A stretch of DNA of 64,000 nt from Faecalibacterium sp. HTF-F (GTDB lineage: Bacteria; Bacillota; Clostridia; Oscillospirales; Ruminococcaceae): assembly GCF_023347535.1 (NCBI RefSeq), contig NZ_CP094473.1, positions 186,001-250,000 of the forward strand. The letters are read 5' to 3'. The translations under genes and the position numbers were made by a program. This document shows positions 1-64,000 of the stretch, one piece after another. Below the pieces are notes generated by a model. The model saw only the letters and a program-made list of their open reading frames with translations, ran no database searches and was not told where the DNA came from. Each line of letters begins with the position of its first letter. Position 1 is the stretch's first letter.

Positions 1-303
1 CCCATGGACGAAGCGCTGATTTTGTGCGCCGTCGATCTTTCGGGCCGCTGCACCCTGAACTGGGACGTCCATTGCAGAACCGAAAAGGTGGGCGATTTTG
101 ACGTGGAGTGCGCGAAGGAATTCTGGCTGGGCTTTGCCCGCAGCGTGCCTGCCACTGTCCACTTTGTACAATTTGCGGGAGAAAATACCCACCACATCCT
201 CGAGGCCTGCTTCAAGGGCGCAGGCCATGCACTGGGCGCGGCCGTGAAGATCGACGAAGCTCACAAGGACGAGATCCCTTCCACGAAAGGACTGCTGGTA
301 TGA
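1..303 (+). CDS. hisB: Imidazoleglycerol-phosphate dehydratase, C-terminal part
   Basis: The frame is open from the first base and ends at TGA 301-303, so the 5' part lies outside the window. The visible 100 residues begin with the PMDEAL segment typical of HisB and continue with the family's C-terminal half (LNW, HHILEACFKG, HALGAAVKID). HisB dehydrates imidazoleglycerol phosphate to imidazole acetol phosphate in histidine synthesis, in the cytoplasm. The stop overlaps the hisH start by four bases (ATGA), which suggests translational coupling. The remaining his genes follow on the same strand. Identification rests on motifs and on operon order; the N-terminal half cannot be judged. Confidence 0.93.
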   Translation, partial: PMDEALILCAVDLSGRCTLNWDVHCRTEKVGDFDVECAKEFWLGFARSVPATVHFVQFAGENTHHILEACFKGAGHALGAAVKIDEAHKDEIPSTKGLLV

Positions 304-908
304 TCGCAATTATCGATTACGGCGTGGGCAACCTGTTCAGCCTGAAGTCCAGCCTGAAGCAGCTGGGGCTGGAAGCCGGTGTGACTGCGGACGCGGACAC
401 CATCCGCAAAGCCGACCGGCTCATCCTGCCGGGTGTGGGCGCTTTTGCCGACGCCATGGCAAAGCTGGAGGCAACAGGTCTTGTGCCGGTCATGAAAGAA
501 GAAGCCGAAAAGAAGCCGCTGCTGGGCATCTGCCTCGGGATGCAGCTGCTGTTTGAAAAGAGCTACGAGTACGGTGAGCATGAAGGCCTTGGCTTTGTGA
601 AGGGCGAGGTCTGCCCGCTGGAGCCCGACCTTGCGGACAAGAGCCTGAAGGTGCCGCAGATCGGCTGGAACGCCTTGCACATTGTAAAGGACGACCCTCT
701 GTTCAAGTACATCCGTGAGGGCGAATACGTCTATTACGTCCACAGTTACTACGGCAAGAAATGTACGGAGAGTACACTGGCTGTGAGCGATTATTCCATT
801 CCGGTCACCGGTGCGGTGCGGGCAGGCAGGGTGTACGGCACCCAGTTCCACCCGGAAAAGAGCGGCGACACCGGACTGCGGATCTTGAAGGCGTTTTCTG
901 AATTGTGA
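300..908 (+). CDS. hisH: Imidazole glycerol phosphate synthase, glutamine amidotransferase subunit
   Basis: This 202-residue protein is the glutaminase half of IGP synthase. It supplies ammonia to HisF, which closes the imidazole ring and releases AICAR. The class I amidotransferase triad is visible: Cys78 in GICLGMQ, His184 and Glu186 in QFHPEK. The N-terminus (MIAIIDYGVGN) is typical of HisH. I chose the ATG at 300 because it overlaps the hisB stop and gives the family's usual length; the frame stays open further upstream, but that stretch is only antisense or out-of-frame hisB sequence. hisA and hisF follow, after a 194-base gap filled by dispersed repeats. Confidence 0.97.
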   Translation: MIAIIDYGVGNLFSLKSSLKQLGLEAGVTADADTIRKADRLILPGVGAFADAMAKLEATGLVPVMKEEAEKKPLLGICLGMQLLFEKSYEYGEHEGLGFVKGEVCPLEPDLADKSLKVPQIGWNALHIVKDDPLFKYIREGEYVYYVHSYYGKKCTESTLAVSDYSIPVTGAVRAGRVYGTQFHPEKSGDTGLRILKAFSEL

Positions 909-909
909 G

Positions 910-1101
910 GCGGCTTGCCCTCTCAGTCAAAACCTGACGGTTTTGCCAGCTCCCAAAGTGGGAGTCTTTGGCAGAGCAAGATGATTTTAAATGCCCTCCG
1001 CTTGCGCTCTGGGCATATTCAGCGGAAAACTATTTTTAATTTCGCGTTTGTCGCGGCCTGCGGGCCGCTCCAAACGCATTTTCACGAGAGGGGTCATAAT
1101 G
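910..1101 (+). repeat. Composite dispersed repeat (A-type then B-type) between hisH and hisA
   Basis: No gene is seen here. The first part (about 910-980) is an A-type unit beginning CCCTCTCAGTC, with a short hairpin around the GGGAG motif. The second part (about 985-1101) is a B-type unit: a purine-rich segment containing GCATATTCAGCGGAAAA, then a hairpin core at about 1044-1077 (arms GCGTTTG/CAAACGC with an inner GCGGCC/GGCCGC), then TTTTCACGAGAGGGGTC. Related B units lie at 42955-43090 and, inverted, at 61740-61865. The 3' edge GAGGGG sits about seven bases before the hisA ATG, so the repeat appears to supply that gene's ribosome binding site. Confidence 0.8.
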
Positions 1102-1102
1102 T

Positions 1103-1822
1103 ATGCAGCTATTTCCAGCCATTGACCTGCGGGGCGGCAAAGTGGTGCGTCTGACGCAGGGCGATTACGACCGCATGACCGTCTATGGTGAGGACCCCTG
1201 CGCACAGGCGCGGGAGTTCCTTGCAGCGGGGGCCAAAAATCTGCACGTCGTCGATCTGGACGGCGCAAAGGACGGCACCCTTTCCAACTACGATACCATT
1301 GCCGCGCTGGCAAAGCAGGGCGGTTTGTACATTGAGGTGGGCGGCGGCATCCGCACCGAGGAACGCATTGAAACATACCTCTCCCTCGGCGTGGGCCGCT
1401 GCATTCTGGGCAGCGTGGCGGTGACGGATTTTGACTTTACCGCTCGGATGCTGCAGAAATACGGCGATAAAATTGCCGTGGGTGTGGACGCCAAGGACGG
1501 CTATGTGGCCATCCATGGCTGGAAGGAGGTAAGCCGGGAGCCGGGCGTGGACTTCTGCAGGCGTCTGGCCGACGCCGGATGCACCGCCATCATCTACACG
1601 GACATTGCCTGCGACGGTGCCATGAAGGGCACCAATCTGGGCCTGTACCGCCAGCTGGCAGAGGAAGTGCCCGGCGTAGCCTTTACGGCCAGCGGCGGCA
1701 TCTCGTCCGAAGCAGAGCTTCTGGAACTGAAAAAAATGGGCACTGCCGCTGCCATTTTGGGCAAGAGTCTGTACACCGGCGCACTGGACCTTGCGCGCTG
1801 CGTGCAGCTGGTGCAGGAGTGA
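1103..1822 (+). CDS. hisA: Phosphoribosylformimino-5-aminoimidazole carboxamide ribotide isomerase
   Basis: This 239-residue (beta/alpha)8 enzyme isomerises ProFAR to PRFAR, the substrate of HisF/HisH. The start MQLFPAIDLRGGKVVR carries the first catalytic Asp (Asp8), and the C-terminal half keeps the phosphate-binding glycine motifs (GGGIRTEE, ASGGISS) and YTDIACDGAMKG with the second catalytic Asp. Length fits the family. The ATG at 1103 was chosen over an overlapping ATG at 1099 because it is in frame. The Shine-Dalgarno-like GAGGGG belongs to the upstream repeat. hisF starts 17 bases after the stop. Confidence 0.97.
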   Translation: MQLFPAIDLRGGKVVRLTQGDYDRMTVYGEDPCAQAREFLAAGAKNLHVVDLDGAKDGTLSNYDTIAALAKQGGLYIEVGGGIRTEERIETYLSLGVGRCILGSVAVTDFDFTARMLQKYGDKIAVGVDAKDGYVAIHGWKEVSREPGVDFCRRLADAGCTAIIYTDIACDGAMKGTNLGLYRQLAEEVPGVAFTASGGISSEAELLELKKMGTAAAILGKSLYTGALDLARCVQLVQE

Positions 1823-1838
1823 ACGGAGGGGGAACGAC

Positions 1839-2594
1839 ATGATCACCAAACGCATTATTCCCTGTCTTGATGTGCGCAATGGCCGCGTGGTCAAGGGCAC
1901 GAACTTTGAAGGCATCCGGGATGTGGCCGACCCGGTGGAAATGGCCCGCATGTACAACGCTGCCGGTGCCGACGAGCTGGTGTTCTACGATATCACCGCC
2001 AGCTTTGAGGGCCGGGCACTGTTTACGGATATCCTGACCCGCGTCGCCAGCGAAATTTTTATCCCGCTCACGGTGGGCGGCGGCATCAATACGCTGGAAG
2101 ACTTCGACCGGGTGCTCAAGTGCGGTGCGGACAAGGTCAGCGTCAACTCGGGCGCATTGAAGGATCCCGGCCTTATCCCGGCGGCGGCACAGCGCTACGG
2201 CAACCAGTGTGTGGTGCTTTCTGCCGATGTAAAGCGGGTGGACGGCCAGTTCCGGGTGTTCGCCAAGGGCGGGCGCGAGGATACCGGCCGGGATGCACTG
2301 GACTGGATCAGCTGGTGCGTGGACCACGGCGCGGGCGAGATCTGCCTGAACAGCATCGATACCGACGGCGTGCGCAGCGGCTTCGACCTTGAGATGCTGG
2401 ATGCAGTTGCGGCGCGGGTGAACGTGCCCATCATTGCCAGCGGCGGCGCAGGCAAAAAGGAAGACTTTCTGGAGCTGTTCCACCACAAGGGCATCGATGC
2501 AGGTCTTGCCGCGGGCATCTTCCACCAGAAGCTGCTGACCATCCGGGATCTGAAGGAATACCTCAACGCAAACGGCGTGGAGATGCGGCTGTAA
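1839..2594 (+). CDS. hisF: Imidazole glycerol phosphate synthase, cyclase subunit
   Basis: This 251-residue (beta/alpha)8 barrel is the cyclase half of IGP synthase and works with HisH. The first catalytic Asp is in IIPCLDVRNGRVVKG (Asp11) and the second in LNSIDTDGVRSG; the phosphate-binding GGGIN and ASGGAG loops are present. The ATG at 1839 follows a GGAGGGGG ribosome binding site; the frame is open upstream, but the family start is MITKRIIP. After the stop there is a short hairpin (about 2597-2620, GCCGGGG/CCCCGGC) without a T-run. Confidence 0.97.
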   Translation: MITKRIIPCLDVRNGRVVKGTNFEGIRDVADPVEMARMYNAAGADELVFYDITASFEGRALFTDILTRVASEIFIPLTVGGGINTLEDFDRVLKCGADKVSVNSGALKDPGLIPAAAQRYGNQCVVLSADVKRVDGQFRVFAKGGREDTGRDALDWISWCVDHGAGEICLNSIDTDGVRSGFDLEMLDAVAARVNVPIIASGGAGKKEDFLELFHHKGIDAGLAAGIFHQKLLTIRDLKEYLNANGVEMRL

Positions 2595-2733
2595 CGCCGG
2601 GGTATTTCTCCCCGGCGCGGGGAAAAGCCGTAACGCGAAACTGGATTTCCGCAAAAACAACCCGCAAACTCTTGCGTTTGCGCACCGAATACGCTAAACT
2701 AGTAATATCCCCATCCGGGGAGGGAGAACCGTT

Positions 2734-3369
2734 ATGAATCTGAAATTTGATGAAAAGGGCCTGATCCCTGCCATCGTGCAGGACCACTACACCAAAGAGG
2801 TGCTCACCCTCGCATACATGAACGCCGAGACGCTGGCACTCACCATCGCCGAGGGCCGCACTGTGTTCTGGAGCCGCAGCCGTCAGGAGATCTGGCGCAA
2901 GGGCGAGACCAGCGGCAATGTGCAGCGGGTGGTGTCCATCACCGCCGACTGCGACGCAGATGCTCTGGTGGTGGAAGTGGTCAAATCCGGCCCTGCCTGC
3001 CACACTGGCGCCGAGAGCTGCTTCTTCAACGAAGTATACGTCTCGCCGGAGCTGAAGCAGTTCAGCTGGCAGGGCCTGTACGAGCTCATCAAGGGCCGCA
3101 AGACCGATCCGCAGGAGGGCAGCTATACCACCTACCTGTTTGAGAAGGGCAAGGAGAAGATCCTGAAAAAGGTGGGCGAAGAGTGCACCGAGGTCATTAT
3201 TGCGGGCGAAAAAGAGGATAAGGAAGAAACCGTTTACGAGATCAGCGATCTTGCCTACCATGTTCTGGTGCTGATGGTCAGCGCCGGCATCACGGTGGAG
3301 GATGTGACCCGTGAACTGGAAAAACGTCACGTCATTGACCACAAGGTCAAACAGGAAAGGATGCAGTGA
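2734..3369 (+). CDS. hisIE: Bifunctional phosphoribosyl-AMP cyclohydrolase / phosphoribosyl-ATP pyrophosphatase
   Basis: This is a 211-residue fusion of the two early histidine enzymes. Residues 1 to about 105 are HisI (cyclohydrolase), with metal-binding DCDAD at 72-76 and PACHTG at 87-92. Residues from about 115 to the end are HisE (PRATP pyrophosphohydrolase), with the helical EEVGEE-like region ([15 protein letters not shown]) and [15 protein letters not shown] ribosome binding site precedes the ATG. The 139-base gap before it has a small hairpin (CCCC/GGGG) just upstream of the ribosome binding site; I see no convincing promoter, so it may be cotranscribed with hisF. Confidence 0.96.
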
Positions 3370-3376
3370 ATTATCT

Positions 3377-4201
3377 ATGGCAGATTATAAGAAGTCCAGT
3401 GTCCATTGCCACTCCACCATGTGCGATGGCAAAAATACCTTACAGGATATGGCAAGTGCTGCATGTGCGCAGGGCTTGACCACGCTGGGCTTCACCGGCC
3501 ATAGCTACACCCAGCGCGACCGCGAATACTGCATGAGCCCCAGCCGTACCGCCCAGTACAAGGCCACCATCGCAAAGCTCAAGGCCGAATACAGGGGCAA
3601 GGTGGATATCCTGTGCGGCATCGAGTGGGACATCCTGAGCGAGGACAAGCGCACCGGCTACGATTACTGGATCGGCAGCGCACACCACCTGTACGGCAAG
3701 AACACCGGCAAGTATTATGAGATCGACTTCCGTCCGCAGGACCTGTGGGACTGCATCAACGACGACTTTGACGCAGATCCGCTGGCCGCAGTGGAAGCCT
3801 ACTTTGCCGAGGTGGAAAAGGTGGCTGCCCTCAAGCCGGATATTCTGGCCCACATCGACCTGATCAAGAAGCTGAATGCCAACGGCGAGTTCTTCGACGA
3901 AGAGTCGCCCCGCTACAAGGCCGCTGCCCTCAAGGCCCTGCAGGCCGCAAAGGCGAACGACTGCCTGCTGGAAGTGAACACCGGCAGTGTGTACCGCGGC
4001 TACCGCAAGGACTTCTACCCCGGCCCGTGGCTGCTGGGCGAGTGGCAGAAGATGGGCGGCAAGGTCATCATCACCTCGGACTCTCACGACATTAACAGCC
4101 TGACCTTCGGCTTTGACGAAGCTGCCGCCGCCATCAAGGCAGCAGGTTTTACCAGTGTGCAGGTGCTCACTGGTAACGGTTTTGAGACGCAGGAGCTGTA
4201 A
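3377..4201 (+). CDS. hisK: PHP-family histidinol-phosphatase
   Basis: This 274-residue protein of the PHP metal-dependent phosphatase superfamily probably removes phosphate from histidinol phosphate. The HxH metal motif is His10/His12 in SSVHCHSTMCDG, and further metal ligands lie in GIEWDI, ILAHIDLI and ITSDSHD near the C-terminus. The ATG at 3377 lies seven bases after the hisIE stop, preceded by AGGAAAGG. The frame is open further upstream inside hisIE, but homology to the family begins at MADYKKSSVH. Its position at the end of a his operon supports the assignment over other PHP phosphatases. Confidence 0.9.
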   Translation: MADYKKSSVHCHSTMCDGKNTLQDMASAACAQGLTTLGFTGHSYTQRDREYCMSPSRTAQYKATIAKLKAEYRGKVDILCGIEWDILSEDKRTGYDYWIGSAHHLYGKNTGKYYEIDFRPQDLWDCINDDFDADPLAAVEAYFAEVEKVAALKPDILAHIDLIKKLNANGEFFDEESPRYKAAALKALQAAKANDCLLEVNTGSVYRGYRKDFYPGPWLLGEWQKMGGKVIITSDSHDINSLTFGFDEAAAAIKAAGFTSVQVLTGNGFETQEL

Positions 4202-4206
4202 TTTTA

Positions 4207-4360
4207 TGGCACGGACTCCTTCCGTCACCTTCGGTGACACCTCCCTCTGAGAGGGAGGCATTGGCAAAACCAGAAACTTTACCGTCATGCCAAAGGCTCT
4301 CCCTTTGGGAGAGCTGTCGAGCGAATGCGAGACTGAGAGGGCGAGCCCGCAAAAAGATCG
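4207..4360. repeat. A-type dispersed repeat between hisK and the MATE gene
   Basis: This intergenic stretch contains CTCCCTCTGAGAGGGAGG, a TTTGGCAAAACC-like segment, GCTCTCCCTTTGGGAGAGC (a hairpin) and GACTGAGAGGG near the end. The same parts recur at 910-980, 5836-5966, 43120-43190 and 61690-61745. No ORF with a ribosome binding site is present. The 4361-4464 remainder holds a possible promoter for the downstream gene (TTATAAT at about 4444-4450). Confidence 0.75.
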
Positions 4361-4464
4361 ATCATCTGCAATGCCTTTTCCTGTTTTTTATAAATCGGGA
4401 AGGGATTGCAGATGTTTTGTTTTGTGTACAGATATCTTAAAAGTTATAATTTTGGAGGAACCCT

Positions 4465-5835
4465 ATGACCCACGCGCAGCCCCAAAAGAAAAGTTTATGG
4501 AACATGAATGTGGACCTGATGCACGGGCCTATTTTTAAAAGCCTGCTGCTCTTCATGCTGCCCATTCTGGTTTCCAATCTGTTCCAGCAGCTCTACAACA
4601 CGGTGGATACCATGATCGTGGGCAATGTGCTGGGCGACACGGCCCTTGCCGCCATTGGCTCCTGCGGCTCCATCTACGAGCTTCTGGTGGGTTTTGGCAT
4701 CGGCATCGGCAACGGCCTTGCCATCGTTGCGGCGCGCTCCTACGGCGCACAGGACGAAGACCTGCTCAAGCGCACCGTGACCGGCTCCATCGTCATTGGG
4801 CTGATCGCATCGCTGGTCATCACGGCGGCGGGCTTTTTCGGGCTGCGTCCCCTGCTGCAGCTGCTGGACACCCCGGCAGAGATCCTGGAAGAAGCCTACA
4901 GCTACATCATCGTCATTGATCTTGGCGTGATCGTCATGTTCCTGTACAACCTGTGCGCCGGTCTGCTGCGCGCCATCGGCAACAGCGTGATGCCGCTGGT
5001 GTTCCTGCTCATCAGCTCGGCGCTGAACGTGGGGCTGGATCTGTGGTTCATTGCGGGTGTTGGCATGGGCGTGCGGGGCGCAGCGGTAGCAACGGTCATT
5101 GCACAGGGCATTTCGGTGGTGCTGTGCATCCTATATGTGCTGGCAAAGGTGCGCATCCTCATCCCGGAGAAAAAGCACCTTGCCGTGGGCTCCCACCTCT
5201 ATTGGGAGCTGTTCAGCCAGAGCATTTCCATGGGCCTGATGAGCAGCATCGTCTCGGCGGGCTCTGTGGTGCTGCAGTACGGCATCAACGGTCTGGGCAC
5301 CCTGACCATCGCAGGCCACACCGCCGCCCGTAAGCTGTTCGCCTTTACGGATATGCCGCTGATCTCCATGGCGAATGCAGGCTCTACCTTCGTCTCCCAG
5401 AACCGCGGCGCAAACCAGCCCGACCGTGTGCGCAGGGGAATGCGGCAGATGTATCTGTATTCCGTGGTGGTGACGATCGCGGCGGTCTTCCTGATGAAGT
5501 TTGGCGCGGAATGGATGGTGCGGCTCATCTCCGGCTCCACGGAGCCCATCGTGCTGGAAAACGGTGCGCGGTACCTGCTGTGGAACGCACCGTTCTATGC
5601 GGTGCTGGGGGTGCTGCTGTGCACCCGCTACGCGCTGCAGAGCCTTGGCCAGAAGGTCCTGCCGCTGTTCTCCAGCGTGATCGAGCTGGTGGGCAAGGTG
5701 ATCTTTGTGCTGGTGTTCATCCCGAAATTCCAGTACAATGCGGTCATTCTGTGCGAGCCCATCATCTGGTGCTTCATGGCGCTGTATCTGGTGCTGGTGT
5801 ATCTGCACGAGCCCTTTGTGTTCCCGAAAAAATAA
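4465..5835 (+). CDS. MATE family efflux transporter
   Basis: This 456-residue polytopic membrane protein has about twelve hydrophobic segments and belongs to the multidrug and toxin extrusion family, which exports organic cations or drugs using a Na+ or H+ gradient. The N-terminal GPIFKSLLLFMLPILVSN and the QLYNTVDTMIVG segment are typical of clostridial MATE proteins, as is the internal two-fold repeat. A GGAGG ribosome binding site precedes the ATG at 4465. The substrate cannot be told from sequence. Terminator hairpins lie directly downstream in an A-type repeat. Confidence 0.92.
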   Translation: MTHAQPQKKSLWNMNVDLMHGPIFKSLLLFMLPILVSNLFQQLYNTVDTMIVGNVLGDTALAAIGSCGSIYELLVGFGIGIGNGLAIVAARSYGAQDEDLLKRTVTGSIVIGLIASLVITAAGFFGLRPLLQLLDTPAEILEEAYSYIIVIDLGVIVMFLYNLCAGLLRAIGNSVMPLVFLLISSALNVGLDLWFIAGVGMGVRGAAVATVIAQGISVVLCILYVLAKVRILIPEKKHLAVGSHLYWELFSQSISMGLMSSIVSAGSVVLQYGINGLGTLTIAGHTAARKLFAFTDMPLISMANAGSTFVSQNRGANQPDRVRRGMRQMYLYSVVVTIAAVFLMKFGAEWMVRLISGSTEPIVLENGARYLLWNAPFYAVLGVLLCTRYALQSLGQKVLPLFSSVIELVGKVIFVLVFIPKFQYNAVILCEPIIWCFMALYLVLVYLHEPFVFPKK

Positions 5836-5966
5836 CCCTCTCAGTCATCGCTGCGCGATGCCAGCTCTCCCGAAAGGGAGAGCTTTTTGCATTTTACGGG
5901 AAGCACAAAGAAAGCTCCCCCTTTCGGGGGAGCTGGATGCGAACAAAGTGAGCAGACTGAGAGGGG
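5836..5966. repeat. A-type repeat acting as a double terminator
   Basis: The unit begins CCCTCTCAGTC and ends GACTGAGAGGG, so its ends are inverted repeats. Inside are two hairpins. AGCTCTCCC-GAAA-GGGAGAGCT at 5863-5884 is followed by five T on the plus strand and would terminate the MATE transcript. AGCTCCCCC-TTTC-GGGGGAGCT at about 5914-5936 has its T-run on the minus strand and would terminate the convergent gene at 5967-6602. The repeat therefore looks recruited as a bidirectional terminator. Confidence 0.8.
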
Positions 5967-6602
5967 TTACAGCGCCGAATAGCCAAAGCTGTTCACCAGC
6001 GCATCGATGTGCTGGCCGGCCTTGCACATGGGGCAGTCGCGGCTGTCGAAGCTGGCGTAGTCCGGCAGGCTGGAGGGGTCGAAGATCGAGGTGACCTCAT
6101 AGCCCATGCACTCGTGGGTGGTGGCGAAGATGGCAGAAAGGCCCGCCACCATGCCGCCGTAGTAGTTCACGGCTTCCACAGCGGCCTGCACGGTGTAGCC
6201 GGTGGTGAGGGAAGCGGCCAGAATGAGCACATGCTTGCCCTTGACCATGGGGGCCAGATTGTCGCGCAGAATGATCTGGCTGCCGGTGGTGTACTCCGGT
6301 GTGATGACATAGATGGTCTGGTGGGCGTTCATGTTGGCAAAGCCGTCCTTGGTCAGCTCGTTGGCAAGGCAGGTGCCGATGACCTGCGTGCCGTCCAGAC
6401 AGAGCACGGTATCCACGATGGTACTGTGCTGGTAGGCGGAAACCAGCTCCTTTGCCACGGCTCTGGCCTCGGAAAGACGGGACTTCTGGGTAGTGACGTC
6501 GATGTAGTAGTTGATATGGCTGTGGCTGGTAGCAAAGTGGCCCTTTGCCACGCGCAGGAACAAGTCGCTTTTCTTGGTGGGAAGCTTTACCATGTTGATC
6601 AT
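5967..6602 (-). CDS. Phosphoribosyltransferase-like protein (orotate PRTase-like)
   Basis: This 211-residue protein resembles a clostridial group of type I phosphoribosyltransferase-fold proteins often labelled orotate phosphoribosyltransferase. The central region has VDTVLCLDGTQVIGTCLA, and the segment KGKHVLILAASLTTGYTV takes the place of the PRPP loop, but the usual acidic pair followed by TTG (VVEDVVTTG-type) is altered to LAASLTTG. A CPMCKAGQ motif near the C-terminus could bind metal. I chose the ATG at 6602 because GGAGT lies about nine bases upstream; an ATG at 6593 is the alternative. No pyrimidine gene is adjacent, so the substrate is uncertain. Confidence 0.65.
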   Translation of the reverse strand: MINMVKLPTKKSDLFLRVAKGHFATSHSHINYYIDVTTQKSRLSEARAVAKELVSAYQHSTIVDTVLCLDGTQVIGTCLANELTKDGFANMNAHQTIYVITPEYTTGSQIILRDNLAPMVKGKHVLILAASLTTGYTVQAAVEAVNYYGGMVAGLSAIFATTHECMGYEVTSIFDPSSLPDYASFDSRDCPMCKAGQHIDALVNSFGYSAL

Positions 6603-6785
6603 CGAAACAGCACTCCTTTTTTCAGGTTCTTCGGGTCGCCCCTCAAATGCAAAAAGCACCGCATCCCTGCGATGCTCTTTCACGTTTTTATATCCCTATT
6701 GTACCGAAAAAAGGCCCTGTGCACAAGGCACAAAACAACTAAAAAGCCTTGGCTGTTTTACAGCATAACTTCCAAAAACTGGGAT

Positions 6786-6817
6786 ACAAAAAGGCCCGCA
6801 CCTTGCGGGTGCGGGCC
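6786..6817 (-). terminator. Intrinsic terminator of the secreted protein gene at 6837
   Basis: On the minus strand a 10-bp GC stem (GGCCCGCACC / GGTGCGGGCC, five-base loop) is followed by TTTTTG. It lies 20 bases after the stop of the 6837-7436 gene. Confidence 0.85.
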
Positions 6818-6836
6818 ATAACACTGCCGAGAAAAA

Positions 6837-7436
6837 TTACAGGCCAAAGAGGCAGCTGATATCCCAGGTTGCGTAGACATCGCTGTAGGTATCGTTCTGC
6901 GCGCCCAGAGCGTTGTGGCGGGGGAAGTAACGGACTTCCACCTTCGTTGCACCGGTGAAATCAATACCCGTGACGGTGATAAAGGGATTGTACGGTGTTT
7001 CCACCTTCATGCCTGCTGCACCGCCATTATCGGTGATATGAACCTTGGCAGGGGTAGTAGTATCACCAAAGTCAGAGCCGTCCGTATAGCTCTTAATACC
7101 GTCAGTGGTGGTCACATCAATCTGATAAGAATAGTTCTTGCAGGAGCAACCCTGAGAAACAGCATAGTGTTCAAAAGGCAGAATCAGAGTTTGAGTGTTA
7201 GAGTCATACGTGGCACCAGTCTTCAGGATCTGGTGATCCTCTGTGCCGCCAAAGCCCAAAATGCCGCCGGACTTGCCGCCGAAGGTCAGCTTGCAGTCCT
7301 CACCTTTATAGGTGCCGTAGGGGCGGTTGGGGTTGGAGAAGCTGCCACATCCGGTGAACATGCTGGAGCCGGCAACGGCAACTGCTGCAACAGCAGAGTA
7401 CTTCATAAAATCACGGCGGGAGAATGTATAAGACAT
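6837..7436 (-). CDS. Secreted twin-arginine signal lipoprotein, function unknown
   Basis: This 199-residue protein has a twin-arginine signal (SRRDFMKYSAVAAVAVAG) ending in a lipobox-like FTGC, so it may be exported folded by Tat and lipid-anchored. The mature part has GTYKGEDCKLTFGG, a Cys pair in SQGCSCKNYSY and a Ser/Thr-rich beta-type sequence; I do not recognise the family. The start at 7436 follows AGGAGGAATTATT; the frame is open upstream but has no ribosome binding site. Two other Tat-signal proteins lie nearby on either strand (7601-8215 and 10170-10775), suggesting a local family of secreted products. Confidence 0.75.
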   Translation of the reverse strand: MSYTFSRRDFMKYSAVAAVAVAGSSMFTGCGSFSNPNRPYGTYKGEDCKLTFGGKSGGILGFGGTEDHQILKTGATYDSNTQTLILPFEHYAVSQGCSCKNYSYQIDVTTTDGIKSYTDGSDFGDTTTPAKVHITDNGGAAGMKVETPYNPFITVTGIDFTGATKVEVRYFPRHNALGAQNDTYSDVYATWDISCLFGL

Positions 7437-7600
7437 AATAATTCCTCCTTTGAATAAAAGATCATAATAAAGCCTTGCGGCGTTACCTATAAAATAGGCG
7501 AAAACGGGGCAAAAGTCAATGCTTTTGGCAAAATAAAAGTATGAAAATTTGAGCAGCAACGTACATTCCGGACGAAATTTCGTCCCGGAAAACCGTTCTC

Positions 7601-8215
7601 TCAGGCGCGGGTCATGTCGGCGGCGGTCATGTTGAAGGTGATGGTCTTATCCGCCACAAAGGTGGGCATGTAGGTGATCTGCAGGTTCTGCCAGCCCTTG
7701 GGGACCATCAGCATCAGCTGCAGATAGCCGCTGCCCTGCGGGGGCAGGTTGGTGGACTCGGAGAAGGTCTGGGAGTTGGAGTTGTACAGCGAGATGTTGG
7801 CACCGCACTCCACACCCTGACCGTCGCAGGAAGCGGCAAAGTCGGTGGAAGCAGCAGCCAGTGCGTGGAAGTTGGCGTCCACGTTCTCCTGCGGGGGCAC
7901 AGGGTAAGCGGCGTTGATCTCGGCCAGATTCTGTGCGCCGATGTTGAAGGTCTGGTTCTTGGTGCGGTTGACCACAGTGACCAGCACGGCGATATATTCA
8001 TAACCCTCCTGTGCGGGAGCGGTATCGATGCGGAACAGGCTGGTCAGCATCACGCCAAGGCCATTCCAGTTGCTGACCTTATCGCCGACCTTGACATCCA
8101 CGATGGTGTCACCGCCACTCTGCTGGCAGCCGCCCAGCAGGCCTGCTGCACCCAGAGCAACAGCGGATGCGCCGGTGCACTTGAGGAACGTACGGCGGGA
8201 AATGGGATTCGACAT
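7601..8215 (-). CDS. Tat-exported lipoprotein (DUF4352-like)
   Basis: This 204-residue protein starts with the twin-arginine motif SRRTFLK, a hydrophobic stretch and the lipobox LLGGC. The mature domain has the layout of DUF4352-type immunoglobulin-like lipoproteins: YEYIAVLVTVVNRTKNQTFNI, then a C-terminal MVPKGWQNLQITYMPTF. It is clearly paralogous to the protein at 10170-10775, which shares SRRSFLKCAG, the 'VPESWQTLELTYHPDF' segment and overall length. An AAGGAGGA ribosome binding site precedes the start. Role unknown; it could bind a ligand or a cell-wall component at the surface. Confidence 0.7.
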   Translation of the reverse strand: MSNPISRRTFLKCTGASAVALGAAGLLGGCQQSGGDTIVDVKVGDKVSNWNGLGVMLTSLFRIDTAPAQEGYEYIAVLVTVVNRTKNQTFNIGAQNLAEINAAYPVPPQENVDANFHALAAASTDFAASCDGQGVECGANISLYNSNSQTFSESTNLPPQGSGYLQLMLMVPKGWQNLQITYMPTFVADKTITFNMTAADMTRA

Positions 8216-8337
8216 AAAGAGATCCTCCTTATCGATCGGAAAAAACGTATTCCAGAATATTCTAATTTGTTTATACCCTTTCTGCCCGCAAGATGCAAGG
8301 GTTTCGGGGCTGAATTTACAGCTTTTTCACAGGAATA

Positions 8338-9033
8338 TCACCCTTCGTGAGAAAGGCCCTTCACATGCGTCTCGCTGGTTTTGACCAGATTTAACAGGCT
8401 GGGCGTATAAAGCGGGAACTCCCGGGTCAGGCTTTCGGTGGTCATGGAAAGGCAGGCCGGGTCCTTGACGCCCTCGCCGCCGTTCACATCCTGCCCGGTC
8501 AGCAGGGCTTCCACGTTGGCCTCGGACATGCGCATCACGGCGTCGGAGCAGCCGCGCCAGCGGATGGGCTCGATGCTGAACAGGCTGGCGGCGTTGTGGG
8601 GCTCTGCCGAGTACAGCAGGCGGAACATCTTTGCCACGGCCATCATCAGATAGGTGCTCACCTCGGTGGTCAGGGCCTTGCTGTGGCACTGGCCGATCTT
8701 GGCGTACAGCACATTCAGGCTGTTGGAGATCAGCTTTTTGTTCATGGTGGGCAGCACGCTGCCGTGGTAGATATTATCCTTCATCTTATCCGGGTTCGGG
8801 ATGTCCTCTGCGGAGAGCATCATGCCGTTGCGCTCTGCACTGCGGCCCAGAAGATAATCGCAGGAGACATTATAATAATCAGCCACACGCACCACAAAAT
8901 CCAGACCGCATTCGCGGATGCCTTTTTCGTAGTGGGAAAGCAAAGCCTGCGAAACGCCCAGATCCTCGGCGGCCTGCTTCTGGGTGATGCCGCGCTCCTT
9001 GCGCAGCAGCTTGATGATACGGTTGAATTCCAT
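8338..9033 (-). CDS. XRE-family transcriptional regulator
   Basis: This 231-residue protein has an N-terminal helix-turn-helix (residues about 5-60: IIKLLRKERGITQKQAAEDLGVSQALLSHYEKG) of the Cro/cI type and a C-terminal helical domain of unknown function, probably for ligand sensing or dimerisation. The start at 9033 (MEFNRIIK) has GAGGAG seven to nine bases upstream; the ORF extends 32 codons further without a ribosome binding site. It is divergent from the histidine phosphatase gene at 9374. An inverted repeat at 9136-9163 in the shared upstream region is a candidate operator. Confidence 0.88.
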   Translation of the reverse strand: MEFNRIIKLLRKERGITQKQAAEDLGVSQALLSHYEKGIRECGLDFVVRVADYYNVSCDYLLGRSAERNGMMLSAEDIPNPDKMKDNIYHGSVLPTMNKKLISNSLNVLYAKIGQCHSKALTTEVSTYLMMAVAKMFRLLYSAEPHNAASLFSIEPIRWRGCSDAVMRMSEANVEALLTGQDVNGGEGVKDPACLSMTTESLTREFPLYTPSLLNLVKTSETHVKGLSHEG

Positions 9034-9135
9034 GATTTTTGGCTCCTCAAAGTTCGGTGGAATGGAACATCCTTGTTTTTTGTTTACAGCAGGTTGATTA
9101 TACACAACGGAAAACCTTTTGTAAAGCAAGAAAAG

Positions 9136-9163
9136 TGACGATATTTTTCGTTGATTTTCGTCA
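9136..9163. promoter_or_regulatory. Candidate operator (TGACGA-N16-TCGTCA)
   Basis: The half-sites TGACGA (9136-9141) and TCGTCA (9158-9163) form an inverted repeat in an AT-rich stretch about 100 bases upstream of the XRE gene. Autoregulation by the XRE protein is an inference. Confidence 0.45.
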
Positions 9164-9268
9164 TTTTTGTCAAAAGGCTTGCTCTGGATACCATATCTAT
9201 GTTAAACTAAAGGTATTAACGCATACATTTTGTGGCGTGCGCAAAGCGGCTGCCACCGCCAAAGGGTG

Positions 9269-9308
9269 AAAAATCTGGCAGACGGGATGATTTTCTGCCA
9301 GATTTTTT
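9269..9308 (+). terminator. Terminator-like hairpin in the leader of the histidine phosphatase gene
   Basis: AAAAATCTGGCAG (9269-9281) pairs with CTGCCAGATTTTT (9295-9307), followed by a T-rich tail. It lies 66 bases before the start codon, downstream of a possible promoter (TTGCTC near 9179). There is no plus-strand gene upstream that needs terminating, because the neighbour is divergent, so the hairpin may be an attenuator. The preceding leader has further pairing (GTGGC/GCCAC at about 9232-9256) but matches no riboswitch class I recognise. Confidence 0.55.
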
Positions 9309-9373
9309 CTCCGCAGCGGCACCGGCAGCCTGTTTTCGCGCAGGCCGCACAGTGATAAAGAGAGGCACTACCC

Positions 9374-10048
9374 ATGAAAACTTTCAAGCTTCACCTCATC
9401 CGCCACGGCATGACTGCCGGCAACCTGCAGGGCCTGTACATCGGCAGCGGCACGGACATCCCTCTGTGTGATGAGGGCCGCGCTCAGCTGGCGGAGCTGA
9501 AGGAGCGGTTCGAGTATCCGCAGGTGGATACCGTGTTCTCCTCTCCCCTGCTGCGTGCAGTGGAGACGGCAAACATCCTGTTCCCGGATGCAAAGCACAC
9601 CTTTACGGTCCACGACCTGCGGGAGGCCGGTTTTGGCAAGTTTGAGAACAAGCCTGTCAAGGAGCTGGTGCACGACGAGGACTTTAAAAAGTGGATCACG
9701 CCGGGTTCCAACTATCTGCCGGAAGGGGCAGAGCCCACCGACCAGTTCCACGCCCGCTGCGCCGAGAGCCTGATGAAGCTGTTCGAGTATATGATCCGCA
9801 TGGACGTGACCGAGGCCGCCTGCGTGACCCACGGCGGCGTCATTATGAGCATGCTCAGCCAGCGCGCCGTGCCCACCCGCCACCCGGAGCAGTGGATGGC
9901 AGACCCCGGCTGCGGCTACACCGTGCAGACCGATGTGCAGCTGTGGATGCGGGACCGTCTGGTGGAAGCCATCGACATCGTGCCCTTTGGCTATGCCGAC
10001 ACCCTGCGCGGTCAGGCCGAAGCCGAGGAAAACGAGGCCTTTGAATAA
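9374..10048 (+). CDS. Histidine phosphatase family protein (phosphoglycerate mutase-like)
   Basis: This 224-residue protein has the catalytic LIRHGMTAGN motif near residue 8 (phosphohistidine His), conserved Arg in SSPLLRAVETA, and the second catalytic His in ACVTHGGVIMSML. These belong to the branch-2-type cobC/GpmB-like phosphatases, which act on small phosphorylated metabolites. Substrate is unknown, as no cobalamin or sugar genes are adjacent. The ATG at 9374 follows AGAGAGG. Expression may be controlled by the leader hairpin at 9269-9308. Confidence 0.88.
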   Translation: MKTFKLHLIRHGMTAGNLQGLYIGSGTDIPLCDEGRAQLAELKERFEYPQVDTVFSSPLLRAVETANILFPDAKHTFTVHDLREAGFGKFENKPVKELVHDEDFKKWITPGSNYLPEGAEPTDQFHARCAESLMKLFEYMIRMDVTEAACVTHGGVIMSMLSQRAVPTRHPEQWMADPGCGYTVQTDVQLWMRDRLVEAIDIVPFGYADTLRGQAEAEENEAFE

Positions 10049-10108
10049 CAAGCCGCTTTTACAGTTGAAAGTGCGGGTAAGGAAACAGTTACAGTTTTGG
10101 CCTATCCC

Positions 10109-10137
10109 TTGACAGAAACAGCACAATCCTTTATTGT
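10109..10137 (+). promoter_or_regulatory. Sigma-A type promoter
   Basis: TTGACA (10109-10114), a 17-base spacer and TATTGT (10132-10137) lie 33 bases before the start of the Tat protein gene at 10170. Confidence 0.65.
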
Positions 10138-10169
10138 ATAAGGAAACGATTGCTTTAGGAGGAAGTTCC

Positions 10170-10775
10170 ATGTCCCAGTCCATTTCCCGCCGGTCATTCC
10201 TGAAATGTGCCGGTTCCGGTGCAGTCAGCCTTGCGGCAGCGCTGCTCACCGGTGTATCTGCTGCGGCGCAGCAGCCGCATCTTGCGGGCGAGCCTGCCCT
10301 GCTGGACGGCAAGGCGGCCGTGGAGCTGCTGGGCTATGCCCCTGCGCAGGAAATGGGCAATGTGCTGGTGTATCTCTCGGTGGAAAACCTCTCTGCCGCT
10401 GCCCTGCCGGTGGGCGCAAGCTATCTGCAGAGCCGCGAGGTGCGCACCCTCAGCGACCTGTACAGCATGGGCACCGGCGTCACCGCCGTATGTGACGGCA
10501 AGCCGGTGCGCTGCGGCAGTTTTGCCGCGCCGCTCTATGGCGAGAACGCGGCGGACGCTTCGGTGTTCACCCTGAACCTGACGGCGGGCCGCGGCGCGCT
10601 GCTGCACTGCTTCTGCGCTGTGCCGGAGAGCTGGCAGACGCTGGAACTGACCTACCACCCGGACTTTGCGGCAGGCCGCAGTGTGGCCTTCACCGTCCAC
10701 CGCAGCACCGACAAGGCCGTTCTGGGCATGGTGCCTGCTTCCCCTGCCGAGGTGGGCAGCGTGGTGGATCTGTAA
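10170..10775 (+). CDS. Tat-signal exported protein, paralogue of the 7601-8215 gene
   Basis: This 201-residue protein begins with twin-arginine SRRSFLKCAG, a hydrophobic core and VSAAAQ, which looks like a signal peptidase I site; unlike its paralogue it has no lipobox Cys. The mature part (LLGYAPAQEMGNVLVYLSVENLS ... VPESWQTLELTYHPDF ... VAFTVH) aligns along its length with the 7601-8215 product, so it is probably secreted free rather than lipid-anchored. AGGAGG precedes the ATG at 10170; the frame opens 36 bases upstream without a ribosome binding site. Function unknown. Confidence 0.7.
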   Translation: MSQSISRRSFLKCAGSGAVSLAAALLTGVSAAAQQPHLAGEPALLDGKAAVELLGYAPAQEMGNVLVYLSVENLSAAALPVGASYLQSREVRTLSDLYSMGTGVTAVCDGKPVRCGSFAAPLYGENAADASVFTLNLTAGRGALLHCFCAVPESWQTLELTYHPDFAAGRSVAFTVHRSTDKAVLGMVPASPAEVGSVVDL

Positions 10776-10803
10776 AGGCTCCTCTCAGGCGTACTCAAAA
10801 TAC

Positions 10804-10852
10804 AAAAAGACCATCTGAGAAGCATTCAAAATGCCTCAGATGGTCTTTTTTG
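10804..10852. terminator. Bidirectional terminator between convergent genes
   Basis: AAAAAGACCATCTGAG (10804-10819) pairs with CTCAGATGGTCTTTTT (from 10835), with A-tracts and T-tracts on both sides. It separates the genes ending at 10775 (+) and 10858 (-). Confidence 0.9.
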
Positions 10853-10857
10853 TTCTG

Positions 10858-11949
10858 TCAGTTCAGCGCATTCTGCCCGGCAGAGTCCAGCACGGTCAGC
10901 TCCTGCCCGGTCACGCTGGACACCATTGCGATGTAGCTGCGGCCGGCGCAGATGGACAGCGGCCTGCCGTCTGCATCGTAGAAGACAAAAGTGGAATCGG
11001 TCCCCTGCGTCCATGTGATGTGCCACAGCCGCCCGCCGTTCAGCCATACACCGCCGCCAAAGGAAAGGTCATAGTCCAGCGTAAGGCCGTCGTCCCGCAG
11101 GCTGGATGCGGAGTAGAGAACCAGAAGATTATCGAACCGGGCCTGCGTGCCGGTGTTGGTGTCCAGCTGGGCGCTGCCGTCGGCGCGGAGCATCCCATAG
11201 CTGCTGCTGGCAGCATCGTAGGCAAAGCCGGTGGTGCTCTGCGGGGCAAAGTTTATCAGCACCTGTTCGGCGTCCCGGGAACCGGGCTCCGGCAGGCGGG
11301 GCTCTTTGGCCTGCGGCAGCAGGGCGGGCAGAGCGGAAATGGCAGAGCTGTCCTCGGCGGTGCTGGCCGAGGAGGAAGCGCTGCTGCCGTGGTCGCCCAA
11401 TGCGCCGGAAAGGTTCAGACGGCCCAGCACGGAAGTAATCTCCTCGCCGCTGGTGTGCCACAGCGGCGCGCCGCTCCAGACATCATCGCAGGAAAAGGCG
11501 TTGCGGCCCACTTCCAGCGCATCTACGGCCCGGAGGTTATAGTAGTCCAGATAGTTGCGGGTAAACTGGCCTGCGCCCCGCTGGATGGGCAGCACCTCCT
11601 GTCCGCTGAGCAGCCGCCAGTAAAGGTCCTGCCCCAGCGTGACCGGGCCGACGGTGGGCATGGCCGACACCGACGGATAGGCCAGACACAGGCTGGTGGG
11701 CCGGCCGTTTACGGTCAGGGCCTCCAGCACCACCGAAGCGCTGCCAATGCCCCACTGGGTGGTGCTGGCGGGCGCATTGTCGATGACGACGGCGGCGACC
11801 CGCTCGCCGGGATACTGCAGCTCCTGCCCGGTCAGAGGGTCAGCAGGCGCAGAGCCGGCCGGTGCGGTGCTGCCGTTAAAGGTGCACCCGCACAGCAGCG
11901 CAGCGCACAGCACCGCAGTGCCAAGGGCCAGATTCCAGATGCGTTTCAT
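10858..11949 (-). CDS. DUF3048 domain lipoprotein
   Basis: This 363-residue protein has a Sec lipoprotein signal (MKRIWNLALGTAVLCAALLCGC). The mature protein has the two-part DUF3048 (YerB-like) architecture: VAAVVIDNAP, TVGPVTLGQDLYWRLLSGQEVLPIQRGAG, then after a Ser-rich linker (about residues 185-205) FDNLLVLYS and a C-terminal SYIAMVSS segment. The cellular role of the family is unknown; it is common in spore-forming Firmicutes. It lies 12 bases downstream of a longer paralogue (11962-13185) and is probably cotranscribed with it. Several residues of the usual N-terminal domain (PRPQ.GL) differ here, suggesting divergence. Confidence 0.75.
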   Translation of the reverse strand: MKRIWNLALGTAVLCAALLCGCTFNGSTAPAGSAPADPLTGQELQYPGERVAAVVIDNAPASTTQWGIGSASVVLEALTVNGRPTSLCLAYPSVSAMPTVGPVTLGQDLYWRLLSGQEVLPIQRGAGQFTRNYLDYYNLRAVDALEVGRNAFSCDDVWSGAPLWHTSGEEITSVLGRLNLSGALGDHGSSASSSASTAEDSSAISALPALLPQAKEPRLPEPGSRDAEQVLINFAPQSTTGFAYDAASSSYGMLRADGSAQLDTNTGTQARFDNLLVLYSASSLRDDGLTLDYDLSFGGGVWLNGGRLWHITWTQGTDSTFVFYDADGRPLSICAGRSYIAMVSSVTGQELTVLDSAGQNALN

Positions 11950-11961
11950 GCTGTTTCCTCG

Positions 11962-13185
11962 TTACTGATAGCTGAAATTGGACCACTCGTCATCGTCCAC
12001 GATGGCAAGATAGGTCTTGCCGCGGTTGAAGAGCATCTCAGCGCCGGTCTTATCGTAGACCCGCAGCGGGTGCTCCGGCGAAGCCTTCTCCCAGCGGCCA
12101 TGCTGCACGCCGCCGCGGCTGAAGCAGTAAGCGTCGCCGCCGGAGATGTAGCTCACCTGCTGCACATCGCCGGAGTCACCGGGATAGCGCTCGATGGGCG
12201 CAAAGCAGACCAGCAGATTGTCAAAGCTCAGCTGCTTTGCATTCAGCTCGTCCACGGTGTTTTCAAATTTGCCGGAGATGCGGCTGTACATCTGCATTTT
12301 ATAGGTGCGGGACTGCGGATCATAGCGGAAGCTGGTCTTGTAGTGGTCCGAGTGGGTGATGCTGACCGCCTTGCCGGAGGAAGCACCCGCCATGGCATTC
12401 TCCTCGCCGGTGCGGTAGTCCGCAAAGCGGAAGAAGGTGGCGTCGTAATCGTACTTCAGCCCGATGCCGGCGTTGGAAGCGGCCTGCCGGATCTCCTTGC
12501 CGGAGGTGAACTCAGTGTGTTCATAGGCCACATCCCGGCCGCGGCTGTCGCGGTGAGCCACATGCGGATGGGTGGGAGTATTAAAGTAGCTCTTGCCGCC
12601 GATGTTCAGGCCGGAGTAGTTGTATACACTGATGAACTTGGTGCAGGCGGCACTTTCGCCATCGTGATAGTACAGGGCCTGATAGGGCATCAGCAACTGC
12701 AGAAACTGGTCGCGGCCAGAGCGCAGCGGGCCGATCTCCGGGATGGAATCGGCATCGTGGAACACCGCGCAGAAGCGGGTGATGCCGCCCTCCACCTTGC
12801 ATTCAATGAGCAGGTCGGCAGAAGAAAGGCCGCGCTGCGGGCGGGCGTTCTGCCGGGTGGTGTTGGAAATGTTGTTGACCATCACGCCCACGATGCGCCC
12901 ATTGCTGCGCTTGGCTTCGCCAGTCAGCGGGTCGGCATCGTACGCCGGCAGTGCGGCAAGGCTGGCAGCGGGCTGCTCGCCTGTCGGCAGCGGGGAAGCA
13001 GCTATAGCCTCCGAGGATGCAGCAGAAGAGGCGGCGCCGGAAGAGCTGACACCGAAAGTCTGCTGGAGCCAGGCAGAGAAATTACTGCCCAGAATGGCGC
13101 TGCCAGAAGCGCTGCAGCCGGAAAGCGCCAGCGCTGCAGCGGCAGTACCGGTAAGACGGAGAACGGCACGACGAGTGAGCTTCAT
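11962..13185 (-). CDS. DUF3048 domain lipoprotein with Tat-like signal
   Basis: This 407-residue protein starts MKLTRRAVLRLTGTAAAALALSGC-like: a twin-arginine pair followed by a lipobox LSGC. The mature part is a full DUF3048 protein, with VGVMVNNISNTTRQNARPQRGLSSADLLIE, PEIGPLRSGRD, and the C-terminal FDNLLVCFA and KTYLAIVDDDEW segments. The ribosome binding site is GGAGG about nine bases before the ATG. The paralogue at 10858-11949 is immediately downstream, so the pair forms a small operon. The biochemical function of the family is unknown; a cell-envelope role is inferred from export. Confidence 0.8.
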   Translation of the reverse strand: MKLTRRAVLRLTGTAAAALALSGCSASGSAILGSNFSAWLQQTFGVSSSGAASSAASSEAIAASPLPTGEQPAASLAALPAYDADPLTGEAKRSNGRIVGVMVNNISNTTRQNARPQRGLSSADLLIECKVEGGITRFCAVFHDADSIPEIGPLRSGRDQFLQLLMPYQALYYHDGESAACTKFISVYNYSGLNIGGKSYFNTPTHPHVAHRDSRGRDVAYEHTEFTSGKEIRQAASNAGIGLKYDYDATFFRFADYRTGEENAMAGASSGKAVSITHSDHYKTSFRYDPQSRTYKMQMYSRISGKFENTVDELNAKQLSFDNLLVCFAPIERYPGDSGDVQQVSYISGGDAYCFSRGGVQHGRWEKASPEHPLRVYDKTGAEMLFNRGKTYLAIVDDDEWSNFSYQ

Positions 13186-13464
13186 ACGAAAAACCTCCTG
13201 CTCAAAACAGTATCGGTGTGGCCCGGCAGGACGCCGGTGCCGGAAAAGGCGGACGGGTGCAGCACTGCCGGGCAGAAAACACGGCGTGCAGCAGACGGAT
13301 TTGATTTGATTGTAACGGTTCTGCCTGCGTTTGTAAAGAGGAAGTTATCGGTATGAAGCCCCCGCCCTCTGCCGACACCGGAGCATCTTCGACCTGCTGT
13401 GCGGATGGAAAGCGGAAGCCCACACCGATGCAGGAGCTTTTTGCGCCTTTTTGTCCGGGAACCC

Positions 13465-13493
13465 TTGCATTTTTGCGCAAGTTGTGGTAATAT
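13465..13493 (+). promoter_or_regulatory. Promoter of tRNA-Lys
   Basis: TTGCAT (13465-13470), a 17-base spacer and TAATAT (13488-13493) lie 30 bases upstream of the tRNA. Confidence 0.65.
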
Positions 13494-13523
13494 TATTCGG
13501 CAGTATGTTCACTGCAGAAATAT

Positions 13524-13599
13524 GCGCTCGTAGCTCAGCCGGTAGAGCATCTGACTTTTAATCAGAGGGCCAGGGATTCGAGTTCCCTCGAGCGCACCA
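13524..13599 (+). tRNA. tRNA-Lys (anticodon UUU)
   Basis: The 76 bases fold as a complete tRNA with encoded CCA. The acceptor stem is GCGCTCG (13524-13530) with CGAGCGC (13589-13595), followed by discriminator A and CCA. The anticodon stem CTGA/TCAG encloses the loop CTTTTAA, so the anticodon is TTT. The T-arm AGGGA-TTCGAGT-TCCCT is intact. Its last 47 bases are repeated at 21671-21720 and, partly, at 39536-39572, which marks it as the integration site of two mobile elements. Confidence 0.97.
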
Positions 13600-13602
13600 A
13601 AA
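13553..13602 (+). repeat. Attachment-site copy 1 (attL of element 1, in tRNA-Lys)
   Basis: Fifty bases, from GACTTTTAATCAG in the tRNA anticodon arm to CGCACCAAAA past the CCA, are identical to 21671-21720. Direct repeats of a tRNA 3' end flanking an integrase gene are the classic signature of integration. Confidence 0.93.
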
Positions 13603-13603
13603 G

Positions 13604-13645
13604 GACGATAAATCGTTGAAAGAAACGGTTTGTCGTCTTTTTTGT
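13604..13645 (+). terminator. Terminator downstream of tRNA-Lys, supplied by element 1
   Basis: GACGATAAATCGTT pairs with AACGGTTTGTCGTC (two G-U pairs) and is followed by TTTTTTG. It follows the restored tRNA 3' end directly and differs in sequence from the hairpins that follow the other two attachment-site copies. Confidence 0.75.
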
Positions 13646-13712
13646 TTTATATGGACATTTTGGACTTGTACCTGTGATTTTTTCAAAAAATGCAGAGGTC
13701 AGAGGTACAAAA

Positions 13713-14651
13713 ATGAAGAAGATTCAGAAGAATGCAGTCCGGTTTGATAATCTAAAGCAAGATTTTTTGGACGATAAGAAGTATTCTGGCACAGCAGAAG
13801 CCACGTTGAACGGCTATCGGTATGATATTACACGGTTTTTGAAGTTCCTGTCAGATGAACAGTTAGCCGTGAATGAAGCAGGATTCAAACGGTATGTTAT
13901 CCACTTGACGGATAGCGGAATGACCGCAAACAGCGTCAACCACTATATCCGTTCGGTGAAAGTGTTCCTTTACTGGTGCATGGAGCAGGACGAAATAGCA
14001 CCGTTCAAAATCAAGATGGTAAAGGCACAAGAAACCATCAAGGACGTTTACACGCAGGGAGAACTTTGTGCGCTGATTCAGCCGCCGAAACGTGAGGACA
14101 GCTTTGTTATCTGGCGCAGTTGGGCTATCATCAACTTTATTTTGGGAACAGCAGCACGAGAAGCAACGGTCTGTGAAATGCAGATGCAGGATATATCTTT
14201 TGATGACCGAACGATTACATTTCGACATCTAAAGAATAAACACGTTCAACTGCTGCCCATGTCGGAAGCACTGGCAAGCTGTTTGAAGAAGTACATTTCC
14301 CTTTGGCGGCAGGATGCAGACGAAACAGCGTATCTGTTCCCTTCTTTTTATGATGAGCCATTATCCACAAATGCACTGAAACACAGTCAAGCCCGCTACA
14401 ATCGCAGCCGTGGCGTTGAAAAGACCAGTGTTCACCTGTTGCGGCACTCCTTTGTAAAAAACTGGTGTATGTCTGGCGGTAATGTGTTCAAGCTGCAAAA
14501 GGTGTTAGGACACAGCACCTTGACCATGACGCAGCATTATGCTAACCTGTATTCAAACGACCTGCGAGAAGGATTTGATAGCCACGCTGCACTGGATGGA
14601 TTGCAGAAAAAGCGGCGTACTGCTATTACAAAGACAGCAAAGCGGAGGTAA
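13713..14651 (+). CDS. int: Tyrosine recombinase / integrase of element 1
   Basis: This 312-residue protein is a XerC/D-like tyrosine recombinase. A SAM-like core-binding domain (about 10-95) is followed by the catalytic domain with Arg149 (GTAAREAT), a likely Lys174 (HLKNK), His241 and Arg244 (HLLRH), His267 (LGHST) and nucleophile Tyr276 (QHYAN); the full catalytic set is present. It should integrate and excise element 1 at tRNA-Lys. The ATG at 13713 has AGAGGT seven bases upstream; an ORF start at 13674 lacks a ribosome binding site. The stop is TAA, and the nuclease gene starts six bases later. Confidence 0.92.
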   Translation: MKKIQKNAVRFDNLKQDFLDDKKYSGTAEATLNGYRYDITRFLKFLSDEQLAVNEAGFKRYVIHLTDSGMTANSVNHYIRSVKVFLYWCMEQDEIAPFKIKMVKAQETIKDVYTQGELCALIQPPKREDSFVIWRSWAIINFILGTAAREATVCEMQMQDISFDDRTITFRHLKNKHVQLLPMSEALASCLKKYISLWRQDADETAYLFPSFYDEPLSTNALKHSQARYNRSRGVEKTSVHLLRHSFVKNWCMSGGNVFKLQKVLGHSTLTMTQHYANLYSNDLREGFDSHAALDGLQKKRRTAITKTAKRR

Positions 14652-14656
14652 GCCAG

Positions 14657-15163
14657 ATGCACAGCAGTTACTTTGTACTAAAGAACAAGGAAGGAAAACA
14701 GGCTGAACGGATTGTAAAGGACTATCTGACAGGCCGGGGCTATACTGTGCAGGATGTGAGCGAAGAACAGGATAATTACCAAAATGACGTTGATTTTATT
14801 GTGCAGAAAGACGGACGCACAAGCAAAATTGAAGTCAAGCTAGATACCCGGTTAGCCGAAACACAGAACATTGCCTTTGAAGATGTGTTCTATCTAAAAG
14901 ATAAGGAAACAGGACAGACGGAAACACGAGAGGGCTACTATCATTATTCACAATGCGACTTCTTGATTTTTGTAAGTCCTGCTGATAAGAACTTGTACAT
15001 GGTGCATTTTCGCAAGCTGAAAGAAAACAATGATTCGTTGGAAAACTGCTTTAAGTTTGTGAAGTTCTACTCTTATACTGACAGATGCCAAAAGGGAATG
15101 AGGGTTATTCCTATCAGCACACTAAAGGAAAAAGAGCTGTTGAGTGTCTTTTCTTACCAGTGA
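14657..15163 (+). CDS. Putative PD-(D/E)XK-type nuclease
   Basis: This 168-residue protein is coupled to the integrase (six-base gap). It has a motif pattern typical of restriction-like nucleases: a conserved Glu in QAERIVKDYL (Glu17), Asp46 in DVDFIVQKDG, then Glu59-x-Lys61 in SKIEVKLDTR, followed by beta strands. This resembles Holliday-junction-resolvase-like or VRR-type endonucleases; family assignment is by motif only. It could help excision, replication or defence for the element. The stop is TGA; a strong terminator follows at 15208-15251. Confidence 0.6.
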   Translation: MHSSYFVLKNKEGKQAERIVKDYLTGRGYTVQDVSEEQDNYQNDVDFIVQKDGRTSKIEVKLDTRLAETQNIAFEDVFYLKDKETGQTETREGYYHYSQCDFLIFVSPADKNLYMVHFRKLKENNDSLENCFKFVKFYSYTDRCQKGMRVIPISTLKEKELLSVFSYQ

Positions 15164-15207
15164 AACATAGCTGCCCGGCGGGGCAGCTACAATATAAAAA
15201 TGAATAG

Positions 15208-15251
15208 AAGGCTGCTGCACACGGTTAAATGCCAGTGCAGCAGCCTTTTTT
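15208..15251 (+). terminator. Terminator of the integrase-nuclease operon
   Basis: AAGGCTGCTGCAC (15208-15220) pairs with GTGCAGCAGCCTT (15235-15247), followed by a T-tract. A second palindrome just upstream (about 15167-15190, AGCTGCCC/GGGCAGCT around GGCG) resembles GC palindromes near the right end of the element (about 21266-21330). Confidence 0.9.
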
Positions 15252-15263
15252 CATATCTTGATA

Positions 15264-15632
15264 TCAAATTTTCTTGACAGCAGAGCCTTTTGTGCTGTGA
15301 TTCTTTTCAGATGGACTATTTTTGCTAGATTTACCAGAAAAGTCCACCGTTTCTTTTCGGGCTGCAATGTAAGAAACCAAGTCGTAAACCAGCCGCTTCT
15401 CCTGCTCGTTCATGTCCCGGAGAACAATCTGTTCTTCTGATTCAAGGCCTAAAATATCATCGGTTGTCGTATGAAATAGCTGTGCAAGGGCTACAAGGTA
15501 TTGTGCCGTTGGTGCAGAGAGTTCCATTTCCCAAGCGTTGACGCTGGCTCGTGTGACTCCTAGTTTTCGGGCAAGGGCGGACTGTGAAAGCCCAGCGTTC
15601 TCCCTTAGACGTTTGATGTTGTCCGAAATCAT
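15264..15632 (-). CDS. XRE-family repressor of element 1
   Basis: This 122-residue protein has a Cro/cI helix-turn-helix at residues about 4-60 (IKRLRENAGLSQSALARKLGVTRASVNAWE) and a basic, Ser/Lys-rich C-terminal tail. It is the only minus-strand gene of the element and so is placed like a lysogeny-type repressor. The start at 15632 follows GGGAGGCGA; a start six codons upstream is possible. Its stop codon overlaps one copy of the motif ATATC-N2-GATAT (15253-15264), of which three more copies lie before the helicase promoter. Control of the helicase operon by this protein is inferred. Confidence 0.85.
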   Translation of the reverse strand: MISDNIKRLRENAGLSQSALARKLGVTRASVNAWEMELSAPTAQYLVALAQLFHTTTDDILGLESEEQIVLRDMNEQEKRLVYDLVSYIAARKETVDFSGKSSKNSPSEKNHSTKGSAVKKI

Positions 15633-15703
15633 GTTCTCGCCTCCCTGCAATTACTTTACTATACACAAGATGATAATAAATTATCCAAAAGTGCATAGTT
15701 TTG

Positions 15704-15732
15704 TTGACAATCGGGAAGGCAAAGCGTACAAT
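15704..15732 (+). promoter_or_regulatory. Sigma-A promoter of the lipoprotein-Ltp operon
   Basis: TTGACA (15704-15709), a 17-base spacer and TACAAT (15727-15732) precede the gene at 15808 by 76 bases. Confidence 0.8.
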
Positions 15733-15807
15733 TGGAATACGGACGTTCTGCTATCACAGGAACCCGGTGTTGGCGAGAAATTCAAATGAGAAAGGAATCA
15801 CAGGAAA

Positions 15808-16650
15808 ATGAAACAGCGTGCTTTTTTAGCCATTGGAACAATCGTGCTTTGTGCCGGACTGCTTGCAGGGTGCGGAAAAATCACAAAAAGTGTGGAGATT
15901 AACTACGGCGAAACATACAAAATTGAAGATGAAAAATTAGAAGGCAAAGAAAATATGACGTGGGAAAGCGCAGACGCTGAAATTGTCGAGGTTGCGGATG
16001 ATGGCACAGTGACTGCTAAAGCACCCGGCAAAGCTAAAGTTGCAATCAAAGAGAACGGAAAATCAGTTGGGGAATATACGTTTAATGTGTCGATTGTCCC
16101 GATTGAACAGATTATTTTCTCGTCGGATACTATCGAAGTGACAGATGGTGACACCGTTGCAGTGAAATATACCTTGCTCCCGCAGAATGCAAGCGACTAC
16201 GGCATCACATGGACATCGGCAGATGAAACTATCGTAAAAGTGCGTAATGTAGATGAAGTAAAACTGATAGCTCAGTCTGAAGGAAAGACTACCATTATTG
16301 CAACCACAGATAACGGGGTGACAGCCCAGTGCGCGGTTGAGGTTGTCCCCAAAAGTGCTTATGAACAGTTGACAAAAGATGAAAAGGAATTTGTGAACGA
16401 TATTCTGCCGATTATGAGTAATTTTAAGAATCCTGCTTCAGTTCGATTTAACGCTATTTATAAGCTGTTCGATGGAAATTACACTTTAGATGTAGCGGCT
16501 CAAAATGGCTTTGGTGGCAACACCGTAACTACTTATATGTTTGATGCAAATTTGAATTATTTCCTGGAGATGGATAACTACAAAGAAACAAAGGGTAATA
16601 TGAATGCAGACCTTGTAACACAGGCGGTGCATGAAAAACTGGGCTACTGA
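15808..16650 (+). CDS. Lipoprotein with two bacterial Ig-like (Big2) domains
   Basis: This 280-residue protein has a lipoprotein signal ending in LLAGC (Cys about 22). Two Ig-like repeats follow: one with MTWESADAEIVEVADDGTVTAKAPGKAKV (about 50-95), and one with ITWTSADETIVKVRNVDEVKLIAQSEGKTTI (about 135-185); both are Big2/BID_2 type, found in surface adhesins. The C-terminal 90 residues (EQLTKDEKEFVNDILPIMSNFKNPASVRF...) are a separate domain I do not recognise. It is exposed on the cell surface and shares a promoter with the Ltp-domain protein 33 bases downstream, so the two may act together. Stop is TGA. Confidence 0.8.
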   Translation: MKQRAFLAIGTIVLCAGLLAGCGKITKSVEINYGETYKIEDEKLEGKENMTWESADAEIVEVADDGTVTAKAPGKAKVAIKENGKSVGEYTFNVSIVPIEQIIFSSDTIEVTDGDTVAVKYTLLPQNASDYGITWTSADETIVKVRNVDEVKLIAQSEGKTTIIATTDNGVTAQCAVEVVPKSAYEQLTKDEKEFVNDILPIMSNFKNPASVRFNAIYKLFDGNYTLDVAAQNGFGGNTVTTYMFDANLNYFLEMDNYKETKGNMNADLVTQAVHEKLGY

Positions 16651-16683
16651 TAATCTGTCCCTATAATATAAGAGGAAATCATA

Positions 16684-17604
16684 ATGGAGTACCACTTTAC
16701 AGGAACGGGCGGTTCACCAGACTTTACCTTTATTGCAGACGGCATTATTGATGGGACTGGGAAGTTTATTTTTTACACAGCTATCAAGAATATAAAGGTG
16801 ACACGAAAGGGCGGGAATGCGGCGTTAATAATCACCACAGCAGAAAGTGGTGTGAAAGAGCAGTGCGTTTATTTGGTAGACGGGAAAGATGAGACTGCAT
16901 TAAAAGCAGCCCTTTCAGAAATGGGAGTTATTTCTAAAGTAGACATCAAAAGGAACGTCAACAAACAAGTAAGGCGTTTCAAGAACTCAATAACCAAGAA
17001 AACTATTTTTATGACGGCAGCGGTTGTAATTTTTCTAGGTAGCTGTCTGGGATGGTATATTAACAGGCAAATACAAGTTCGTAATGCTGCAAATTCGATT
17101 ACCAGCATAGTAGAAGCTTGTGGGTTAAGTGACGTGACAGTTGATTTAAGAAGAATAAGTGATGACGGACGGACGCACTGGTATTATGCTGATGTGACTT
17201 GTTCAAACTGGGGAGAACTTAAACCAAGTAAAATGCTACAAACTTATCAAGAAATGGAAAATTCTGTTGGTTCCAAGATAAAAGTATGTAAGGAACGTGT
17301 ATCGTTGGGAAATATCTACTCAGGAGATGATTGCTATAAGGTGTACACATCTTCAAAAAGTGTGTATAAGAATAAAGACGTAATTTATAAAGGGTATGTT
17401 CCTAGCACGAGTGCGTCTAAGCATGGTTCTAGTTCTGCATCGAGTAAAACGGATGAAATACCGCAAGAAAGTAAAAATGCACTTTCAAGGGCAGAACGTT
17501 ATTATCACGACATGGATTTGTCCAAATCGCAGGTTCGCAAGCAGCTTGAATATGAAGGCTATGAAAAAGACGCGATAGACTACGCTATGAAGAATCTAAC
17601 CTAA
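16684..17604 (+). CDS. Membrane protein with C-terminal Ltp domain (superinfection-exclusion-like)
   Basis: This 306-residue protein has a cytoplasmic-looking N-terminal domain (1-100, PH-like beta pattern), one transmembrane helix (107-126, TIFMTAAVVIFLGSCLGWYI), an extracellular domain and a Ser-rich linker (about 243-255). The last 41 residues (266-306: AERYYHDMDLSKSQVRKQL, then GYEKDAIDYAMKNL) match the Ltp repeat family (host cell surface-exposed lipoprotein, PF07553). In the Streptococcus temperate phage TP-J34 that family blocks DNA entry of other phages. A role in excluding competing phages is inferred from family and from context. A terminator follows at 17621-17658. Confidence 0.7.
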   Translation: MEYHFTGTGGSPDFTFIADGIIDGTGKFIFYTAIKNIKVTRKGGNAALIITTAESGVKEQCVYLVDGKDETALKAALSEMGVISKVDIKRNVNKQVRRFKNSITKKTIFMTAAVVIFLGSCLGWYINRQIQVRNAANSITSIVEACGLSDVTVDLRRISDDGRTHWYYADVTCSNWGELKPSKMLQTYQEMENSVGSKIKVCKERVSLGNIYSGDDCYKVYTSSKSVYKNKDVIYKGYVPSTSASKHGSSSASSKTDEIPQESKNALSRAERYYHDMDLSKSQVRKQLEYEGYEKDAIDYAMKNLT

Positions 17605-17620
17605 GAGCAATCTAAGCACA

Positions 17621-17658
17621 AGACCGCAGACGGAACAAAAGCCGTTTGCGGTCTTTTC
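17621..17658 (+). terminator. Terminator after the Ltp-domain gene
   Basis: AGACCGCAGACGG (17621-17633) pairs with CCGTTTGCGGTCT (17642-17654), followed by TTTCTT. Confidence 0.88.
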
Positions 17659-17777
17659 TTATTTAGATGTGAATTTTGTCAAAACAGAGTATACTTGCCT
17701 ATTACATCCCAAAAGCCGCTATTATTGTAAAAATAGACTTTATTTTAGATTTGTTTTGCGAAATGTAAATAAAGTTA

Positions 17778-17806
17778 TTGACTTCGCTTTTACATTGAGA
17801 TACAAT
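17778..17806 (+). promoter_or_regulatory. Sigma-A promoter of the serine recombinase gene
   Basis: TTGACT (17778-17783), exactly 17 bases, then TACAAT (17801-17806). It lies 43 bases before the preferred start codon. Confidence 0.85.
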
Positions 17807-17848
17807 AAGGGTGGAGATAATCACAGGATGAAAGGACAGGCTTGCAGT

Positions 17849-18415
17849 ATGGCACACGTTGCTTATGTACGAGTTTCCACCGCTGAACAGAACGAGGCGC
17901 GGCAGATTGAAGCCCTCAAGAAGCACGGCATTGACAAGTGGTTCACGGAAAAGGTCAGTGGCAAGAACATGAACCGCCCGCAACTGGAAGCCATGCTTGA
18001 CTATATTCGTGAAGGCGATACAGTCTATATCCACGACTTCAGCCGCCTTGCCCGCAGTACCAAAGACCTCCTTGCCATCGTGGAGCAGCTACAAGCCAAG
18101 AATGTGCATCTAGTATCTAATAAGGAGAATCTTGATACCAGTACCCCCACGGGAAAGCTAATGCTGACGATGATTGCAGCCATCAACGAGTTTGAACGTG
18201 AGAATCTGCTAGAACGTCAGCGGGAGGGAATTGCAATCGCCAAAGCAGCGGGCAAGTTCAAAGGCGGTCAGGTCAAGCGCATTGACGATAAGACCTTCTG
18301 TGCAGCGTATGACCGTTACCAGCATCGAGAACTGAACAAGACCCAGCTTGCAGCAGAATTGAGAATCAGCCGCCCGACACTGGATAAGATGCTGAAGGAC
18401 AGAGGACTGGCATAA
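17849..18415 (+). CDS. Serine recombinase (resolvase/invertase family)
   Basis: This 188-residue small serine recombinase has Arg8 and the catalytic Ser10 in AYVRVSTAEQN, the conserved Arg pair in DFSRLARSTKDLL, and a C-terminal helix-turn-helix (KTQLAAELRISRPTLDKML). Such enzymes resolve dimers or invert DNA between res-like sites. I took the ATG at 17849 from family alignment; an in-frame ATG at 17828 is better spaced from GGTGGAG and is a real alternative. It is a second recombinase in an element that already has a tyrosine integrase. Stop is TAA. Confidence 0.88.
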   Translation: MAHVAYVRVSTAEQNEARQIEALKKHGIDKWFTEKVSGKNMNRPQLEAMLDYIREGDTVYIHDFSRLARSTKDLLAIVEQLQAKNVHLVSNKENLDTSTPTGKLMLTMIAAINEFERENLLERQREGIAIAKAAGKFKGGQVKRIDDKTFCAAYDRYQHRELNKTQLAAELRISRPTLDKMLKDRGLA

Positions 18416-18421
18416 TACCAC

Positions 18422-18445
18422 GCACCCCGCAAGGGGTGCTTTTTT
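18422..18445 (+). terminator. Terminator of the serine recombinase gene
   Basis: GCACCCC-GCAA-GGGGTGC (18422-18439) is followed by TTTTTT. Confidence 0.92.
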
Positions 18446-18771
18446 GTCGGAAACACACTCCCCCACCTAAAAACAAATCCGGAACGAATTTTTGTTAAAA
18501 TAGCAGTGCAGCCGTTCAATCTGTATTCAGAGAAAAAATCGTGACCGATTTAATTTTTACCCGGTTTGTGTTCATAACACAGAAAAATCCAAACGATATG
18601 CGATATGGCACCGATGTGAATAAATATTCATAAATAAAGAAAAATGCAGGATATTCAAATATGAGCGATTCATATCAAGATATAGCTTAATCTCATATCT
18701 TGATATGAAATAGTGGCTTAATATCGTGATATAATGCCAATTCTGTTCATAAAAATTTCACAAATTTTCCC
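18446..18771. other. AT-rich control region upstream of the helicase
   Basis: This 330-base stretch has no ORF with a ribosome binding site. It contains three copies of ATATC-N2-GATAT (18672-18683, 18695-18706, 18721-18732), two of which form a perfect 13-base inverted repeat. The AT-rich sequence next to a helicase gene could also be a replication origin; nothing else distinctive is seen. Confidence 0.5.
18671..18732. promoter_or_regulatory. Triple operator-like motif ATATC-N2-GATAT
   Basis: Copies at 18672-18683 (N2 = AA), 18695-18706 (TT) and 18721-18732 (GT) lie 40 to 100 bases upstream of the helicase -35 box. A fourth copy at 15253-15264 overlaps the stop codon of the XRE gene. Spacing between copies is 23 and 26 bases. 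Binding by the element's XRE protein is inferred. Confidence 0.6.
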
Positions 18772-18800
18772 TTGACAAGCCCGGAGAAGTGGAGTATAAT
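18772..18800 (+). promoter_or_regulatory. Perfect consensus promoter of the helicase gene
   Basis: TTGACA (18772-18777), exactly 17 bases, then TATAAT (18795-18800), the full sigma-A consensus. The untranslated leader is about 88 bases and contains two small hairpins (AGACTG/CAGTCT; GCCGT/ACGGC). Confidence 0.93.
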
Positions 18801-18893
18801 TATGCACGAAAGACTGAATATGCAGTCTGAGCGCCGTTGAGTTGCCTACGGCACAGTAAAGGCACACAATATCAGAACGAAAGGGGTCGTTAT

Positions 18894-20282
18894 ATGACTA
18901 ATCGACAGTAGAGCTATCTTAGAATCTCGGATTACCAAAGCTGGACAGCGGGCATCTACCTTATAGATGCACCGTGCGGTAGCGGTAAGAGCAGCTTCGT
19001 CATGAATGTGCTTTATCCGTATGTCCATGCGGGTGGCAAGCGGATGATACTGTTCTCTAATCGAAGAGCATTGCTGGAACAACAAAGACGGCAAACACAG
19101 GGTACAGACGCAACGTGCATGATTTGCCAAAAATTGGAGTACGACTTCAATCATGGCAGGAAAGCAATAGAATGGGTCGAAAGAAATTTTGATTACATTA
19201 TTATAGATGAAGCACACTACCTATTCCAAGATGCGCTGTTTAACCGCAACACAGAAATCATGCTGGATATGGTGGAACAGCTTCAGGAATCTAAAGTTAT
19301 CGTCTTGATGTCTGCAACAGCGGGCTTACTGAAAAAGTATTTTGTCGGCAAGATAAAAAAGACCTACCATGTATCAGCAGATTACAGTTATATTAAGACG
19401 GTATATTGTTATACTACACCGGATTCTGTCAACAAAATTTTGAATGAAGTTCCTCTGGGTGAAAAGGTGGTCATGTTCGGGGATAATAAAAAGCGTCTAC
19501 GAACATTGCATCGCGAGTACCCGGATAGTGAATATCTGAACAGCGGGAACAAAGACGAAAGTCTAGCATTTCGGCAGATAACGCAGAACGAGTGCTTCAG
19601 CTGTCAAATGCTATTTACCACTAAAGTTCTGGACAATGGTGTAAACCTGAAGGACAAAGCTATTAAACACATTATAATAGAACAAACCGATATGGTAGAG
19701 TTCATGCAATGTTTGGGGCGTAAGCGCGTTCAAAGTCCAGATGATACAATAACTTTGTATTTCCTTAATAGTGTTTTCAGTATTGCAGGGCGATACAAAG
19801 ATTTGAAGAGAGACTTAGTGATTGTTCAACAATATCTGAATGCAAGAGCATCAGGTTATGAGCAAGGGTTCTGGAAAATCAACAGAACTGAATATATTCC
19901 TCTGATGTTCGACAATTCACACCATCTAGTAAAACCTGCATACTACAAAACATTAAGTGACTGTGCATTTTACAGAGATATTCTGAATAAGAAAACGTCA
20001 CTTGTTCAGTAGGTCAGAGAATCTTTAAAATTACCCATTATTCCGTATGAACGAGTTTCAAAAGATTATAAGTTGAATTATTATCTTTCTCAAAATGTTG
20101 GAAGAAAGTATTTTAAGGATGATAGAAACGAATTGATTGAAAAAATTAATCTAAGACAAGACGGACATATAAAAAGTTCGTTTAAGCTGCTTTATCAATG
20201 TCTGATGGAAAGTAATGTCGATTTCACCTTGAAAAGCGGAATCGACAACAGAAAAGTCTATTGGACGATTGAGCCAAAATAA
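18894..20282 (+). CDS. DEAH-box helicase with two in-frame TAG codons (amber-recoded candidate)
   Basis: Read with TAG as an amino acid, this is one open frame of 462 residues from ATG 18894 (after AAGGGG) to TAA 20280-20282. TAG occurs at codon 6 (18909-18911) and codon 373 (20010-20012); no TGA, TAA or frameshift interrupts it. Walker A is at residues 26-34 (APCGSGKSS), DEAH at 105-108 (IIIDEAH), SAT at 140-142, and an Arg-rich motif VI-like LGRKR follows later: a superfamily 2 helicase or ATPase. There is no start codon between the first TAG and Walker A; the next ATG (19002) lies beyond it, so standard decoding cannot make an active ATPase. The contexts NRQ-TAG-SYL and LVQ-TAG-VRE tolerate Gln. 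It probably acts in replication of the element. A decayed pseudogene is the alternative. Confidence 0.75.
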
Positions 20283-20512
20283 AGATGCAAAAAATCTACG
20301 TCACCCTTAATATTAAAGGTGACGTAGAAAAACTGCACAGGATTCACAGGTCTGCCCGTTTGCGTTCGCTTTACGGGCTACCTCTGCGGGCAGATAAAAA
20401 GAAGGTGATAAGGTTTTGAAGAAATGTTTTTTGTATTAGATTACAAGCAAGATGTAGCCAAATTGCAATGTGGCTATCAAAATAAATAGATTTTTATTAA
20501 GGAGGACATCTT
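20283..20512 (+). other. Gap between helicase and HNH gene
   Basis: No convincing gene. A 44-codon ORF (20285-20419, MQKIYVTLNIKGDVEKL...) lacks a ribosome binding site. A near-perfect hairpin TCTACGTCACC/GGTGACGTAGA lies at about 20294-20327 with its T-run on the minus strand. A second stem, CTGCCCG/CGGGCAG, spans about 20353-20396. The bases 20500-20506 (AAGGAGG) are the ribosome binding site of the HNH gene. Confidence 0.5.
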
Positions 20513-21202
20513 ATGTAGAATGTTTTCAACTGTCTTGATGAACTCAAGAGGTTTAAAGAAATTCCGCCTAATACTATTGTTATAGAAGAACGGAATGGAA
20601 AAACGGTTACATGGCAGTAGATACCCTCTGAACAAACAGATGGGTATGATACAGGTGCAAATTATCTTGTTAGTGATTAGGGCGATTCCTATTCGATTCA
20701 TCGACACAGCTGTATGAAAAACCATGATAATGGTAATGGCTATTTCGGTATCAATTTAAGATACGGAGGTGAGATGCATCGAAAAAGCCTTAGTCACACA
20801 ATCTGGAATACATTTGCACCGCAGGAAGAAAGAATATATAATTGGATAGAAGCCGGGATGCAGATAAATCATCTTGACGAAAACCCGGCGAATAATTCTT
20901 TTTCAAATCTGAAACCGTGTACCCCAAAAGAAAACTGTAACTACGGCCATCACAATGAGCGGATTTCAGCGGCGAACAGAGGCCGTCAAATGTCAGATGC
21001 ACAGCGACAGCATATTAGTGAAGCGCTCAAAGGAATTGGCGCAAAGGCGGTTGTCTAGTTGGATGCGGCTGGAAATGTCGTTGACAGTTATCCAAGCATT
21101 ACGGATGCAGCGCAAAAAACCGGGGCTGACTCTGGCAATATAAGTGCTGTCTGTAATGGGCGGCGACATACCGCTGGCGGTTATCACTGGCAGTTTATCT
21201 AA
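20513..21202 (+). CDS. HNH endonuclease with four in-frame TAG codons (amber-recoded candidate)
   Basis: After an excellent AAGGAGG ribosome binding site, the frame runs from ATG 20513 to TAA 21200-21202 (229 residues) with TAG at codons 2, 36, 56 and 182 and no other interruption. The HNH core INHLDENPANNSFSNLKPCT ... NYGHHNER (118-150) is that of phage-type homing endonucleases, followed by a NUMOD/IENR1-like DNA-binding repeat (SYPSITDAAQKTGADSGNIS, NGRRHTAGGYHW). That repeat normally begins VVQLD.DGN; here it reads VV-TAG-LDAAGN, which places Gln at the TAG. Likewise LVSD-TAG-GD matches the VSNQG motif of the N-terminal part. So TAG = Gln is supported by two family positions. No in-frame start codon lies between codon 2 and the third TAG. 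Confidence 0.75.
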
Positions 21203-21643
21203 AAATTCAAGTCTATCGAAATAAAACCCGATAGGCTTTTCTTTTAGATTTACACACAGAACTCCTGCCCGGCGGGGCAGGGTTGCAGCATCTAACAGGA
21301 TACATAAAGACCCCGCCGGGCAAGTAGAAAGAGTAGACAAACAAAAGATATATTTTAAGTTGGTATGACAGGAATAATAGAAAAGGCTGGGTGGCTGTTC
21401 TAATAGACGTTCTGACAGCTTTTCTCTTTTTAGATACAAAAGCGGACGCACAAACAGAAGAACGCTTATAGGGCTTGCTAGAACCTGTTTTCATAAACCG
21501 AAATCCAGCATAAAGACACGGCTTTGAATGTTGACTTTTTGACGATATGAAGTTATAATTTATATATCGAAATCACAGGTACAAGATACCGAAAAATCAG
21601 ATGTCCTAAAAATTATAAAACGTATTATCGTTCTAAAACAAGA
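21203..21643 (+). other. Right-end region of element 1 without genes
   Basis: A terminator-like hairpin (GTCTATCG/CGATAGGC plus T-run) lies at about 21209-21242. GC palindromes built on TGCCCGGCGGGGCA occur at about 21266-21282 and, inverted, at about 21310-21325; a similar one follows the nuclease gene near 15170. These could be recombinase or repressor sites. A consensus promoter (21531-21559) points to the right end. No ORF with a ribosome binding site is seen. Confidence 0.5.
21531..21559 (+). promoter_or_regulatory. Consensus promoter pointing out of the right end of element 1
   Basis: TTGACT (21531-21536), 17 bases, TATAAT (21554-21559). In the integrated state it reads into the attachment site; in an excised circle it would read across the joined site towards the integrase at 13713. 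Confidence 0.75.
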
Positions 21644-21717
21644 GAACTCGTAGCTCAGTCGGTATTTCGCGACTTTTAATCAGAGGGCCAGGGATTCGAG
21701 TTCCCTCGAGCGCACCA
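21644..21717 (+). pseudogene. tRNA-Lys-like remnant containing attachment-site copy 2
   Basis: The 3' 47 bases are identical to the tRNA-Lys, but the 5' part (GAACTCGTAGCTCAGTCGG) is degenerate. The acceptor stem has two mismatches, the D-stem GCTC lacks its partner, and the anticodon stem pairs only next to the loop. The anticodon would be UUU, not CUA, so this is neither a working tRNA-Lys nor an amber suppressor. It marks attR of element 1 and attL of element 2 (identical repeat 21671-21720). Confidence 0.85.
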
Positions 21718-21720
21718 AAA

Positions 21721-21756
21721 TCCCACGAAGAATCGCAAGATTCCTCGTGGGATTTT
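21721..21756. terminator. Hairpin after attachment copy 2
   Basis: TCCCACGA-GAATC pairs with GATTC-TCGTGGGA (21721-21752), with T-rich sequence after it. A diverged version follows attachment copy 3 (about 39579-39618). Confidence 0.7.
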
Positions 21757-21772
21757 CTTTTTATACGCCATT

Positions 21773-21802
21773 TGCACGGTCTCTGCACGGTTTTTGCACG
21801 GT
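21773..21802 (+). promoter_or_regulatory. Left arm-type integrase sites (three TGCACGGT)
   Basis: TGCACGGT occurs at 21773-21780, 21784-21791 and 21795-21802, with 11-base spacing. The mirror set lies at 39366-39395. Position, number and regular spacing fit arm-binding sites for the integrase N-terminal domain. Confidence 0.65.
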
Positions 21803-21869
21803 CCGCATTTTTCGTGTCAGATGGAGTAAGTCTGTGAATTACTCTGCAATTCGTGCTATTTTTTGCAAT

Positions 21870-23255
21870 TCAGGTCAGCAGAGCCAGGCGAAGCTGCGCT
21901 TTTACGGCAGGGTCTGCGTCCTTCAGAAGCTCCAACAGTGCCGACACGGAGATAGTCGGTTCTGCTTCAACCGGGGCAGCCTGCACAAGTGTTGCTCCCG
22001 GCTTGTAGAAGCCTTCCTCGAACTTTTTGCCCAGCTTTTTGCGGGAATCCTGCTGGATGTGTGCATAGGTGTTGACCAGAAGATTAGCGCTGGCATGGCC
22101 CGTTGTGCCCTGTACCGCTTTCACATCGCCGCCGGAGATCATCAGTTGGTAGGTGGCACTGGAATGCCGCAGGCCGTGAAACACGATGCGAGTGAACTCC
22201 GGGTGCTCGTCCTGCCACTTGATGAACTTCTTGCGGATGAGGATCGGCTCTACCGCCAAACCGTTGGGCAGGCGCAGCAGCATCCCGCTGTTGCGATAGC
22301 GTTCCGGGTCAACAGCTTCGTCCATTTCCAGACGCTTTAGCCAGTGCTTCAATTCCTCTTTCAACACGGCTGTCATGAAAATGGTTCGGTTGGAAGATGC
22401 TGTTTTGGTCTTTTTGAGCACTAGCGTTGTGGTGCTGCCCTCACGCTTATCCTCAAATTCCTGCAGGATGCAGTCCTTGCCTGTTTTTGCCAGCGATGCC
22501 TTCTGGACACGCTGCATACACTTGTTGATGCGGAAAGTGCCTGTACCGTCTGCTCCATCAAAATCAAGATCTTCCGGAGTCAGGCCAGCGACTTCGCCCT
22601 CTCGCAGCGCGCCCACCAGCGTAAGATGGACAGCCAGATGCAGAATCGGATCCTCCATGCTGGCAAGTGCGGCCCACATCTCGTCCGCATCCCAGATGGC
22701 ACGCTCCTGAATCGACTTTTTAGGGCTGTCCACCGGAACGGGGCTTTTGATGAGGATACCCCACTCCACCGCATATTGGAACGCTGTCCGCAGCAGGCGG
22801 TGTACCTCGTGGATGGTCGTGCCGGAGAGAAACCGCTGCTGCTGTTTTTCCGAAAGCACCTGCTTTTTGCCCTCATAATACTGGCCGCAGGGCGTTTTGC
22901 CAAGAGTAGCATACAGGTTCTCCAGATGGTAGGGCTTGAGCTTTTGCATCTGCATATCGCCGATGTACGGAATAATGAGGTTCTGGACCGTTCCCAGATT
23001 GGATTGATAGGTCTGCGGTGCCCACTTGTGCTTGTTACACTGTTTGGGAAGCCACTCCATCAAAAACTCTTTGACGGTGATGGTGGACGGAATCAGAAAC
23101 GTTCCGTTTGCCAGTTCATGTTCGATTTGTTTTTTGCGGTTTATTGCCTCCTCTTTCGTGGAAAAACTTTCCCATTTGTTGCAGTTTTTACCCTGCTCGT
23201 CTTGGTAAGTATAGCGGACACCATAGGAGCTGCCACGTTTTGTGATATATGCCAT
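21870..23255 (-). CDS. int: Tyrosine integrase of element 2
   Basis: This 461-residue integrase has an AP2-like N-terminal arm-binding domain (GVRYTYQDEQGKNCNKWESF, about 11-35), a SAM-like core-binding domain (about 60-170), and a catalytic domain with Arg218 (GALREGE), His360/Arg363 (FHGLRHS), His387 (TGHAS) and nucleophile Tyr397 (NTYAHI). It is like Tn916- and phage-type integrases. The 3' end lies about 150 bases from the attachment site. The ribosome binding site is GGAGA. It differs strongly from the shorter integrase of element 1, so the two elements arrived separately at the same tRNA. Confidence 0.95.
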   Translation of the reverse strand: MAYITKRGSSYGVRYTYQDEQGKNCNKWESFSTKEEAINRKKQIEHELANGTFLIPSTITVKEFLMEWLPKQCNKHKWAPQTYQSNLGTVQNLIIPYIGDMQMQKLKPYHLENLYATLGKTPCGQYYEGKKQVLSEKQQQRFLSGTTIHEVHRLLRTAFQYAVEWGILIKSPVPVDSPKKSIQERAIWDADEMWAALASMEDPILHLAVHLTLVGALREGEVAGLTPEDLDFDGADGTGTFRINKCMQRVQKASLAKTGKDCILQEFEDKREGSTTTLVLKKTKTASSNRTIFMTAVLKEELKHWLKRLEMDEAVDPERYRNSGMLLRLPNGLAVEPILIRKKFIKWQDEHPEFTRIVFHGLRHSSATYQLMISGGDVKAVQGTTGHASANLLVNTYAHIQQDSRKKLGKKFEEGFYKPGATLVQAAPVEAEPTISVSALLELLKDADPAVKAQLRLALLT

Positions 23256-23270
23256 ACGTTATCTCCTTTT

Positions 23271-23561
23271 TCAAGCTGCCCGGAGCCACGCATCGAAACT
23301 GTCTTTCGGGATGCGGATGCTTCCGCCTACCCGCAGAACACGGAATTCGGTGGTGCTGTTGCACAGGTTGTAAGCAGAGCGCAGGCTGATGGACAGCATC
23401 TGTGCGATCTCCTCTACCGTGTACACCAGTGTTGTGGCTTTCAGGCTGTCAGTCGGAGACTTGACGGCATTGGTTTGAGTGACCACTTCCATTGTATCGT
23501 TATTCGGAATGGTCTGCAAGATATTTTTCGTATAATCCAAAGATTTCACAGTTTCGGTCAT
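23271..23561 (-). CDS. xis: Excisionase-like helix-turn-helix protein
   Basis: This 96-residue protein ends in a MerR-like winged helix-turn-helix (residues about 46-94: VYTVEEIAQMLSISLRSAYNL, RVGGSIRIPKDSFDAWLRAA), the excisionase/HTH_17 pattern. It lies 15 bases upstream of the integrase gene on the same strand, as expected for Xis. The N-terminal 45 residues are Thr/Asn-rich and unfamiliar. GGAGGA precedes the ATG. It should control the direction of recombination. Confidence 0.85.
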   Translation of the reverse strand: MTETVKSLDYTKNILQTIPNNDTMEVVTQTNAVKSPTDSLKATTLVYTVEEIAQMLSISLRSAYNLCNSTTEFRVLRVGGSIRIPKDSFDAWLRAA

Positions 23562-23601
23562 TGCTGTCCTCCTTTTGTCAGGTGCATATTCGTTTCGTGA
23601 A

Positions 23602-24438
23602 TCAGCCGATCAACGATTTCATGGATTCCAACTTTTTCTGTGCGTTCTCTTTGCGAAGACTTGCCCCGATGCAGGAAATTGGAACGCACATTTCCAGAAT
23701 GCGGTCATAAATGCGGGCGTGAGCAGTATCCTGTGGATGCCGTATCTCGTTCAGCGGCAGGTTGGTGGTGACGATCAGCGGTTTTTGGCTGCGGTATCTG
23801 CTGTCCACGATGTTGTAGACCTGTTCCAGCGCATACTCTGTACCACGTTCCATCCCGAAATCGTCAATGATGAGCAGTGGATAGCGGCAAAGCTTGTCTA
23901 CAATTGCATTCCGCCCGGAAAAGCTGTTGTTCAGCTCATTCATGATGCAGGCAAAGTTCGTCATACGCACAGGCACTTCCTGTTCCATTAGAGCGTTTGC
24001 AATGCACCCGGCAAGGAAACTCTTGCCGGTGCCCACACCGCCCCAGAGGAGCAGGCCTAGGTTCTCTGCACGCATGATCTGCCATCGCTCCACATAGCGG
24101 TGTGCGTAATGCATTTGAGGGGCACGACCATCGTCGTTTTCAAAGTTCCAGTCGAGCATTGCCGTATCCGAGAAGCCTCCTGCTTTCAACCGTCGGACAA
24201 GTTCGCTGTGCGTTTGCTGACGAATAGCGACTTCCTGTTGCTCTCGCTCCATCTTACGACACCGGCAATCTACGGGATGCCTGTTCTTTCCCATCAGGAC
24301 AAGGTTATTTGCAAAGAACGCTTCTTTTGGCGTATGACGCTTTCCACAATGAAGCAGGCCATCTTTGCCATAATAGTCCCCATTCGATTTGGAAACTGCG
24401 GGAATGACCGGTTCTAAAACGGTCTTTCCGGTTGTCAT
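23602..24438 (-). CDS. DnaC-like ATP-binding replication protein
   Basis: This 278-residue AAA+ protein has Walker A GGVGTGKS (about 132-140), Walker B LLIIDDFG and sensor-1 IVTTNLP, as in DnaC/DnaI helicase loaders and IstB. An N-terminal Cys cluster (LHCGKRH ... DCRCRK, about 30-62) resembles the zinc-binding region of DnaI-type loaders. Its start overlaps the stop of the RepA-like gene (ATGA), so the two are coupled; together they suggest an autonomous replication module active when element 2 is excised. Confidence 0.85.
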   Translation of the reverse strand: MTTGKTVLEPVIPAVSKSNGDYYGKDGLLHCGKRHTPKEAFFANNLVLMGKNRHPVDCRCRKMEREQQEVAIRQQTHSELVRRLKAGGFSDTAMLDWNFENDDGRAPQMHYAHRYVERWQIMRAENLGLLLWGGVGTGKSFLAGCIANALMEQEVPVRMTNFACIMNELNNSFSGRNAIVDKLCRYPLLIIDDFGMERGTEYALEQVYNIVDSRYRSQKPLIVTTNLPLNEIRHPQDTAHARIYDRILEMCVPISCIGASLRKENAQKKLESMKSLIG

Positions 24439-24950
24439 AAGCTTTCTCCTTCCCGAAATTCATACAGTGGAACATTTCTTTGTTTTGTATGGTGGTTAAA
24501 ACTCAGTTTGTTCTTATTCAGGTAGTTAGGTGGGCATTTTTGCACAATCATATTGGTCATTTCTGCACAGTCTGATGAGCCAGAAATGCGCAGAGTGGCA
24601 GTGCATTTTTGCGCTGTATGCGGAGTTTTGAGAAAAATTCTGCTGGGCTTTGAAAAACCGCTGCGAGTCCGCTCAATAAGGCCGGCATTCGTTAGTTCTG
24701 TAAGAGAACGCGTTATACTGGAGAAGCTGCACCCAAGGGTTTGTGCCAGCTTTGGAATCGGATAGACCACATAAATCCGGCCCTGTTCATCGGTCCAGTT
24801 GTTTTTTCGGGAAAGTGTTGCCCGGTCGAGCAGAAGTGCGTACAGCAGCTTTGCTGTATGGTTTAATTGGGCGTCCAGCAAAAACTTTGGAAATGGCAGA
24901 TACCGGGGTAGCGGAGTACAAACGGTCAAATCATCAAACAAGCCAATCAC
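24435..24950 (-). CDS. RepA-N-like replication initiator
   Basis: This protein of about 171 residues carries the RepA N-terminal domain pattern: PRYLPFPKFLLDAQLNHTAKLLYALLLDRATLS, then a winged-helix segment with VVYPIPKLAQTLGCSFSSITRSLTELTNAGLIER. The C-terminal part (about 110-171) is short and Asn/Lys-rich. I place the start at GTG 24950 because it overlaps the ParB-like stop as GTGA; an upstream ATG at 25031 would overlap parB by 85 bases, and a TTG at 24941 is also possible. Confidence 0.75.
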   Translation of the reverse strand: MIGLFDDLTVCTPLPRYLPFPKFLLDAQLNHTAKLLYALLLDRATLSRKNNWTDEQGRIYVVYPIPKLAQTLGCSFSSITRSLTELTNAGLIERTRSGFSKPSRIFLKTPHTAQKCTATLRISGSSDCAEMTNMIVQKCPPNYLNKNKLSFNHHTKQRNVPLYEFREGESL

Positions 24951-25969
24951 TCTCCCTGTCGCTGCGATTCCAGCATTTTCTGGCGCTTCGTGCGGATAAA
25001 GTCCAGATAGCGCTGCAGACTGTCGGCACATTTTTCAATTCGCTTCCAGTTTTCCGAGGTCGTCAGGAGATCCGGATACTCTCGAAACGTGAGCTCCCAA
25101 TTCTCGATAAAGGCGTCATAAGCACCTTCAATCGCAGCAATGTGGATGGAATGATCCGCAGGTGCTTCAACAGATTTTTTCAGGGCTTTTTGATCACTTT
25201 CGGTCAGTGCCCTTTTGTGCCCTTGTACTTTTTTTGAAATGCCGATCAGAAATCGACTTCCGTCATCATCAAAAGATTCGACCTTCACGGAAGGGCTTTT
25301 TGTAGAGGAAGCAAGCTGCTTATCCCGTTTACTTTTCGGTTTGCGAAGTTCTGCAACGATTTTCGACCGCTGTTCCTTCGGAGCCTTAGCGATAGCGCAG
25401 ATCTCACGGTCAGCAGCTTTGATTTTCCCGTTTAGAATTTCCTCCCGGGCAGCGGGTGCTGCTTCATCGGCAGCCTCCACGCCGTTCATGTACTTTTCGG
25501 CACGTCGTACCGTCGCAGACCCAACACCATGTTCTACGGCGATTCGTTCGCAAGTGCGTTTTTCTGAATCGATGTGATCATTTTGATCACATCGATTTAC
25601 TTTATTGCAATTTCCGGGCTGCCCGCCCACTGCCAGCTTGGTTGATTCATACTCTTTGCCCAGAAGAAACTTCTTTCGTTCCGGGCTGAGATTTCTGCGG
25701 CCAAGCTGATTTTTGCAGATCCATGCAAGCGCTTCATACTTGTTCGCAAGCTGGATTTCTTCCACTTCAAACTTGATAAAGCCGTGCTTTTTCAGGATGC
25801 GGTAGCGGGTGTGCCCATCCAGAATGTAGCCATTCCATGTGATGATGGGATTCAGAAGACGACCCTCGGCAATGATGTTCTGCTCAAGCTGCTGGAGCTC
25901 CTCAAAACTCAGCGGCAAAATTTGAGCGGAAAACTCGGGGTCTATTTTGAGACTGCTTAGTTTCAGCAT
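24947..25969 (-). CDS. ParB/RepB-like partition or nuclease-domain protein
   Basis: This 340-residue protein has the ParB/Srx fold signature: LSFEELQQLEQNIIAEGRLLNPIITWNGYILDGHTRYRI (about 20-60). A helix-turn-helix-type central region (CERIAVEHGVGSATVRRAEKYM) and a basic linker follow. Such proteins occur beside RepA in Firmicute plasmids and integrative elements, for segregation or regulation; no ParA is present here. The ATG at 25969 has GGAGGCGAACA upstream; the frame extends seven codons more with a TTG. It heads the operon parB-repA-dnaC-xis-int. Confidence 0.8.
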   Translation of the reverse strand: MLKLSSLKIDPEFSAQILPLSFEELQQLEQNIIAEGRLLNPIITWNGYILDGHTRYRILKKHGFIKFEVEEIQLANKYEALAWICKNQLGRRNLSPERKKFLLGKEYESTKLAVGGQPGNCNKVNRCDQNDHIDSEKRTCERIAVEHGVGSATVRRAEKYMNGVEAADEAAPAAREEILNGKIKAADREICAIAKAPKEQRSKIVAELRKPKSKRDKQLASSTKSPSVKVESFDDDGSRFLIGISKKVQGHKRALTESDQKALKKSVEAPADHSIHIAAIEGAYDAFIENWELTFREYPDLLTTSENWKRIEKCADSLQRYLDFIRTKRQKMLESQRQGE

Positions 25970-26321
25970 ATTGTTCGCCTCCTTTGACAACAGTGTACCG
26001 GTTTCCGCAGCAAAAGTTTATGGACTCGTAGTCCAAGTTACCCACCCCCTTAGTCCATGTGTTGTATACAATGATGCAAAATAAAAAATCCGAGCCAATT
26101 CTACGATGCTATAGTGTCATGTGGGTCAGATCAGGGAAACGGTGAAATTTGATAAGTCCAAAATGATGTTATTTTAAATTATGACAAATGAATTTGTAAA
26201 AAGCGCTTGACATTGATAATCAAAGCAGAGTATACTTAGCCCAATGACAGAGTGAAATCCGCTCTGGCTTTCTTTTTCAAAAGCTTTTGTTCTTTATTGC
26301 ACGTGACAACTGAGGTGTGAA
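25970..26321. promoter_or_regulatory. Divergent control region of element 2
   Basis: This gene-free region separates the replication operon (minus) from the restriction operon (plus). A palindrome TGGACT-CGT-AGTCCA at 26021-26035 and a further AGTCCA at 26052-26057 are operator- or iteron-like. On the plus strand TTGACA (26207-26212), 18 bases and TATACT (26231-26236) form a promoter. The leader then has a small hairpin (CAGAG/CTCTG, about 26249-26267) followed by a T-rich run, possibly an attenuator. Confidence 0.65.
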
Positions 26322-26909
26322 ATGAATCTTGGAGAAATTGCAGATATCCGTAGCGGACTTGTCCTTTCTCGAAAACAGGCAAGAGCTGACTCCCCGCAGG
26401 CGATACGATACCACCAACTTAGTCTACGGGCGGTAAAAGCGGAAGGTGAGATTGATCCTGCTGAATTGGAGCCGTATTTTGCGAAAGAACCATTGTCCAT
26501 GGACTATCTGACGCAACCAAATGACATTGTAGTGCGCTTGACTGCCCCCTACACAGCAGTTTTGATTGACGACACCACACGCAACTTGGTGATCACGTCG
26601 AATTTTGTGGTAATTCGCATTCGGGGAACAGAGCTTATGCCGGGATATCTTTATTGGTATCTGAACACGCCGAAAGCAAAAAGGCAGATCTATCAAAATA
26701 CCACCAAAAGTATGATCAGCTCCGTAAACGCAAGGTATTTTTGCCGCTTGGAGCTTCAGCTGCCATCGCCGGAAATACAACGCCAGATGGAAGCGCTTCG
26801 CTTGCTGGCACAGCAGGAACTACGCCTTCTGCGTAAGTTGGAAGTTGAAAAGCGAAGCTGCTATGAGGCGATGCTGGAACAAATGAATCACGCACAGAGG
26901 AAAGGATAA
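26322..26909 (+). CDS. HsdS-like protein with a single target-recognition domain
   Basis: This 195-residue protein looks like one half of a type I restriction specificity subunit. The N-terminal LGEIADIRSGLVLSRKQ and the central QPNDIVVRLTAPYTAVLIDD, LVITSNFVVIRI are typical of a TRD, and the C-terminal LRLLAQQELRLLRKLEVEKRS is the coiled-coil conserved region. A full HsdS has two TRDs; a half-subunit could dimerise or act as an alternative specificity partner. It opens the operon, six bases before hsdM, whereas the full-size hsdS lies 1 kb beyond hsdM. Confidence 0.75.
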   Translation: MNLGEIADIRSGLVLSRKQARADSPQAIRYHQLSLRAVKAEGEIDPAELEPYFAKEPLSMDYLTQPNDIVVRLTAPYTAVLIDDTTRNLVITSNFVVIRIRGTELMPGYLYWYLNTPKAKRQIYQNTTKSMISSVNARYFCRLELQLPSPEIQRQMEALRLLAQQELRLLRKLEVEKRSCYEAMLEQMNHAQRKG

Positions 26910-26914
26910 CGACT

Positions 26915-28462
26915 ATGACGACAAAATCGGAAATCGAACGCGTTCTTTGGAACGCCTGCGACAGCTTTCGCGGTAAAATTGACAGTTCCCGTTATAAGGA
27001 CTACATTCTTTCCATGCTGTTCGTAAAATATCTGAGCGACGTTTCGGAGGAAAAGCGAGAGCAATACCGGGAGCAATACGACGGTGATGAACGCCGTGTC
27101 GAGCGTGCCATGAGCCGTGAGCGCTTTAAGCTGGATGATACATCTACGTTTGGGTACCTTTATAAAAATCGCCATGATTCCGAAATCGGGCTGAAGATCA
27201 ACACGGCACTGGCTTCTATTGAAGATCATAACAGCAGCAAGCTTCGGAACGTGTTTCGCTCCATCGATTTCAACTCCAATGTGGACTTTGGTACAGACAT
27301 CAAGGCAAAAAATGCGACCCTCTGCAACCTGCTGGAAGACTTCCACGGACTTGACCTGCGTTCTTCTGCGCTGGACGGTTCCGACATCATTGGTGACGCC
27401 TATGAATATATGATCGGCAACTTTGCTTCGGATGCCGGTAAGAAGGGTGGCGAGTTCTTTACGCCGAGCAAGGTCTCCGAACTGGCAGCGGCATTGGTAG
27501 ATCCGCAGGAAAATGACCGTATCTATGACCCGACCTGCGGCAGCGGTGGTCTCCTGCTCAAGGCATGCAAGCGCGTGCCGGACGGAAAAGTGGCAGTTTA
27601 CGGTCAGGAATTAAACGCACAGACATGGGCTCTGTGCAAGATGAATATGTTCCTGCACGAGGTAGACGATGCCCGCATCTGGCAGGGCGATACCCTGAGC
27701 AATCCGCAGAACATCGAAAACGATAATCTGATGTTGTTCCAGTGCATTGTAGCAAACCCGCCATTCAGTTTGGACAAATGGGACAGCGGCTTCCTTTCCA
27801 ATGCGGTTCTGGATGCCAAGGGAAAAAAGCCGGAAAAAATGAACGCTTCTCTGGACCCATGGGGGCGCTTTGATTGGGGCGTTCCACCATCCTCCAAGGG
27901 TGATTATGCTTTTGTTCTGCATATGCTCAACAGCCTTGACCGCAGTCATGGCCGAATGGCTGTCGTGCTGCCCCACGGTGTACTGTTCCGTGGCGCAAGT
28001 GAGGGCAAAATTCGCCGCCAGATTGTTGAACACAACCTTCTGGATGCTGTGATCGGTCTGCCTGCCAACCTGTTTTACGGCACGGGTATTCCGGCCTGCA
28101 TTCTGGTGTTCCGCAAGGATCGCATTAGCCGCGGTGTCGATAATGTTCTGTTCATCGACGCTTCCGCAGAGGGCAACTTCGAGAAAGGCAAGAACCAGAA
28201 CCTTCTGCGAGACACGGACATCCAGAAAATTGTGGATGCCTATAAAAAGCGTGAAACCACGCCGAAGTACAGCTATCGTGCGACGCTGGATGAAATCCGG
28301 GAGAACGACTACAATCTGAACATTCCCCGCTATGTGGATACTTTTGAAGAGGAAGCTCCGGTGGATATTCAGGCGGTGAAGAAAAATATTGCGGATATCG
28401 AAGCTGAGCTGGCACAGGTACAGGAGCAGATGAAAAAGTATCTGGATGAGCTGGGGCTCTAA
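26915..28462 (+). CDS. hsdM: Type I restriction-modification methyltransferase subunit
   Basis: This 515-residue N6-adenine methyltransferase has an N-terminal helical domain (IERVLWNACDSFRGKIDSSRYKDYILSMLFVKYLSD), the SAM-binding motif DPTCGSGGLLLKA and the catalytic NPPF. Length fits HsdM. It methylates the recognition sequence with HsdS and forms the restriction complex with HsdR (31791-34898). Stop is TAA. Base composition is closer to the host than that of the following two genes. Confidence 0.96.
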   Translation: MTTKSEIERVLWNACDSFRGKIDSSRYKDYILSMLFVKYLSDVSEEKREQYREQYDGDERRVERAMSRERFKLDDTSTFGYLYKNRHDSEIGLKINTALASIEDHNSSKLRNVFRSIDFNSNVDFGTDIKAKNATLCNLLEDFHGLDLRSSALDGSDIIGDAYEYMIGNFASDAGKKGGEFFTPSKVSELAAALVDPQENDRIYDPTCGSGGLLLKACKRVPDGKVAVYGQELNAQTWALCKMNMFLHEVDDARIWQGDTLSNPQNIENDNLMLFQCIVANPPFSLDKWDSGFLSNAVLDAKGKKPEKMNASLDPWGRFDWGVPPSSKGDYAFVLHMLNSLDRSHGRMAVVLPHGVLFRGASEGKIRRQIVEHNLLDAVIGLPANLFYGTGIPACILVFRKDRISRGVDNVLFIDASAEGNFEKGKNQNLLRDTDIQKIVDAYKKRETTPKYSYRATLDEIRENDYNLNIPRYVDTFEEEAPVDIQAVKKNIADIEAELAQVQEQMKKYLDELGL

Positions 28463-28571
28463 ATGTTTAAATGAGGCTATGCACGATTTATGATGCAAAA
28501 ATTCTGAAATATTGTTGTTTAAATTGTACATTGGCGTATGATATACTTTCTTATGGAAGGGAAGCAAGAAT

Positions 28572-29486
28572 ATGGCTGATGAAAGCTTATCGACTGCAGG
28601 AAGTAATTCACAGGAGGAAGGAAAAATGGGAGCATTGACGGATTTTTTAGGAGCCGGCGAAGTTGCTACTGCGCTAGGTGGGGTTGTCACTGCATTACTG
28701 GATAAACTGGAGCATGCAGTGGGGTGGTGTGCAAATCATGATACACCAAGTCGTATAGCAGTAGATACTTATATTGCAGAAATTCAAAATAGCGACAAGG
28801 ATCCATTGGTTAAAGCTGCATTGATCAGTAACTCAAAAAAGATTATTAAGGAGTACTGCAACCAAGAAGATATTGTAGCCATTGCAATACAATCTGTGAA
28901 AAGTGATGCAAAACCAGAAAATATTGATGATGACTGGCTAGCACAGTTCATGGATAAAGCTCGTCTTGTATCGAAAAAAGAGTTTCAGTTGATATGGGGT
29001 AAAATTCTGGCGAATGAATGTAATCATCCGGGATGTATACCAAGAGTTTTGTTAGAAATTCTTTCACGGATGGATACACTTGATGCCGAAGTATTCTCTT
29101 TTTTGTGTTCAACAACAATTGCTTTGGAAGATGATTTCGCTCCCGTTATAATATACAACAAACTCGAAGATTATAATTTCCCGAAAATGACATTCGACCA
29201 ATTGCTAGACCTCGAGGCATTGGGCCTGATCAGCACAGATTTTGATGGATTTCCTGGAGGATTTTATATGTCTACTTCAAAAGAAAATAGTAGAGTGTGC
29301 TATTTTGAAAAATTCAAGTCAGTTGAAAAAGATGAAAAAGTTCCAGTTGGAAATATTATCTATACAAAAGCAGGAAAGGCATTGTATAATTCCATACAAC
29401 CCGAAAGAATTTCAAACTTTTGGGAGGGCCTTATTCTTCCATTTTGGAACAGCATGAAAAATATTATTGAATCCCAGACCGAATGA
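28572..29486 (+). CDS. DUF2806-like protein inserted in the restriction locus
   Basis: This 304-residue protein is AT-rich compared with hsdM. It has an amphipathic Gly/Ala-rich N-terminus (GALTDFLGAGEVATALGGVVTALLDKL), a helical centre with DDDWLAQFMDKARLVSKKEFQLIWGKILANE and RVLLEILSRMDTLDAEVF, and a C-terminal winged-helix-like part (FDQLLDLEALGLIS, IIYTKAGKALYNSI). The central motif resembles DUF2806. It lies between hsdM and hsdS, where anti-phage cargo is often found; that role is inferred from position only. The start has GGAAGGGAAG upstream. Confidence 0.6.
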   Translation: MADESLSTAGSNSQEEGKMGALTDFLGAGEVATALGGVVTALLDKLEHAVGWCANHDTPSRIAVDTYIAEIQNSDKDPLVKAALISNSKKIIKEYCNQEDIVAIAIQSVKSDAKPENIDDDWLAQFMDKARLVSKKEFQLIWGKILANECNHPGCIPRVLLEILSRMDTLDAEVFSFLCSTTIALEDDFAPVIIYNKLEDYNFPKMTFDQLLDLEALGLISTDFDGFPGGFYMSTSKENSRVCYFEKFKSVEKDEKVPVGNIIYTKAGKALYNSIQPERISNFWEGLILPFWNSMKNIIESQTE

Positions 29487-29499
29487 GGACGGCTGAAGT

Positions 29500-30660
29500 G
29501 TGAAAATGAAAGTAGTTGCAATAAAATCTATCGCGGATGTTTCTTCGGGAAATACACCAAGTCGGCGAAAGTCAGAATATTGGAATGGTAGTATTCCATG
29601 GATTACCACAGGTGAATTGGAATCTGGATGTGTAACGGCATCGAAAGAGTGCGTTACAGAAAAGGCCTTAAAGGAAACTGCACTAAAACTGTATCATAAA
29701 GGAACTGTCTTAATTGCAATGTATGGGCAGGGAAAAACGAGAGGTACAGCAGCAGTCCTTGGAATCGAAGCTACTGTAAATCAAGCATGTGCAGCCCTTA
29801 CCGTACACAGTGGATGTTCAAAATTTCTTTTCTATCAGTTGCAAAATTCATATCATGCAATTCGAAGATTGAGTAATACCGGGAATCAAGAAAACTTGAA
29901 TGCAGAGATTATCAAAAATTTCAAGATTCTATGGCCAGATGAACTTGAGCAGCAAAAGATTGTTGCCATCCTTTCCACACAGGACAAAGTGATTGAGCTG
30001 AAAGAAAAGCTCCTTGCTCAAAAACAGCAGCAGAAAAAATATCTGATGCAGCAGTTGTTGACCGGGAAAAAGCGGCTGCCGGGATTTTGTGAGAAATGGA
30101 CGAGAAAACAGCTCGGTGAGTTATTTGAAAATCGAGTTGAGATCAATCGAAGTGATCTCGGTCTCCTTGCAATAACAAGCACAAGAGGAATTTTGCCTAG
30201 GGATTGTCTTGATTTAAAAGACAATTCGAGTGAAGACAAATCAAAATATCTAAGAATTTGCCCAGGCGATATTGGTTACAATACCATGCGGATGTGGCAA
30301 GGCGTTTCTGCCTATTCGGAGTATGAAGGTATTGTAAGCCCGGCATATACCATTCTCGCACCGATGGAGGGTGTATATTCACGCTATTTTGCATATCTTT
30401 TTAAGACACAGTCTGTGATTTTTTCTTTTTACCGTTTTTCCCAAGGACTTGTAGATGATACAAGAAATTTGAAATATGAGAATTTTAAAAAGATCAGCGT
30501 GTCCATCCCTTCAAAGGTGGCTGAACAAAGAGCAATTGTTCAAATCTTAAGCACCGCCGACCATGAAATTGGTCTGCTCCAAAAATCTATCGAGGCTGAA
30601 AAGCAGAAGAAAAAAGCGCTGATGCAGTTGTTGTTAACTGGAGCTGTGAGGGTGAAATAA
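29500..30660 (+). CDS. hsdS: Type I restriction specificity subunit
   Basis: This 386-residue protein has the two-TRD HsdS structure: TRD1 (IKSIADVSSGNTPSRR, WITTGELES, NQACAALTV), conserved coiled coil 1 (LEQQKIVAILSTQDKVIELKEKLLAQKQQQKKYLMQQLLTGKKRLPGF), TRD2 (LGELFENRVEINRSD ... VDDTRNLKYENFKKI), and coiled coil 2 (QRAIVQILSTADHEIGLLQKSIEAEKQKKKALMQ). I took GTG 29500, about nine bases after GAGGAC; ATG 29506 is possible. It follows the DUF2806-like gene closely and ends one base before the next ATG. Confidence 0.93.
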   Translation: MKMKVVAIKSIADVSSGNTPSRRKSEYWNGSIPWITTGELESGCVTASKECVTEKALKETALKLYHKGTVLIAMYGQGKTRGTAAVLGIEATVNQACAALTVHSGCSKFLFYQLQNSYHAIRRLSNTGNQENLNAEIIKNFKILWPDELEQQKIVAILSTQDKVIELKEKLLAQKQQQKKYLMQQLLTGKKRLPGFCEKWTRKQLGELFENRVEINRSDLGLLAITSTRGILPRDCLDLKDNSSEDKSKYLRICPGDIGYNTMRMWQGVSAYSEYEGIVSPAYTILAPMEGVYSRYFAYLFKTQSVIFSFYRFSQGLVDDTRNLKYENFKKISVSIPSKVAEQRAIVQILSTADHEIGLLQKSIEAEKQKKKALMQLLLTGAVRVK

Positions 30661-30661
30661 A

Positions 30662-31780
30662 ATGGAAGAGGTAAGCGAAAAAACTAGTCTTTCTGAAGAA
30701 AAAATAAAGGAATATCTAAAGAAAACGCCGGCGGTTTTAATCGCGGTAGTCTCAGCGATTGTAACTGTTATGTCGGCTATAATCGGGTATGCTGGGAGAC
30801 TTTCCAACGTTGCATATTTGAAATACTGGAATGTTGATGAGTTATATGCTACATTGGAAACAAAAAATGTTGCTTATTTAGCCGTGAATTCGGTTATGTG
30901 GATGGTGGCAATTACTATTGCAAATGGTATTGCTGAAAGAGCGGTTGCAAACTATTATCACTATTCAGTAGTTGAACGGTATATTCAAAAGCAAATAGGT
31001 GTTTGCTTGAAAATATATAAAAGTTCAGAAAAACAAGTGATTTTGATTGAAAAGGATTTTTGGAGCAACAAACACGCAACTGAGAAGGATTTTTTCCTGT
31101 GGAAGAAAATTGCATCAATAAAAGAAGACTTAAAGCTGCAAAGACAGGCACTAAAAGAGTTGAAATATGAAAATCGACATAATATTTGGCGATGGAAAAA
31201 GGCTCTTATAATAGATTCTGTGGCAGCAGAGGCAATTCTTTTTTTTACGGCGTGGCTGTCTTTTACGGCGGTCAGCTTAACGGAACTAGCATCAATAACA
31301 TTACTTAGTTTCCTGCAACTGGCTCTAGCTTTTTTTTATTCCTATGAGAACACGAAAAACCAAAGAGAGACACTGAGAAAGCATTCTCAGGAAAGTGTAT
31401 TTAAGAAAGAAAATCTAAGATTGTCGGAACGCATAAAAAAATTAAAGAAAAGCGAATCAGAACAATATGAAAAAAATAGAGGGCATTTTAAAGTTGATTT
31501 TAAATCTGTGATTTTGCTCGCTCTGGCAACAATAGTCGCAGTGCTTTTTGTAATGCCATTAGCTGGATTTCTATCAGCAAAATCACAGAGGAGATTTAAG
31601 ATTATCCTGCATGAAACTACAAATGAAATGGTGGTTTTCCACAATGAGGATACTTACATTTTGGAAGAAGCCGAAATAAATGAAAATACTATTACGATTA
31701 ACACCGCCAAGCAACGTATTCTGAAAACAAATGATATTGCATTTGAAAAGATGACATTTGATACAGTTGTCAAAAAATAA
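30662..31780 (+). CDS. Multi-pass membrane protein of unknown function in the restriction locus
   Basis: This 372-residue, AT-rich protein starts directly after the hsdS stop. Hydrophobic segments lie at about residues 23-45, 68-90, 178-200, 205-228 and 283-305, separated by long basic, helical and probably coiled-coil stretches (about 100-170 and 235-280). The C-terminal 65 residues form a small soluble domain. I recognise no family. Its place between hsdS and hsdR suggests it travels with the restriction system, perhaps as a membrane effector; that is inference. Confidence 0.65.
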   Translation: MEEVSEKTSLSEEKIKEYLKKTPAVLIAVVSAIVTVMSAIIGYAGRLSNVAYLKYWNVDELYATLETKNVAYLAVNSVMWMVAITIANGIAERAVANYYHYSVVERYIQKQIGVCLKIYKSSEKQVILIEKDFWSNKHATEKDFFLWKKIASIKEDLKLQRQALKELKYENRHNIWRWKKALIIDSVAAEAILFFTAWLSFTAVSLTELASITLLSFLQLALAFFYSYENTKNQRETLRKHSQESVFKKENLRLSERIKKLKKSESEQYEKNRGHFKVDFKSVILLALATIVAVLFVMPLAGFLSAKSQRRFKIILHETTNEMVVFHNEDTYILEEAEINENTITINTAKQRILKTNDIAFEKMTFDTVVKK

Positions 31781-31790
31781 GGAGGTCACC

Positions 31791-34700
31791 ATGAACCTCG
31801 ATAAATCCATTTACTCCGAAGCCAACATCAGCAAAAAGCCTGCGCTGGAACTGCTGCAGGCCATGGGGTATACATATCTCTCCCCGGAAGAATGCCGTCA
31901 GCAGCGCGGAAGTGGCTACCGGGTGCTGTTGCGGGATGTGCTGCGCGGTCAGCTGCGGAAGCTGAACCGCTATACCTACGGCGGTGTGGAAAATGAATTT
32001 TCTGCAGTCAACATTGAGCACGCCATGGATGATCTGGAAATACCGCTGACGGACGGTCTTGTGCGCACCAGCGAGAAAATCTATGATGCGCTTATGTTGG
32101 GCAAAAGTTATCCCGAAACTGTAGGCGAAGGAAGGCTGCTGAACTTCAACTTGAAGTACATTGACTGGGAGGACCCGACGCAGAACCTTTACCATGTCAC
32201 GGAAGAATTTGCGGTGGAAAGCGCCGATGGACAGCATGATGCCCGCCCGGACATCGTGCTGTTTGTCAATGGAATTCCGTTTGCGGTGATTGAATGCAAG
32301 GCTCCGGATATCCCGGTGGAACAAGCTGTTGAGCAAACCTGCCGTAACCAGCAGCCTCACTATATCCCCCAGCTTTATGCGTTTGCGCAGATCGTAATGG
32401 CGACCAATAAAAACGAGGTGCGCTATGCGACAACGGGAACGCCGAAAAAATTCTGGAGCATCTGGAAAGAGCAAGATGCAGATTTCCTGGACCGGGAAAT
32501 AGCTCAGCTGATCCCGGATCGGACACCGACGGTGCAGGATAAAGATATTGTTTCCCTGTTTACACCGGTCCGTTTGTTGGAACTGACAAAGTATTTCGTG
32601 CTGTTTGACTACAATGTGAAAAAGATCTGCCGATATCAGCAATATTTTGCGGTAAAGGAAATTCTGCACACAGTCAAACAGCGTGATGAAAAAGGAAATC
32701 GGCGCGGCGGTGTGATCTGGCATACACAGGGCAGCGGAAAAAGTCTGACCATGGTGATGGTGGCGAAATATTTGCTGCTGGAGCTGCAGGCAGACCATCC
32801 ACGTGTAGTGATCGTCACCGACCGAAAAGAGCTGGATAAGCAAATCACGGCGACATTCGCGCACACGCGGCTTCGCCCTGCGCGTGCTACCAACGGGCGG
32901 CATCTGCTGGGATTGGTTACGGATGAGCGGGTGGACATCGTCACCAGCATCATCAACAAATTCAGCACGGCCGAGCGGCTGGACGGTTGCAACAAATCTC
33001 GGGACATCTTTGTTCTTGTGGACGAAAGCCACCGCTCCAATTACGGCAAAATGTCACATAAAATGCGGACGGTTTTCCCGAACGCCTGCTATATCGGCTT
33101 TACGGGAACGCCCTTGATGAAGAGCGAGAAGAACACCTTGAAAAAGTTTGGCGGACTGATTCACAAGTATACGATTCAGGACGGTGTAGCCGATGGTGCA
33201 ATTGTTCCACTGATCTATGAAGGCCGCTTTGTGGAGCAGAAAGTTGACGAAAAGAACATCGACCTATGGTTTCAGCAAACAACAAAACGCCTGACGGAAT
33301 CACAGCGGGATGATCTCGCCCGGAAATGGAGCAGCATCCGACGGCTGACCTCTACGGATGCACGCATCAAACGGATCGCTTTGGACATCAACGAGGACTT
33401 TTGCCGAACCTATAAAAATACAGGCTTCAAGGGAATGGTCGCCACCAATTACAAGCGGGATGCCGTTCGGTATCTGGAATGCTTTGAGCAATTTGGCGAT
33501 CTGAACTGCGCTGTCGTGATCTCGGCCCCGGATCTGCGCGAGAGCGTGGATGATGCAGATGAAGGAGCAGACGACAAGGTAGTTGCCTACTGGAATCGGA
33601 TGATGCAGCGCTATGGCAGTGCCGATGATTATGAAGAAGCAATCAAGGCACAGTATCATGCCGGAGAACTGGATCTTGTGATCGTGTGCAGCAAATGGCT
33701 TACCGGCTTTGATGAGCCGCTCTGCCAAGTGCTTTACTTGGACAAAGAACTTAAGGAGCACGGTTTGCTTCAGGCCATTGCCCGCACAAACCGCCTGTGC
33801 GAGGGAAAAAGCTATGGAATGATCGTGGATTACCGGGGCCTGATCAAAAAATTGGATGAGGCAATGGAGCTTTACAGTGGTGCCGGGCTGGAAAACTTTG
33901 ATGGGCATGATCTGAAAGGCGTTGTGGTGGACGTGCTCTCTGCGATTGGAACGGTACGCAACGATTATTCTGCACTGATGGAGTTGCTTTCGGCTGTTCC
34001 CGGTCTGACACTTGCCGGAACCGATGCAGAGGCGGTAGAGGTTTTCTTAGCGGATAATTCGAAGCGGGAAGAGTTTTACAAACGGCTGTGTAACTTTGGC
34101 CGCTCCTTGAATCTTGTTCTGAATTCTGAAAAAACCTATGAGGCGCTGGCAGTGGAAGAGCGGGAAAAATATATCAAAGCATTTGGCTTTTTCTCTGCGG
34201 TACGGCGCAGTGTGAAACCTCGTTATGGGGATTCAATTGACAATCGGGAATACGAACCACTGATGCAAAACCTGCTGGACGTACACCTTTCAGTAGAGGG
34301 TCTGAAGCGAATCACCGAGCCGGTAGACATTCTGGACAGAGATGCGTTTGAAAAGGAATTAAACGAGTTAGGCTCACTGCGTGCCAAAGCTGATGCGATT
34401 CGCACACGGCTCGCCAAGAGTATCAATACGAAGTATCAGGAGAACCCAGCATACTATGAAAATTTTTCCAAGCGCATCAAGGAAGCGCTGGAGCTGTATA
34501 AAGCCCGGACGATAACGGAGGCAGAATATCTGGCCAAGATGCGGGATATTCTGGAGGATTACCGCACGGGAAAAAGCGCTATCGCATACCCGGATCGTAT
34601 CCGAGCCAATGTCCATGCACAGGCGTTCTATGGTGTACTGACCGCGATTTTCTCCAATGAAAAATTGTCAGTGGAGCCTGATTTTGCCGCCGAGATGGCA

Positions 34701-34898
34701 CTGGATATTACGACAATCATCGAAAAGCATAGCCAGGTGGACTGGACCCATAACCTGACGATTCATGATCGAATCTCACAGGATATTGATGATCTGTTTT
34801 ACCGCTATCAAAAAGAAAAGGGCCTGGTACTTTCTTTTGATGTGATTGACATGATTATTGAAAATGTTAAAACAGTTGCGTTGCGGAGGTTTGCATGA
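31791..34898 (+). CDS. hsdR: Type I restriction endonuclease subunit
   Basis: This 1035-residue protein is the motor and nuclease subunit. The N-terminal nuclease domain has PDIVLFVNGIPFAVIECKAPD (D...ExK). The translocase has Walker A TQGSGKSLTMV, Walker B VLVDESHRSNYG, GFTGTPL and motif VI-like LLQAIARTNRLCEGK. Length fits HsdR. The start at 31791 has AAGGAGGT four bases upstream, clearly better than the ORF start at 31758. The YgjP-like gene overlaps its stop by four bases. Confidence 0.97.
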   Translation: MNLDKSIYSEANISKKPALELLQAMGYTYLSPEECRQQRGSGYRVLLRDVLRGQLRKLNRYTYGGVENEFSAVNIEHAMDDLEIPLTDGLVRTSEKIYDALMLGKSYPETVGEGRLLNFNLKYIDWEDPTQNLYHVTEEFAVESADGQHDARPDIVLFVNGIPFAVIECKAPDIPVEQAVEQTCRNQQPHYIPQLYAFAQIVMATNKNEVRYATTGTPKKFWSIWKEQDADFLDREIAQLIPDRTPTVQDKDIVSLFTPVRLLELTKYFVLFDYNVKKICRYQQYFAVKEILHTVKQRDEKGNRRGGVIWHTQGSGKSLTMVMVAKYLLLELQADHPRVVIVTDRKELDKQITATFAHTRLRPARATNGRHLLGLVTDERVDIVTSIINKFSTAERLDGCNKSRDIFVLVDESHRSNYGKMSHKMRTVFPNACYIGFTGTPLMKSEKNTLKKFGGLIHKYTIQDGVADGAIVPLIYEGRFVEQKVDEKNIDLWFQQTTKRLTESQRDDLARKWSSIRRLTSTDARIKRIALDINEDFCRTYKNTGFKGMVATNYKRDAVRYLECFEQFGDLNCAVVISAPDLRESVDDADEGADDKVVAYWNRMMQRYGSADDYEEAIKAQYHAGELDLVIVCSKWLTGFDEPLCQVLYLDKELKEHGLLQAIARTNRLCEGKSYGMIVDYRGLIKKLDEAMELYSGAGLENFDGHDLKGVVVDVLSAIGTVRNDYSALMELLSAVPGLTLAGTDAEAVEVFLADNSKREEFYKRLCNFGRSLNLVLNSEKTYEALAVEEREKYIKAFGFFSAVRRSVKPRYGDSIDNREYEPLMQNLLDVHLSVEGLKRITEPVDILDRDAFEKELNELGSLRAKADAIRTRLAKSINTKYQENPAYYENFSKRIKEALELYKARTITEAEYLAKMRDILEDYRTGKSAIAYPDRIRANVHAQAFYGVLTAIFSNEKLSVEPDFAAEMALDITTIIEKHSQVDWTHNLTIHDRISQDIDDLFYRYQKEKGLVLSFDVIDMIIENVKTVALRRFA

Positions 34899-35656
34899 TA
34901 CAGATTTGTGCGGTTGAGACGGAGCATGGTTATATCTGCTATCAGCTGGAACGAAAGAACGTACGCAATATCAATCTTCGGATTCGGACAGATTCCTCTG
35001 TTTATATTTCTGCTCCGAAAGATGTCTCGGAAAGTGTTGTTACACAATTTGTGAAACGACGCAGCCGTTACATTGCTGAGGCACAGCAGCAATTTCGAGA
35101 ATTCCGACAGTACGCACCGCAGCCCCGGCATTATGTCAGTGGGGAAAGCTTTTCCGTGTTGGGGCGCAGTCTGCGTCTGCGGGTAGAGCAAGGAAAAAAA
35201 GACGATATACGTTCCGATGGCGTTTATCTCTATCTTACCGTAAAAGACACAGAAGATCAGGAACAAAAAAAGCGTCTTGTTGACCGTTATCTGAATAAGG
35301 TGTGCCGCGAAATATTTCAGCAGACAGTGGATCAGCTTTATCCGATATTTCGAAAATATGATGTGCCATTTCCACGAATCCATATTCGATCGATGGATAC
35401 TCGCTGGGGATCTTGTCTTCCACAGAAAGCTATCATTACATTGAACCGGCACTTGCTCGAAATGCCCGTCAGTTGCATTGAATATGTAGTATTGCACGAG
35501 TTTTGTCATTTTCTGTACCCAAACCACTCGAAGGATTTTTATGCGATACTGTCGACACTTATGCCAGATTGGCAGCAACGCAAAAAACTGTTAGACAAAA
35601 ATGCACAGTTTGAATGGAGTCAAAAATATGAAACGTTTTGTGGTGGTGAGAGCTGA
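34895..35656 (+). CDS. YgjP-like (DUF45/M48-type) metallopeptidase domain protein
   Basis: This 253-residue protein has the zinc-peptidase motif HEFCHFLYPNHSKDFY near residues 204-220, preceded by the family signature RSMDTRWGSC. The N-terminal half is a beta-rich domain (INLRIRTDSSVYISAPKDVSE). YgjP-like genes frequently follow hsdR in type I loci, as here, where the start overlaps the hsdR stop (ATGA). The biochemical role is not established; it may process or regulate the system. Confidence 0.85.
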   Translation: MIQICAVETEHGYICYQLERKNVRNINLRIRTDSSVYISAPKDVSESVVTQFVKRRSRYIAEAQQQFREFRQYAPQPRHYVSGESFSVLGRSLRLRVEQGKKDDIRSDGVYLYLTVKDTEDQEQKKRLVDRYLNKVCREIFQQTVDQLYPIFRKYDVPFPRIHIRSMDTRWGSCLPQKAIITLNRHLLEMPVSCIEYVVLHEFCHFLYPNHSKDFYAILSTLMPDWQQRKKLLDKNAQFEWSQKYETFCGGES

Positions 35657-36023
35657 AGGGTATATGACCAGCAGACCCGCAAGCAGTGTCTTCGTATATA
35701 CAAAGACCATTTTGCGTTGCAAAATACTTGTTGGGAAATCCCAAACCCTTCAAATCTGCACCGTCCCGGCGCAGGCTGCGCGATGGAATCGCTGAATAGC
35801 ACAAAGGCATGTTGGAGTCCAGATGTGAAAAAACGGCAAAGCAGATAAAATCCCCTTTACCGTCTCAAAAAATATTCTATTACGCTGTGATTGCGTTGGC
35901 GTTGACCTGCTTACAGCACTGACGATATCCGCTTCACCTTCAAGAACGGTCAAGAAATCAAGGTATAAAAGAACCGCCCCACCATCGGATTTACTCCGGT
36001 AGTGAGGCGGTTTTTCTGTGATA
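35657..36023. other. Gene-poor junction with terminator
   Basis: No complete gene is seen. A short open stretch ending at about 35969 encodes PAYSTDDIRFTFKNGQEIKV before TAA and looks like the C-terminal remnant of a lost gene. The hairpin AACCGCC/GGCGGTT with T-run at about 35970-36016 can terminate transcripts from both sides (plus: restriction operon; minus: regulator at 36024). Confidence 0.55.
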
Positions 36024-36830
36024 TTATTCGAATTGCGTTGTTTTCAAAAATTCATCATAACTCTCCTGAAGTCTCTTATTTAAGTCACCATAGAAATATT
36101 GTTGAATCTCTTTTTTATGGGTAGGAACATATTCATCCACCCAATTTTCCAAACACGCTGTCACATTCACTAAAAGCTCATTCAGATGCATATGGTAGGA
36201 CCCTTCATGCGGCTGAGCTTCCTTTAGATAATTACTCTCCATCATCGCTCTCCAAGTATCGACAAATGTATCCGAATTGTCCATTTTTTTAGCCGCCATA
36301 TTGATTGCCTTTATTTGGTCCTGTGCAATTCTGTACTGTCCCAATTCATAGCACATTTGATGGAATTCTAAAGGTACTTCATAAAACAAATTGCTTTCTA
36401 AAACATTAGACCAAAACCCAACTAAATCTCTTTTTATATCTTCCGGTAAATCTTCTATTAGCCTTCTGACCGATTTTTCAGATAACCCTGTTGCTTCACA
36501 GAATCTAATAACATCTGGATTTTCACTTTTAATTGAAGATAAGCCAAACAGGTAATCTGCTGAACATCCAAAAAAATCACAATACGCTTTGACATATCTA
36601 CCCTGCAATTTATCTGTACCTTCTAAATTTAAGTGTTCCTGTATTCTGCGCGTCATACTTCCTATTATAGATATCTCGTCTTCAGATGCACTGCCTACAG
36701 GGACTATCTCCTCGGCATATAAAGCCTGCGCTAATTCTCTTGCCGTTGAAAGGTTTCGCTCCTCCATCAATTTCCACAGTCTGTTATAGAAAATCTTTTC
36801 ATCATCATGATTTATAGATTTGAATGCCAT
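36024..36830 (-). CDS. Helix-turn-helix regulator (XRE-like) of element 2
   Basis: This 268-residue, AT-rich protein has an N-terminal region with YNRLWKLMEERNLSTARELAQALY and, after a short insert, VKAYCDFFGCSADYLFGLSS, the C-terminal end of a Cro/cI-type helix-turn-helix. The remaining 170 residues are helical (VRRLIEDLPEDIKRDLVGFW ...) and unfamiliar. GAGGTGATATA lies before the ATG. It is divergent from the small membrane protein gene at 36987, whose promoter at 36902-36930 it may control. Confidence 0.75.
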   Translation of the reverse strand: MAFKSINHDDEKIFYNRLWKLMEERNLSTARELAQALYAEEIVPVGSASEDEISIIGSMTRRIQEHLNLEGTDKLQGRYVKAYCDFFGCSADYLFGLSSIKSENPDVIRFCEATGLSEKSVRRLIEDLPEDIKRDLVGFWSNVLESNLFYEVPLEFHQMCYELGQYRIAQDQIKAINMAAKKMDNSDTFVDTWRAMMESNYLKEAQPHEGSYHMHLNELLVNVTACLENWVDEYVPTHKKEIQQYFYGDLNKRLQESYDEFLKTTQFE

Positions 36831-36901
36831 TATATCACCTCGTTAAAGACATATTTATCTTTTTTATGTTTACAAACGATTGAAACAGACGTTTTTAAAG
36901 A

Positions 36902-36930
36902 TTGATTCATCCGTCATCTAGTAGTATGAT
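36902..36930 (+). promoter_or_regulatory. Promoter of the small membrane protein gene
   Basis: TTGATT (36902-36907), 17 bases, TATGAT (36925-36930), 57 bases before the ATG at 36987. Confidence 0.65.
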
Positions 36931-36986
36931 ATAGCTACACCAAGGAACTGTCAATCCCGGACAAACATATATTTAGGAGGTTATCT

Positions 36987-37322
36987 ATGAACAAACAAAA
37001 TACTATGCAGCCACTCGGCGAAACGAAATCTCTTCAGAACATAGTCATCGATGAAGTCTGTCAAAAAATTTCTGATGCAGTAATCGATGCCGAAGCCACA
37101 TCAGAAGAGAAATATATAACAAAACAAAAATTAATTGTGTCGGCCGATGACATGAACACCCAAGAACAGCTGGATGCTATGGACAGAAATTACGACCGCA
37201 GAAATCAGGAGCGTTGGCAAAACGTACTCTATTTTGCCGTAGTATCTTTTAGTGTAGTTGGAATAGCAATTGGTAGCCCTATTGCAATCAAAAACGTCCA
37301 CAGACTTCTCTCAGCCGCTTAA
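36987..37322 (+). CDS. Small single-pass membrane protein
   Basis: This 111-residue protein has an acidic, polar N-terminal part and one hydrophobic helix near the C-terminus (about 83-102, VLYFAVVSFSVVGIAIG). AGGAGG stands before the ATG. It has its own promoter and lies divergent to the XRE-like regulator, an arrangement common for phage-induced or toxic membrane effectors; there is no direct evidence for that. Family not recognised. Confidence 0.6.
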   Translation: MNKQNTMQPLGETKSLQNIVIDEVCQKISDAVIDAEATSEEKYITKQKLIVSADDMNTQEQLDAMDRNYDRRNQERWQNVLYFAVVSFSVVGIAIGSPIAIKNVHRLLSAA

Positions 37323-37417
37323 GTTGAACTGAAAAAGCCCGGAGTTTTCTACATTGTATGAATTTGATGTTGAAAATTCGATGTTTCGTCCTATTGACGG
37401 TTTTGTGCAGAACAACT

Positions 37418-37456
37418 ATAATATAATCGATATTATCATAATTCAAATTATATTAA
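37418..37456 (+). repeat. Left 39-base direct repeat flanking the DUF234 ATPase gene
   Basis: The 39 bases beginning ATAATATAATCGATATTATC match 32 of 39 positions of 38888-38926. Both are AT-rich and contain small inverted repeats, so part of the similarity could be compositional. Confidence 0.6.
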
Positions 37457-37472
37457 GCAAGAGGTGAATGGT

Positions 37473-38891
37473 ATGGACTTCATTGGTAGAACATCCGAAC
37501 TGGCAACGCTGAATGCGGAGCTAGAGCACGGCAGCGGCTTTGTGGTGATTTACGGCAGGCGGCGTGTTGGAAAAACGACGCTGATCAAAGAGTTTATCAA
37601 AGATAAACGCGCGTTCTACTTTTTGGCAACCACAGAAAGTGAAGCCCAGAGCATGAAGCGGTTTGCCGGAGTGCTTTCCCGCACTACTAAGAACCCCATG
37701 CTCAGCAAGGTCACATTCACCGACTGGCTGGATTTATTCCAAGTGGTAGCAGATGACCACCCGGACGAGAAAAAGGTGCTTGTCATTGATGAATTTCCGT
37801 ATCTGGTCAAGACGAACCCGGATTTCCCGTCCATCTTGCAAAACGCATGGGATGAAGTGCTGAAAGACCATAACGTGATGCTGGTTCTCTGCGGTTCCCT
37901 CATCAGCATGATGAAAAAACACGCACTTGCCTACGACAGTCCGCTCTATGGCCGCAGAACGGCACAGATTCGGCTGATGCCGCTGCAATTTACGGATGTG
38001 TATGCGGCGCAGAACCTGTCGTTTGAGCAGGCTGTGGAGCAGTATGCCATCACGGGCGGCGTACCGAAATATATGGAGTTTTTCCAGACGGACGAGCCGC
38101 TGGTGGAGCAGATTCGGCGTGTGGTACTGTCGAAAAATGGCTTTTTGTATGAAGAACCGGATTTCTTGCTCAACGAGGAAGTGCAGACGCCTATCAACTA
38201 TTTCTCCGTGCTAAAAGCGATTTCGGACGGCAACCACAAGCTGAGCAAGATCGGTATGACGATGGAGCAGGACACGTCAGCTATTACGCCGTACCTGAAA
38301 ACACTGATCGACCTTGGTTTTGTTATCAAGAACGTTCCCATCACCGAAAAGAATCCAGAGCGTTCCCGGAAAAGCCTGTACTATGTTTCGGACAACTTCA
38401 TTCGCTTTTGGTTCCGCTATGTGTACCCGTTCAAGGGAGAGTTGGAACTGGACAACCAACAGATCGTGCTGGACGAGATGGGCAAAGACTTTAAGCAAAA
38501 ATTTGTGGCTTTCGCTTATGAGAGCATCTGCCGGAATATCTTTGCGGAACTGTGCCGAAAGGGGCAGATCGAATTTGCGCCCTCACGCATTGGCTCTTAC
38601 TGGCGCAACGACAACGAGGGAGACACAGAGATCGATGTTGCAGCGGTGGACCATCAGCATAAGCGGCTGTTCCTCGGTGAGTGCAAGTACCATGCGAAAC
38701 CTGTGGATGTGGCGGTCTACGCTGCCTTGCAGGAAAAGGGGCAGTCCAAAGAACTTACAGCGGCGTTTAGTGGCTACAAAATTGTGTATGGGCTGTTCTC
38801 CAAGAGCGGTTTTACAGATCGACTGGTGGAGATGGCAGCGGAGAATTCCAACCTGATTCTGATTCAGGAAGATGCAGTTTACAAGAAATAA
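37473..38891 (+). CDS. DUF234-type AAA ATPase (archaeal-type ATPase family)
   Basis: This 472-residue protein has an N-terminal P-loop ATPase (FIGRTSELATLN, Walker A YGRRRVGKTTL at about 28-38, Walker B KVLVIDEFPYL), a helical middle with a winged-helix segment (SKIGMTMEQDTSAITPYLKTLIDLGFV), and a C-terminal DUF234 domain with a PD-(D/E)XK-like core (EIDVAAVDHQHKRLFLGECKYH). These proteins are widespread in gut Firmicutes and have no settled function; a DNA-acting or defence role is possible. The ATG at 37473 follows AGAGGT. The gene is flanked by 39-base direct repeats, the right one overlapping its stop. Confidence 0.85.
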   Translation: MDFIGRTSELATLNAELEHGSGFVVIYGRRRVGKTTLIKEFIKDKRAFYFLATTESEAQSMKRFAGVLSRTTKNPMLSKVTFTDWLDLFQVVADDHPDEKKVLVIDEFPYLVKTNPDFPSILQNAWDEVLKDHNVMLVLCGSLISMMKKHALAYDSPLYGRRTAQIRLMPLQFTDVYAAQNLSFEQAVEQYAITGGVPKYMEFFQTDEPLVEQIRRVVLSKNGFLYEEPDFLLNEEVQTPINYFSVLKAISDGNHKLSKIGMTMEQDTSAITPYLKTLIDLGFVIKNVPITEKNPERSRKSLYYVSDNFIRFWFRYVYPFKGELELDNQQIVLDEMGKDFKQKFVAFAYESICRNIFAELCRKGQIEFAPSRIGSYWRNDNEGDTEIDVAAVDHQHKRLFLGECKYHAKPVDVAVYAALQEKGQSKELTAAFSGYKIVYGLFSKSGFTDRLVEMAAENSNLILIQEDAVYKK

Positions 38892-38926
38892 TATAATCCG
38901 AATTATCATAAGTTTAATTATATTAT
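38888..38926 (+). repeat. Right 39-base direct repeat flanking the DUF234 ATPase gene
   Basis: Same orientation as 37418-37456, 32 of 39 identical; it overlaps the last codons and TAA of the ATPase gene. Confidence 0.6.
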
Positions 38927-39365
38927 TGCGGGATTTTCTGTGCGCTATGTTTAGCGACCTTGAGCCAAAATGTAGCATCCTTTGGGCAAGATTTAGCAAC
39001 TATGTCTTAAAAATAGCAATCTCTGAAAAAGTTTAGCAGGTGTTCATATCTCATGGGGTACGGAAAGTGTGGAAAGTAACGCGGAAAGTGCGGAAACTTG
39101 CCATATAAAAAAGCAGAAACTTCTTTCCCCAAATGGCAACTTCTACGCTAAATGTGGCAACTTTATCTCAAAAAATGGCAACCTCCATGCTAAAAGTGGC
39201 AAGTGACATATACAAAATGCCATTATACAGAATGCCCACTCCCCTGAGAACTTCTCAGACGAGTGGGCATTCTTCTTTCCATGTATCAAATTTACCTTTG
39301 TGGTCACTCAAATCGCCATCAAGTCAGTGGTTAAAACTATCATTTTTCATTTGTCCCAGAGTAAG
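38927..39365 (+). repeat. Two arrays of motifs phased at 20-21 bases
   Basis: TAGC(A/G) occurs at 38952, 38973, 38994, 39014 and 39034 (steps 21, 21, 20, 20). TGGCAA occurs at 39134, 39155, 39176 and 39197 (steps of exactly 21). Between them GGAAAGT-type units repeat at about 39060-39095. No gene with a ribosome binding site is seen. In one frame the second array reads as heptads (MATSTLN, VATLSQK, MATSMLK), so it may be a relic of a repetitive coding sequence; otherwise it is a candidate iteron or operator array, two helical turns per step. An inverted pair with T-run at about 39222-39285 (GCCCACTC/GAGTGGGC) resembles a terminator. Confidence 0.6.
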
Positions 39366-39395
39366 TGCACGGTTTCTGCACTGTTTTTGCACGGT
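39366..39395 (+). promoter_or_regulatory. Right arm-type integrase sites
   Basis: TGCACGGT (39366-39373), TGCACTGT (39377-39384) and TGCACGGT (39388-39395) are spaced by 11 bases, exactly as at 21773-21802 at the other end of element 2. Confidence 0.65.
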
Positions 39396-39535
39396 TTCAA
39401 GGGATGCAATGGGTACTCTGATTTGCAAAATATGACAAAGGGTGCAGAAATTACACAGTGAAAAATCACGATGCTTTGCACAAAAATGACGTAAACTCGA
39501 AACTTCTAAAATCAGAGTGTTCTGCCCGGTGGGCT

Positions 39536-39572
39536 CTTTTAATCAGAGGGCCAGGGATTCGAGTTCCCTCGA
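39536..39572 (+). repeat. Attachment-site copy 3 (attR of element 2)
   Basis: Thirty-seven bases (CTTTTAATCAGAGGGCC ... CCCTCGA) are identical to the tRNA-Lys 3' half and to copy 2. The tRNA acceptor end beyond it is degenerate (ACACACA in place of GCGCACCA), as expected for a copy no longer needed for tRNA function. Confidence 0.9.
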
Positions 39573-39704
39573 ACACACAAAAATCACACGAAGAATCGTA
39601 AGATTCATCGTGGAATTTTCCGCTTTTCGGGGTTCTGCACACTTTTGCACACCGGCGGGAAAGCCGTGTTTTTCCTTGCATTGTCTGCATTCTGTGCATC
39701 GTGG
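39573..39704 (+). other. Scar resembling a third element's left end
   Basis: The hairpin after copy 3 (CACGAAGAATCG / CGATTCTTCGTG-like, about 39579-39618) resembles the one after copy 2, and TGCACAC motifs at 39636 and 39646 recall the arm sites. This region should be chromosome, but it looks like the decayed left end of another related element. No gene. Confidence 0.5.
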
Positions 39705-39811
39705 CGGAACTTGTCGGGGCGAGGCCCCTCCATCTTGCTGGCGCAAGACCGTTCTGTTACTTAAAAGCCCCACTGGGGCTTTCATTGCTGCGCTCGCAAA
39801 CGCGAATCTTT
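39705..39811 (-). repeat. C-type dispersed repeat, copy 1
   Basis: About 107 bases (CGGAACTTGTCGGGGC ... AAGCCCCACTGGGGCTTT ... CGCGAATCTTT) match 55160-55272 in inverted orientation at roughly nine of ten positions. It contains the hairpin AAAGCCCCA/TGGGGCTTT and a second GGCCCCT-type stem. No coding sequence. Confidence 0.75.
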
Positions 39812-39825
39812 CCATACTTTTTTCA

Positions 39826-39960
39826 GGCGAACAGCAGGCGGGTGAACTCACGCCGCTGGTCGGGGTTCATCTGCCGGACAACCTTCAGCATCCCTTCCGG
39901 GGTGATCTGGATGCCGTCCGGCAGATTTTCTTTTACCGGCACAGGAAAAAGCTGTCTTGA
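39826..39960 (-). pseudogene. C-terminal fragment of an unidentified gene
   Basis: On the minus strand about 45 codons are open and end at TGA (39826-39828), reading VPVKENLPDGIQITPEGML, then VVRQMNPDQRREFTRLLFA. Codon use is that of the GC-rich host, but there is no start or ribosome binding site and no recognisable upstream part. It looks like the tail of a gene truncated by element insertion or loss. Family unknown. The 39961-40134 stretch upstream holds nothing else I can identify. Confidence 0.4.
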
Positions 39961-40136
39961 GCATATGTGGGTCGCTGATATGGAGTTTGCCGTTGCTCCT
40001 GAGATCGTGGATAGCAGCCCTCCGAAATCACCGTTTTCTCTGCACAGAAAACAGGATCACGCTTCTGATTGAAATATTACTTGATTTGAAACCGAATGTT
40101 AATTTCTGCGAGAAAATGAGCCGTGTATTTCAAACA

Positions 40137-40178
40137 AAAAACCGCCTACATCACAAACGATGCAGGCGGTTTTCTCGG
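40137..40178. terminator. Bidirectional terminator before the NifX-like gene end
   Basis: AAAACCGCC pairs with GGCGGTTTT around an 18-base loop, with A and T tracts on either side. On the minus strand it lies about 30 bases after the stop of the gene at 40205. Confidence 0.8.
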
Positions 40179-40204
40179 GGGAGTAAAACGGAAATCAAAA
40201 AGTG

Positions 40205-40615
40205 TTAGTGACAATTTCCGGTACAACCACCCTTGTCCTCATGGCAGGAATGAGAGCCGCAGGTGTGCCCCTCCTCATGGCTGTGATGGTCGCAGTGGGC
40301 ATTTGGATCAAAAACAAGATTTCCTGCAAGGTAATCCGCAACAACGCTGTCAGCTGCGCCAGAAATGCCGCCAAACAGCTGAATCCCGGCCTGTGCAAGA
40401 GCGTTCTGCGCACCGGCACCAATACCGCCGCAGAGAACGACATTTACACCGTTCTGAACAAGGAAGCCCACCAATGCACCATGGCCTTGACCATTGGAAG
40501 AAACGATCTCACTGCTCAGAATTTTGCCGTTTTCTGTATCGTAGATTTTGAACAGTGCGGAGTGGCCAAAGTGCTGGAACACCTGACCGTTTTCGTAAGG
40601 AACTGCGATTTTCAT
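40205..40615 (-). CDS. NifX/NafY-like dinitrogenase iron-molybdenum cofactor-binding family protein
   Basis: This 136-residue protein has the compact NifB/NifX/NafY fold: MKIAVPYENGQVFQHFGHSALFKIYD, VVLCGGIGAGAQNALAQAGIQLFGGISG. The last 30 residues form a His/Cys-rich metal-binding tail (HCDHHSHEEGHTCGSHSCHEDKGGCTGNCH contains seven His and five Cys). Many anaerobes without nitrogenase have such proteins, and their role in Fe-S or molybdenum cofactor handling is unclear. A GGAGA ribosome binding site lies before the ATG. Confidence 0.85.
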   Translation of the reverse strand: MKIAVPYENGQVFQHFGHSALFKIYDTENGKILSSEIVSSNGQGHGALVGFLVQNGVNVVLCGGIGAGAQNALAQAGIQLFGGISGAADSVVADYLAGNLVFDPNAHCDHHSHEEGHTCGSHSCHEDKGGCTGNCH

Positions 40616-40636
40616 AGCTGAATCTCCTTTTGCTTT

Positions 40637-40882
40637 TTAGCGTTTATCAGAATAATTGCAAATTTGGATGGCCGCACCATGCTCCATCCGCTGAAAGCCG
40701 TGCTTTTCATAGATCGGGACATTCTTTTCGTCCTCTGGCGTCCCCTCGATATATAGGTAGTTCTTATATTTTTCTTTGATACGTTCCAGCATCTCTCCGG
40801 CAATGCCTTTCCCCTGATAATCAGGATGTACCAGCACATAGTGAATTGTTTTGTTACTTGGTGGTGAACGGAACGGCAGCAA
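40637..40882 (-). pseudogene. GNAT acetyltransferase, N-terminally truncated
   Basis: About 80 residues carry the acetyl-CoA-binding core of a GNAT enzyme: IHYVLVHPDYQGKGIAGEMLERI, then YIEGTPEDEKNVPIYEKHGFQ. The first two strands and helices that normally precede (about 60 residues) are missing; the sequence upstream is unrelated and runs straight into the end of the flavoprotein gene at 40922. There is no ATG or ribosome binding site at the 5' side. It is probably a remnant truncated by rearrangement. Its frame is the same as that of the flavoprotein gene, separated from it by a single TAG. Confidence 0.7.
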
Positions 40883-40921
40883 TATGCGGCGGTGCTGCTC
40901 ATCATTTCTGCTCCCGGACGG

Positions 40922-42178
40922 CTATTTTTTCCGCTGCCGCTGAACACGGCGGGCGGCGTCCCGCCCGGCTGCGATCCCGCTGCCGAAGGCCCAGTGCAGA
41001 TTGAAGCCGCCACAGCTGCCGGCGCAGTCCAGCGTTTCGCCCACAAAATACAGGCCCGGACAGCCCTGAAACTGAAAATGCGCATCCACTTCCCGCAGCG
41101 AGAGCCCGCCGCCAGTCACCTGCGCCTGCTTCCAGCCGCAGGGGGTCAGGCCCTCAAAGCGCCAGTGTTTGGCGGTGTGGGCCAGTTTTTGCCACTGCCC
41201 GGCGGTGAGAACGGCGGGAGCGTTGCCGTCCCTCAGCCCGGCGGCAGACCACACAGCGCAGCCCAGCTTCCGGTTCAGCAGACCCAGCCAGAACCCGGCA
41301 GGGCTGTCCCCTGCCGTCTGGGCGGCATGAGAACGGAACAGGGCGGTCAGCGCTGCTTCGTCCAGCGCCGGAAAAAGATCCAGCTCCACCGCAGGAGCCT
41401 TTGGACTGCGGCCCGGTGCCAGCAGGCCGGACAGCTGCATGATGCAGATGCCGGAAAGGCCATAGTCGGTGAACTGCACCTCGCCGGTCTCTGCGGCCAG
41501 CACACGGCTTCCGTCCAACAGGGAGGCCGCGGCCTTGGCGCGGATGCCGGCCAGAGTCTTGTTGGGCTTTGCGCACTGCAGAGCGGTCAGGCAGGGGTAC
41601 AGCGGCTCCGTTCTGCCGCCGCACTGGGCGGCGAACCGGGTGCCGAAGCCGTCGGTGCCGAACTGCGGCCCGGCGGCACCGCCCATGGCGCAGATGACGG
41701 CATCCGCACGCAGGATCTCGGTGCTGCCCTCTGCCGTCTCGAACTGCACAGCGTAGCCGCTGCGGCTCTGGCTCAGGGTGCGCACGGTGCAGCCGGTGCG
41801 CAGCTGCACATGGTGCTGCGCAAGGTGGTGCTCCAGCAGGGCCAGCACGTCCGCTGCCTGATTGGAATAGGGATAGATGCGCCCCGCTTCGTCGGTGCGG
41901 GTATAGAGCCCCAGAGCGCGGAACCAGCCCAGCGGGTCGGCTGCGTTCACAGCGTCCAGCAGCGGGAGCAGCGCCGCCGGGTCGGCTGTGAAATACCGCT
42001 CCGGCGCGATGCCGGTGTTGTCCAGATTGCAGCGGCCGTTGCCGGTGGCCAGCAGCTTTTTGCCCGGCCTTGGGCTGCGTTCCAGCACGACCACCTGCGC
42101 GCGGGGTGCACTTTGTGCGGCGGCCAGCCCGGCGGCCAGCCCGGCGGCACCGCCGCCAAGAATGAGGATGTTCGGCAT
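40922..42178 (-). CDS. HI0933-like NAD(P)/FAD-dependent oxidoreductase
   Basis: This 418-residue flavoprotein begins MPNILILGGGAAGLAAGLAAA, an FAD-binding GxGxxG motif, followed by RPGKKLLATGNGRCNLDNT, the signature of the HI0933/YhiN family. The C-terminus has the conserved GLYFVGETLDCAGSCGGFNLHWAFGSG. The substrate is unknown. The start at 42178 is chosen by homology; the ORF continues 326 codons upstream through unrelated sequence. The stop is TAG (40922-40924), the only gene among about sixty in the window that ends in TAG. Confidence 0.9.
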   Translation of the reverse strand: MPNILILGGGAAGLAAGLAAAQSAPRAQVVVLERSPRPGKKLLATGNGRCNLDNTGIAPERYFTADPAALLPLLDAVNAADPLGWFRALGLYTRTDEAGRIYPYSNQAADVLALLEHHLAQHHVQLRTGCTVRTLSQSRSGYAVQFETAEGSTEILRADAVICAMGGAAGPQFGTDGFGTRFAAQCGGRTEPLYPCLTALQCAKPNKTLAGIRAKAAASLLDGSRVLAAETGEVQFTDYGLSGICIMQLSGLLAPGRSPKAPAVELDLFPALDEAALTALFRSHAAQTAGDSPAGFWLGLLNRKLGCAVWSAAGLRDGNAPAVLTAGQWQKLAHTAKHWRFEGLTPCGWKQAQVTGGGLSLREVDAHFQFQGCPGLYFVGETLDCAGSCGGFNLHWAFGSGIAAGRDAARRVQRQRKK

Positions 42179-42403
42179 CCTGACACCTGCCTTTCTCAGC
42201 AGAATTTCAGAAGCTGTCCTCATAAGCAGGGTGCTGTGCTTATGAAAACGGCTTTTTGTATCATTGTAGCAGAACCCTGCCGGAAACGCAACGAAGGGGC
42301 AGCATTCGGCGCAGGTCTTTTTGCGCGGGGCAGCAGGTATAAATTGCCCGGGCTGACAGATACTAGAGGTGCAGGCATTTTCAAGGAAACGGAGGAGCCA
42401 ACA

Positions 42404-42946
42404 ATGAAAGCAACAGGTATCGTGCGCCGCATCGACGAGCTGGGACGGGTGGTGATCCCTAAAGAGATCCGACGCACCCAGCGCATCCGCCGCGGCGACC
42501 CGCTGGAGATCTTCACGACAGGCGACGGCGAGGTGATCTTTAAAAAGTATTCCCCCATTGGCGAAATGAACGCAGTGGCGGCCCAGTACACCGAGGTGCT
42601 GAGCAAAAGCTTTGCGCTTACCACCTTTGTAGCAGACCGGGACCGCATCCTCACGGTGAGCGGGAGCGGCCGGCGGGAGCTGGCCGACCGCAGCATCAGC
42701 CAGCCGCTGGAAAAGCTGATGGATGGCCGCAGGCTGTACCAGTGCGAGGGCGTTGCGGAAAAATGCATCCTGCCCTGCGAGGGCTCGCCCCGGGTGGTGC
42801 TGTGCGCCGCACCCATCATTGCGTCGGGCGATGTGATCGGCGTGGTGGGGCTGCTGACCGAAGACCGCACCGCTGTGCCGGATGCCGCCCAGCTCAAGGC
42901 GGTGAATGTGGCGGCAGCGTTTCTGGCCAGACAGATGGAAGAGTAA
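42404..42946 (+). CDS. spoVT: Stage V sporulation protein T-like AbrB-family regulator
   Basis: This 180-residue protein has an N-terminal SpoVT/AbrB swapped-hairpin DNA-binding domain (MKATGIVRRIDELGRVVIPKEIRRTQRI, residues 1-50) and a C-terminal GAF-like domain, the SpoVT architecture and length. In Bacillus it controls forespore genes late in sporulation. GGAGGAG precedes the ATG. The open frame extends far upstream, antisense to the flavoprotein gene, and that part is not real. The spore genes gpr, spoIIP and spoVAC-AD-AE are also in this window. Confidence 0.92.
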   Translation: MKATGIVRRIDELGRVVIPKEIRRTQRIRRGDPLEIFTTGDGEVIFKKYSPIGEMNAVAAQYTEVLSKSFALTTFVADRDRILTVSGSGRRELADRSISQPLEKLMDGRRLYQCEGVAEKCILPCEGSPRVVLCAAPIIASGDVIGVVGLLTEDRTAVPDAAQLKAVNVAAAFLARQMEE

Positions 42947-42954
42947 GGCGGGAC

Positions 42955-43190
42955 GATTTTGAATGCGCGCCGCGCTGCTTTGCGCATATTCAGCGGAAAA
43001 ATTATTTATAATAGAGCAATGCCGGGCGGTCTGCAGACCGCCCGGCATTGCGTTTTCACGGGTGGGGTCGTGGCGGCAAACGGCATTTGCAGTGCTGCTT
43101 TCTGCAAAAGCGCGGCGCAGCGGGAAGCGGGCTTGCCCCCTCAGACGCTTTGGCAAAACCGGAAAGCCTGACGTACTGCCAAGGTCACAT
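42955..43190 (+). repeat. Composite dispersed repeat (B-type then A-type)
   Basis: The B unit (about 42955-43090) has GCGCATATTCAGCGGAAAAATTATTT, then a perfect 17-bp hairpin (GCAATGCCGGGCGGTCT and its complement, two-base loop, about 43016-43053), then TTTTCACGGGTGGGGTCGTGGCGGCA. The A-type unit (about 43135-43190) has CCCTCAGACGCTTTGGCAAAACC and its inverted counterpart. The flanks match 985-1101 and the inverted copy at 61740-61865, but the hairpin sequence is different in each. Confidence 0.8.
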
Positions 43191-43240
43191 CCCTTTTTAT
43201 GACAGAATTATGAATCTTTGATAACATTTTTCCAAGGGGC

Positions 43241-43268
43241 TTGACAGCACCGGAAAATTGGCTATAAT
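43241..43268 (+). promoter_or_regulatory. Promoter of the hrcA heat-shock operon
   Basis: TTGACA (43241-43246), 16 bases, TATAAT (43263-43268), directly upstream of the CIRCE operator. Confidence 0.9.
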
Positions 43269-43272
43269 GGTC

Positions 43273-43299
43273 TTAGCACTCAGGAACAAGGAGTGCTAA
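43273..43299. promoter_or_regulatory. CIRCE operator (HrcA binding site)
   Basis: TTAGCACTC (43273-43281), nine bases, GAGTGCTAA (43291-43299): a perfect CIRCE inverted repeat at the transcription start of hrcA-grpE-dnaK-dnaJ. HrcA should repress here until heat shock. Confidence 0.97.
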
Positions 43300-43334
43300 A
43301 CAAACAAAGCGAACGCAAAAAGGAGGCAGGCGCT

Positions 43335-44408
43335 ATGACGATGGATGCACGCAAGCAGCGAGTCTTGCAGGCGATCGTGGCGCTGTATGGTCTCGAAGGC
43401 GAGCCCGTTGGCAGCAGCGTGCTGGCAAACTACTTTGACATGGCAGTTTCCAGCGCAACGCTCCGCAATGAAATGGCGGCGCTGACAAAGCTGGGCCTGC
43501 TGGAGCAGCCCCACACCAGCGCGGGCCGTGTGCCCAGTGCCAAGGGCTACCGCTACTACCTTGATAATCTGCTGACCGACGATCAGCCGCTGGACCGCGT
43601 GAGTCGCGCCCGTGTGGATGCGGTGTTCGCAAGCCTCGACCACGAGCCGGAAAAGCTGGCGCAGGGCGCAGCCCGGGCGCTGGCCGCCATCAGCGGCTGC
43701 ACCGCCGCCATCAGCACCCCGTGTGCAGAGGATCTGTGCATTGCCCACTATGAAGTCGTTCAGGTGGGCCGCAGCGCAGCCGCTGTGCTGGCCGTGACAA
43801 CTGCCGGTTACGTCCGCACCCGTGTGGCGCGGGTACGCACCGGCCTCTCCCGCGAGAATGCGGCGGCTCTTGCCGCATTGCTGAACCGAAACCTCACCTT
43901 TGTGGCGCCGGTGGATCTTTCGCCCCGGCTGCTGGCAGAGCTGTGCAGCCAGATCGACCCGGAGCTGGTGCCTGTCATCAGCGCGGCGGCGGCTATCCTG
44001 CAGGATTCCGTCAAGCCTCACGTATTTCTGGGCGGTGAGCAGTATCTGCTGGACTGGCCTCAGCTGGACGGCAAGGTGGGCGACATCCTTACCCTGCTGA
44101 ACGACGAAGAGCAGGCCGCTGCCCTGATCGCTCCCCCGACAGACCGCAGCGAGAGCGTGCTGCTGGGCGAGGATCTGGAACCGCAGATCCCGGGCCTGTG
44201 CATCGTGAGTGACCGGTATCTGGTGGGCGGAGGCCTGTGGGGCTCCATCGCACTGATCGGCCCCACCCGGATGCCCTTCCAGAAACTGATGCCGCTGCTG
44301 CATTACTTTGCAGACCAGCTGGGCGAGGGCATGAGCGGCAAACGAAAAGACACCCCACAGGCTGCCGTACCCCGGCGGACTGTGATCTATAAGGAGGATC
44401 TGGAATGA
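43335..44408 (+). CDS. hrcA: Heat-inducible transcription repressor HrcA
   Basis: This 357-residue protein has an N-terminal winged helix (ARKQRVLQAIVALYGLEGEPVGSSVLANYF, SSATLRNEMAALTKLGLLEQPHTSAGRVPSAKGYRYYLD) and the C-terminal HrcA domain with GLCIVSDRY. It binds the CIRCE element just upstream, so it represses its own operon, and it is folded by GroE in other Firmicutes. AGGAGG is eight bases before the ATG at 43335. Its stop overlaps the grpE start. Confidence 0.96.
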   Translation: MTMDARKQRVLQAIVALYGLEGEPVGSSVLANYFDMAVSSATLRNEMAALTKLGLLEQPHTSAGRVPSAKGYRYYLDNLLTDDQPLDRVSRARVDAVFASLDHEPEKLAQGAARALAAISGCTAAISTPCAEDLCIAHYEVVQVGRSAAAVLAVTTAGYVRTRVARVRTGLSRENAAALAALLNRNLTFVAPVDLSPRLLAELCSQIDPELVPVISAAAAILQDSVKPHVFLGGEQYLLDWPQLDGKVGDILTLLNDEEQAAALIAPPTDRSESVLLGEDLEPQIPGLCIVSDRYLVGGGLWGSIALIGPTRMPFQKLMPLLHYFADQLGEGMSGKRKDTPQAAVPRRTVIYKEDLE

Positions 44409-45034
44409 GCGAAGAAGCAAAAAAGACGGCTCCGGCTCAGGAAGCGGAGCAGCCCGAAACGGCTCCCGAGGAGAAGGCCCAGCAGGCAGCACCCGAACAG
44501 GAGCCTGCTGCTGAAGCTGCCGACCCGAAGGATGACAAGAAGAAGGATGGCGGCTGGTTCAACAAGAAGGCCCGCGAGCTGGAAGCCGTAAAGGCAAAGC
44601 TGGACGCGGCCGAAGCCAACGCTGCACAGGCCAAAGACCAGCTGCTGCGCATGGCTGCCGAGTACGAGAACTACCGCAAGCGCTCCACCCGCGAAGCCGA
44701 CCAGAAGTTCAACGATGGCATTTCCTTTGCGGTGAACCAGATCATTCCCATTCTGGATACGCTGGAGATGGCGGCCAACGCCCCCACCACCGACGAGAAC
44801 TACAAAAAGGGCGTGACTATGACGCTGGACAAAGCTGCCAAGGCGCTGGACGTCCTCCATGTGGAGGAGATCGAAGCGCTGGGCAAGCCCTTTGACCCCA
44901 ACTTCATGAACGCGGTGCAGCAGATCCCCGCCCCGGACGGACAGGAGAGCGGCACCGTCATCACGGTCTACCAGAAGGGCTACAGGCTGGGCGATAAGAT
45001 CGTCCGCCATGCGACCGTTGTGGTGGCCGAGTAA
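44405..45034 (+). CDS. grpE: Nucleotide exchange factor GrpE
   Basis: This 209-residue protein has a long acidic, Gln/Ala/Glu-rich N-terminus (about 1-50), a coiled coil (about 60-110, AKDQLLRMAAEYENYRKRSTREAD) and the C-terminal beta domain (FDPNFMNAVQQIPAP, VYQKGYRLGDKIVRHATVVV). GrpE releases ADP from DnaK. The start overlaps the hrcA stop (ATGA) and GGAGGA precedes it. Confidence 0.96.
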   Translation: MSEEAKKTAPAQEAEQPETAPEEKAQQAAPEQEPAAEAADPKDDKKKDGGWFNKKARELEAVKAKLDAAEANAAQAKDQLLRMAAEYENYRKRSTREADQKFNDGISFAVNQIIPILDTLEMAANAPTTDENYKKGVTMTLDKAAKALDVLHVEEIEALGKPFDPNFMNAVQQIPAPDGQESGTVITVYQKGYRLGDKIVRHATVVVAE

Positions 45035-45135
45035 CAATGCAGAAACCCGCAAGGGTTTTGAATATAACATCCGCTTAGCAACATTTGAGCATCACATAAA
45101 CAATACGATTTGTTCTTTCGAGAGGAGTTTTCATT

Positions 45136-46965
45136 ATGAGTAAGATCATTGGTATCGACCTTGGTACTACCAACAGCTGCGTGGCTGTCATGGAGGGCGG
45201 CGAGCCCGTTGTTATCGCAAACTCTGAGGGTGCACGCACCACCCCGTCTGTGGTCGGCTTTACCAAGACCGGCGATCGTCTGGTGGGTCAGGTCGCAAAG
45301 CGTCAGGCCATCACCAACCCCGAGAACACCGTCGCTTCCATCAAGCGTTTCATGGGCACCGATCACAAGGTGACCCTGAACGGCAAGGAGTACACTCCCC
45401 AGCAGGTCAGCGCTATGATCCTGCAGAAGCTGAAGGCTGACGCCGAGGCTTATCTGGGCGAGTCCGTCACCGAGGCCGTCATTACCGTTCCTGCCTACTT
45501 CAACGACAGCCAGCGTCAGGCCACCAAGGACGCAGGCACCATTGCGGGCCTGAACGTCAAGCGTATCATCAACGAGCCCACTGCCGCTTCTCTGGCATAC
45601 GGCATCGATAAGGAAGAGGACCAGAAGATCATGGTCTACGACCTGGGCGGCGGCACCTTCGATGTGTCCATCATCGAGATGGGCGACGGCGTTACCGAGG
45701 TTCTGGCCACCAACGGTGATACCCATCTGGGCGGCGATGACTTCGATGAGCGCGTCATCAACTGGATGGCAGACGCATTCCAGACCGAGAACGGTATCGA
45801 CCTGCGCAAGGACAAGATGGCCGCTCAGCGCCTGAAGGAAGCTGCCGAGAAGGCAAAGATCGAGCTGTCCAGCGCAATGAGCAGCCAGATCAACCTGCCC
45901 TTCATCACTGCCGACGCTACCGGCCCGAAGCACTTGGATATGACCCTGACCCGCGCAAAGTTCAATGAGCTGACCGCTGATCTGGTGGATCGCACCATGG
46001 GCCCCGTCCGCAAGGCTCTGCAGGATGCAGGCCTGCGTCCCTCTGACCTGAAGAAGGTCCTGATGGTCGGTGGTTCCACCCGTATCCCCGCTGTCTACGA
46101 TGCAGTCAAGAAGGAACTGAACTGCGAGCCCTTCAAGGGCATCAACCCCGATGAGTGCGTGGCTGTGGGTGCTGCCATTCAGGGCGGCGTGCTGCAGGGC
46201 GACGTCAAGGGCCTGCTGCTGCTGGATGTCACCCCGCTGAGCCTGGGCATTGAGACTCTGGGCGGCGTGTGCACCAAGATCATCGACCGCAACACCACCA
46301 TCCCCACCCACAAGAGTCAGGTGTTCTCCACCGCTGCCGACAACCAGCCCTCTGTTGAGGTCAACGTGCTGCAGGGCGAGCGTGAGTTCGCACGCGACAA
46401 CAAGAGCTTGGGTGTCTTCCATCTGGACGGCATTGCTCCGGCTCCCCGTGGTGTGCCTCAGATCGAAGTTACCTTCGATATCGATGCAAACGGCATCGTG
46501 AAGGTCAGCGCAAAGGATCTGGGTACCGGCAAGGAGCAGAACATCACCATCACCGCTTCCACCAACATGTCCAAGGAGGACATCGACAAGGCTGTGAAGG
46601 AAGCTGAGCAGTTTGCTGCCGACGATAAGAAGAAGCGTGAAGAGGTCGATATCCGCAACGGTGCCGACCAGATGGTGTTCCAGACCGAGAAGATGCTGAA
46701 GGAGAACGGCGACAAGCTGCCCGCCGACGTCAAGACCGAGGCCGAGAGCAAGCTGGCCGACCTGAAGACCGCTGTTCAGTCCGGCAACGTGGACGACATC
46801 AAGGCAAAGCAGGAAGCCCTGAGCCAGGTGTTCGAGAAGATGTATCAGGCAGCCGCTGCCGCACAGCAGGCCGCCGGTGCACAGCCCGGCCCCGATGCAG
46901 GTGCAAACAACCAGCAGAAGCCCAATGATGACGGCGTTGTGGATGCCGACTTCAAGGAAGTCTGA
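45136..46965 (+). CDS. dnaK: Molecular chaperone DnaK (Hsp70)
   Basis: This 609-residue Hsp70 starts [20 protein letters not shown] and has the nucleotide-binding signatures [25 protein letters not shown] and [15 protein letters not shown], a substrate-binding domain ([15 protein letters not shown]) and an Ala/Gln-rich lid and tail ending [20 protein letters not shown] precedes the ATG. The 101-base gap after grpE has a small hairpin (AAACCC/GGGTTT). Codon use is strongly biased to C-ending codons, as in highly expressed genes. Confidence 0.99.
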
Positions 46966-47026
46966 TAAAAAACACAGCAGTGTGTGCCCGGCCAAACCGG
47001 CGGACGCACGCGTAGAATAGCAAAAG

Positions 47027-47058
47027 CCGCTCCGGTTTTGCCGGAGCGGCTCTTGCTG
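47027..47058 (+). terminator. Hairpin after dnaK
   Basis: GCCGCTCCGG-TTTTG-CCGGAGCGGC forms a 10-bp stem followed by TCTTGC, a weak T-run; it may be a partial terminator or RNA stabiliser before dnaJ. The rest of 47059-47225 holds GGGGGAAGG-type short repeats and no gene. Confidence 0.65.
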
Positions 47059-47233
47059 GTTTATAAGTAAAAGAGTTCTCGCTGCCGTAAAAGCCTTCCC
47101 CCGGACGGGGGAAGGTGGCATGACGGATGAGGGCGCAGACAACAGCTGCGAAAAACCAAAGCGGGAACTTTTGAACAGGAGGAACCGACCGGGGCGTTTC
47201 CCGGGGAGGGCGTTCCCGGAGAGGTGAGTGGAT

Positions 47234-48412
47234 ATGGCACAGGAAAAGCGTGATTACTACGAAGTGCTGGGGGTATCCAAGACTGCGACCGATGCCGAGA
47301 TCAAAAAGGCATACCGCAAGCTTGCAATGAAGTACCACCCGGACTATAACCCCGGCGATAAGGATGCCGAGGAAAAGTTCAAGGAAGTCAACGAAGCAAA
47401 CGAGGTGCTTTCGGACCCGAAAAAGCGCCAGCTGTACGACCAGTACGGCTTTGCGGGCGTTGATCCTACCTATGCGGCGCAGAACGGCGGCGGCCCCGGT
47501 GCGGGCGGTTTCGGCGGCTTTGGCGGCGACGGTGTGGATCTGGGCGACATCTTTGGCGATATCTTTGGCGGCGGTTTCGGCGGCTTTGGCGGCTCGTCCC
47601 GTCAGGCGAACCCCAATGCCCCCCGCAAGGGTCAGGACATCCGGGTACGCATCACCCTGAGCTTTGACGAGGCGGTGCATGGCTGCAAGAAGAACATCAC
47701 CTTCACCCGCCAGCAGGAGTGCACCGAGTGCCACGGCAGCGGCTGTGCTGCCGGTTCCAGCCCCGAGACCTGCCCGGACTGCGGCGGCCGCGGCTTCGTC
47801 ATCCGCCAGCAGCGCACCCCCTTTGGTGTGATGCAGACCCAGCAGCCCTGCTCCCGCTGCGGCGGCAAGGGCAAGCTGGTCAAGAACCCCTGCAAGGTCT
47901 GCCACGGCGCGGGCAAGGTCGCTGCCAAAAAGACGCTGGAGGTGTCCATCCCCATGGGCATCGACGACGATCAGAGCTTTGCACTGCGCGGCATGGGCGA
48001 TGCTGGTGCCAACGGCGGCCCTGCCGGTGATGTGATCGTCATGGTCACGGTGCGCCCCAGCGAGGTGTTCCAGCGCGACGGCTATGATGTGTGGGTCACC
48101 GTGCCCATCACCTTCAGTCAGGCCGTGCTGGGCGACACCGTGCAGGTGCCTTCTATTGACGGCAAGGTGGAGTACACCGTGCCCGAGGGCACCCAGAGCG
48201 GCACCACCTTCCGCCTGCGCGGCAAGGGCATCCAGTATCTGAACGGCCGCGGCCGGGGTGATATGTACGTCAAATGCGAGGTGGAGATCCCCAAGAAGCT
48301 GAACAAGACCCAGCGGGAGGCCCTGAAGAAATTTGAGGGCACCCTGAAAGAGGAAAACTACGAAAAGCGCAAGGGCTTCTTCAAAAAGCTGAAGGACATG
48401 TTCAACAGCTGA
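47234..48412 (+). CDS. dnaJ: Chaperone protein DnaJ
   Basis: This 392-residue type I Hsp40 has a J-domain ([24 protein letters not shown] at about 37-39 in KYHPDYNPG), a Gly/Phe-rich region (GFGGFGGDG), four CxxCxGxG zinc motifs ([36 protein letters not shown]) and the C-terminal peptide-binding domains. It stimulates DnaK ATPase. I took the ATG at 47234, better spaced from GAGGTGAG than the GTG at 47228. Confidence 0.98.
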
Positions 48413-48429
48413 ACATAAAAAGCATGGCA

Positions 48430-48480
48430 TAACGCAAAAGCGGCGGCACTTCCCGGTTGGGAGGTGCCGCCGCTTTTTTG
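48430..48480 (+). terminator. Terminator after dnaJ
   Basis: AAGCGGCGGCACTTCCC and GGGAGGTGCCGCCGCTT form a long stem around GGTT, followed by TTTTTT. A sister terminator at 49152-49195 has the same stem with the loop inverted (CCCAACCGGG here reads CCCGGTTGGG). Confidence 0.93.
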
Positions 48481-48561
48481 TTGCAGCCACGATTCGCTGC
48501 AAATTTTACGTTGAATTTTACAGCATACTGCGGTATACTAAGGCTGAAAGGAGTGGATACT

Positions 48562-48816
48562 ATGCCCAATATCAAACCGATCTCTGACCTGAGAAACTAC
48601 AATGAGGTGCTGCGCGATGTAGAAGAAGGCTCGCCGGTGTTCCTCACCAAAAATGGCCGCGGAAAATACGCCATTGTGGAGCTGCGTGATTACGAAAAGG
48701 CGCAGGCGACCATCCGCCTGATGAGCGAGATCGCCAAGGGCCGCCGCTCCGGCGAAGAGGAGGGCTGGCTGAGCGTGGAGGAAGTGGAGAAATCACTTGG
48801 AATCACAAATGAATAA
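48562..48816 (+). CDS. Antitoxin, Phd/YefM family
   Basis: This 84-residue protein has the Phd/YefM N-terminal DNA-binding fold: MPNIKPISDLRNYNEVLRDVEEGSPVFLTKNGRGKYAIVELRDYE. The C-terminal helical part (about 45-84, RLMSEIAKGRRSGEEEGWLSVEEVEKSL) should wrap the toxin. It binds its own promoter in related systems. AAAGGAG precedes the ATG. The toxin gene overlaps it by eight bases. Confidence 0.9.
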   Translation: MPNIKPISDLRNYNEVLRDVEEGSPVFLTKNGRGKYAIVELRDYEKAQATIRLMSEIAKGRRSGEEEGWLSVEEVEKSLGITNE

Positions 48817-49147
48817 GCTACAATTATCAAGAGCGGCCCAAAAAGATCTTTTGGAAATAAAATCGTATATTGCTGTTGATTTGGAGAATCCCAAGGCAGC
48901 AATGGAGGTGATAAAACGCATCACAAAAAAGATCCGGCTTCTAAACGATAATCCGTTGATGGGAGCAGCTTTAGCATCGATCTCTGGAGCCAATAGTGAT
49001 GAGAGATTTCTTGTTTGCGGAAGCTATATGGTGTTTTACCGTATTACGCGTGAGAATATTTTTATCGACCGTGTTCTCTATGGCCGCAGGGATTACCTGC
49101 GGGTACTGTTTGACAAAACAGAACTGCCGGAGCAGGAAGGATCATAA
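48809..49147 (+). CDS. RelE/ParE-family toxin
   Basis: This 112-residue protein has the RelE/ParE plasmid-stabilisation fold: LSRAAQKDLLEIKSYIAVDLENPKAAMEVIKRI, then ERFLVCGSYMVFYRITRENIFIDRVLYGRRDYLRVLF. The C-terminal RVLYGRRDY is the typical active-site strand. It is probably an mRNA interferase or gyrase inhibitor neutralised by the upstream antitoxin. I chose ATG 48809 inside the antitoxin end; TTG 48797 is an alternative. Confidence 0.88.
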   Translation: MNKLQLSRAAQKDLLEIKSYIAVDLENPKAAMEVIKRITKKIRLLNDNPLMGAALASISGANSDERFLVCGSYMVFYRITRENIFIDRVLYGRRDYLRVLFDKTELPEQEGS

Positions 49148-49151
49148 ACAA

Positions 49152-49195
49152 CAGGCGGCGGCACTTCCCAACCGGGAGGTGCCGCCGCTTTTTGC
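49152..49195. terminator. Terminator after the toxin-antitoxin operon
   Basis: GGCGGCGGCACTTCCC/GGGAGGTGCCGCCGC with an AACC loop, then TTTTTGC. It is nearly identical to the dnaJ terminator except that the central bases are inverted. Confidence 0.9.
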
Positions 49196-49220
49196 TTGTT
49201 CAGGGAGATACAGGGGACGC

Positions 49221-49547
49221 TTAGGAGCCAAAGATGATCAGTGCATTGGGAACCAGACCGATGATGCTCGCACAGGATGCAGCAAACCAGAAGCTGCATC
49301 CTGCATCGTGGATGGTGTTCAGAGAGCTCTTTTCAGCGTGGACGACCAGAGCGTTCATGCCGTTCTCCACCCAGTTGGAGTTGATGTTTGCCTTGCGGTA
49401 ATCGTGGATGGTGGAAACGGCCTTATACCAGCCGTACAGCGGGAACCAGGCCATGACGGCCTGCACAACGCCTACGCCGCCCTCGGTGTAGGTCATCTCA
49501 TCGCAGGAAAGAATATTGTAATTTGCGGGGAGAGTGATGCTGTTCAT
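49221..49547 (-). CDS. MAM-like double-glycine-leader peptide 1
   Basis: This 108-residue protein begins with a bacteriocin-type leader (LPANYNILSCDEMTYTEGG; Gly-Gly at residues 23-24), the processing signal of peptidase-containing ABC transporters. The leader closely resembles that of the Faecalibacterium MAM protein (PANYSVI.ENEMTY.NGG). The mature part (about 84 residues) is hydrophobic with YGWYKAVSTIHDYRKAN and a C-terminal hydrophobic helix. It is a paralogue of the next gene. No transporter or immunity gene is adjacent. AAGGAGG lies before the start. It could be a bacteriocin-like or MAM-type secreted peptide. Confidence 0.75.
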   Translation of the reverse strand: MNSITLPANYNILSCDEMTYTEGGVGVVQAVMAWFPLYGWYKAVSTIHDYRKANINSNWVENGMNALVVHAEKSSLNTIHDAGCSFWFAASCASIIGLVPNALIIFGS

Positions 49548-49577
49548 AAAAACAACCTCCTTGGAGGAATATCAATA

Positions 49578-49622
49578 ATAAAAGCGGCGGCTCTTCTGTT
49601 TGAAGAGCCGCCGCAAAAAAGC
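49578..49622 (-). terminator. Terminator of MAM-like gene 2
   Basis: GCGGCGGCTCTTC pairs with GAAGAGCCGCCGC; on the minus strand TTTTATTATT follows. It lies between the two MAM-like genes and shares the GCGGCGGC stem base with the terminators at 48430 and 49152. Confidence 0.85.
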
Positions 49623-49658
49623 CCTTTGGTTTACTCGTGCGCTATGCGGTAAGGTGGG

Positions 49659-49991
49659 TCAAAGCAGGACGACCGCTGCGTTGATAATCAGGCCGACACC
49701 GGTCATACTGGTGCTGATGAACCAAGCAGTGCACGCGATGTCGCGGATTGCATTGGGCACGCTCTTCTCCATATCCTTGCCCAGATCATCGAGACCGGTA
49801 TCCAACCAGGTATTCGGATTAGCCTTGCGGTAGTTACGAGCTGCAGACAGACCCTTGATCCAGCCGTAGGGTCCGATGAACCAGCACAGCAGTGCTTCGG
49901 TCATAGTAGCATCAGCGCCACCCTCGGTATAGGTCATCTCGTCATAAGACAGAACGTTGTAGGAAGCAGGCATCATGATCTTGTTTTCCAT
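49659..49991 (-). CDS. MAM-like double-glycine-leader peptide 2
   Basis: This 110-residue protein starts MENKIMMPASYNVLSYDEMTYTEGG-like, with the double glycine at about residues 24-25. The MMPA.Y.V...EMTY..GG pattern is that of Faecalibacterium MAM. The mature part aligns with the 49221-49547 product (GW.K..S...YRKAN, EKS..N.I.D). Predicted amphipathic/hydrophobic helices follow. AAGGAGTGTT precedes the ATG at 49991; an upstream start at 50021 lacks a ribosome binding site. Own terminator at 49578-49622, so each copy is a separate unit. Confidence 0.75.
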   Translation of the reverse strand: MENKIMMPASYNVLSYDEMTYTEGGADATMTEALLCWFIGPYGWIKGLSAARNYRKANPNTWLDTGLDDLGKDMEKSVPNAIRDIACTAWFISTSMTGVGLIINAAVVLL

Positions 49992-50198
49992 AATAACACT
50001 CCTTTGAATCAAAGCTACCAAAACGACACATGTCTGAGCCGTTCACACCAAAGTAACCCGCATTGCAGAGACTTCTCTCTACACCGCGATTATACAACAG
50101 CCGTCACCTTTTTTCAAGAGGAAAATAAGCAGTCTGCGCAAAAACTGGAGAGACTTCCGAAAAGAACTGGAAAAATTTGTGGAAAAGCACTGCAATAA

Positions 50199-50251
50199 AA
50201 TACACCCCTCTGCAAACCGCGCTGGGCGGTCGGCAGAGGGGTGTGTTCCTG
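50199..50251 (-). terminator. Terminator of the MBOAT-DHHW operon
   Basis: ACACCCCTCTGC pairs with GCAGAGGGGTGT; on the minus strand ATTTTATT follows. It lies just after the stop at 50269. The rest of 49992-50198 holds the upstream region of MAM-like gene 2 and nothing else distinct. Confidence 0.8.
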
Positions 50252-50268
50252 TGCGGGAGAAGGCGGGT

Positions 50269-51441
50269 TTACCCCGCTACTCCGGCACGGTAGAGGTACG
50301 GGTCGCTCTTGAAGCTGTCAAAGCTGTACAGCACCAAAATCTGGTCGTAGCCGTTGTCGGCGATCAGCTGATCCAGCCCGTAGTTGTAGTTGCGGAAGTC
50401 CACCACGTCGATCTCGGCATAGTTTGCGGTCAGGTAGGGCGCAAAGCAGTTGGCGTAGCTGTCCTTGATGACCAGAATGCGTCCGGTGCCGCTGCCCTCG
50501 ATGCGGCTCAGGCCGTTGTTGCCGTGCAGGAACATGGCGTATTTGTCGTACACATTCAGCTTGTCGGTGTCGTACAGACCGGTGGTCTGGCCGTCCGTCG
50601 GCTGGCCTGCCGCCGTCACATTCCAGATGGTCAGGGTGTTCGGCAGGTCGTAGTAGGTGATGGTATCCGGCACTGCATTCCATGTGCGGGCCTTGGAGTA
50701 GTGGGTGCCGTAGAAGTTTTCGGCCGTCAGAGCGGTGTGCGCGGCGGGGTCGAAGGGGGTCAGGCCCAGCGCACCGCAGAGCTGCTGGTAGGCGTAGTAT
50801 GCGCCAAGGCTCGTCCAATGGTGGTCGGTGCGGTAGTAGATATATTCGTCCTTGTGCTCGGCAAGGGTCTGCCGCACGTCCACAAAGCGGCCGCCTGCCG
50901 CCTGCACGGCGGCAGAGAGCTGGTCAAGGTAGGCATCCTCGTCCAGAAGCGGCGCATTTGCTGGCACTTTCTCCGGATAGATCACCGATGCCGCCGGTGC
51001 CAGCAGAACATTCACCTTACCCGGGTACCGCTGACACAGCGCTTCCACGGCGGCGGTGTTTTTGGGCAGGGTGCGGTTCTCGCTGTCCAGCAGGCCGAAG
51101 GTGCGGGGGAACATCATGTGCTCTTTGCCCAGCAGGATGCCGCCGCTCTGCTCCTTTTGCAGCAGGGTGGTCTCCACCACGCTCTGCAAGCTGATCCAGT
51201 TATCGCGGCCGAACACCTGATCCTTCACGTATTTGGTGTAGGCGGTAAAATAGCTGTTCAGCCCCTTGGCAGAAAGCTGGGTCAGCGCCGGGCGCTGGCT
51301 GAGGGTGGTGTTCTCCATTTCGCTGTAGGCACGGTCCGGTGTAATAAGGTCCAGTGCGAACAGACCAATAAAGAACAGGCTGAACACCACCAGCACCGGG
51401 TAGTGCAGGAGCGAAGAAGATCGTTTGGAATGCTTGTCCAT
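50269..51441 (-). CDS. DHHW-motif protein (AlgX/DltD-like SGNH hydrolase-fold partner of MBOAT)
   Basis: This 390-residue protein has one N-terminal membrane helix (about 14-34, LHYPVLVVFSLFFIGLFALDL) and an extracellular domain with the name-giving YYRTDHHWTSLGAYYAY, a GKEHMMF segment and VIKDSYANCFAPYL (the SGNH-type Ser). It lies 12 bases after the MBOAT gene; in alginate-type systems such pairs transfer acetyl groups to a secreted polysaccharide. ATG 51441 is eight bases from GGAGG; a GTG at 51447 is too close. Confidence 0.88.
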   Translation of the reverse strand: MDKHSKRSSSLLHYPVLVVFSLFFIGLFALDLITPDRAYSEMENTTLSQRPALTQLSAKGLNSYFTAYTKYVKDQVFGRDNWISLQSVVETTLLQKEQSGGILLGKEHMMFPRTFGLLDSENRTLPKNTAAVEALCQRYPGKVNVLLAPAASVIYPEKVPANAPLLDEDAYLDQLSAAVQAAGGRFVDVRQTLAEHKDEYIYYRTDHHWTSLGAYYAYQQLCGALGLTPFDPAAHTALTAENFYGTHYSKARTWNAVPDTITYYDLPNTLTIWNVTAAGQPTDGQTTGLYDTDKLNVYDKYAMFLHGNNGLSRIEGSGTGRILVIKDSYANCFAPYLTANYAEIDVVDFRNYNYGLDQLIADNGYDQILVLYSFDSFKSDPYLYRAGVAG

Positions 51442-51453
51442 CTTCACGCCTCC

Positions 51454-52872
51454 TTAAAAGTTAAAGTAGAGGAACGGGCTGTTGGTGCTGCCCACCACGT
51501 AGGCGGTGGAGATCACCAGCAAGGTTAGGATGGCGGCACAGCGGGTGACCACGTTCCTGCGCAGCACATCCCAGAGCTTTTCAATGAGCGGGGTGCAGCA
51601 CACCACGCTCACCGCCAGCAGCACACCGTAGTTGCGCAGGAAATACAGCGGAGATACGCCGCCGGAGGGGATGAACAGCTTCTGGAACAGCAGGCCGAAG
51701 CTTACGCCCGTGTCGTTGCCCACGAACATGGCCCAGCCCACCACCACGAGGAACAGGGTGTAGATGTGGGGCCAGACTTTACCCTTTTGCAGGTGGGGCA
51801 GCAAAAACAGCTTTTCTGCCGCCAGCAGTACAAAGTAGTACAGGCCCCAGCAGATGAAGTTCCAGTTCGCGCCGTGCCAGATGCCGGTGAGCAGCTCCAC
51901 CACGAACAGGTTGAAGATCTGGCGCTTCAGGCCCTTGCGGTTGCCGCCCAGCGGGATATATACATACTCCCGGAACCAGCCGGACAGGGTCATGTGCCAG
52001 CGCCGCCAGAACTCGGTGATGGATGCGGAGATATACGGGTAATTGAAGTTCGCGGGGAAATCGAAGCCCAGCATCTTGCCCATGCCGATGCCCATCATGG
52101 AGTAGCCGGAAAAGTCAAAATAGAGCTGCAGGCTGTAGGCGATGATGCCCAGCCACACCAGCGGGGTGGAGGCGTTGGCAAGGCCCACAAAGGTGGTGGA
52201 GGGGCTGTCTGCCACCCCGATGATGTCGGTCCACAAAGCACCGATGGCGTCCGCCAGCAGCACCTTTTTGGCAAGGCCGAAGGTGAACAGGGTCATGCCC
52301 TCTTCGATCTGCTGCAGGCTGTAGCGGTGCCGGTATACGTGCAGCTGGCTGGAAACATCGCGGTACTTGACGATGGGGCCCGCGATGAGCTGCGGAAACA
52401 TGACCACATAGGCACCGAAGTCGATGATATTGCGCTCCGCCTTCACATCCCGGCGGTAGACGTCGATGGAGTAGGACAGAGTCTGGAAGGTGTAGAAGCT
52501 GATGCCCAGCGGCAGGGTGCCGATGCCCTGGATCTCGGCAAAGCCGGTGCCCAGCAGGGCATTGACGCTGCGCAGAACGAAGTTTGCGTATTTGAAATAG
52601 AACAGCATCCCAAGGCTGCCGATCAGGGCGGCAAGCAGGAACGCTCTGCGAAGGGCCGGGCGCTGGTCAAAATGCTCGATGGCAAGGCCGCTGATATAGT
52701 TGATCAGGATCAGGGCCACCATCACCGGGAAGAAGCGTACCTCGCCCCAGCAGTAGAACACCAGACTGCACAAAAACAGCACGGTATTCTTGAGCTTCGG
52801 GGGTGCAAGGTAGTACAGCGCCAGCGTGATGGGCAGAAAGCGGAACAGGAAGATTATGGTGCTGAAAACCAA
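51454..52872 (-). CDS. MBOAT-family membrane O-acyltransferase (AlgI-like)
   Basis: This 472-residue polytopic protein belongs to the membrane-bound O-acyltransferase family. Recognisable parts are VFSTIIFLFRFLPITLALYYLAP at the start, LGISFYTFQTLSYSIDVYR, YFDFSGYSMMGIGMGKMLGFDFPANFNYPY, and the catalytic-His region LLTGIWHGANWNFICWG. The start is TTG 52872, with AAGGAGG eight bases upstream, giving the family's usual MVFS start; the longer frame upstream is not typical. With the DHHW protein it should O-acylate a cell-envelope polymer. Confidence 0.93.
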   Translation of the reverse strand: MVFSTIIFLFRFLPITLALYYLAPPKLKNTVLFLCSLVFYCWGEVRFFPVMVALILINYISGLAIEHFDQRPALRRAFLLAALIGSLGMLFYFKYANFVLRSVNALLGTGFAEIQGIGTLPLGISFYTFQTLSYSIDVYRRDVKAERNIIDFGAYVVMFPQLIAGPIVKYRDVSSQLHVYRHRYSLQQIEEGMTLFTFGLAKKVLLADAIGALWTDIIGVADSPSTTFVGLANASTPLVWLGIIAYSLQLYFDFSGYSMMGIGMGKMLGFDFPANFNYPYISASITEFWRRWHMTLSGWFREYVYIPLGGNRKGLKRQIFNLFVVELLTGIWHGANWNFICWGLYYFVLLAAEKLFLLPHLQKGKVWPHIYTLFLVVVGWAMFVGNDTGVSFGLLFQKLFIPSGGVSPLYFLRNYGVLLAVSVVCCTPLIEKLWDVLRRNVVTRCAAILTLLVISTAYVVGSTNSPFLYFNF

Positions 52873-52960
52873 GGCGTCAGCCTCCTTTTTACACGGAATT
52901 ACAGATTCAGTATTCCCCCAAGGGGGAGCCATCCCGGGTAAGGGAGGGCTTTCTACCGAA

Positions 52961-52993
52961 AAAAGCCGATGCCGCAAATGGCACCGGCTTCGG
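52961..52993 (-). terminator. Terminator of the DUF4358 lipoprotein gene
   Basis: GCCGGTGCC-ATTTGC-GGCATCGGC on the minus strand is followed by TTTTTT, 12 bases after the stop at 53005. Confidence 0.85.
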
Positions 52994-53004
52994 GTGGTTC
53001 GGGT

Positions 53005-53580
53005 TTATGCCAGAGCGCTGTCCACGGCGCTGTCCAGATCAGCGGTGCACTCGTTGGATGCGATCACCATGACCACGGTGTTGTCCTTGAAGGCGATGAC
53101 GGCGTTCTCCACGTTGTCCTGTGCCTGCGCGAACTCGGCATAGTTGCCGTAGAAGGCCACCTGATCCTGCTGGTAGGCAGCCAGCTGGTTTGCCACATCC
53201 TCGGCCTTGCCGTCGGCGGCTTCCACCACCAACACCAGACCGGCGTCGCCGTTGTCGTTGCTCTTGACGCCCTTGTAGCTTACCACGTCCTCAGCCTTCA
53301 GGCCGAAGTCGTACTCAATGTTCATGGCTGCGATCTCGAACTGGTTGGAAATGGGGTCCTGCTCCAGCAGGGTACTGTAGATGCCGTCCAGTGTATCGGT
53401 GCCGTTTTCCGCATTGTCCACCACAGAGGACACAGCGGCGCTGGAAGCGGGAGATTCCGCCGCAGCGGTGGAAACGGAGGACGGCGCAGCGGAAGAGCTG
53501 CTGCCGCCGCAGCCGGTCAGTGCAGCTGCAGCCAGCGCACCGGTGAGGGTGATTGCAATGATTTTTGTGCGATTTATCAT
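53005..53580 (-). CDS. DUF4358 lipoprotein
   Basis: This 191-residue protein has a lipoprotein signal (MINRTKIIAITLTGALAAAALTGC), a Ser/Ala-rich linker (about 25-58) and a DUF4358 domain (LEQDPISNQFEIAAMNIEYDFGLKAEDVVSYKGVK, then NVENAVIAFKDNTVVMVIASN). This family is common in clostridia and of unknown function; it is surface-exposed. The start at 53580 has AGAAGGA upstream. It is probably monocistronic. Confidence 0.8.
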   Translation of the reverse strand: MINRTKIIAITLTGALAAAALTGCGGSSSSAAPSSVSTAAAESPASSAAVSSVVDNAENGTDTLDGIYSTLLEQDPISNQFEIAAMNIEYDFGLKAEDVVSYKGVKSNDNGDAGLVLVVEAADGKAEDVANQLAAYQQDQVAFYGNYAEFAQAQDNVENAVIAFKDNTVVMVIASNECTADLDSAVDSALA

Positions 53581-53710
53581 AAAATATTCCTTCTTTTGTT
53601 CAAAACATTCTCGCAGCTGCCCAAAGCGGTCCTGCATCAGGGCAGACTATTGTTATCTTACCATAACCGCGTGCAAAATGCAACGCGCAGACCACCAGTT
53701 TTACGGATTT

Positions 53711-54565
53711 TTAACCGGCCGTGTTTTTCCCTGCGGCCAGCTTCTGCAGCAGGGCAACGGCGTCCTCAAGGCACAGGCCGCTCTGCTGGATGAGAGCCGC
53801 ATTCTCCGGCCCTACATAGCGCCAGTGCCACGGCTCATAGGTGATCTCGGTGACGGCTTCGGCGTCCTTGGGATACCGCAGGATGAAGCCGTACTCCACG
53901 GCGTGGGCCTTCAGCCATCGGAAGGCCGCCGTCTTTTCAAAGCCCGTGTCAAGGCCGGTGTACTCCGGGCTGTTCAGGTCGGCGGCAAGGCCGCAGTTGT
54001 GCTCGGAGTAGCCCGGAGGGTTCACGATGGAAGCGGCCTTCTGCAGGGCCTCGGCCCGGCTCAGCCCCTTGTCCAGATAATACTGGGTCTTTTTGTTGTA
54101 GAGCCCTTCCTGATACTTCACGCTGCGGTAGCCGCTCTGCATCCAGATGGTCACGCCCTCTTTGGCGGCAGCGGCCTGCATGGCAAGAAAGGCGTCGGCG
54201 GCTTCGGTCTGCAGGGTCTTATTGACGGCGGTGGCCGAACCGCATTCTCTGGTGGTAAAGGTGTAGTCCTCCGGCATCTTGTTGGTATGGTTCACCAGCA
54301 CCATGCGGGGGTCGTCCAGCATGGCCTGCGCCTGCTGAGCGGAGAGCAGGCCGGGCTCTTCCTCCGCAGCCGAAGCCGCACTGGAAGCAGGAGCAGCTTC
54401 GGCTGCGGTACTGCTGACGGAAGCCGCCGATGCACTGGGAACGGCGGCATGACGGCTGAGAAGAAAAGAGACTCCGCCCGCAGCCGCGCAGGCCGCAAGG
54501 GTGAAAGCAAACAAACGGCGCGCAGCCGGGCGCAGAGGATGGCGGTGATGGGGAGTCGGATGCAT
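53711..54565 (-). CDS. M15B (VanY-like) D-alanyl-D-alanine carboxypeptidase
   Basis: This 284-residue exported protein has one membrane helix (about 20-37) and a Ser/Ala-rich stalk to about residue 72. The peptidase domain has SGYRSVKYQEGLYN, the metal motif SEHNCGLAADL (SxHxxGxAxD) and EPWHWRYVG with the last His ligand. It trims D-Ala from peptidoglycan stem peptides. AGGAGG precedes the ATG. It is divergent from spoVAC. No van regulator is near, so resistance is not implied. Confidence 0.92.
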   Translation of the reverse strand: MHPTPHHRHPLRPAARRLFAFTLAACAAAGGVSFLLSRHAAVPSASAASVSSTAAEAAPASSAASAAEEEPGLLSAQQAQAMLDDPRMVLVNHTNKMPEDYTFTTRECGSATAVNKTLQTEAADAFLAMQAAAAKEGVTIWMQSGYRSVKYQEGLYNKKTQYYLDKGLSRAEALQKAASIVNPPGYSEHNCGLAADLNSPEYTGLDTGFEKTAAFRWLKAHAVEYGFILRYPKDAEAVTEITYEPWHWRYVGPENAALIQQSGLCLEDAVALLQKLAAGKNTAG

Positions 54566-54649
54566 GGAAAGCCTCCTTTCCGGCGGGATTGTACCATTGT
54601 GTATAGAATGGGCATCTCATGGGCAGACTATGCCCGGAGGGAGCAGGAT

Positions 54650-55111
54650 ATGAAGATGACAGCACAGGAATATGCGCGCCGGGTGCGGCGTGTGGGGCCG
54701 CACTCACCTCTGGGAACAGACTGTCTGTGGGCCTTTTGCGTGGGCGGCGGCATCTGCCTGCTGGGCGAGATACTGCGCCAGCGGTATCTTGCCATGGGGA
54801 TGGAAGCCGACCTTGCCGGTACCCTGACCAGCTGCACGCTCATTGCCCTTTCGGCGGTGCTTACCACGCTGGGGTGGTATCAGAAGCTGGCGGCAAAGGC
54901 GGGGGCCGGGTCGCTGGTGCCCATCACAGGCTTTGCCAACGCAGTGGTCAGCGCAGCCATCGAGTTCAAGGCCGAGGGCCGGGTGCTGGGCACCGGGGCC
55001 AAGATGTTCACCATCGCCGGGCCGGTCATCGTATATGGTACGCTGGCGGCGGTGGTGTACGGCGCGGTGCTGTGGGTGCTGGACACGCTGGGGATGCCCG
55101 TCCTTTTATAA
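54650..55111 (+). CDS. spoVAC: Stage V sporulation protein AC
   Basis: This 153-residue membrane protein has the SpoVAC pattern: basic N-terminus (AQEYARRV), then several hydrophobic helices (LWAFCVGGGICLLGEIL, SCTLIALSAVLTTLGWYQKLA, AGSLVPITGFANAVVSAAIEFKAEG, MFTIAGPVIVYGTLAAVVYG). In Bacillus SpoVAC is a mechanosensitive channel for dipicolinic acid. CGGAGGGAG precedes the ATG. spoVAD and spoVAE follow, separated from this gene by a C-type repeat. Confidence 0.92.
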   Translation: MKMTAQEYARRVRRVGPHSPLGTDCLWAFCVGGGICLLGEILRQRYLAMGMEADLAGTLTSCTLIALSAVLTTLGWYQKLAAKAGAGSLVPITGFANAVVSAAIEFKAEGRVLGTGAKMFTIAGPVIVYGTLAAVVYGAVLWVLDTLGMPVLL

Positions 55112-55159
55112 AAACGAGTCAGCATGCCGACAAATTGCGGCGCACTGCTATTGTACCAT

Positions 55160-55272
55160 AAAATTCGCGTTTGTGAAGCGAAGCGGAACAATGAAAGCCC
55201 CAGTGGGGCTTTTAAGCGACCGAACGGTCTTGCGTCAGCAAGATGGAGGGGCCTTGCCCCGACAAGTTCCGC
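55160..55272 (+). repeat. C-type dispersed repeat, copy 2, between spoVAC and spoVAD
   Basis: Inverted relative to 39705-39811 and similar at about nine of ten positions; it contains AAAGCCCCAGTGGGGCTTT (hairpin) and GGAGGGGCCTTGCCCC. It splits the spoVA operon and might act as a terminator or processing site. Confidence 0.8.
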
Positions 55273-55302
55273 GTTTGTTGCCGGAAAGGAGAAATTTTGC
55301 CT

Positions 55303-56325
55303 ATGTCGATCCGGTGCGGGGACACCCTGCTGTTCCAGACGCCGCCGGTCATTGCTGCAGGGGCGGCAGTGGGCGGCAAAAAAGAGGGCGAAGGCCCGCT
55401 GGCTGCAGAGTTCGATGAACTGAGCGCAGACAACCGCTTTGGCCAGTCCAGCTGGGAAGCTGCGGAAACATACCTGCAGCTGCGTGCCGCGCGGCTCTGC
55501 CTGCAAAAGGCGGCGCTCCCGCAGGAAAAGGTGCAGCTTGCCCTTGCAGGGGACCTGCAGGCCCAGTGCACGGCGTCCAGCTACGCCATGCGGGAGCTGG
55601 GCGTGCCCTTTGCCGGGCTGTTCGGGGCCTGCAGCACCATGGCCGAGGGGCTGGCGCTGGGGGCTGCCTTGTGCGAGAGCGGTGCGGCCCGGGCGCTGCT
55701 GGCTATGGCGTCCAGCCACTTCTGCGCGGCAGAACGGCAGTTCCGCACGCCCCTGAGCTATGGGGCTGTGCGCACGCCTACGGCCCAGTGGACGGCCACC
55801 GCTGCCGGGTGCTGTCTTCTGCAGCCGCAGGGTGCGGGCGTGGGCATTGCAGCCGCCGCCTTTGGCCGGGTGCAGGATTATCAGGTAAAGGACATCAACA
55901 ACATGGGCGCCGCCATGGCTCCCGCAGCGGCTTCGACCCTGCTGCACTATTTCAAGGATACCAACACCGAGCCGCAGGAGTTCGACTGCATCTATACCGG
56001 CGACCTTGGACAGACCGGCAGTCAGCTGCTGCGGGAGCTGCTGGCCGCCGAGGGCCTGCTCGTCCGGAACCATGTGGACTGCGGATGCATCCTGTTTGAC
56101 CCGAACGAGCAGAGGGTGAAGAGCGGCGGCTCCGGCCCGGGCTGCTGCGCAGCGGTGCTGTGCGGGCATATCCTGCCGCGCCTGCGCCGGGGCAGCCAGA
56201 AACGAGTGCTGTTCGTAGCCACCGGAGCCCTGATGAGCCAGACGACCTTTTTGCAGAAGGAGAGCATCCCTGCAGTGGCTCATCTGGTGGAGCTGCGCGC
56301 CCCGCAGAAAGGAGACAGGACATGA
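55303..56325 (+). CDS. spoVAD: Stage V sporulation protein AD
   Basis: This 340-residue protein has the thiolase-like fold of SpoVAD, the dipicolinic-acid-binding soluble component of the SpoVA channel. Recognisable are FGACSTMAEGLALGAAL, ASSHFCAAERQFRTPLSYG, the C-terminal LGQTGSQLLRELL and GGSGPGCCAAVLCGHILP. AAAGGAG is 11 bases before the ATG at 55303. The stop overlaps the spoVAE start (ATGA). Confidence 0.95.
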   Translation: MSIRCGDTLLFQTPPVIAAGAAVGGKKEGEGPLAAEFDELSADNRFGQSSWEAAETYLQLRAARLCLQKAALPQEKVQLALAGDLQAQCTASSYAMRELGVPFAGLFGACSTMAEGLALGAALCESGAARALLAMASSHFCAAERQFRTPLSYGAVRTPTAQWTATAAGCCLLQPQGAGVGIAAAAFGRVQDYQVKDINNMGAAMAPAAASTLLHYFKDTNTEPQEFDCIYTGDLGQTGSQLLRELLAAEGLLVRNHVDCGCILFDPNEQRVKSGGSGPGCCAAVLCGHILPRLRRGSQKRVLFVATGALMSQTTFLQKESIPAVAHLVELRAPQKGDRT

Positions 56326-56678
56326 ATTATTTCTGGGCGTTCTGCGTGGGCGGGGCCATCTGCGCGGCGGGGCAGCTGCTCATCGACCTGACCGGCCTGA
56401 CCCCGGCCCGCATCCTGACCGGATACGTGGCGGCGGGCGTTGTCCTTTCCGCTATCGGGTGGTATGCCCCGCTGGCCGAGTTCGCAGGCTGCGGTGCCAC
56501 CGTGCCCCTGCTGGGCTTTGGGCATCTGCTGGCAAAGGGAGTCCGCACCGCTCTTGCCGAGGAGGGGGCCATGGGCATCCTCACCGGCGGGCTGACCGCT
56601 GCTGCGGCCGGCATCACCACCAGCCTTGTGTGCGGCGTGGTGTGCAGCTGGGCAGGGAAAAGCCATGACCAGAACTGA
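56322..56678 (+). CDS. spoVAE: Stage V sporulation protein AE
   Basis: This 118-residue protein has about four hydrophobic helices with the SpoVAE pattern YFWAFCVGGAICAAGQLLID, TPARILTGYVAAGVVLSAIGWYAPL, GATVPLLGFGHLLAKGV. It starts inside the spoVAD stop and so is translationally coupled. It completes the AC-AD-AE core found in clostridia. AAAGGAGACAG precedes the ATG. Confidence 0.93.
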   Translation: MNYFWAFCVGGAICAAGQLLIDLTGLTPARILTGYVAAGVVLSAIGWYAPLAEFAGCGATVPLLGFGHLLAKGVRTALAEEGAMGILTGGLTAAAAGITTSLVCGVVCSWAGKSHDQN

Positions 56679-56776
56679 AGAAGAAATACACCAGAACATC
56701 GTCACTTTGTCCGCCGCTCTTCGCCCTGTTTTTCCACCGCACTGCGGTAAACTGTGGAAAACAGGAGGTGATGTGC

Positions 56777-57052
56777 ATGAAGCACCGCTGGACCACCCTT
56801 TTGTGGGAGCTGTGGGCCGCGCAGGCTGTCTGTGCGGCGGCAGCACTGCCGCCGGGCAGCGGGTTCCATACATGCCCGGCTCTGGTGCTGCCGGGGCTTG
56901 CCCTTGCGGCGGCGGTGCCCACGGCATGGGCTGCGTGGGCGCTGTTTGCCGAGCCGCCCGATCCCCTGCCGCCGGAGCGGCTTCTGGGGCCGGTGTCGGA
57001 GTTCGATCTTGCCGCCCTGTGCGATCTGGAACAGCCTGCCGCCGTGCCGTAA
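56777..57052 (+). CDS. Small membrane protein downstream of spoVAE
   Basis: This protein of about 91 residues has two hydrophobic stretches (LLWELWAAQAVCAAAALP and ALVLPGLALAAAVPTAWAAWALF) and a short C-terminal soluble tail (PPERLLGPVSEFDLAALCDLE). AGGAGG lies nine bases before the chosen ATG at 56777; GTG 56768 and ATG 56771 are alternatives. Family not recognised. It lies 98 bases after spoVAE and may be in the same operon. Confidence 0.5.
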   Translation: MKHRWTTLLWELWAAQAVCAAAALPPGSGFHTCPALVLPGLALAAAVPTAWAAWALFAEPPDPLPPERLLGPVSEFDLAALCDLEQPAAVP

Positions 57053-57063
57053 AGCGGGCAAAA

Positions 57064-57104
57064 CAAAAACCCCTGTGCCGGAGATCCGGTACAGGGGTTT
57101 TGTT
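57064..57104. terminator. Bidirectional terminator between the small membrane protein gene and rpsT
   Basis: AAAACCCCTGT-GCCGG pairs with CCGGT-ACAGGGGTTTT; A and T tracts on both sides serve the convergent genes ending at 57052 and 57122. Confidence 0.9.
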
Positions 57105-57121
57105 CGTCAATCAGAAAGCAA

Positions 57122-57382
57122 TCAAGCGTTCTTGTTAGCACGCTTTGCCATACGGCTGATCTTGCGGCTGGCGGTGTTCTTCTTGATGACACCCTTAGCG
57201 CGAGCCTTGTCGATCGCGGAAACAGCAGCCAGGACGGTTGCGTCCTTGTCAGCGGCATTCGCATCGATGGCAGCGTCTGCCTTCTTGACGACTGTTTTCA
57301 GGTTGGTCTTAATGGCCTTGTTGTGAGCCTGCTCTGCAACAGCCTGCACGACACGGTCCTTCTGAGATTTGATGTTAGGCAT
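57122..57382 (-). CDS. rpsT: 30S ribosomal protein S20
   Basis: This 86-residue basic protein has the S20 pattern: MPNIKSQKDRV, RNKAIKTNLKT-like NKAIKTNLKTVVKKAD, DKARAKGVIKKNTASRKISRMAKR. It binds 16S rRNA early in 30S assembly. AAGGAGGTGG precedes the ATG at 57382; a GTG or ATG three codons upstream is less likely. rpsT divergent from gpr, with spoIIP after gpr, is a conserved Firmicute neighbourhood. Confidence 0.97.
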   Translation of the reverse strand: MPNIKSQKDRVVQAVAEQAHNKAIKTNLKTVVKKADAAIDANAADKDATVLAAVSAIDKARAKGVIKKNTASRKISRMAKRANKNA

Positions 57383-57548
57383 TCGTTCCACCTCCTTGGC
57401 TACCTATAACAGCGCACCTTATGATACCATATTTGTCGTATTAACGCAAGCGTTTTTTTGATTTTTGTTTAGAAAAGTTTGATTTTTGCCATACTTTCTG
57501 CGTACAGAGGGGGCATTTGGCCCCAAAACAGGCAGGAGGGGCGAGAAA

Positions 57549-58334
57549 ATGCGCTTTACGGATATGGCCGATGAGCTGTTTGGCACGGCAGAGGGAGCCC
57601 TGCCCGCGGGGGTGCGGCTGGCAACGGCAAAACGCGGCGGCGTCACCGTTACACGGGTAGAGATCGCGCGGGAGGGGCTCAGCCGGCCCCGGGGACGGTA
57701 TGTGACGCTGGAGATGCCCAGCGTCAGCGTGCTGGACGAGCGGGACGCCGACGTCATCGAGACCTGCGCGGCGGAGCTGCGGGCCCTGCTGCCGCCGGAG
57801 GGGCCGGTGCTGGTGCTGGGGGTGGGCAGCCGCCGCATCACGGCAGATGCGCTGGGCCCCCGCACGGTGCAGAAGGTGCTGGTCACGATGGGGCCGCAGC
57901 ATGCGCTGCCGGTGCGCGGCATCCGGCCCGTGGCCGCCATTGCGCCGGGGGTGTCGGGCAGCACCGGGCTCACCCTGTGCCAGCTGGCCGGGGCAATGGT
58001 GGAAGCGGTGCGGCCTGCAGCCCTCATCTGTGTGGACAGCCTATGCAGCACCGAGGGTGCGCGTCTGGGCCGCAGCATCCAGTTTTCGGACACCGGGCTG
58101 CACCCGGCGCAGGCAGACCACGCAAGGCATCTGGACGCCGGGATGCTGGGCGTGCCGGTGGTCGCAGCGGGCATCCCCACCCTGATGGAAGCGGAGGAGG
58201 GGGCGGATCTTGTGGTGACGCCCCGGGCGCTGGACAGCGTCATTGCCCACGGCTCAGCTCTGCTGGCAGCAGCCATCAACCGGGCTCTGCAGCCCCGGCT
58301 GAGCGTGGCGCAGCTGTGCTGGCTGACCGGCTGA
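57549..58334 (+). CDS. gpr: Germination protease GPR
   Basis: This 261-residue protein is the spore protease that degrades small acid-soluble proteins during germination. Family features visible are VLVLGVGSRRITADALGPRTVQKVLVT, AIAPGVSGSTGLTLCQLAGAMVEAVRP, CVDSLCSTEGARLGRSIQFSDTGLHP and GVPVVAAGIPTLMEA. It is shorter than the Bacillus protein (about 370 residues), mainly by lack of an N-terminal segment. AGGAGGGGCGAG stands before the ATG. spoIIP follows. Confidence 0.93.
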   Translation: MRFTDMADELFGTAEGALPAGVRLATAKRGGVTVTRVEIAREGLSRPRGRYVTLEMPSVSVLDERDADVIETCAAELRALLPPEGPVLVLGVGSRRITADALGPRTVQKVLVTMGPQHALPVRGIRPVAAIAPGVSGSTGLTLCQLAGAMVEAVRPAALICVDSLCSTEGARLGRSIQFSDTGLHPAQADHARHLDAGMLGVPVVAAGIPTLMEAEEGADLVVTPRALDSVIAHGSALLAAAINRALQPRLSVAQLCWLTG

Positions 58335-58455
58335 AAACGTTTTTTGCAGAGCGTGGCGGCTGCAGCCTGAAAGTGCACAGCCCCTTTGGGATTCTGCGCT
58401 ATTTTGCACCCGGCCCGGCATACAATGATAAAAACAGCCGGAAGGAGGTGCCGCC

Positions 58456-59592
58456 ATGCGCAGCAGGACCCCGCTGCCCGCCCGGGGACAGGGGCAGGTC
58501 AGGCCATTTCTGGAAGCGGCAGTGCTGTTTGCCGCACTATGCATCTTTGCCCGCAGCGCGGCGCTGGGGCTGGCAGCGGCCATCGCGGCACCGCTGCCCA
58601 TGGCCGAGACCCTTCTCTGGCTGGGTCGGCAGACCGCAGGAGAAACGGCATCCTCGGTGCAGGAGCAGGCAGAGTCGGAGTCCGTACCGCAAGGGCCCGC
58701 TTCTTCCCTGCCGCAGGCCGTGCAGGCACTGCCGGGCAGCATCGAGGACTATCTTGTGCCCCTGCTGGGGGAGGATGCCCGCCCGGCAGACGCGGGAAAG
58801 ATCATTGAAAAGCAATATCCGCAGGGCAGCGGCGAAAAATACATCCCCTGCGGGGCGGGCAGCATAAAAAACAACACCCGGCAGAGCGCAGCGGACATTG
58901 CGGCAGAGATCCAGAATCCGCTGCCCTTTGCCATCGAGCCGGACAGTCCCGACCCGCAGGTGCTGGTGATGCACACCCACGCGACCGAGGACTACCGTCT
59001 TTCGGCAGGGCTGTGGTTCGCCCCGGGCGACGGTGCCCGCAGCACCGACTGCAGCGTGAACATGTGTGCGGTGGGACGCGTGGTGGCCGACACCCTCAAT
59101 GCGGCGGGCATCAACACCCTGCACGACGAGACCCTGAACGACTACCCCAGCTACACCGGCAGCTATGCCAACAGCCGGGCTGTAGTGCAGCAGTATCTGG
59201 CCCGGTACCCCAGCATCAAGGTGGTGCTGGACGTCCACCGGGACGCCATCGAGACCGAAAGCGGCTCCCGCTATGCCCCGGTGTGCACGGTGGACGGGCG
59301 GCAGGCCGCGCAGGTCATGATCATCTGCGGGTGCGACAACGGCACCACCGTCCGGCTGCCCGGCTGGCGGCAGAACCTGCGCTTTGCTGCCGCGTGGGAG
59401 CGCAGCATGGAGGAGATGTACCCCGGGTTCACCCGGCCGGTGCTGTTCAGCTACCGGTTCTATAATCAGGACCTGACCACCGGCAGCCTGCTCATTGAGA
59501 TCGGCGGGCACGGCAACAACCTGAACGAGGCCCTCTACGCCGGGCAGCTGGCGGCAAAGGGCCTTGCCGCCGCACTGCTGGGTGGTGCTTGA
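58456..59592 (+). CDS. spoIIP: Stage II sporulation protein P (peptidoglycan amidase/endopeptidase)
   Basis: This 378-residue protein has an N-terminal membrane helix (about 18-48), a variable linker and a C-terminal amidase domain with HTHATEDY (metal ligands), VLDVHRDAIE and the C-terminal LLIEIGGHGNNLNEA. In Bacillus it degrades septal peptidoglycan with SpoIID during engulfment. GGAAGGAGGTG precedes the ATG. Its TGA stop lies inside the -35 box of the asnS promoter. Confidence 0.94.
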   Translation: MRSRTPLPARGQGQVRPFLEAAVLFAALCIFARSAALGLAAAIAAPLPMAETLLWLGRQTAGETASSVQEQAESESVPQGPASSLPQAVQALPGSIEDYLVPLLGEDARPADAGKIIEKQYPQGSGEKYIPCGAGSIKNNTRQSAADIAAEIQNPLPFAIEPDSPDPQVLVMHTHATEDYRLSAGLWFAPGDGARSTDCSVNMCAVGRVVADTLNAAGINTLHDETLNDYPSYTGSYANSRAVVQQYLARYPSIKVVLDVHRDAIETESGSRYAPVCTVDGRQAAQVMIICGCDNGTTVRLPGWRQNLRFAAAWERSMEEMYPGFTRPVLFSYRFYNQDLTTGSLLIEIGGHGNNLNEALYAGQLAAKGLAAALLGGA

Positions 59593-59617
59593 CAAAACGC
59601 CGCCAAAGTGCTATTTT
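59589..59617 (+). promoter_or_regulatory. Promoter of the T-box-asnS transcript
   Basis: TTGACA (59589-59594), 17 bases, TATTTT (59612-59617). The -35 box overlaps the spoIIP stop codon. Confidence 0.75.
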
Positions 59618-59629
59618 TTAAAGGTCAAA

Positions 59630-59925
59630 TGCCTTGATCGGGAAAAGTAACGCGGGCCGTCCGGCCCAGAGAGTGCGGCACAGCTGAGAGCCGCGCCCGT
59701 GCGCCGCGCGAACGAACACCCGGGAGCAGCAAGCTGAACACGGCCTTTTGGAATGGGCCGCCAGTAGGTGCGCCGCAGGTCCTGCGTTAGGGGGACAGCG
59801 CTTTTTTGAGCGCGTGAGCGACCGGACACTTCCGGTAATTCAGGTGGCACCGCGGACATTACAAGACAGCTTGTTCGCCCTGAACTTTCAGGGAGAAAAA
59901 GCTGTCTTTTTGTGTTATAAAGGAG
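59630..59925 (+). ncRNA. T-box riboswitch upstream of asnS
   Basis: The leader contains the conserved T-box sequence AGGTGGCACCGCGG (about 59844-59857), which pairs with the uncharged tRNA acceptor end and forms the antiterminator. The terminator follows: AAGACAGCTT (about 59868) pairs with AAGCTGTCTT at about 59898-59909, then TTTTG. An upstream structured stem I region (about 59640-59780) includes GAACGAACAC, where AAC would be an Asn specifier codon. Uncharged tRNA-Asn should switch on asnS. Confidence 0.93.
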
Positions 59926-59932
59926 AACTATC

Positions 59933-61321
59933 ATGGAACGTACCGAGATCGTTTCGCTGTTCAAAAACACCCCCGCCGACGGCACCGAGATCACCGTCTG
60001 CGGCTGGGCAAAGAACATCCGAGACTCCAAGAACATCGGCTTCATCGCCCTGTCGGACGGCGGCTGCTTCAAGACCCTGCAGGTGGTGCTGGAAGCCGGC
60101 AAGCTGGCCAACTACGATGAGGTCATCCACACCGGTCTGTACAGCAGCCTGCGCATCAAGGGCAGGCTGGTGCTCACCCCGCAGGCAAAGCAGCCCTTTG
60201 AGCTGAACGCCGACAGCGTGGAGATCCTGGGCGACTGCCCCGCAGAGGAATATCCTCTGCAGAAAAAGAAGATGAGCATGGAGTATCTGCGCACCATGCC
60301 CACCCTGCGCCCCCGCACCAACACCTTCAACGCTGCATTCCGGGTGCGCAGCGTCGCCGCTTATGCGATCCACAAGTTCTTCCAGGAGAACGGCTTCGTC
60401 TACGCACACTCTCCGCTGCTGACCGCCTCCGACTGTGAGGGCGCCGGTGAAATGTTCCGCGTCACCACGCTGGATCTGGAGAATGTGCCCAAGAACGAGG
60501 ATGGCACTGTGGATTACACCCAGGACTTCTTCGAGAAGCCGGTCAATCTGACCGTTTCCGGCCAGCTGGAAGCCGAGGCCATGGCCATGGCATTCGGCAA
60601 GGTGTACACCTTCGGCCCCACCTTCCGCGCCGAGAAGAGCTTCACCACCCGCCACGCCGCCGAGTTCTGGATGATCGAGCCGGAGATGGCATTCTGCGAC
60701 CTGTCCGGCTACATGGACACTGCCGAGGCTATGACCAAGTACGTCATCCGCTACGTGCTGGACAACTGCCCGGATGAAATGGCCTTCTTCAATCAGTTCA
60801 TCGACAAGGGCCTCATCGAGCGTCTGGAGCTGGTGGCAAACAGCGAGTTTGGCCGCATCAGCTACACCGAGGCCATCGAGATCCTGAAGAAGAACAACAA
60901 GAAGTTCCAGTTCCCTGTGGAGTGGGGCGTGGACATCCAGACCGAGCACGAGCGCTACCTGACCGAGGTGGTGTTCAAGAAGCCTGTGTTCGTCACCGAC
61001 TACCCGAAGGAGATCAAGAGCTTCTACATGAAGCAGAACCCGGACGGCAAGACCGTGGCAGCCGCAGATATGCTGGTGCCCGGCATCGGCGAGCTGATCG
61101 GCGGCAGCCAGCGTGAAGAGGACTACGACAAGCTGGTAGCACGCATGGACGAGCTGGGTCTGGACAAGTCCAGCTACGACTGGTATCTGAACCTGCGCAA
61201 GTTCGGCGGCGTGGAGCACTCCGGCTACGGCTTGGGCTTCGAGCGCATGATCATGTACCTCACGGGCATCCAGAACATCCGTGATGTGCTGCCCTTCCCC
61301 CGCACCGCATACGGCTTCTGA
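59933..61321 (+). CDS. asnS: Asparaginyl-tRNA synthetase
   Basis: This 462-residue class IIb aminoacyl-tRNA synthetase has an N-terminal OB-fold anticodon-binding domain (about 10-110, [22 protein letters not shown]) and a catalytic core with motif 2 ([27 protein letters not shown]) and motif 3 ([15 protein letters not shown]). The '[12 protein letters not shown]' and the length distinguish AsnRS from AspRS. AAAGGAG precedes the ATG. The T-box leader controls it. A terminator follows at 61340-61376. Confidence 0.98.
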
Positions 61322-61339
61322 TAAGCGCGCATACTTTTA

Positions 61340-61376
61340 CCGGGCTGCTGCATTCCGCAGCGGCCCGTTTTTTGGT
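61340..61376 (+). terminator. Terminator of asnS
   Basis: CGGGCTGCTG-CATTC-CGCAGCGGCCCG forms a stem with one bulge, followed by TTTTTT. Confidence 0.88.
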
Positions 61377-61689
61377 TGAACGGAAAGTTTCTGCCTGCCG
61401 AGGAATGTTCTCTTTTGACACCAAAAGAGAACCAGAAAAGTGTGCGCTCTGCGGGGGAAGCTTCTGCTTGCGGTCAGTGTGCAGGGACGCTCCGCTGGGC
61501 CAGAGGCAGGGAGGGGTGTTCCGACTCCCCCCTCCCTACCTCTGGACTCCACCCACCCCGCAACGGGTCAAGGGCTACACGCCCTTGACAATCCTAAAGA
61601 AGTGGGCTACACCGGAAAAAACTGAAGATTCACGCCTGTTCGGCGTGAAGATCTTTTAACCGTTTTTTCCGGCTCCGCCGATTCAAAGC
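61377..61689. other. Gene-free stretch after asnS
   Basis: Open frames here have no ribosome binding sites and overlap in all frames. The region holds small inverted repeats: GTTCTCTTTTGACACCAAAAGAGAAC at 61408-61433, GGGAGGG/CCCTCCC at about 61509-61540, and TTCACGCC-TGTTC-GGCGTGAA followed by a T-rich stretch at about 61630-61657. These look like dispersed non-coding repeats and a backup terminator. Confidence 0.5.
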
Positions 61690-61865
61690 CCCTCAGTCGC
61701 TGCGCGACAGCTCCCCTCGGGGGGAGCAAGCGCGTCTGCCGCTACGACCCCTCCTGTGAAAATGGAGCAATGGAACGCCCGCAGGCGTTCCATTGCTCCG
61801 AAATAAAAATAATTCTTCCGCTGAAGATGCGCAAAGCGAACGCGGCGCGCATTAAAAAGATTCTG
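61690..61865 (-). repeat. Composite dispersed repeat (B-type inverted, with A-type piece)
   Basis: On the minus strand: AATGCGCGCCGCG, GCGCATCTTCAGCGGAAGAATTATTTTTATT, a perfect 16-bp hairpin (GGAGCAATGGAACGCC, four-base loop, complement; about 61763-61798), TTTTCACAGGAGGGGTCGTAGCGGCA, then GGGGGAGC and CGACTGAGGGG of the A type. The flanks match 42955-43090 and 985-1101; the hairpin stem sequence does not. Confidence 0.8.
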
Positions 61866-61891
61866 ACTTTTCAACAAGGAGCACAAAAGAA

Positions 61892-62935
61892 GTGGAAAAT
61901 ATCTCTCCTGCCCTGCTGGACTGGTTCTACAAAAACCAGCGCAGCCTGCCCTTCCGCACCGACCCCAGCCCCTACCATGTATGGCTCAGCGAGATCATGC
62001 TGCAGCAGACCCGGGTCTCGGCGGCGCTGCCCTACTACCAACGCTTTCTCGCCGCCCTGCCGGACATCCCGGCCCTTGCCGCCTGCGGGGAGGAAAAGCT
62101 GCACAAGCTGTGGGAGGGCCTTGGCTACTACAGCCGGGTGCGCAACCTGCAAAAGGCTGCACGCATCGTCTGCGAGCAGTACGGCGGACAGCTGCCCGCC
62201 GACTACGATGCCCTGCGGGCCCTGCCCGGCATCGGGGACTACACGGCGGGGGCCATTGCCTCCATCAGCTTCGGCATCCCGGTGCCGGCGGTGGACGGAA
62301 ATGTGCTGCGGGTGTTTTCCCGCCTGTACAACGACCCTGCCGTTGTCACCGAACCGGCGGTGAAAAAGGCCTTTACGGCCCGGGTCATGGAGCATCAGCC
62401 GCCAGACGCTGCGGGCGACTACAATCAGGCCCTCATGGAGCTGGGGGCGCTGGTCTGTGTGCCGAACGGTGCGCCTTTGTGCGAAAAATGCCCGCTGGCG
62501 GCAGTCTGCCGCGCCCGGGCGGCGGGCACCGCGCCGGAGCTGCCCCATAAGACTGCGCCAAAGCCCCGGCGCATGGAGCCGGTGACGCTGGCCCTGCTGG
62601 AAAGCCCGGCGGGCTTCCTTTTGCAGCAGCGACCCGCAAAAGGCCTGCTGGCCGGGCTGTGGCAGCCGGTGCTGTGGGAGGGCGAAGCCCTTGCTGCCGG
62701 AGAGGTCCTTGCCCGTCTGCGGGCCATGGGGCTGGACACGGGCTGCGCTGCGCCGGACGTCCTGCCCGCCGCAAAGCATATCTTCAGCCATATCGAGTGG
62801 CACATGAGCGGCATCCTGCTGCATCTGCCTGCCCAGAGCGCCCCGGCGGGCTGCGTCTGGGCCAGCCGGGAAGCTTTGCAGGCGGAGTATACCCTGCCCG
62901 GTGCATTTAAGTCATATAAGAAGCTTATGGTATGA
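61892..62935 (+). CDS. mutY: A/G-specific adenine glycosylase MutY
   Basis: This 347-residue DNA repair enzyme removes adenine opposite 8-oxoguanine. It has the HhH-GPD domain (VWLSEIMLQQTRVSAALPYYQRF, then LPGIGDYTAGAIASISFGIPVPAVDGNVLRV with the catalytic Asp), the [4Fe-4S] loop C-x6-C-x2-C-x5-C (CVPNGAPLCEKCPLAAVC) and a C-terminal Nudix-like domain (FLLQQRPAKGLLAGLWQPVLWEG). It starts with GTG, ten bases after AAGGAG. It is close to a B-type repeat, which ends just before its ribosome binding site. Confidence 0.96.
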   Translation: MENISPALLDWFYKNQRSLPFRTDPSPYHVWLSEIMLQQTRVSAALPYYQRFLAALPDIPALAACGEEKLHKLWEGLGYYSRVRNLQKAARIVCEQYGGQLPADYDALRALPGIGDYTAGAIASISFGIPVPAVDGNVLRVFSRLYNDPAVVTEPAVKKAFTARVMEHQPPDAAGDYNQALMELGALVCVPNGAPLCEKCPLAAVCRARAAGTAPELPHKTAPKPRRMEPVTLALLESPAGFLLQQRPAKGLLAGLWQPVLWEGEALAAGEVLARLRAMGLDTGCAAPDVLPAAKHIFSHIEWHMSGILLHLPAQSAPAGCVWASREALQAEYTLPGAFKSYKKLMV

Positions 62936-62961
62936 AATTTTGGCCTTTTTGACCTGAATGG

Positions 62962-62990
62962 TTGTAATTTTTGACAGGAACGGGTATAAT
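62962..62990 (+). promoter_or_regulatory. Promoter of the small membrane protein gene at 63056
   Basis: TTGTAA (62962-62967), 17 bases, TATAAT (62985-62990). Confidence 0.75.
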
Positions 62991-63055
62991 AAAAGCCAAC
63001 AAGCACTGGATAAAAGCTGAAACACCGTTTCAATCAAAAAGGAGTGTACGAACCT

Positions 63056-63259
63056 ATGAAGAAATCTTGCCTGGTCGCTGTGATCACTGTTCTGGCTGCT
63101 GTTGCCGGTGCCCTTGCCGCTGTTGCTGTTTATCTGCACCGCCGTGAGAAGGAACTGGACGAGTACGAGCGTCTGCTGTTCGGCGAGGACGATGCTGAGA
63201 CCGTTGAGCCCGCTGCTCCCGCTGAGGATTCTGCCCCTGCCGAGGACGCCGCAGAATAA
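63056..63259 (+). CDS. Small single-pass membrane protein with acidic tail
   Basis: This 67-residue protein has one N-terminal hydrophobic helix (about 4-27, SCLVAVITVLAAVAGALAAVAVYL), a basic turn (HRREKELDEYERLLFGEDD) and an acidic Pro/Ala-rich tail (PAEDSAPAEDAAE). AAGGAGTG lies 13 bases before the ATG at 63056; an ATG four codons upstream (63044) is closer to it. Codon use is highly biased, suggesting strong expression. It has its own promoter and terminator. Family not recognised. Confidence 0.7.
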   Translation: MKKSCLVAVITVLAAVAGALAAVAVYLHRREKELDEYERLLFGEDDAETVEPAAPAEDSAPAEDAAE

Positions 63260-63278
63260 TCCCTGAACTGCAAAAGAC

Positions 63279-63333
63279 CTTTCGGGCGCACCGGCAGTCT
63301 GCACAAGACTGTTTCGGTGCGCCCTTTTTGTTA
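63279..63333 (+). terminator. Terminator of the small membrane protein gene
   Basis: GGGCGCACCG pairs with CGGTGCGCCC around an inner AGTCTGCACAAGACT stem-loop, followed by TTTTTG. Confidence 0.9.
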
Positions 63334-63392
63334 CATAGAAGCTGTTTTTATCGGCGGGATGCAGAAAAACAGCGTTGCGGAAGGAGTACATC

Positions 63393-64000
63393 ATGAAGCG
63401 TTTTCTGCTCTGGCTCGTGGGTGTGGTGCTGGGCGTCGGGGTGTTTCTGGGCGCGGTGATGGGGGTGAGCTACGCCTTTACCACCGAGGGCAGCTGCCCG
63501 GACAGTGCGGCGCAGTTCGGCGGTGAAGCGCTGGAGAGCAACGGAGCCTGCTGGCAGGTGCCGCTAATCGGCGGACAGCTGGATAAGGTGTTCGCCAGCC
63601 CGGCGACCCTCACGGTGCAGAAGCTGGGCATCCTGTACACGGCCCACCCGGCCCTCACCCTGCCGGACTGGTCCGTCTATACCACCCTGACCATCCGGAC
63701 AGCTTCCGGCGAGACGGTGTTCACGGGCACCGCCAGTGAATACGAGAGCTTTCTGTTCCCGGCCAATGGCGAATACAAGGCTGAATTGACCGTCTGGCGG
63801 GTGCCGGAGGGCGGCACCGTGATGCAGTTCGAGGGCGGCAGCACCGGAGCTGTGCGCAGGAATCTGAGGCTGGAAAAGCCCGCAAAGCCCACCGGCTGGT
63901 ATCGTTATGCCTTCCGGTTCACCCTGCAGGCCAGCGCAGAGGCAGAGCTTTCGGCCGAGCGGGTAGAGCAGGGCGGCGTGGTGGGCCTGCGCATTTCCGG
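63393..64000 (+). CDS. Exported protein, N-terminal part (possible M23 peptidase)
   Basis: The frame from ATG 63393 (GGAAGGAG upstream) is open to the window end, giving 202 residues. It begins with a membrane anchor (FLLWLVGVVLGVGVFLGAVMGVSYAF) and continues with beta-rich extracellular sequence (LTLPDWSVYTTLTIRTASGETVFTGTASEYESFLFPANGEYKAELTVWRV ... VEQGGVVGLRISG). The last segment resembles the N-terminal domain of some clostridial M23 peptidoglycan peptidases, which would carry their catalytic domain beyond the window. The catalytic part is not visible, so the assignment is tentative. Confidence 0.55.
   Translation, partial: MKRFLLWLVGVVLGVGVFLGAVMGVSYAFTTEGSCPDSAAQFGGEALESNGACWQVPLIGGQLDKVFASPATLTVQKLGILYTAHPALTLPDWSVYTTLTIRTASGETVFTGTASEYESFLFPANGEYKAELTVWRVPEGGTVMQFEGGSTGAVRRNLRLEKPAKPTGWYRYAFRFTLQASAEAELSAERVEQGGVVGLRIS

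Follow-up and report, generated by a model that had tools for sequence, protein, structure and literature searches.

The window, a stretch of 64,000 nucleotides from the genome of Faecalibacterium sp. HTF-F (2.78 Mb, one contig), contains an integrative element at a tRNA-Lys(ttt) gene, which ARAGORN places at 13524-13599 (Table 1). The element is delimited by an exact 47-bp repeat (13556-13602 and 21674-21720), and a degenerate tRNA copy, under the Rfam cut-off, lies at 21644-21714. The core of this att repeat is present twice in several congeners. Site-specific integration at a tRNA gene with an integrase of its own is therefore a feature of this element, whose GC content is 41.5% as compared to 59.9% in the left flank. 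Among the element genes, neither a packaging or capsid-redirecting gene nor phage structural and lysis genes were recognised with Pfam and PHROG, and the Big_2 protein resembles Ig-domain phage proteins by that domain only. None of the eight element genes ends in TAG.

Upstream of the last two genes, the element carries a sigma70-type promoter and three operator-like palindromes, which look intact. A fourth copy of TATCNNGATA is found at 15254, and these four matches are the only ones in the window, all of them within the element, where 0.26 would be expected and none of 100 shuffles reaches four. Terminator-like hairpins in the element are about as frequent as expected (7 found versus 6.3).

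Table 1. Features of the integrative element (positions are those of the window)
Feature	Position	Strand	Basis and remarks
Integrative element, ~8.1 kb	13556..21720		Bounded by an exact 47-bp repeat of the tRNA-Lys 3' part
Tyrosine recombinase (integrase)	13674..14651	+	Phage_integrase, E 4.1e-27; no in-frame TAG
Small protein, phrog_5018	14657..15163	+	PHROG match; no Pfam match; no TAG
HTH transcriptional regulator, candidate repressor	15264..15650	-	phrog_8, E 2.5e-18; no TAG
Ig-like (Big_2) protein	15808..16650	+	Big_2, E 5e-15; no TAG
Lipoprotein_Ltp / superinfection-exclusion-like protein	16684..17604	+	Pfam, phrog_4980; no TAG
Serine resolvase	17849..18415	+	Resolvase, E 1.3e-45; no TAG
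Three operator-like palindromes TATCNNGATA (18673, 18696, 18722)	18673..18731		Pattern match
Sigma70-type promoter, 17-nt spacer	18772..18800	+	12/12 consensus positions; consensus match only
Superfamily II helicase gene	18894..20282	+	462 codons; TAG at codons 6 and 373
Helicase in-frame TAG, codon 6	18909..18911	+	Translation
Helicase in-frame TAG, codon 373	20010..20012	+	Translation; within a predicted helix
Hairpin between helicase and HNH genes	20295..20328		Terminator-like on the minus strand
Noncoding stretch kept in sister element	20350..20460		Flanking genes differ between the elements
HNH endonuclease gene (I-HmuI/NUMOD type)	20513..21202	+	229 codons; TAG at codons 2, 36, 56 and 182
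HNH in-frame TAG, codon 2 (ATG TAG)	20516..20518	+	Translation
HNH in-frame TAG, codon 36	20618..20620	+	Translation
HNH in-frame TAG, codon 56	20678..20680	+	Translation
HNH in-frame TAG, codon 182	21056..21058	+	Translation; column Gln in 22/22 aligned relatives
3' noncoding region kept in sister element	21203..21500		DNA comparison

The helicase and HNH genes, the last two of the element, run from ATG to TAA, and their frames are interrupted by six TAG codons only, with TAA, TGA and frameshifts absent. This pattern had been described in the initial annotation and was borne out at every coordinate upon re-translation, as were the ribosome binding sites, since a Shine-Dalgarno-like AAAGGGG (18880-18886) precedes the ATG of the helicase gene and AGGAGG (20500-20505) that of the HNH gene. 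The motifs that it called intact are likewise in place. Walker A (GSGKS) and DEAH motifs are present in the helicase, whose translation with TAG as Gln matches Pfam ResIII (E 2.8e-9) as well as DEAD. The HNH protein, read in the same way, matches I-HmuI_NUMOD-like above the Pfam cut-off (E 7.2e-8), with HNH_3 and NUMOD1 falling slightly below it, and aligns with the I-HmuI (PDB 1u3e) profile over positions 30-217 (E 1.3e-25). In the AlphaFold model of the helicase (mean pLDDT 85.4), codon 373 lies in the helix preceding the C-terminal part, and the best Foldseek matches of this model are SF2 helicases with modest TM-scores. In the HNH model (mean pLDDT 84.6), codon 36 ends a strand and codon 182 lies within one. 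The coding of the helicase-HNH operon is compatible with TAG being read as Gln. The first ATG, GTG or TTG (table 11) after TAG6 of the helicase is codon 37, past Walker A, and since an ORF restarted there would miss this motif, its truncated product should not be an active helicase.

Relatives of the two genes and a sister element

The closest relatives of both proteins carry Gln at all the amber positions, namely P0003 for the helicase (97% identity, both positions) and P0084 for the HNH protein (98% identity, all positions). Thus, the TAG codons are probably not fixed in either gene, and TAG-free versions of both apparently exist at 97-98% identity, as sense codons are likelier in P0003 and P0084 than TAG translated with table 15. 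In wider alignments (24 of the 81 helicase protein hits and 22 of the 35 HNH homologues), the initial expectation that Gln is usual at the TAG columns is only partly right, Gln being universal at HNH codon 182 (22/22) and a minority at the other HNH columns. Gln is found in 4/22 relatives at HNH codon 36, in 3/22 at codon 56 and in 2/22 at codon 2; helicase column 6 contains Gln 5, Glu 4, Lys 3, Met 3 and 9 gaps, and column 373 Gln 5, Glu 8, Val 1, Leu 1, Phe 1 and 8 gaps. The case for an in-frame TAG at a Gln position is strong for codon 182, the other amber positions of both genes being Gln in the nearest relatives only.

The part of the helicase beyond TAG373 appears, in these protein comparisons, as conserved as the rest and not relaxed: relative to P0003, there are 0/89 changes in codons 374-462 and 14/366 in codons 7-372, and relative to P0004, 11/89 after codon 373 and 44/322 before it. 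Mixed stops and indels are missing from both genes, and the proteins give no sign that constraint is relaxed. Several relatives, known as protein sequences only, end immediately before helicase column 373 (P0005-P0008 and P0034). Among them, P0005 and P0006 begin at codon 37, as expected with an upstream stop such as TAG6, and P0005 is identical to P0003 over residues 294-372, so that the same sequence exists in a stopped and an uninterrupted form. A second type with the same end is represented by P0006 and P0008 (49/79 and 48/79 residues identical to the window helicase over residues 294-372); the proteins ending at column 373 therefore comprise two sequence types, ~61% identical over this region. 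P0007 and P0034 are fusions, as from internally deleted copies of the element. Similarly, the HNH relative P0121, with 77% identity over 95 residues, extends from Met68 to the residue just ahead of Gln164, a column with Gln in 21/22 aligned relatives and one gap. Since the relatives ending at column 373 or Gln164 are known as proteins, it may be that they terminate at a codon other than TAG. Among the HNH variants, P0122-P0124 have ends that are altered or frameshifted. The 114-aa product of the interval between TAG56 and TAG182 was not found apart from the window and, thus, the HNH ambers may be recent.

Close helicase relatives were not found in the IMG/VR and GTDB records. Among 396 genomes of the family, the window helicase matched six others, all distant, and the aligned part of distant relatives (mostly 24-37% identical) is stop-free and uninformative on the code. 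Helicase matches with a stop amount to 0/12 of the others in the genus and 0/40 in the fetched loci.

When 31 genomes of the genus were searched at the DNA level, a sister element came to light in the congener G417. Both elements share the Ltp gene (94.9% nucleotide identity; dN 0.033, dS 0.130), the resolvase (85.8%; dN 0.056, dS 0.68, dN/dS about 0.08), and the noncoding stretches that flank and separate the last two genes. The two slots themselves are occupied by different genes, each with a single in-frame stop, in both cases TAG. In the first slot, a helicase-like gene of 432 codons (phrog_2467) has TAG at codon 46, which divides Walker A from the remainder of the protein; aligned over its length, this protein is about 32% identical to homologues from Bacillus phage SPR and Clostridioides phage pCD1602_4, of which one has Gln and the other Lys at column 46. 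In the second slot, a NUMOD4/HNH gene of 237 codons, its ATG preceded by GGAGG, has TAG at codon 13, which is weaker evidence because translation could begin at a GTG further on and still cover 215 codons. The initial annotation proposed to look for the same element in related genomes; what was found is a sister element with ambers in the same two gene slots, in genes that are not the same. Considering both elements, TAG interrupts 4/4 genes in the operon slots versus 0/9 elsewhere (P 0.0014), a count that leaves aside a TAG in a TTG-started upstream extension of the G417 integrase, outside its 333-codon ORF. None of the five G417 element genes ends in TAG. One palindrome of the TATCNNGATA type lies upstream of the sister operon, a weak observation alone, as 18/200 shuffles have one.

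P0120 was found in 1/31 genomes of the genus and has no match in IMG/VR. Exact DNA patterns for further elements gave no match in IMG/VR and, in the 396 family genomes, matched the window only; this set excluded G417, which has the pattern. A codon-usage scan for more amber-split genes in 15 congener stretches, many of them at this tRNA-Lys, was unusable, its model being too weak, as both window genes score near zero; its two candidates, an ORF in L119 and another in L173, match HsdM_N and Radical SAM/SPASM.

Decoding capacity of the host and identity of the stops

A tRNA with anticodon CTA is absent among the 64 host tRNA genes found (E up to 0.001) and among the 65 above-threshold tRNAs of G417, in which five weaker matches are no tRNA according to ARAGORN; each of these 64 and 65 tRNAs could be given an anticodon. 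The host possesses two copies of tRNA-Gln(CTG) and one of tRNA-Gln(TTG). An element-borne suppressor was also considered and rejected, ARAGORN and Rfam giving tRNA-Lys, its degenerate 3' copy with a TTT loop, and chance-level matches. A CTA-type anticodon-arm pattern has hits in 30 of the 31 genomes of the genus; four of these loci were passed through ARAGORN, where three turn out to be regular tRNAs for Arg, Ser and Leu and one (in G329) is without a tRNA, and the remaining hits largely repeat the sequences of the checked loci. Published recoded phages often have no suppressor gene, so a missing suppressor does not exclude recoding. As for the use of TAG by the host, at least one Pfam-supported gene in the window, HI0933-like, is a clear case of an ending in TAG and, therefore, the resident host should terminate at this codon by default. 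An automatic count gives 5/35 host ORFs ending in TAG, a figure that includes probable antisense ORFs, the doubtful ones being one opposite HSP70 and two without a Pfam match.

The initial annotation had also observed that codons convertible to other stops are present and unused, and this is confirmed: the two genes contain 19 CAA and 9 CGA beside 19 CAG, and if all changes were C-to-T, the probability of all falling at CAG is 0.0025. Under single-base nonsense change in general, TAG makes up 0.35-0.40 of one-step outcomes for the window genes and 0.36-0.45 for those of the sister element; the probability that all six stops are TAG is 0.0018-0.0039 (kappa 1-8) and that of 8/8 across both elements is 2.4e-4 to 7.7e-4, chance values which are weakened by the post-hoc choice of an odd case. 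Two sets of other HNH matches served as controls. In the search of the 396 family genomes, 7/33 matches are interrupted, by 8 TAA, 2 TGA and 0 TAG (two interrupted matches are probably pieces of one gene), which differs from 8/8 with P 2.3e-5 (0/10 TAG). In the fetched loci, 6 of 63 matches are interrupted, by 3 TAA and 3 TAG, and two of the TAG cases (L323 and L324) have the same identity and span. This second control speaks against recoding and is less clean than the first one. When both are pooled, with the common locus counted once and L323/L324 left unmerged, 15 stops (3 TAG) compare to 8/8 with P about 3e-4.

Proposed conditional reading of TAG and competing explanations

We consider it probable, with modest confidence, that TAG is read conditionally as Gln in the helicase-HNH operon of this small integrative element. 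This reading is favoured by the identity of the stops, the conservation past TAG373, the presence of Gln in the nearest relatives, and the sister element with TAG in the same slots. Nevertheless, the plain TAG-to-Gln reading of the initial annotation stands in part only, as it is countered by the failure to find a suppressor tRNA, by the host gene ending in TAG, by relatives with Gln at all six positions, which appear common, and by some HNH relatives that look frameshifted. From the observed coding pattern and its persistence in the sister element, the decoding, the supplier and the benefit can be inferred as follows. The helicase and HNH genes would form an inducible operon, repressed while the element is integrated. 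In the resident host, for which TAG is ordinarily a terminator, neither protein would be made in working form. The translation block would be lifted in the presence of a suppressor that inserts Gln at UAG, the simplest case being a tRNA(CUA) supplied by a TAG-recoded phage or another element, although no TAG-recoded phage was identified as supplier in this analysis. Once both proteins are made, processing or replication of the element could follow. Either codon, CAG or TAG, would serve the element equally, hence both forms would circulate. A further step, which we hold to be unlikely, would make this arrangement a genetic-code lock, in which a satellite-like element writes its inducible helicase-HNH operon in code 15 and retains the standard code for integration, exclusion and resolvase functions. 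The locked proteins would be made only when a TAG-recoded phage enters with an amber-suppressor tRNA, so that the element would sense and exploit its helper through the genetic code of the latter, and the lock would be kept even when the locked genes are swapped for unrelated ones.

The main and serious rival to conditional recoding is decay, a possible, if more doubtful, explanation according to which an element trapped in the chromosome is no longer under selection for its replication and endonuclease genes, and the stops are all TAG by chance. Decay is favoured by a host that lacks a detected suppressor tRNA and uses TAG as a stop, and by Gln-bearing versions at 97-98% identity. Moreover, HNH genes of this kind often decay, as illustrated by the 7/33 interrupted matches in the family, the altered or frameshifted relatives P0122-P0124 and the internally deleted element copies represented by P0007/P0034, and half of the stops within HNH relatives of the second control (3/6) are TAG. 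Against decay, the eight stops of the two elements come without TAA, TGA or an indel, in contrast to the 8 TAA, 2 TGA and 0 TAG of the first control, and the C-terminus past TAG373 shows no relaxation at the protein level.

Two other explanations carry far less weight. Natural low-level read-through, with host Gln tRNAs (CUG/UUG) misreading UAG, would give enough helicase, the HNH protein being made rarely or never; the host has three such Gln tRNAs, and conserved bacterial TAG/CAG alternation with dN/dS below 1 is reported in PMC7918605. Yet four ambers in 229 codons, one of them right after the ATG, would render the unaided product vanishingly rare, and we regard this explanation as highly unlikely. 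Even less credible is a sequence artefact, in which modified cytosines would have been read as T by error in a single assembly. The source is indeed a single-contig assembly and relatives have Gln-bearing forms, but the same trait occurs in a second genome (G417), proteins ending at column 373 are present in other data sets, and the base before TAG (G4 A2 T1 C1) follows that before the remaining CAG codons (G14 A11 T4 C2), without a motif. A methylation-driven CAG-to-TAG hot spot was discarded on the same comparison, which covers eight sites only.

If the ambers are read as Gln, stop-codon recoding would reach beyond phage genomes, into small integrative elements of bacteria that use the standard code, and without a resident suppressor tRNA a partner would have to supply the code. 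The operon would then offer a concrete test of the open question of what recoding serves, namely as a conditional switch. Furthermore, ordinary gene callers would split such genes and hide them as pseudogenes.

Comparison with known systems

Recoded phages were reportedly surveyed in 2022 by Borges and others. Like the TAG-to-Gln gut phages (code 15; crAss-like and others), the element combines in-frame TAG with a standard-code host and does not end its own genes in TAG (0/8 here, 0/5 in the sister). As in many of these phages, a suppressor tRNA is not detectable, a situation for which two studies give a frame, with a suppressor tRNA in 375/715 table-15 phages (PMC11210395) and in 13% of 285 TAG-recoded genomes (PMC9610469). 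Gln at TAG is reported from proteomics of two crAss-like phages (PMC9523058), and PMC10607447 and PMC10879173 discuss recoding in terms of a switch to lysis. Unlike code 15 phages, the element spans 8 kb, has no recognised structural genes and carries TAG in two genes only, which are of the helicase and homing-endonuclease type and not late structural or lysis genes.

The titles and abstract openings of the open-licence literature, among the matches listed, contain no description of an element of this type, be it in work on satellites or mobile elements with recoding, on recoded prophages, on recoded phages in general or on this kind of host, in agreement with the initial annotation, which knew of no such recoding in a small integrative element. 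Within this literature, recoded phages and bacterial genes with alternating TAG and CAG come closest. As in the bacterial genes of PMC7918605, TAG and CAG appear to alternate here at orthologous positions within a conserved frame; the example given there has one TAG column, whereas here the two genes of one operon have 2 and 4 ambers and the sister element provides a parallel. The authors of that study consider pseudogenes likelier than domesticated genes for phage genes with multiple in-frame stops.

The architecture of the element also recalls other mobile genetic systems. It shares with phage satellites and PICI-like elements a small size, a position at a tRNA gene, an integrase, an HTH regulator, a replication-type operon and an exclusion-like lipoprotein, and differs from them in having no recognised packaging or capsid-redirecting gene. 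Ambers are not known to feature in descriptions of PICI-like satellites. The HNH protein resembles the I-HmuI family of HNH homing endonucleases (PDB 1u3e) in its NUMOD and HNH domains and in its profile match, and departs from that family in its setting, an integrative element where its gene is the latter of the two in an operon, and in its four in-frame TAG codons. Finally, the G417 gene in the first slot corresponds along its length to the phrog_2467 protein of the SPbeta-group and other phages, from which it is set apart by its in-frame TAG at codon 46.

Exchange and fusion of the helicase and HNH genes

Gene-cassette exchange is seen between the window element and its sister element in the congener genome G417, where the noncoding borders are conserved and the helicase and HNH genes enclosed by them are different. 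Rearrangement is also found among the protein relatives: P0007 and P0034 join portions of the integrase, Big_2 protein and helicase, as if derived from element copies internally deleted with the frame kept, and fusions of this type are present in several data sources. In a further relative, P0039, an HNH domain is fused to a part of a helicase. The HNH relative P0089 is 52% identical to the window HNH protein overall and nearly identical in its last ~45 residues and, thus, its NUMOD tail has probably been swapped. Since the longest contig is 3598 bp for both P0089 and P0009, these two proteins probably belong to the same helicase–HNH pair.

A conserved stretch ahead of the HNH gene

A short stretch located 5' of the HNH gene is conserved in both elements and may represent either a candidate leader peptide or a candidate RNA. 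One of its frames could form a small ORF whose residues are alike in the two elements; alternatively, a TTG-started frame can be read, with two TAGs whose spacing is matched between them.

An apparent second island and other loci

A second island appears to lie in tandem with the first at the same tRNA-Lys, with a third copy of the att core (94%); it contains a tyrosine recombinase gene of its own on the minus strand, an IstB-like gene and the type I restriction system genes HsdM and HsdR. In G417, the Ser-CGA and Ala-CGC tRNA genes adjoin, and this pair scores below most others. Single in-frame TAGs occur elsewhere, namely at codon 138 of a Radical SAM/SPASM gene in genome G404 and in HNH relatives on three IMG/VR contigs (L323, L324, and L328), each interrupted by one TAG.

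Coordinates of the features in the window and in loci of other genomes
Feature	Window	Other locus
Region compared for the cassette exchange	16684-21500	L115 (G417), 5400-10300
Conserved pre-HNH stretch	20420-20500	L115 (G417), 6440-6520
Apparent second island	21720-39583	
Tyrosine recombinase of second island	21870-23255, minus	
Third att core copy	39536-39583	
Ser-CGA/Ala-CGC tRNA pair		L213 (G417), 9178-9388
Radical SAM/SPASM gene		L173 (G404), 8162-9232, minus
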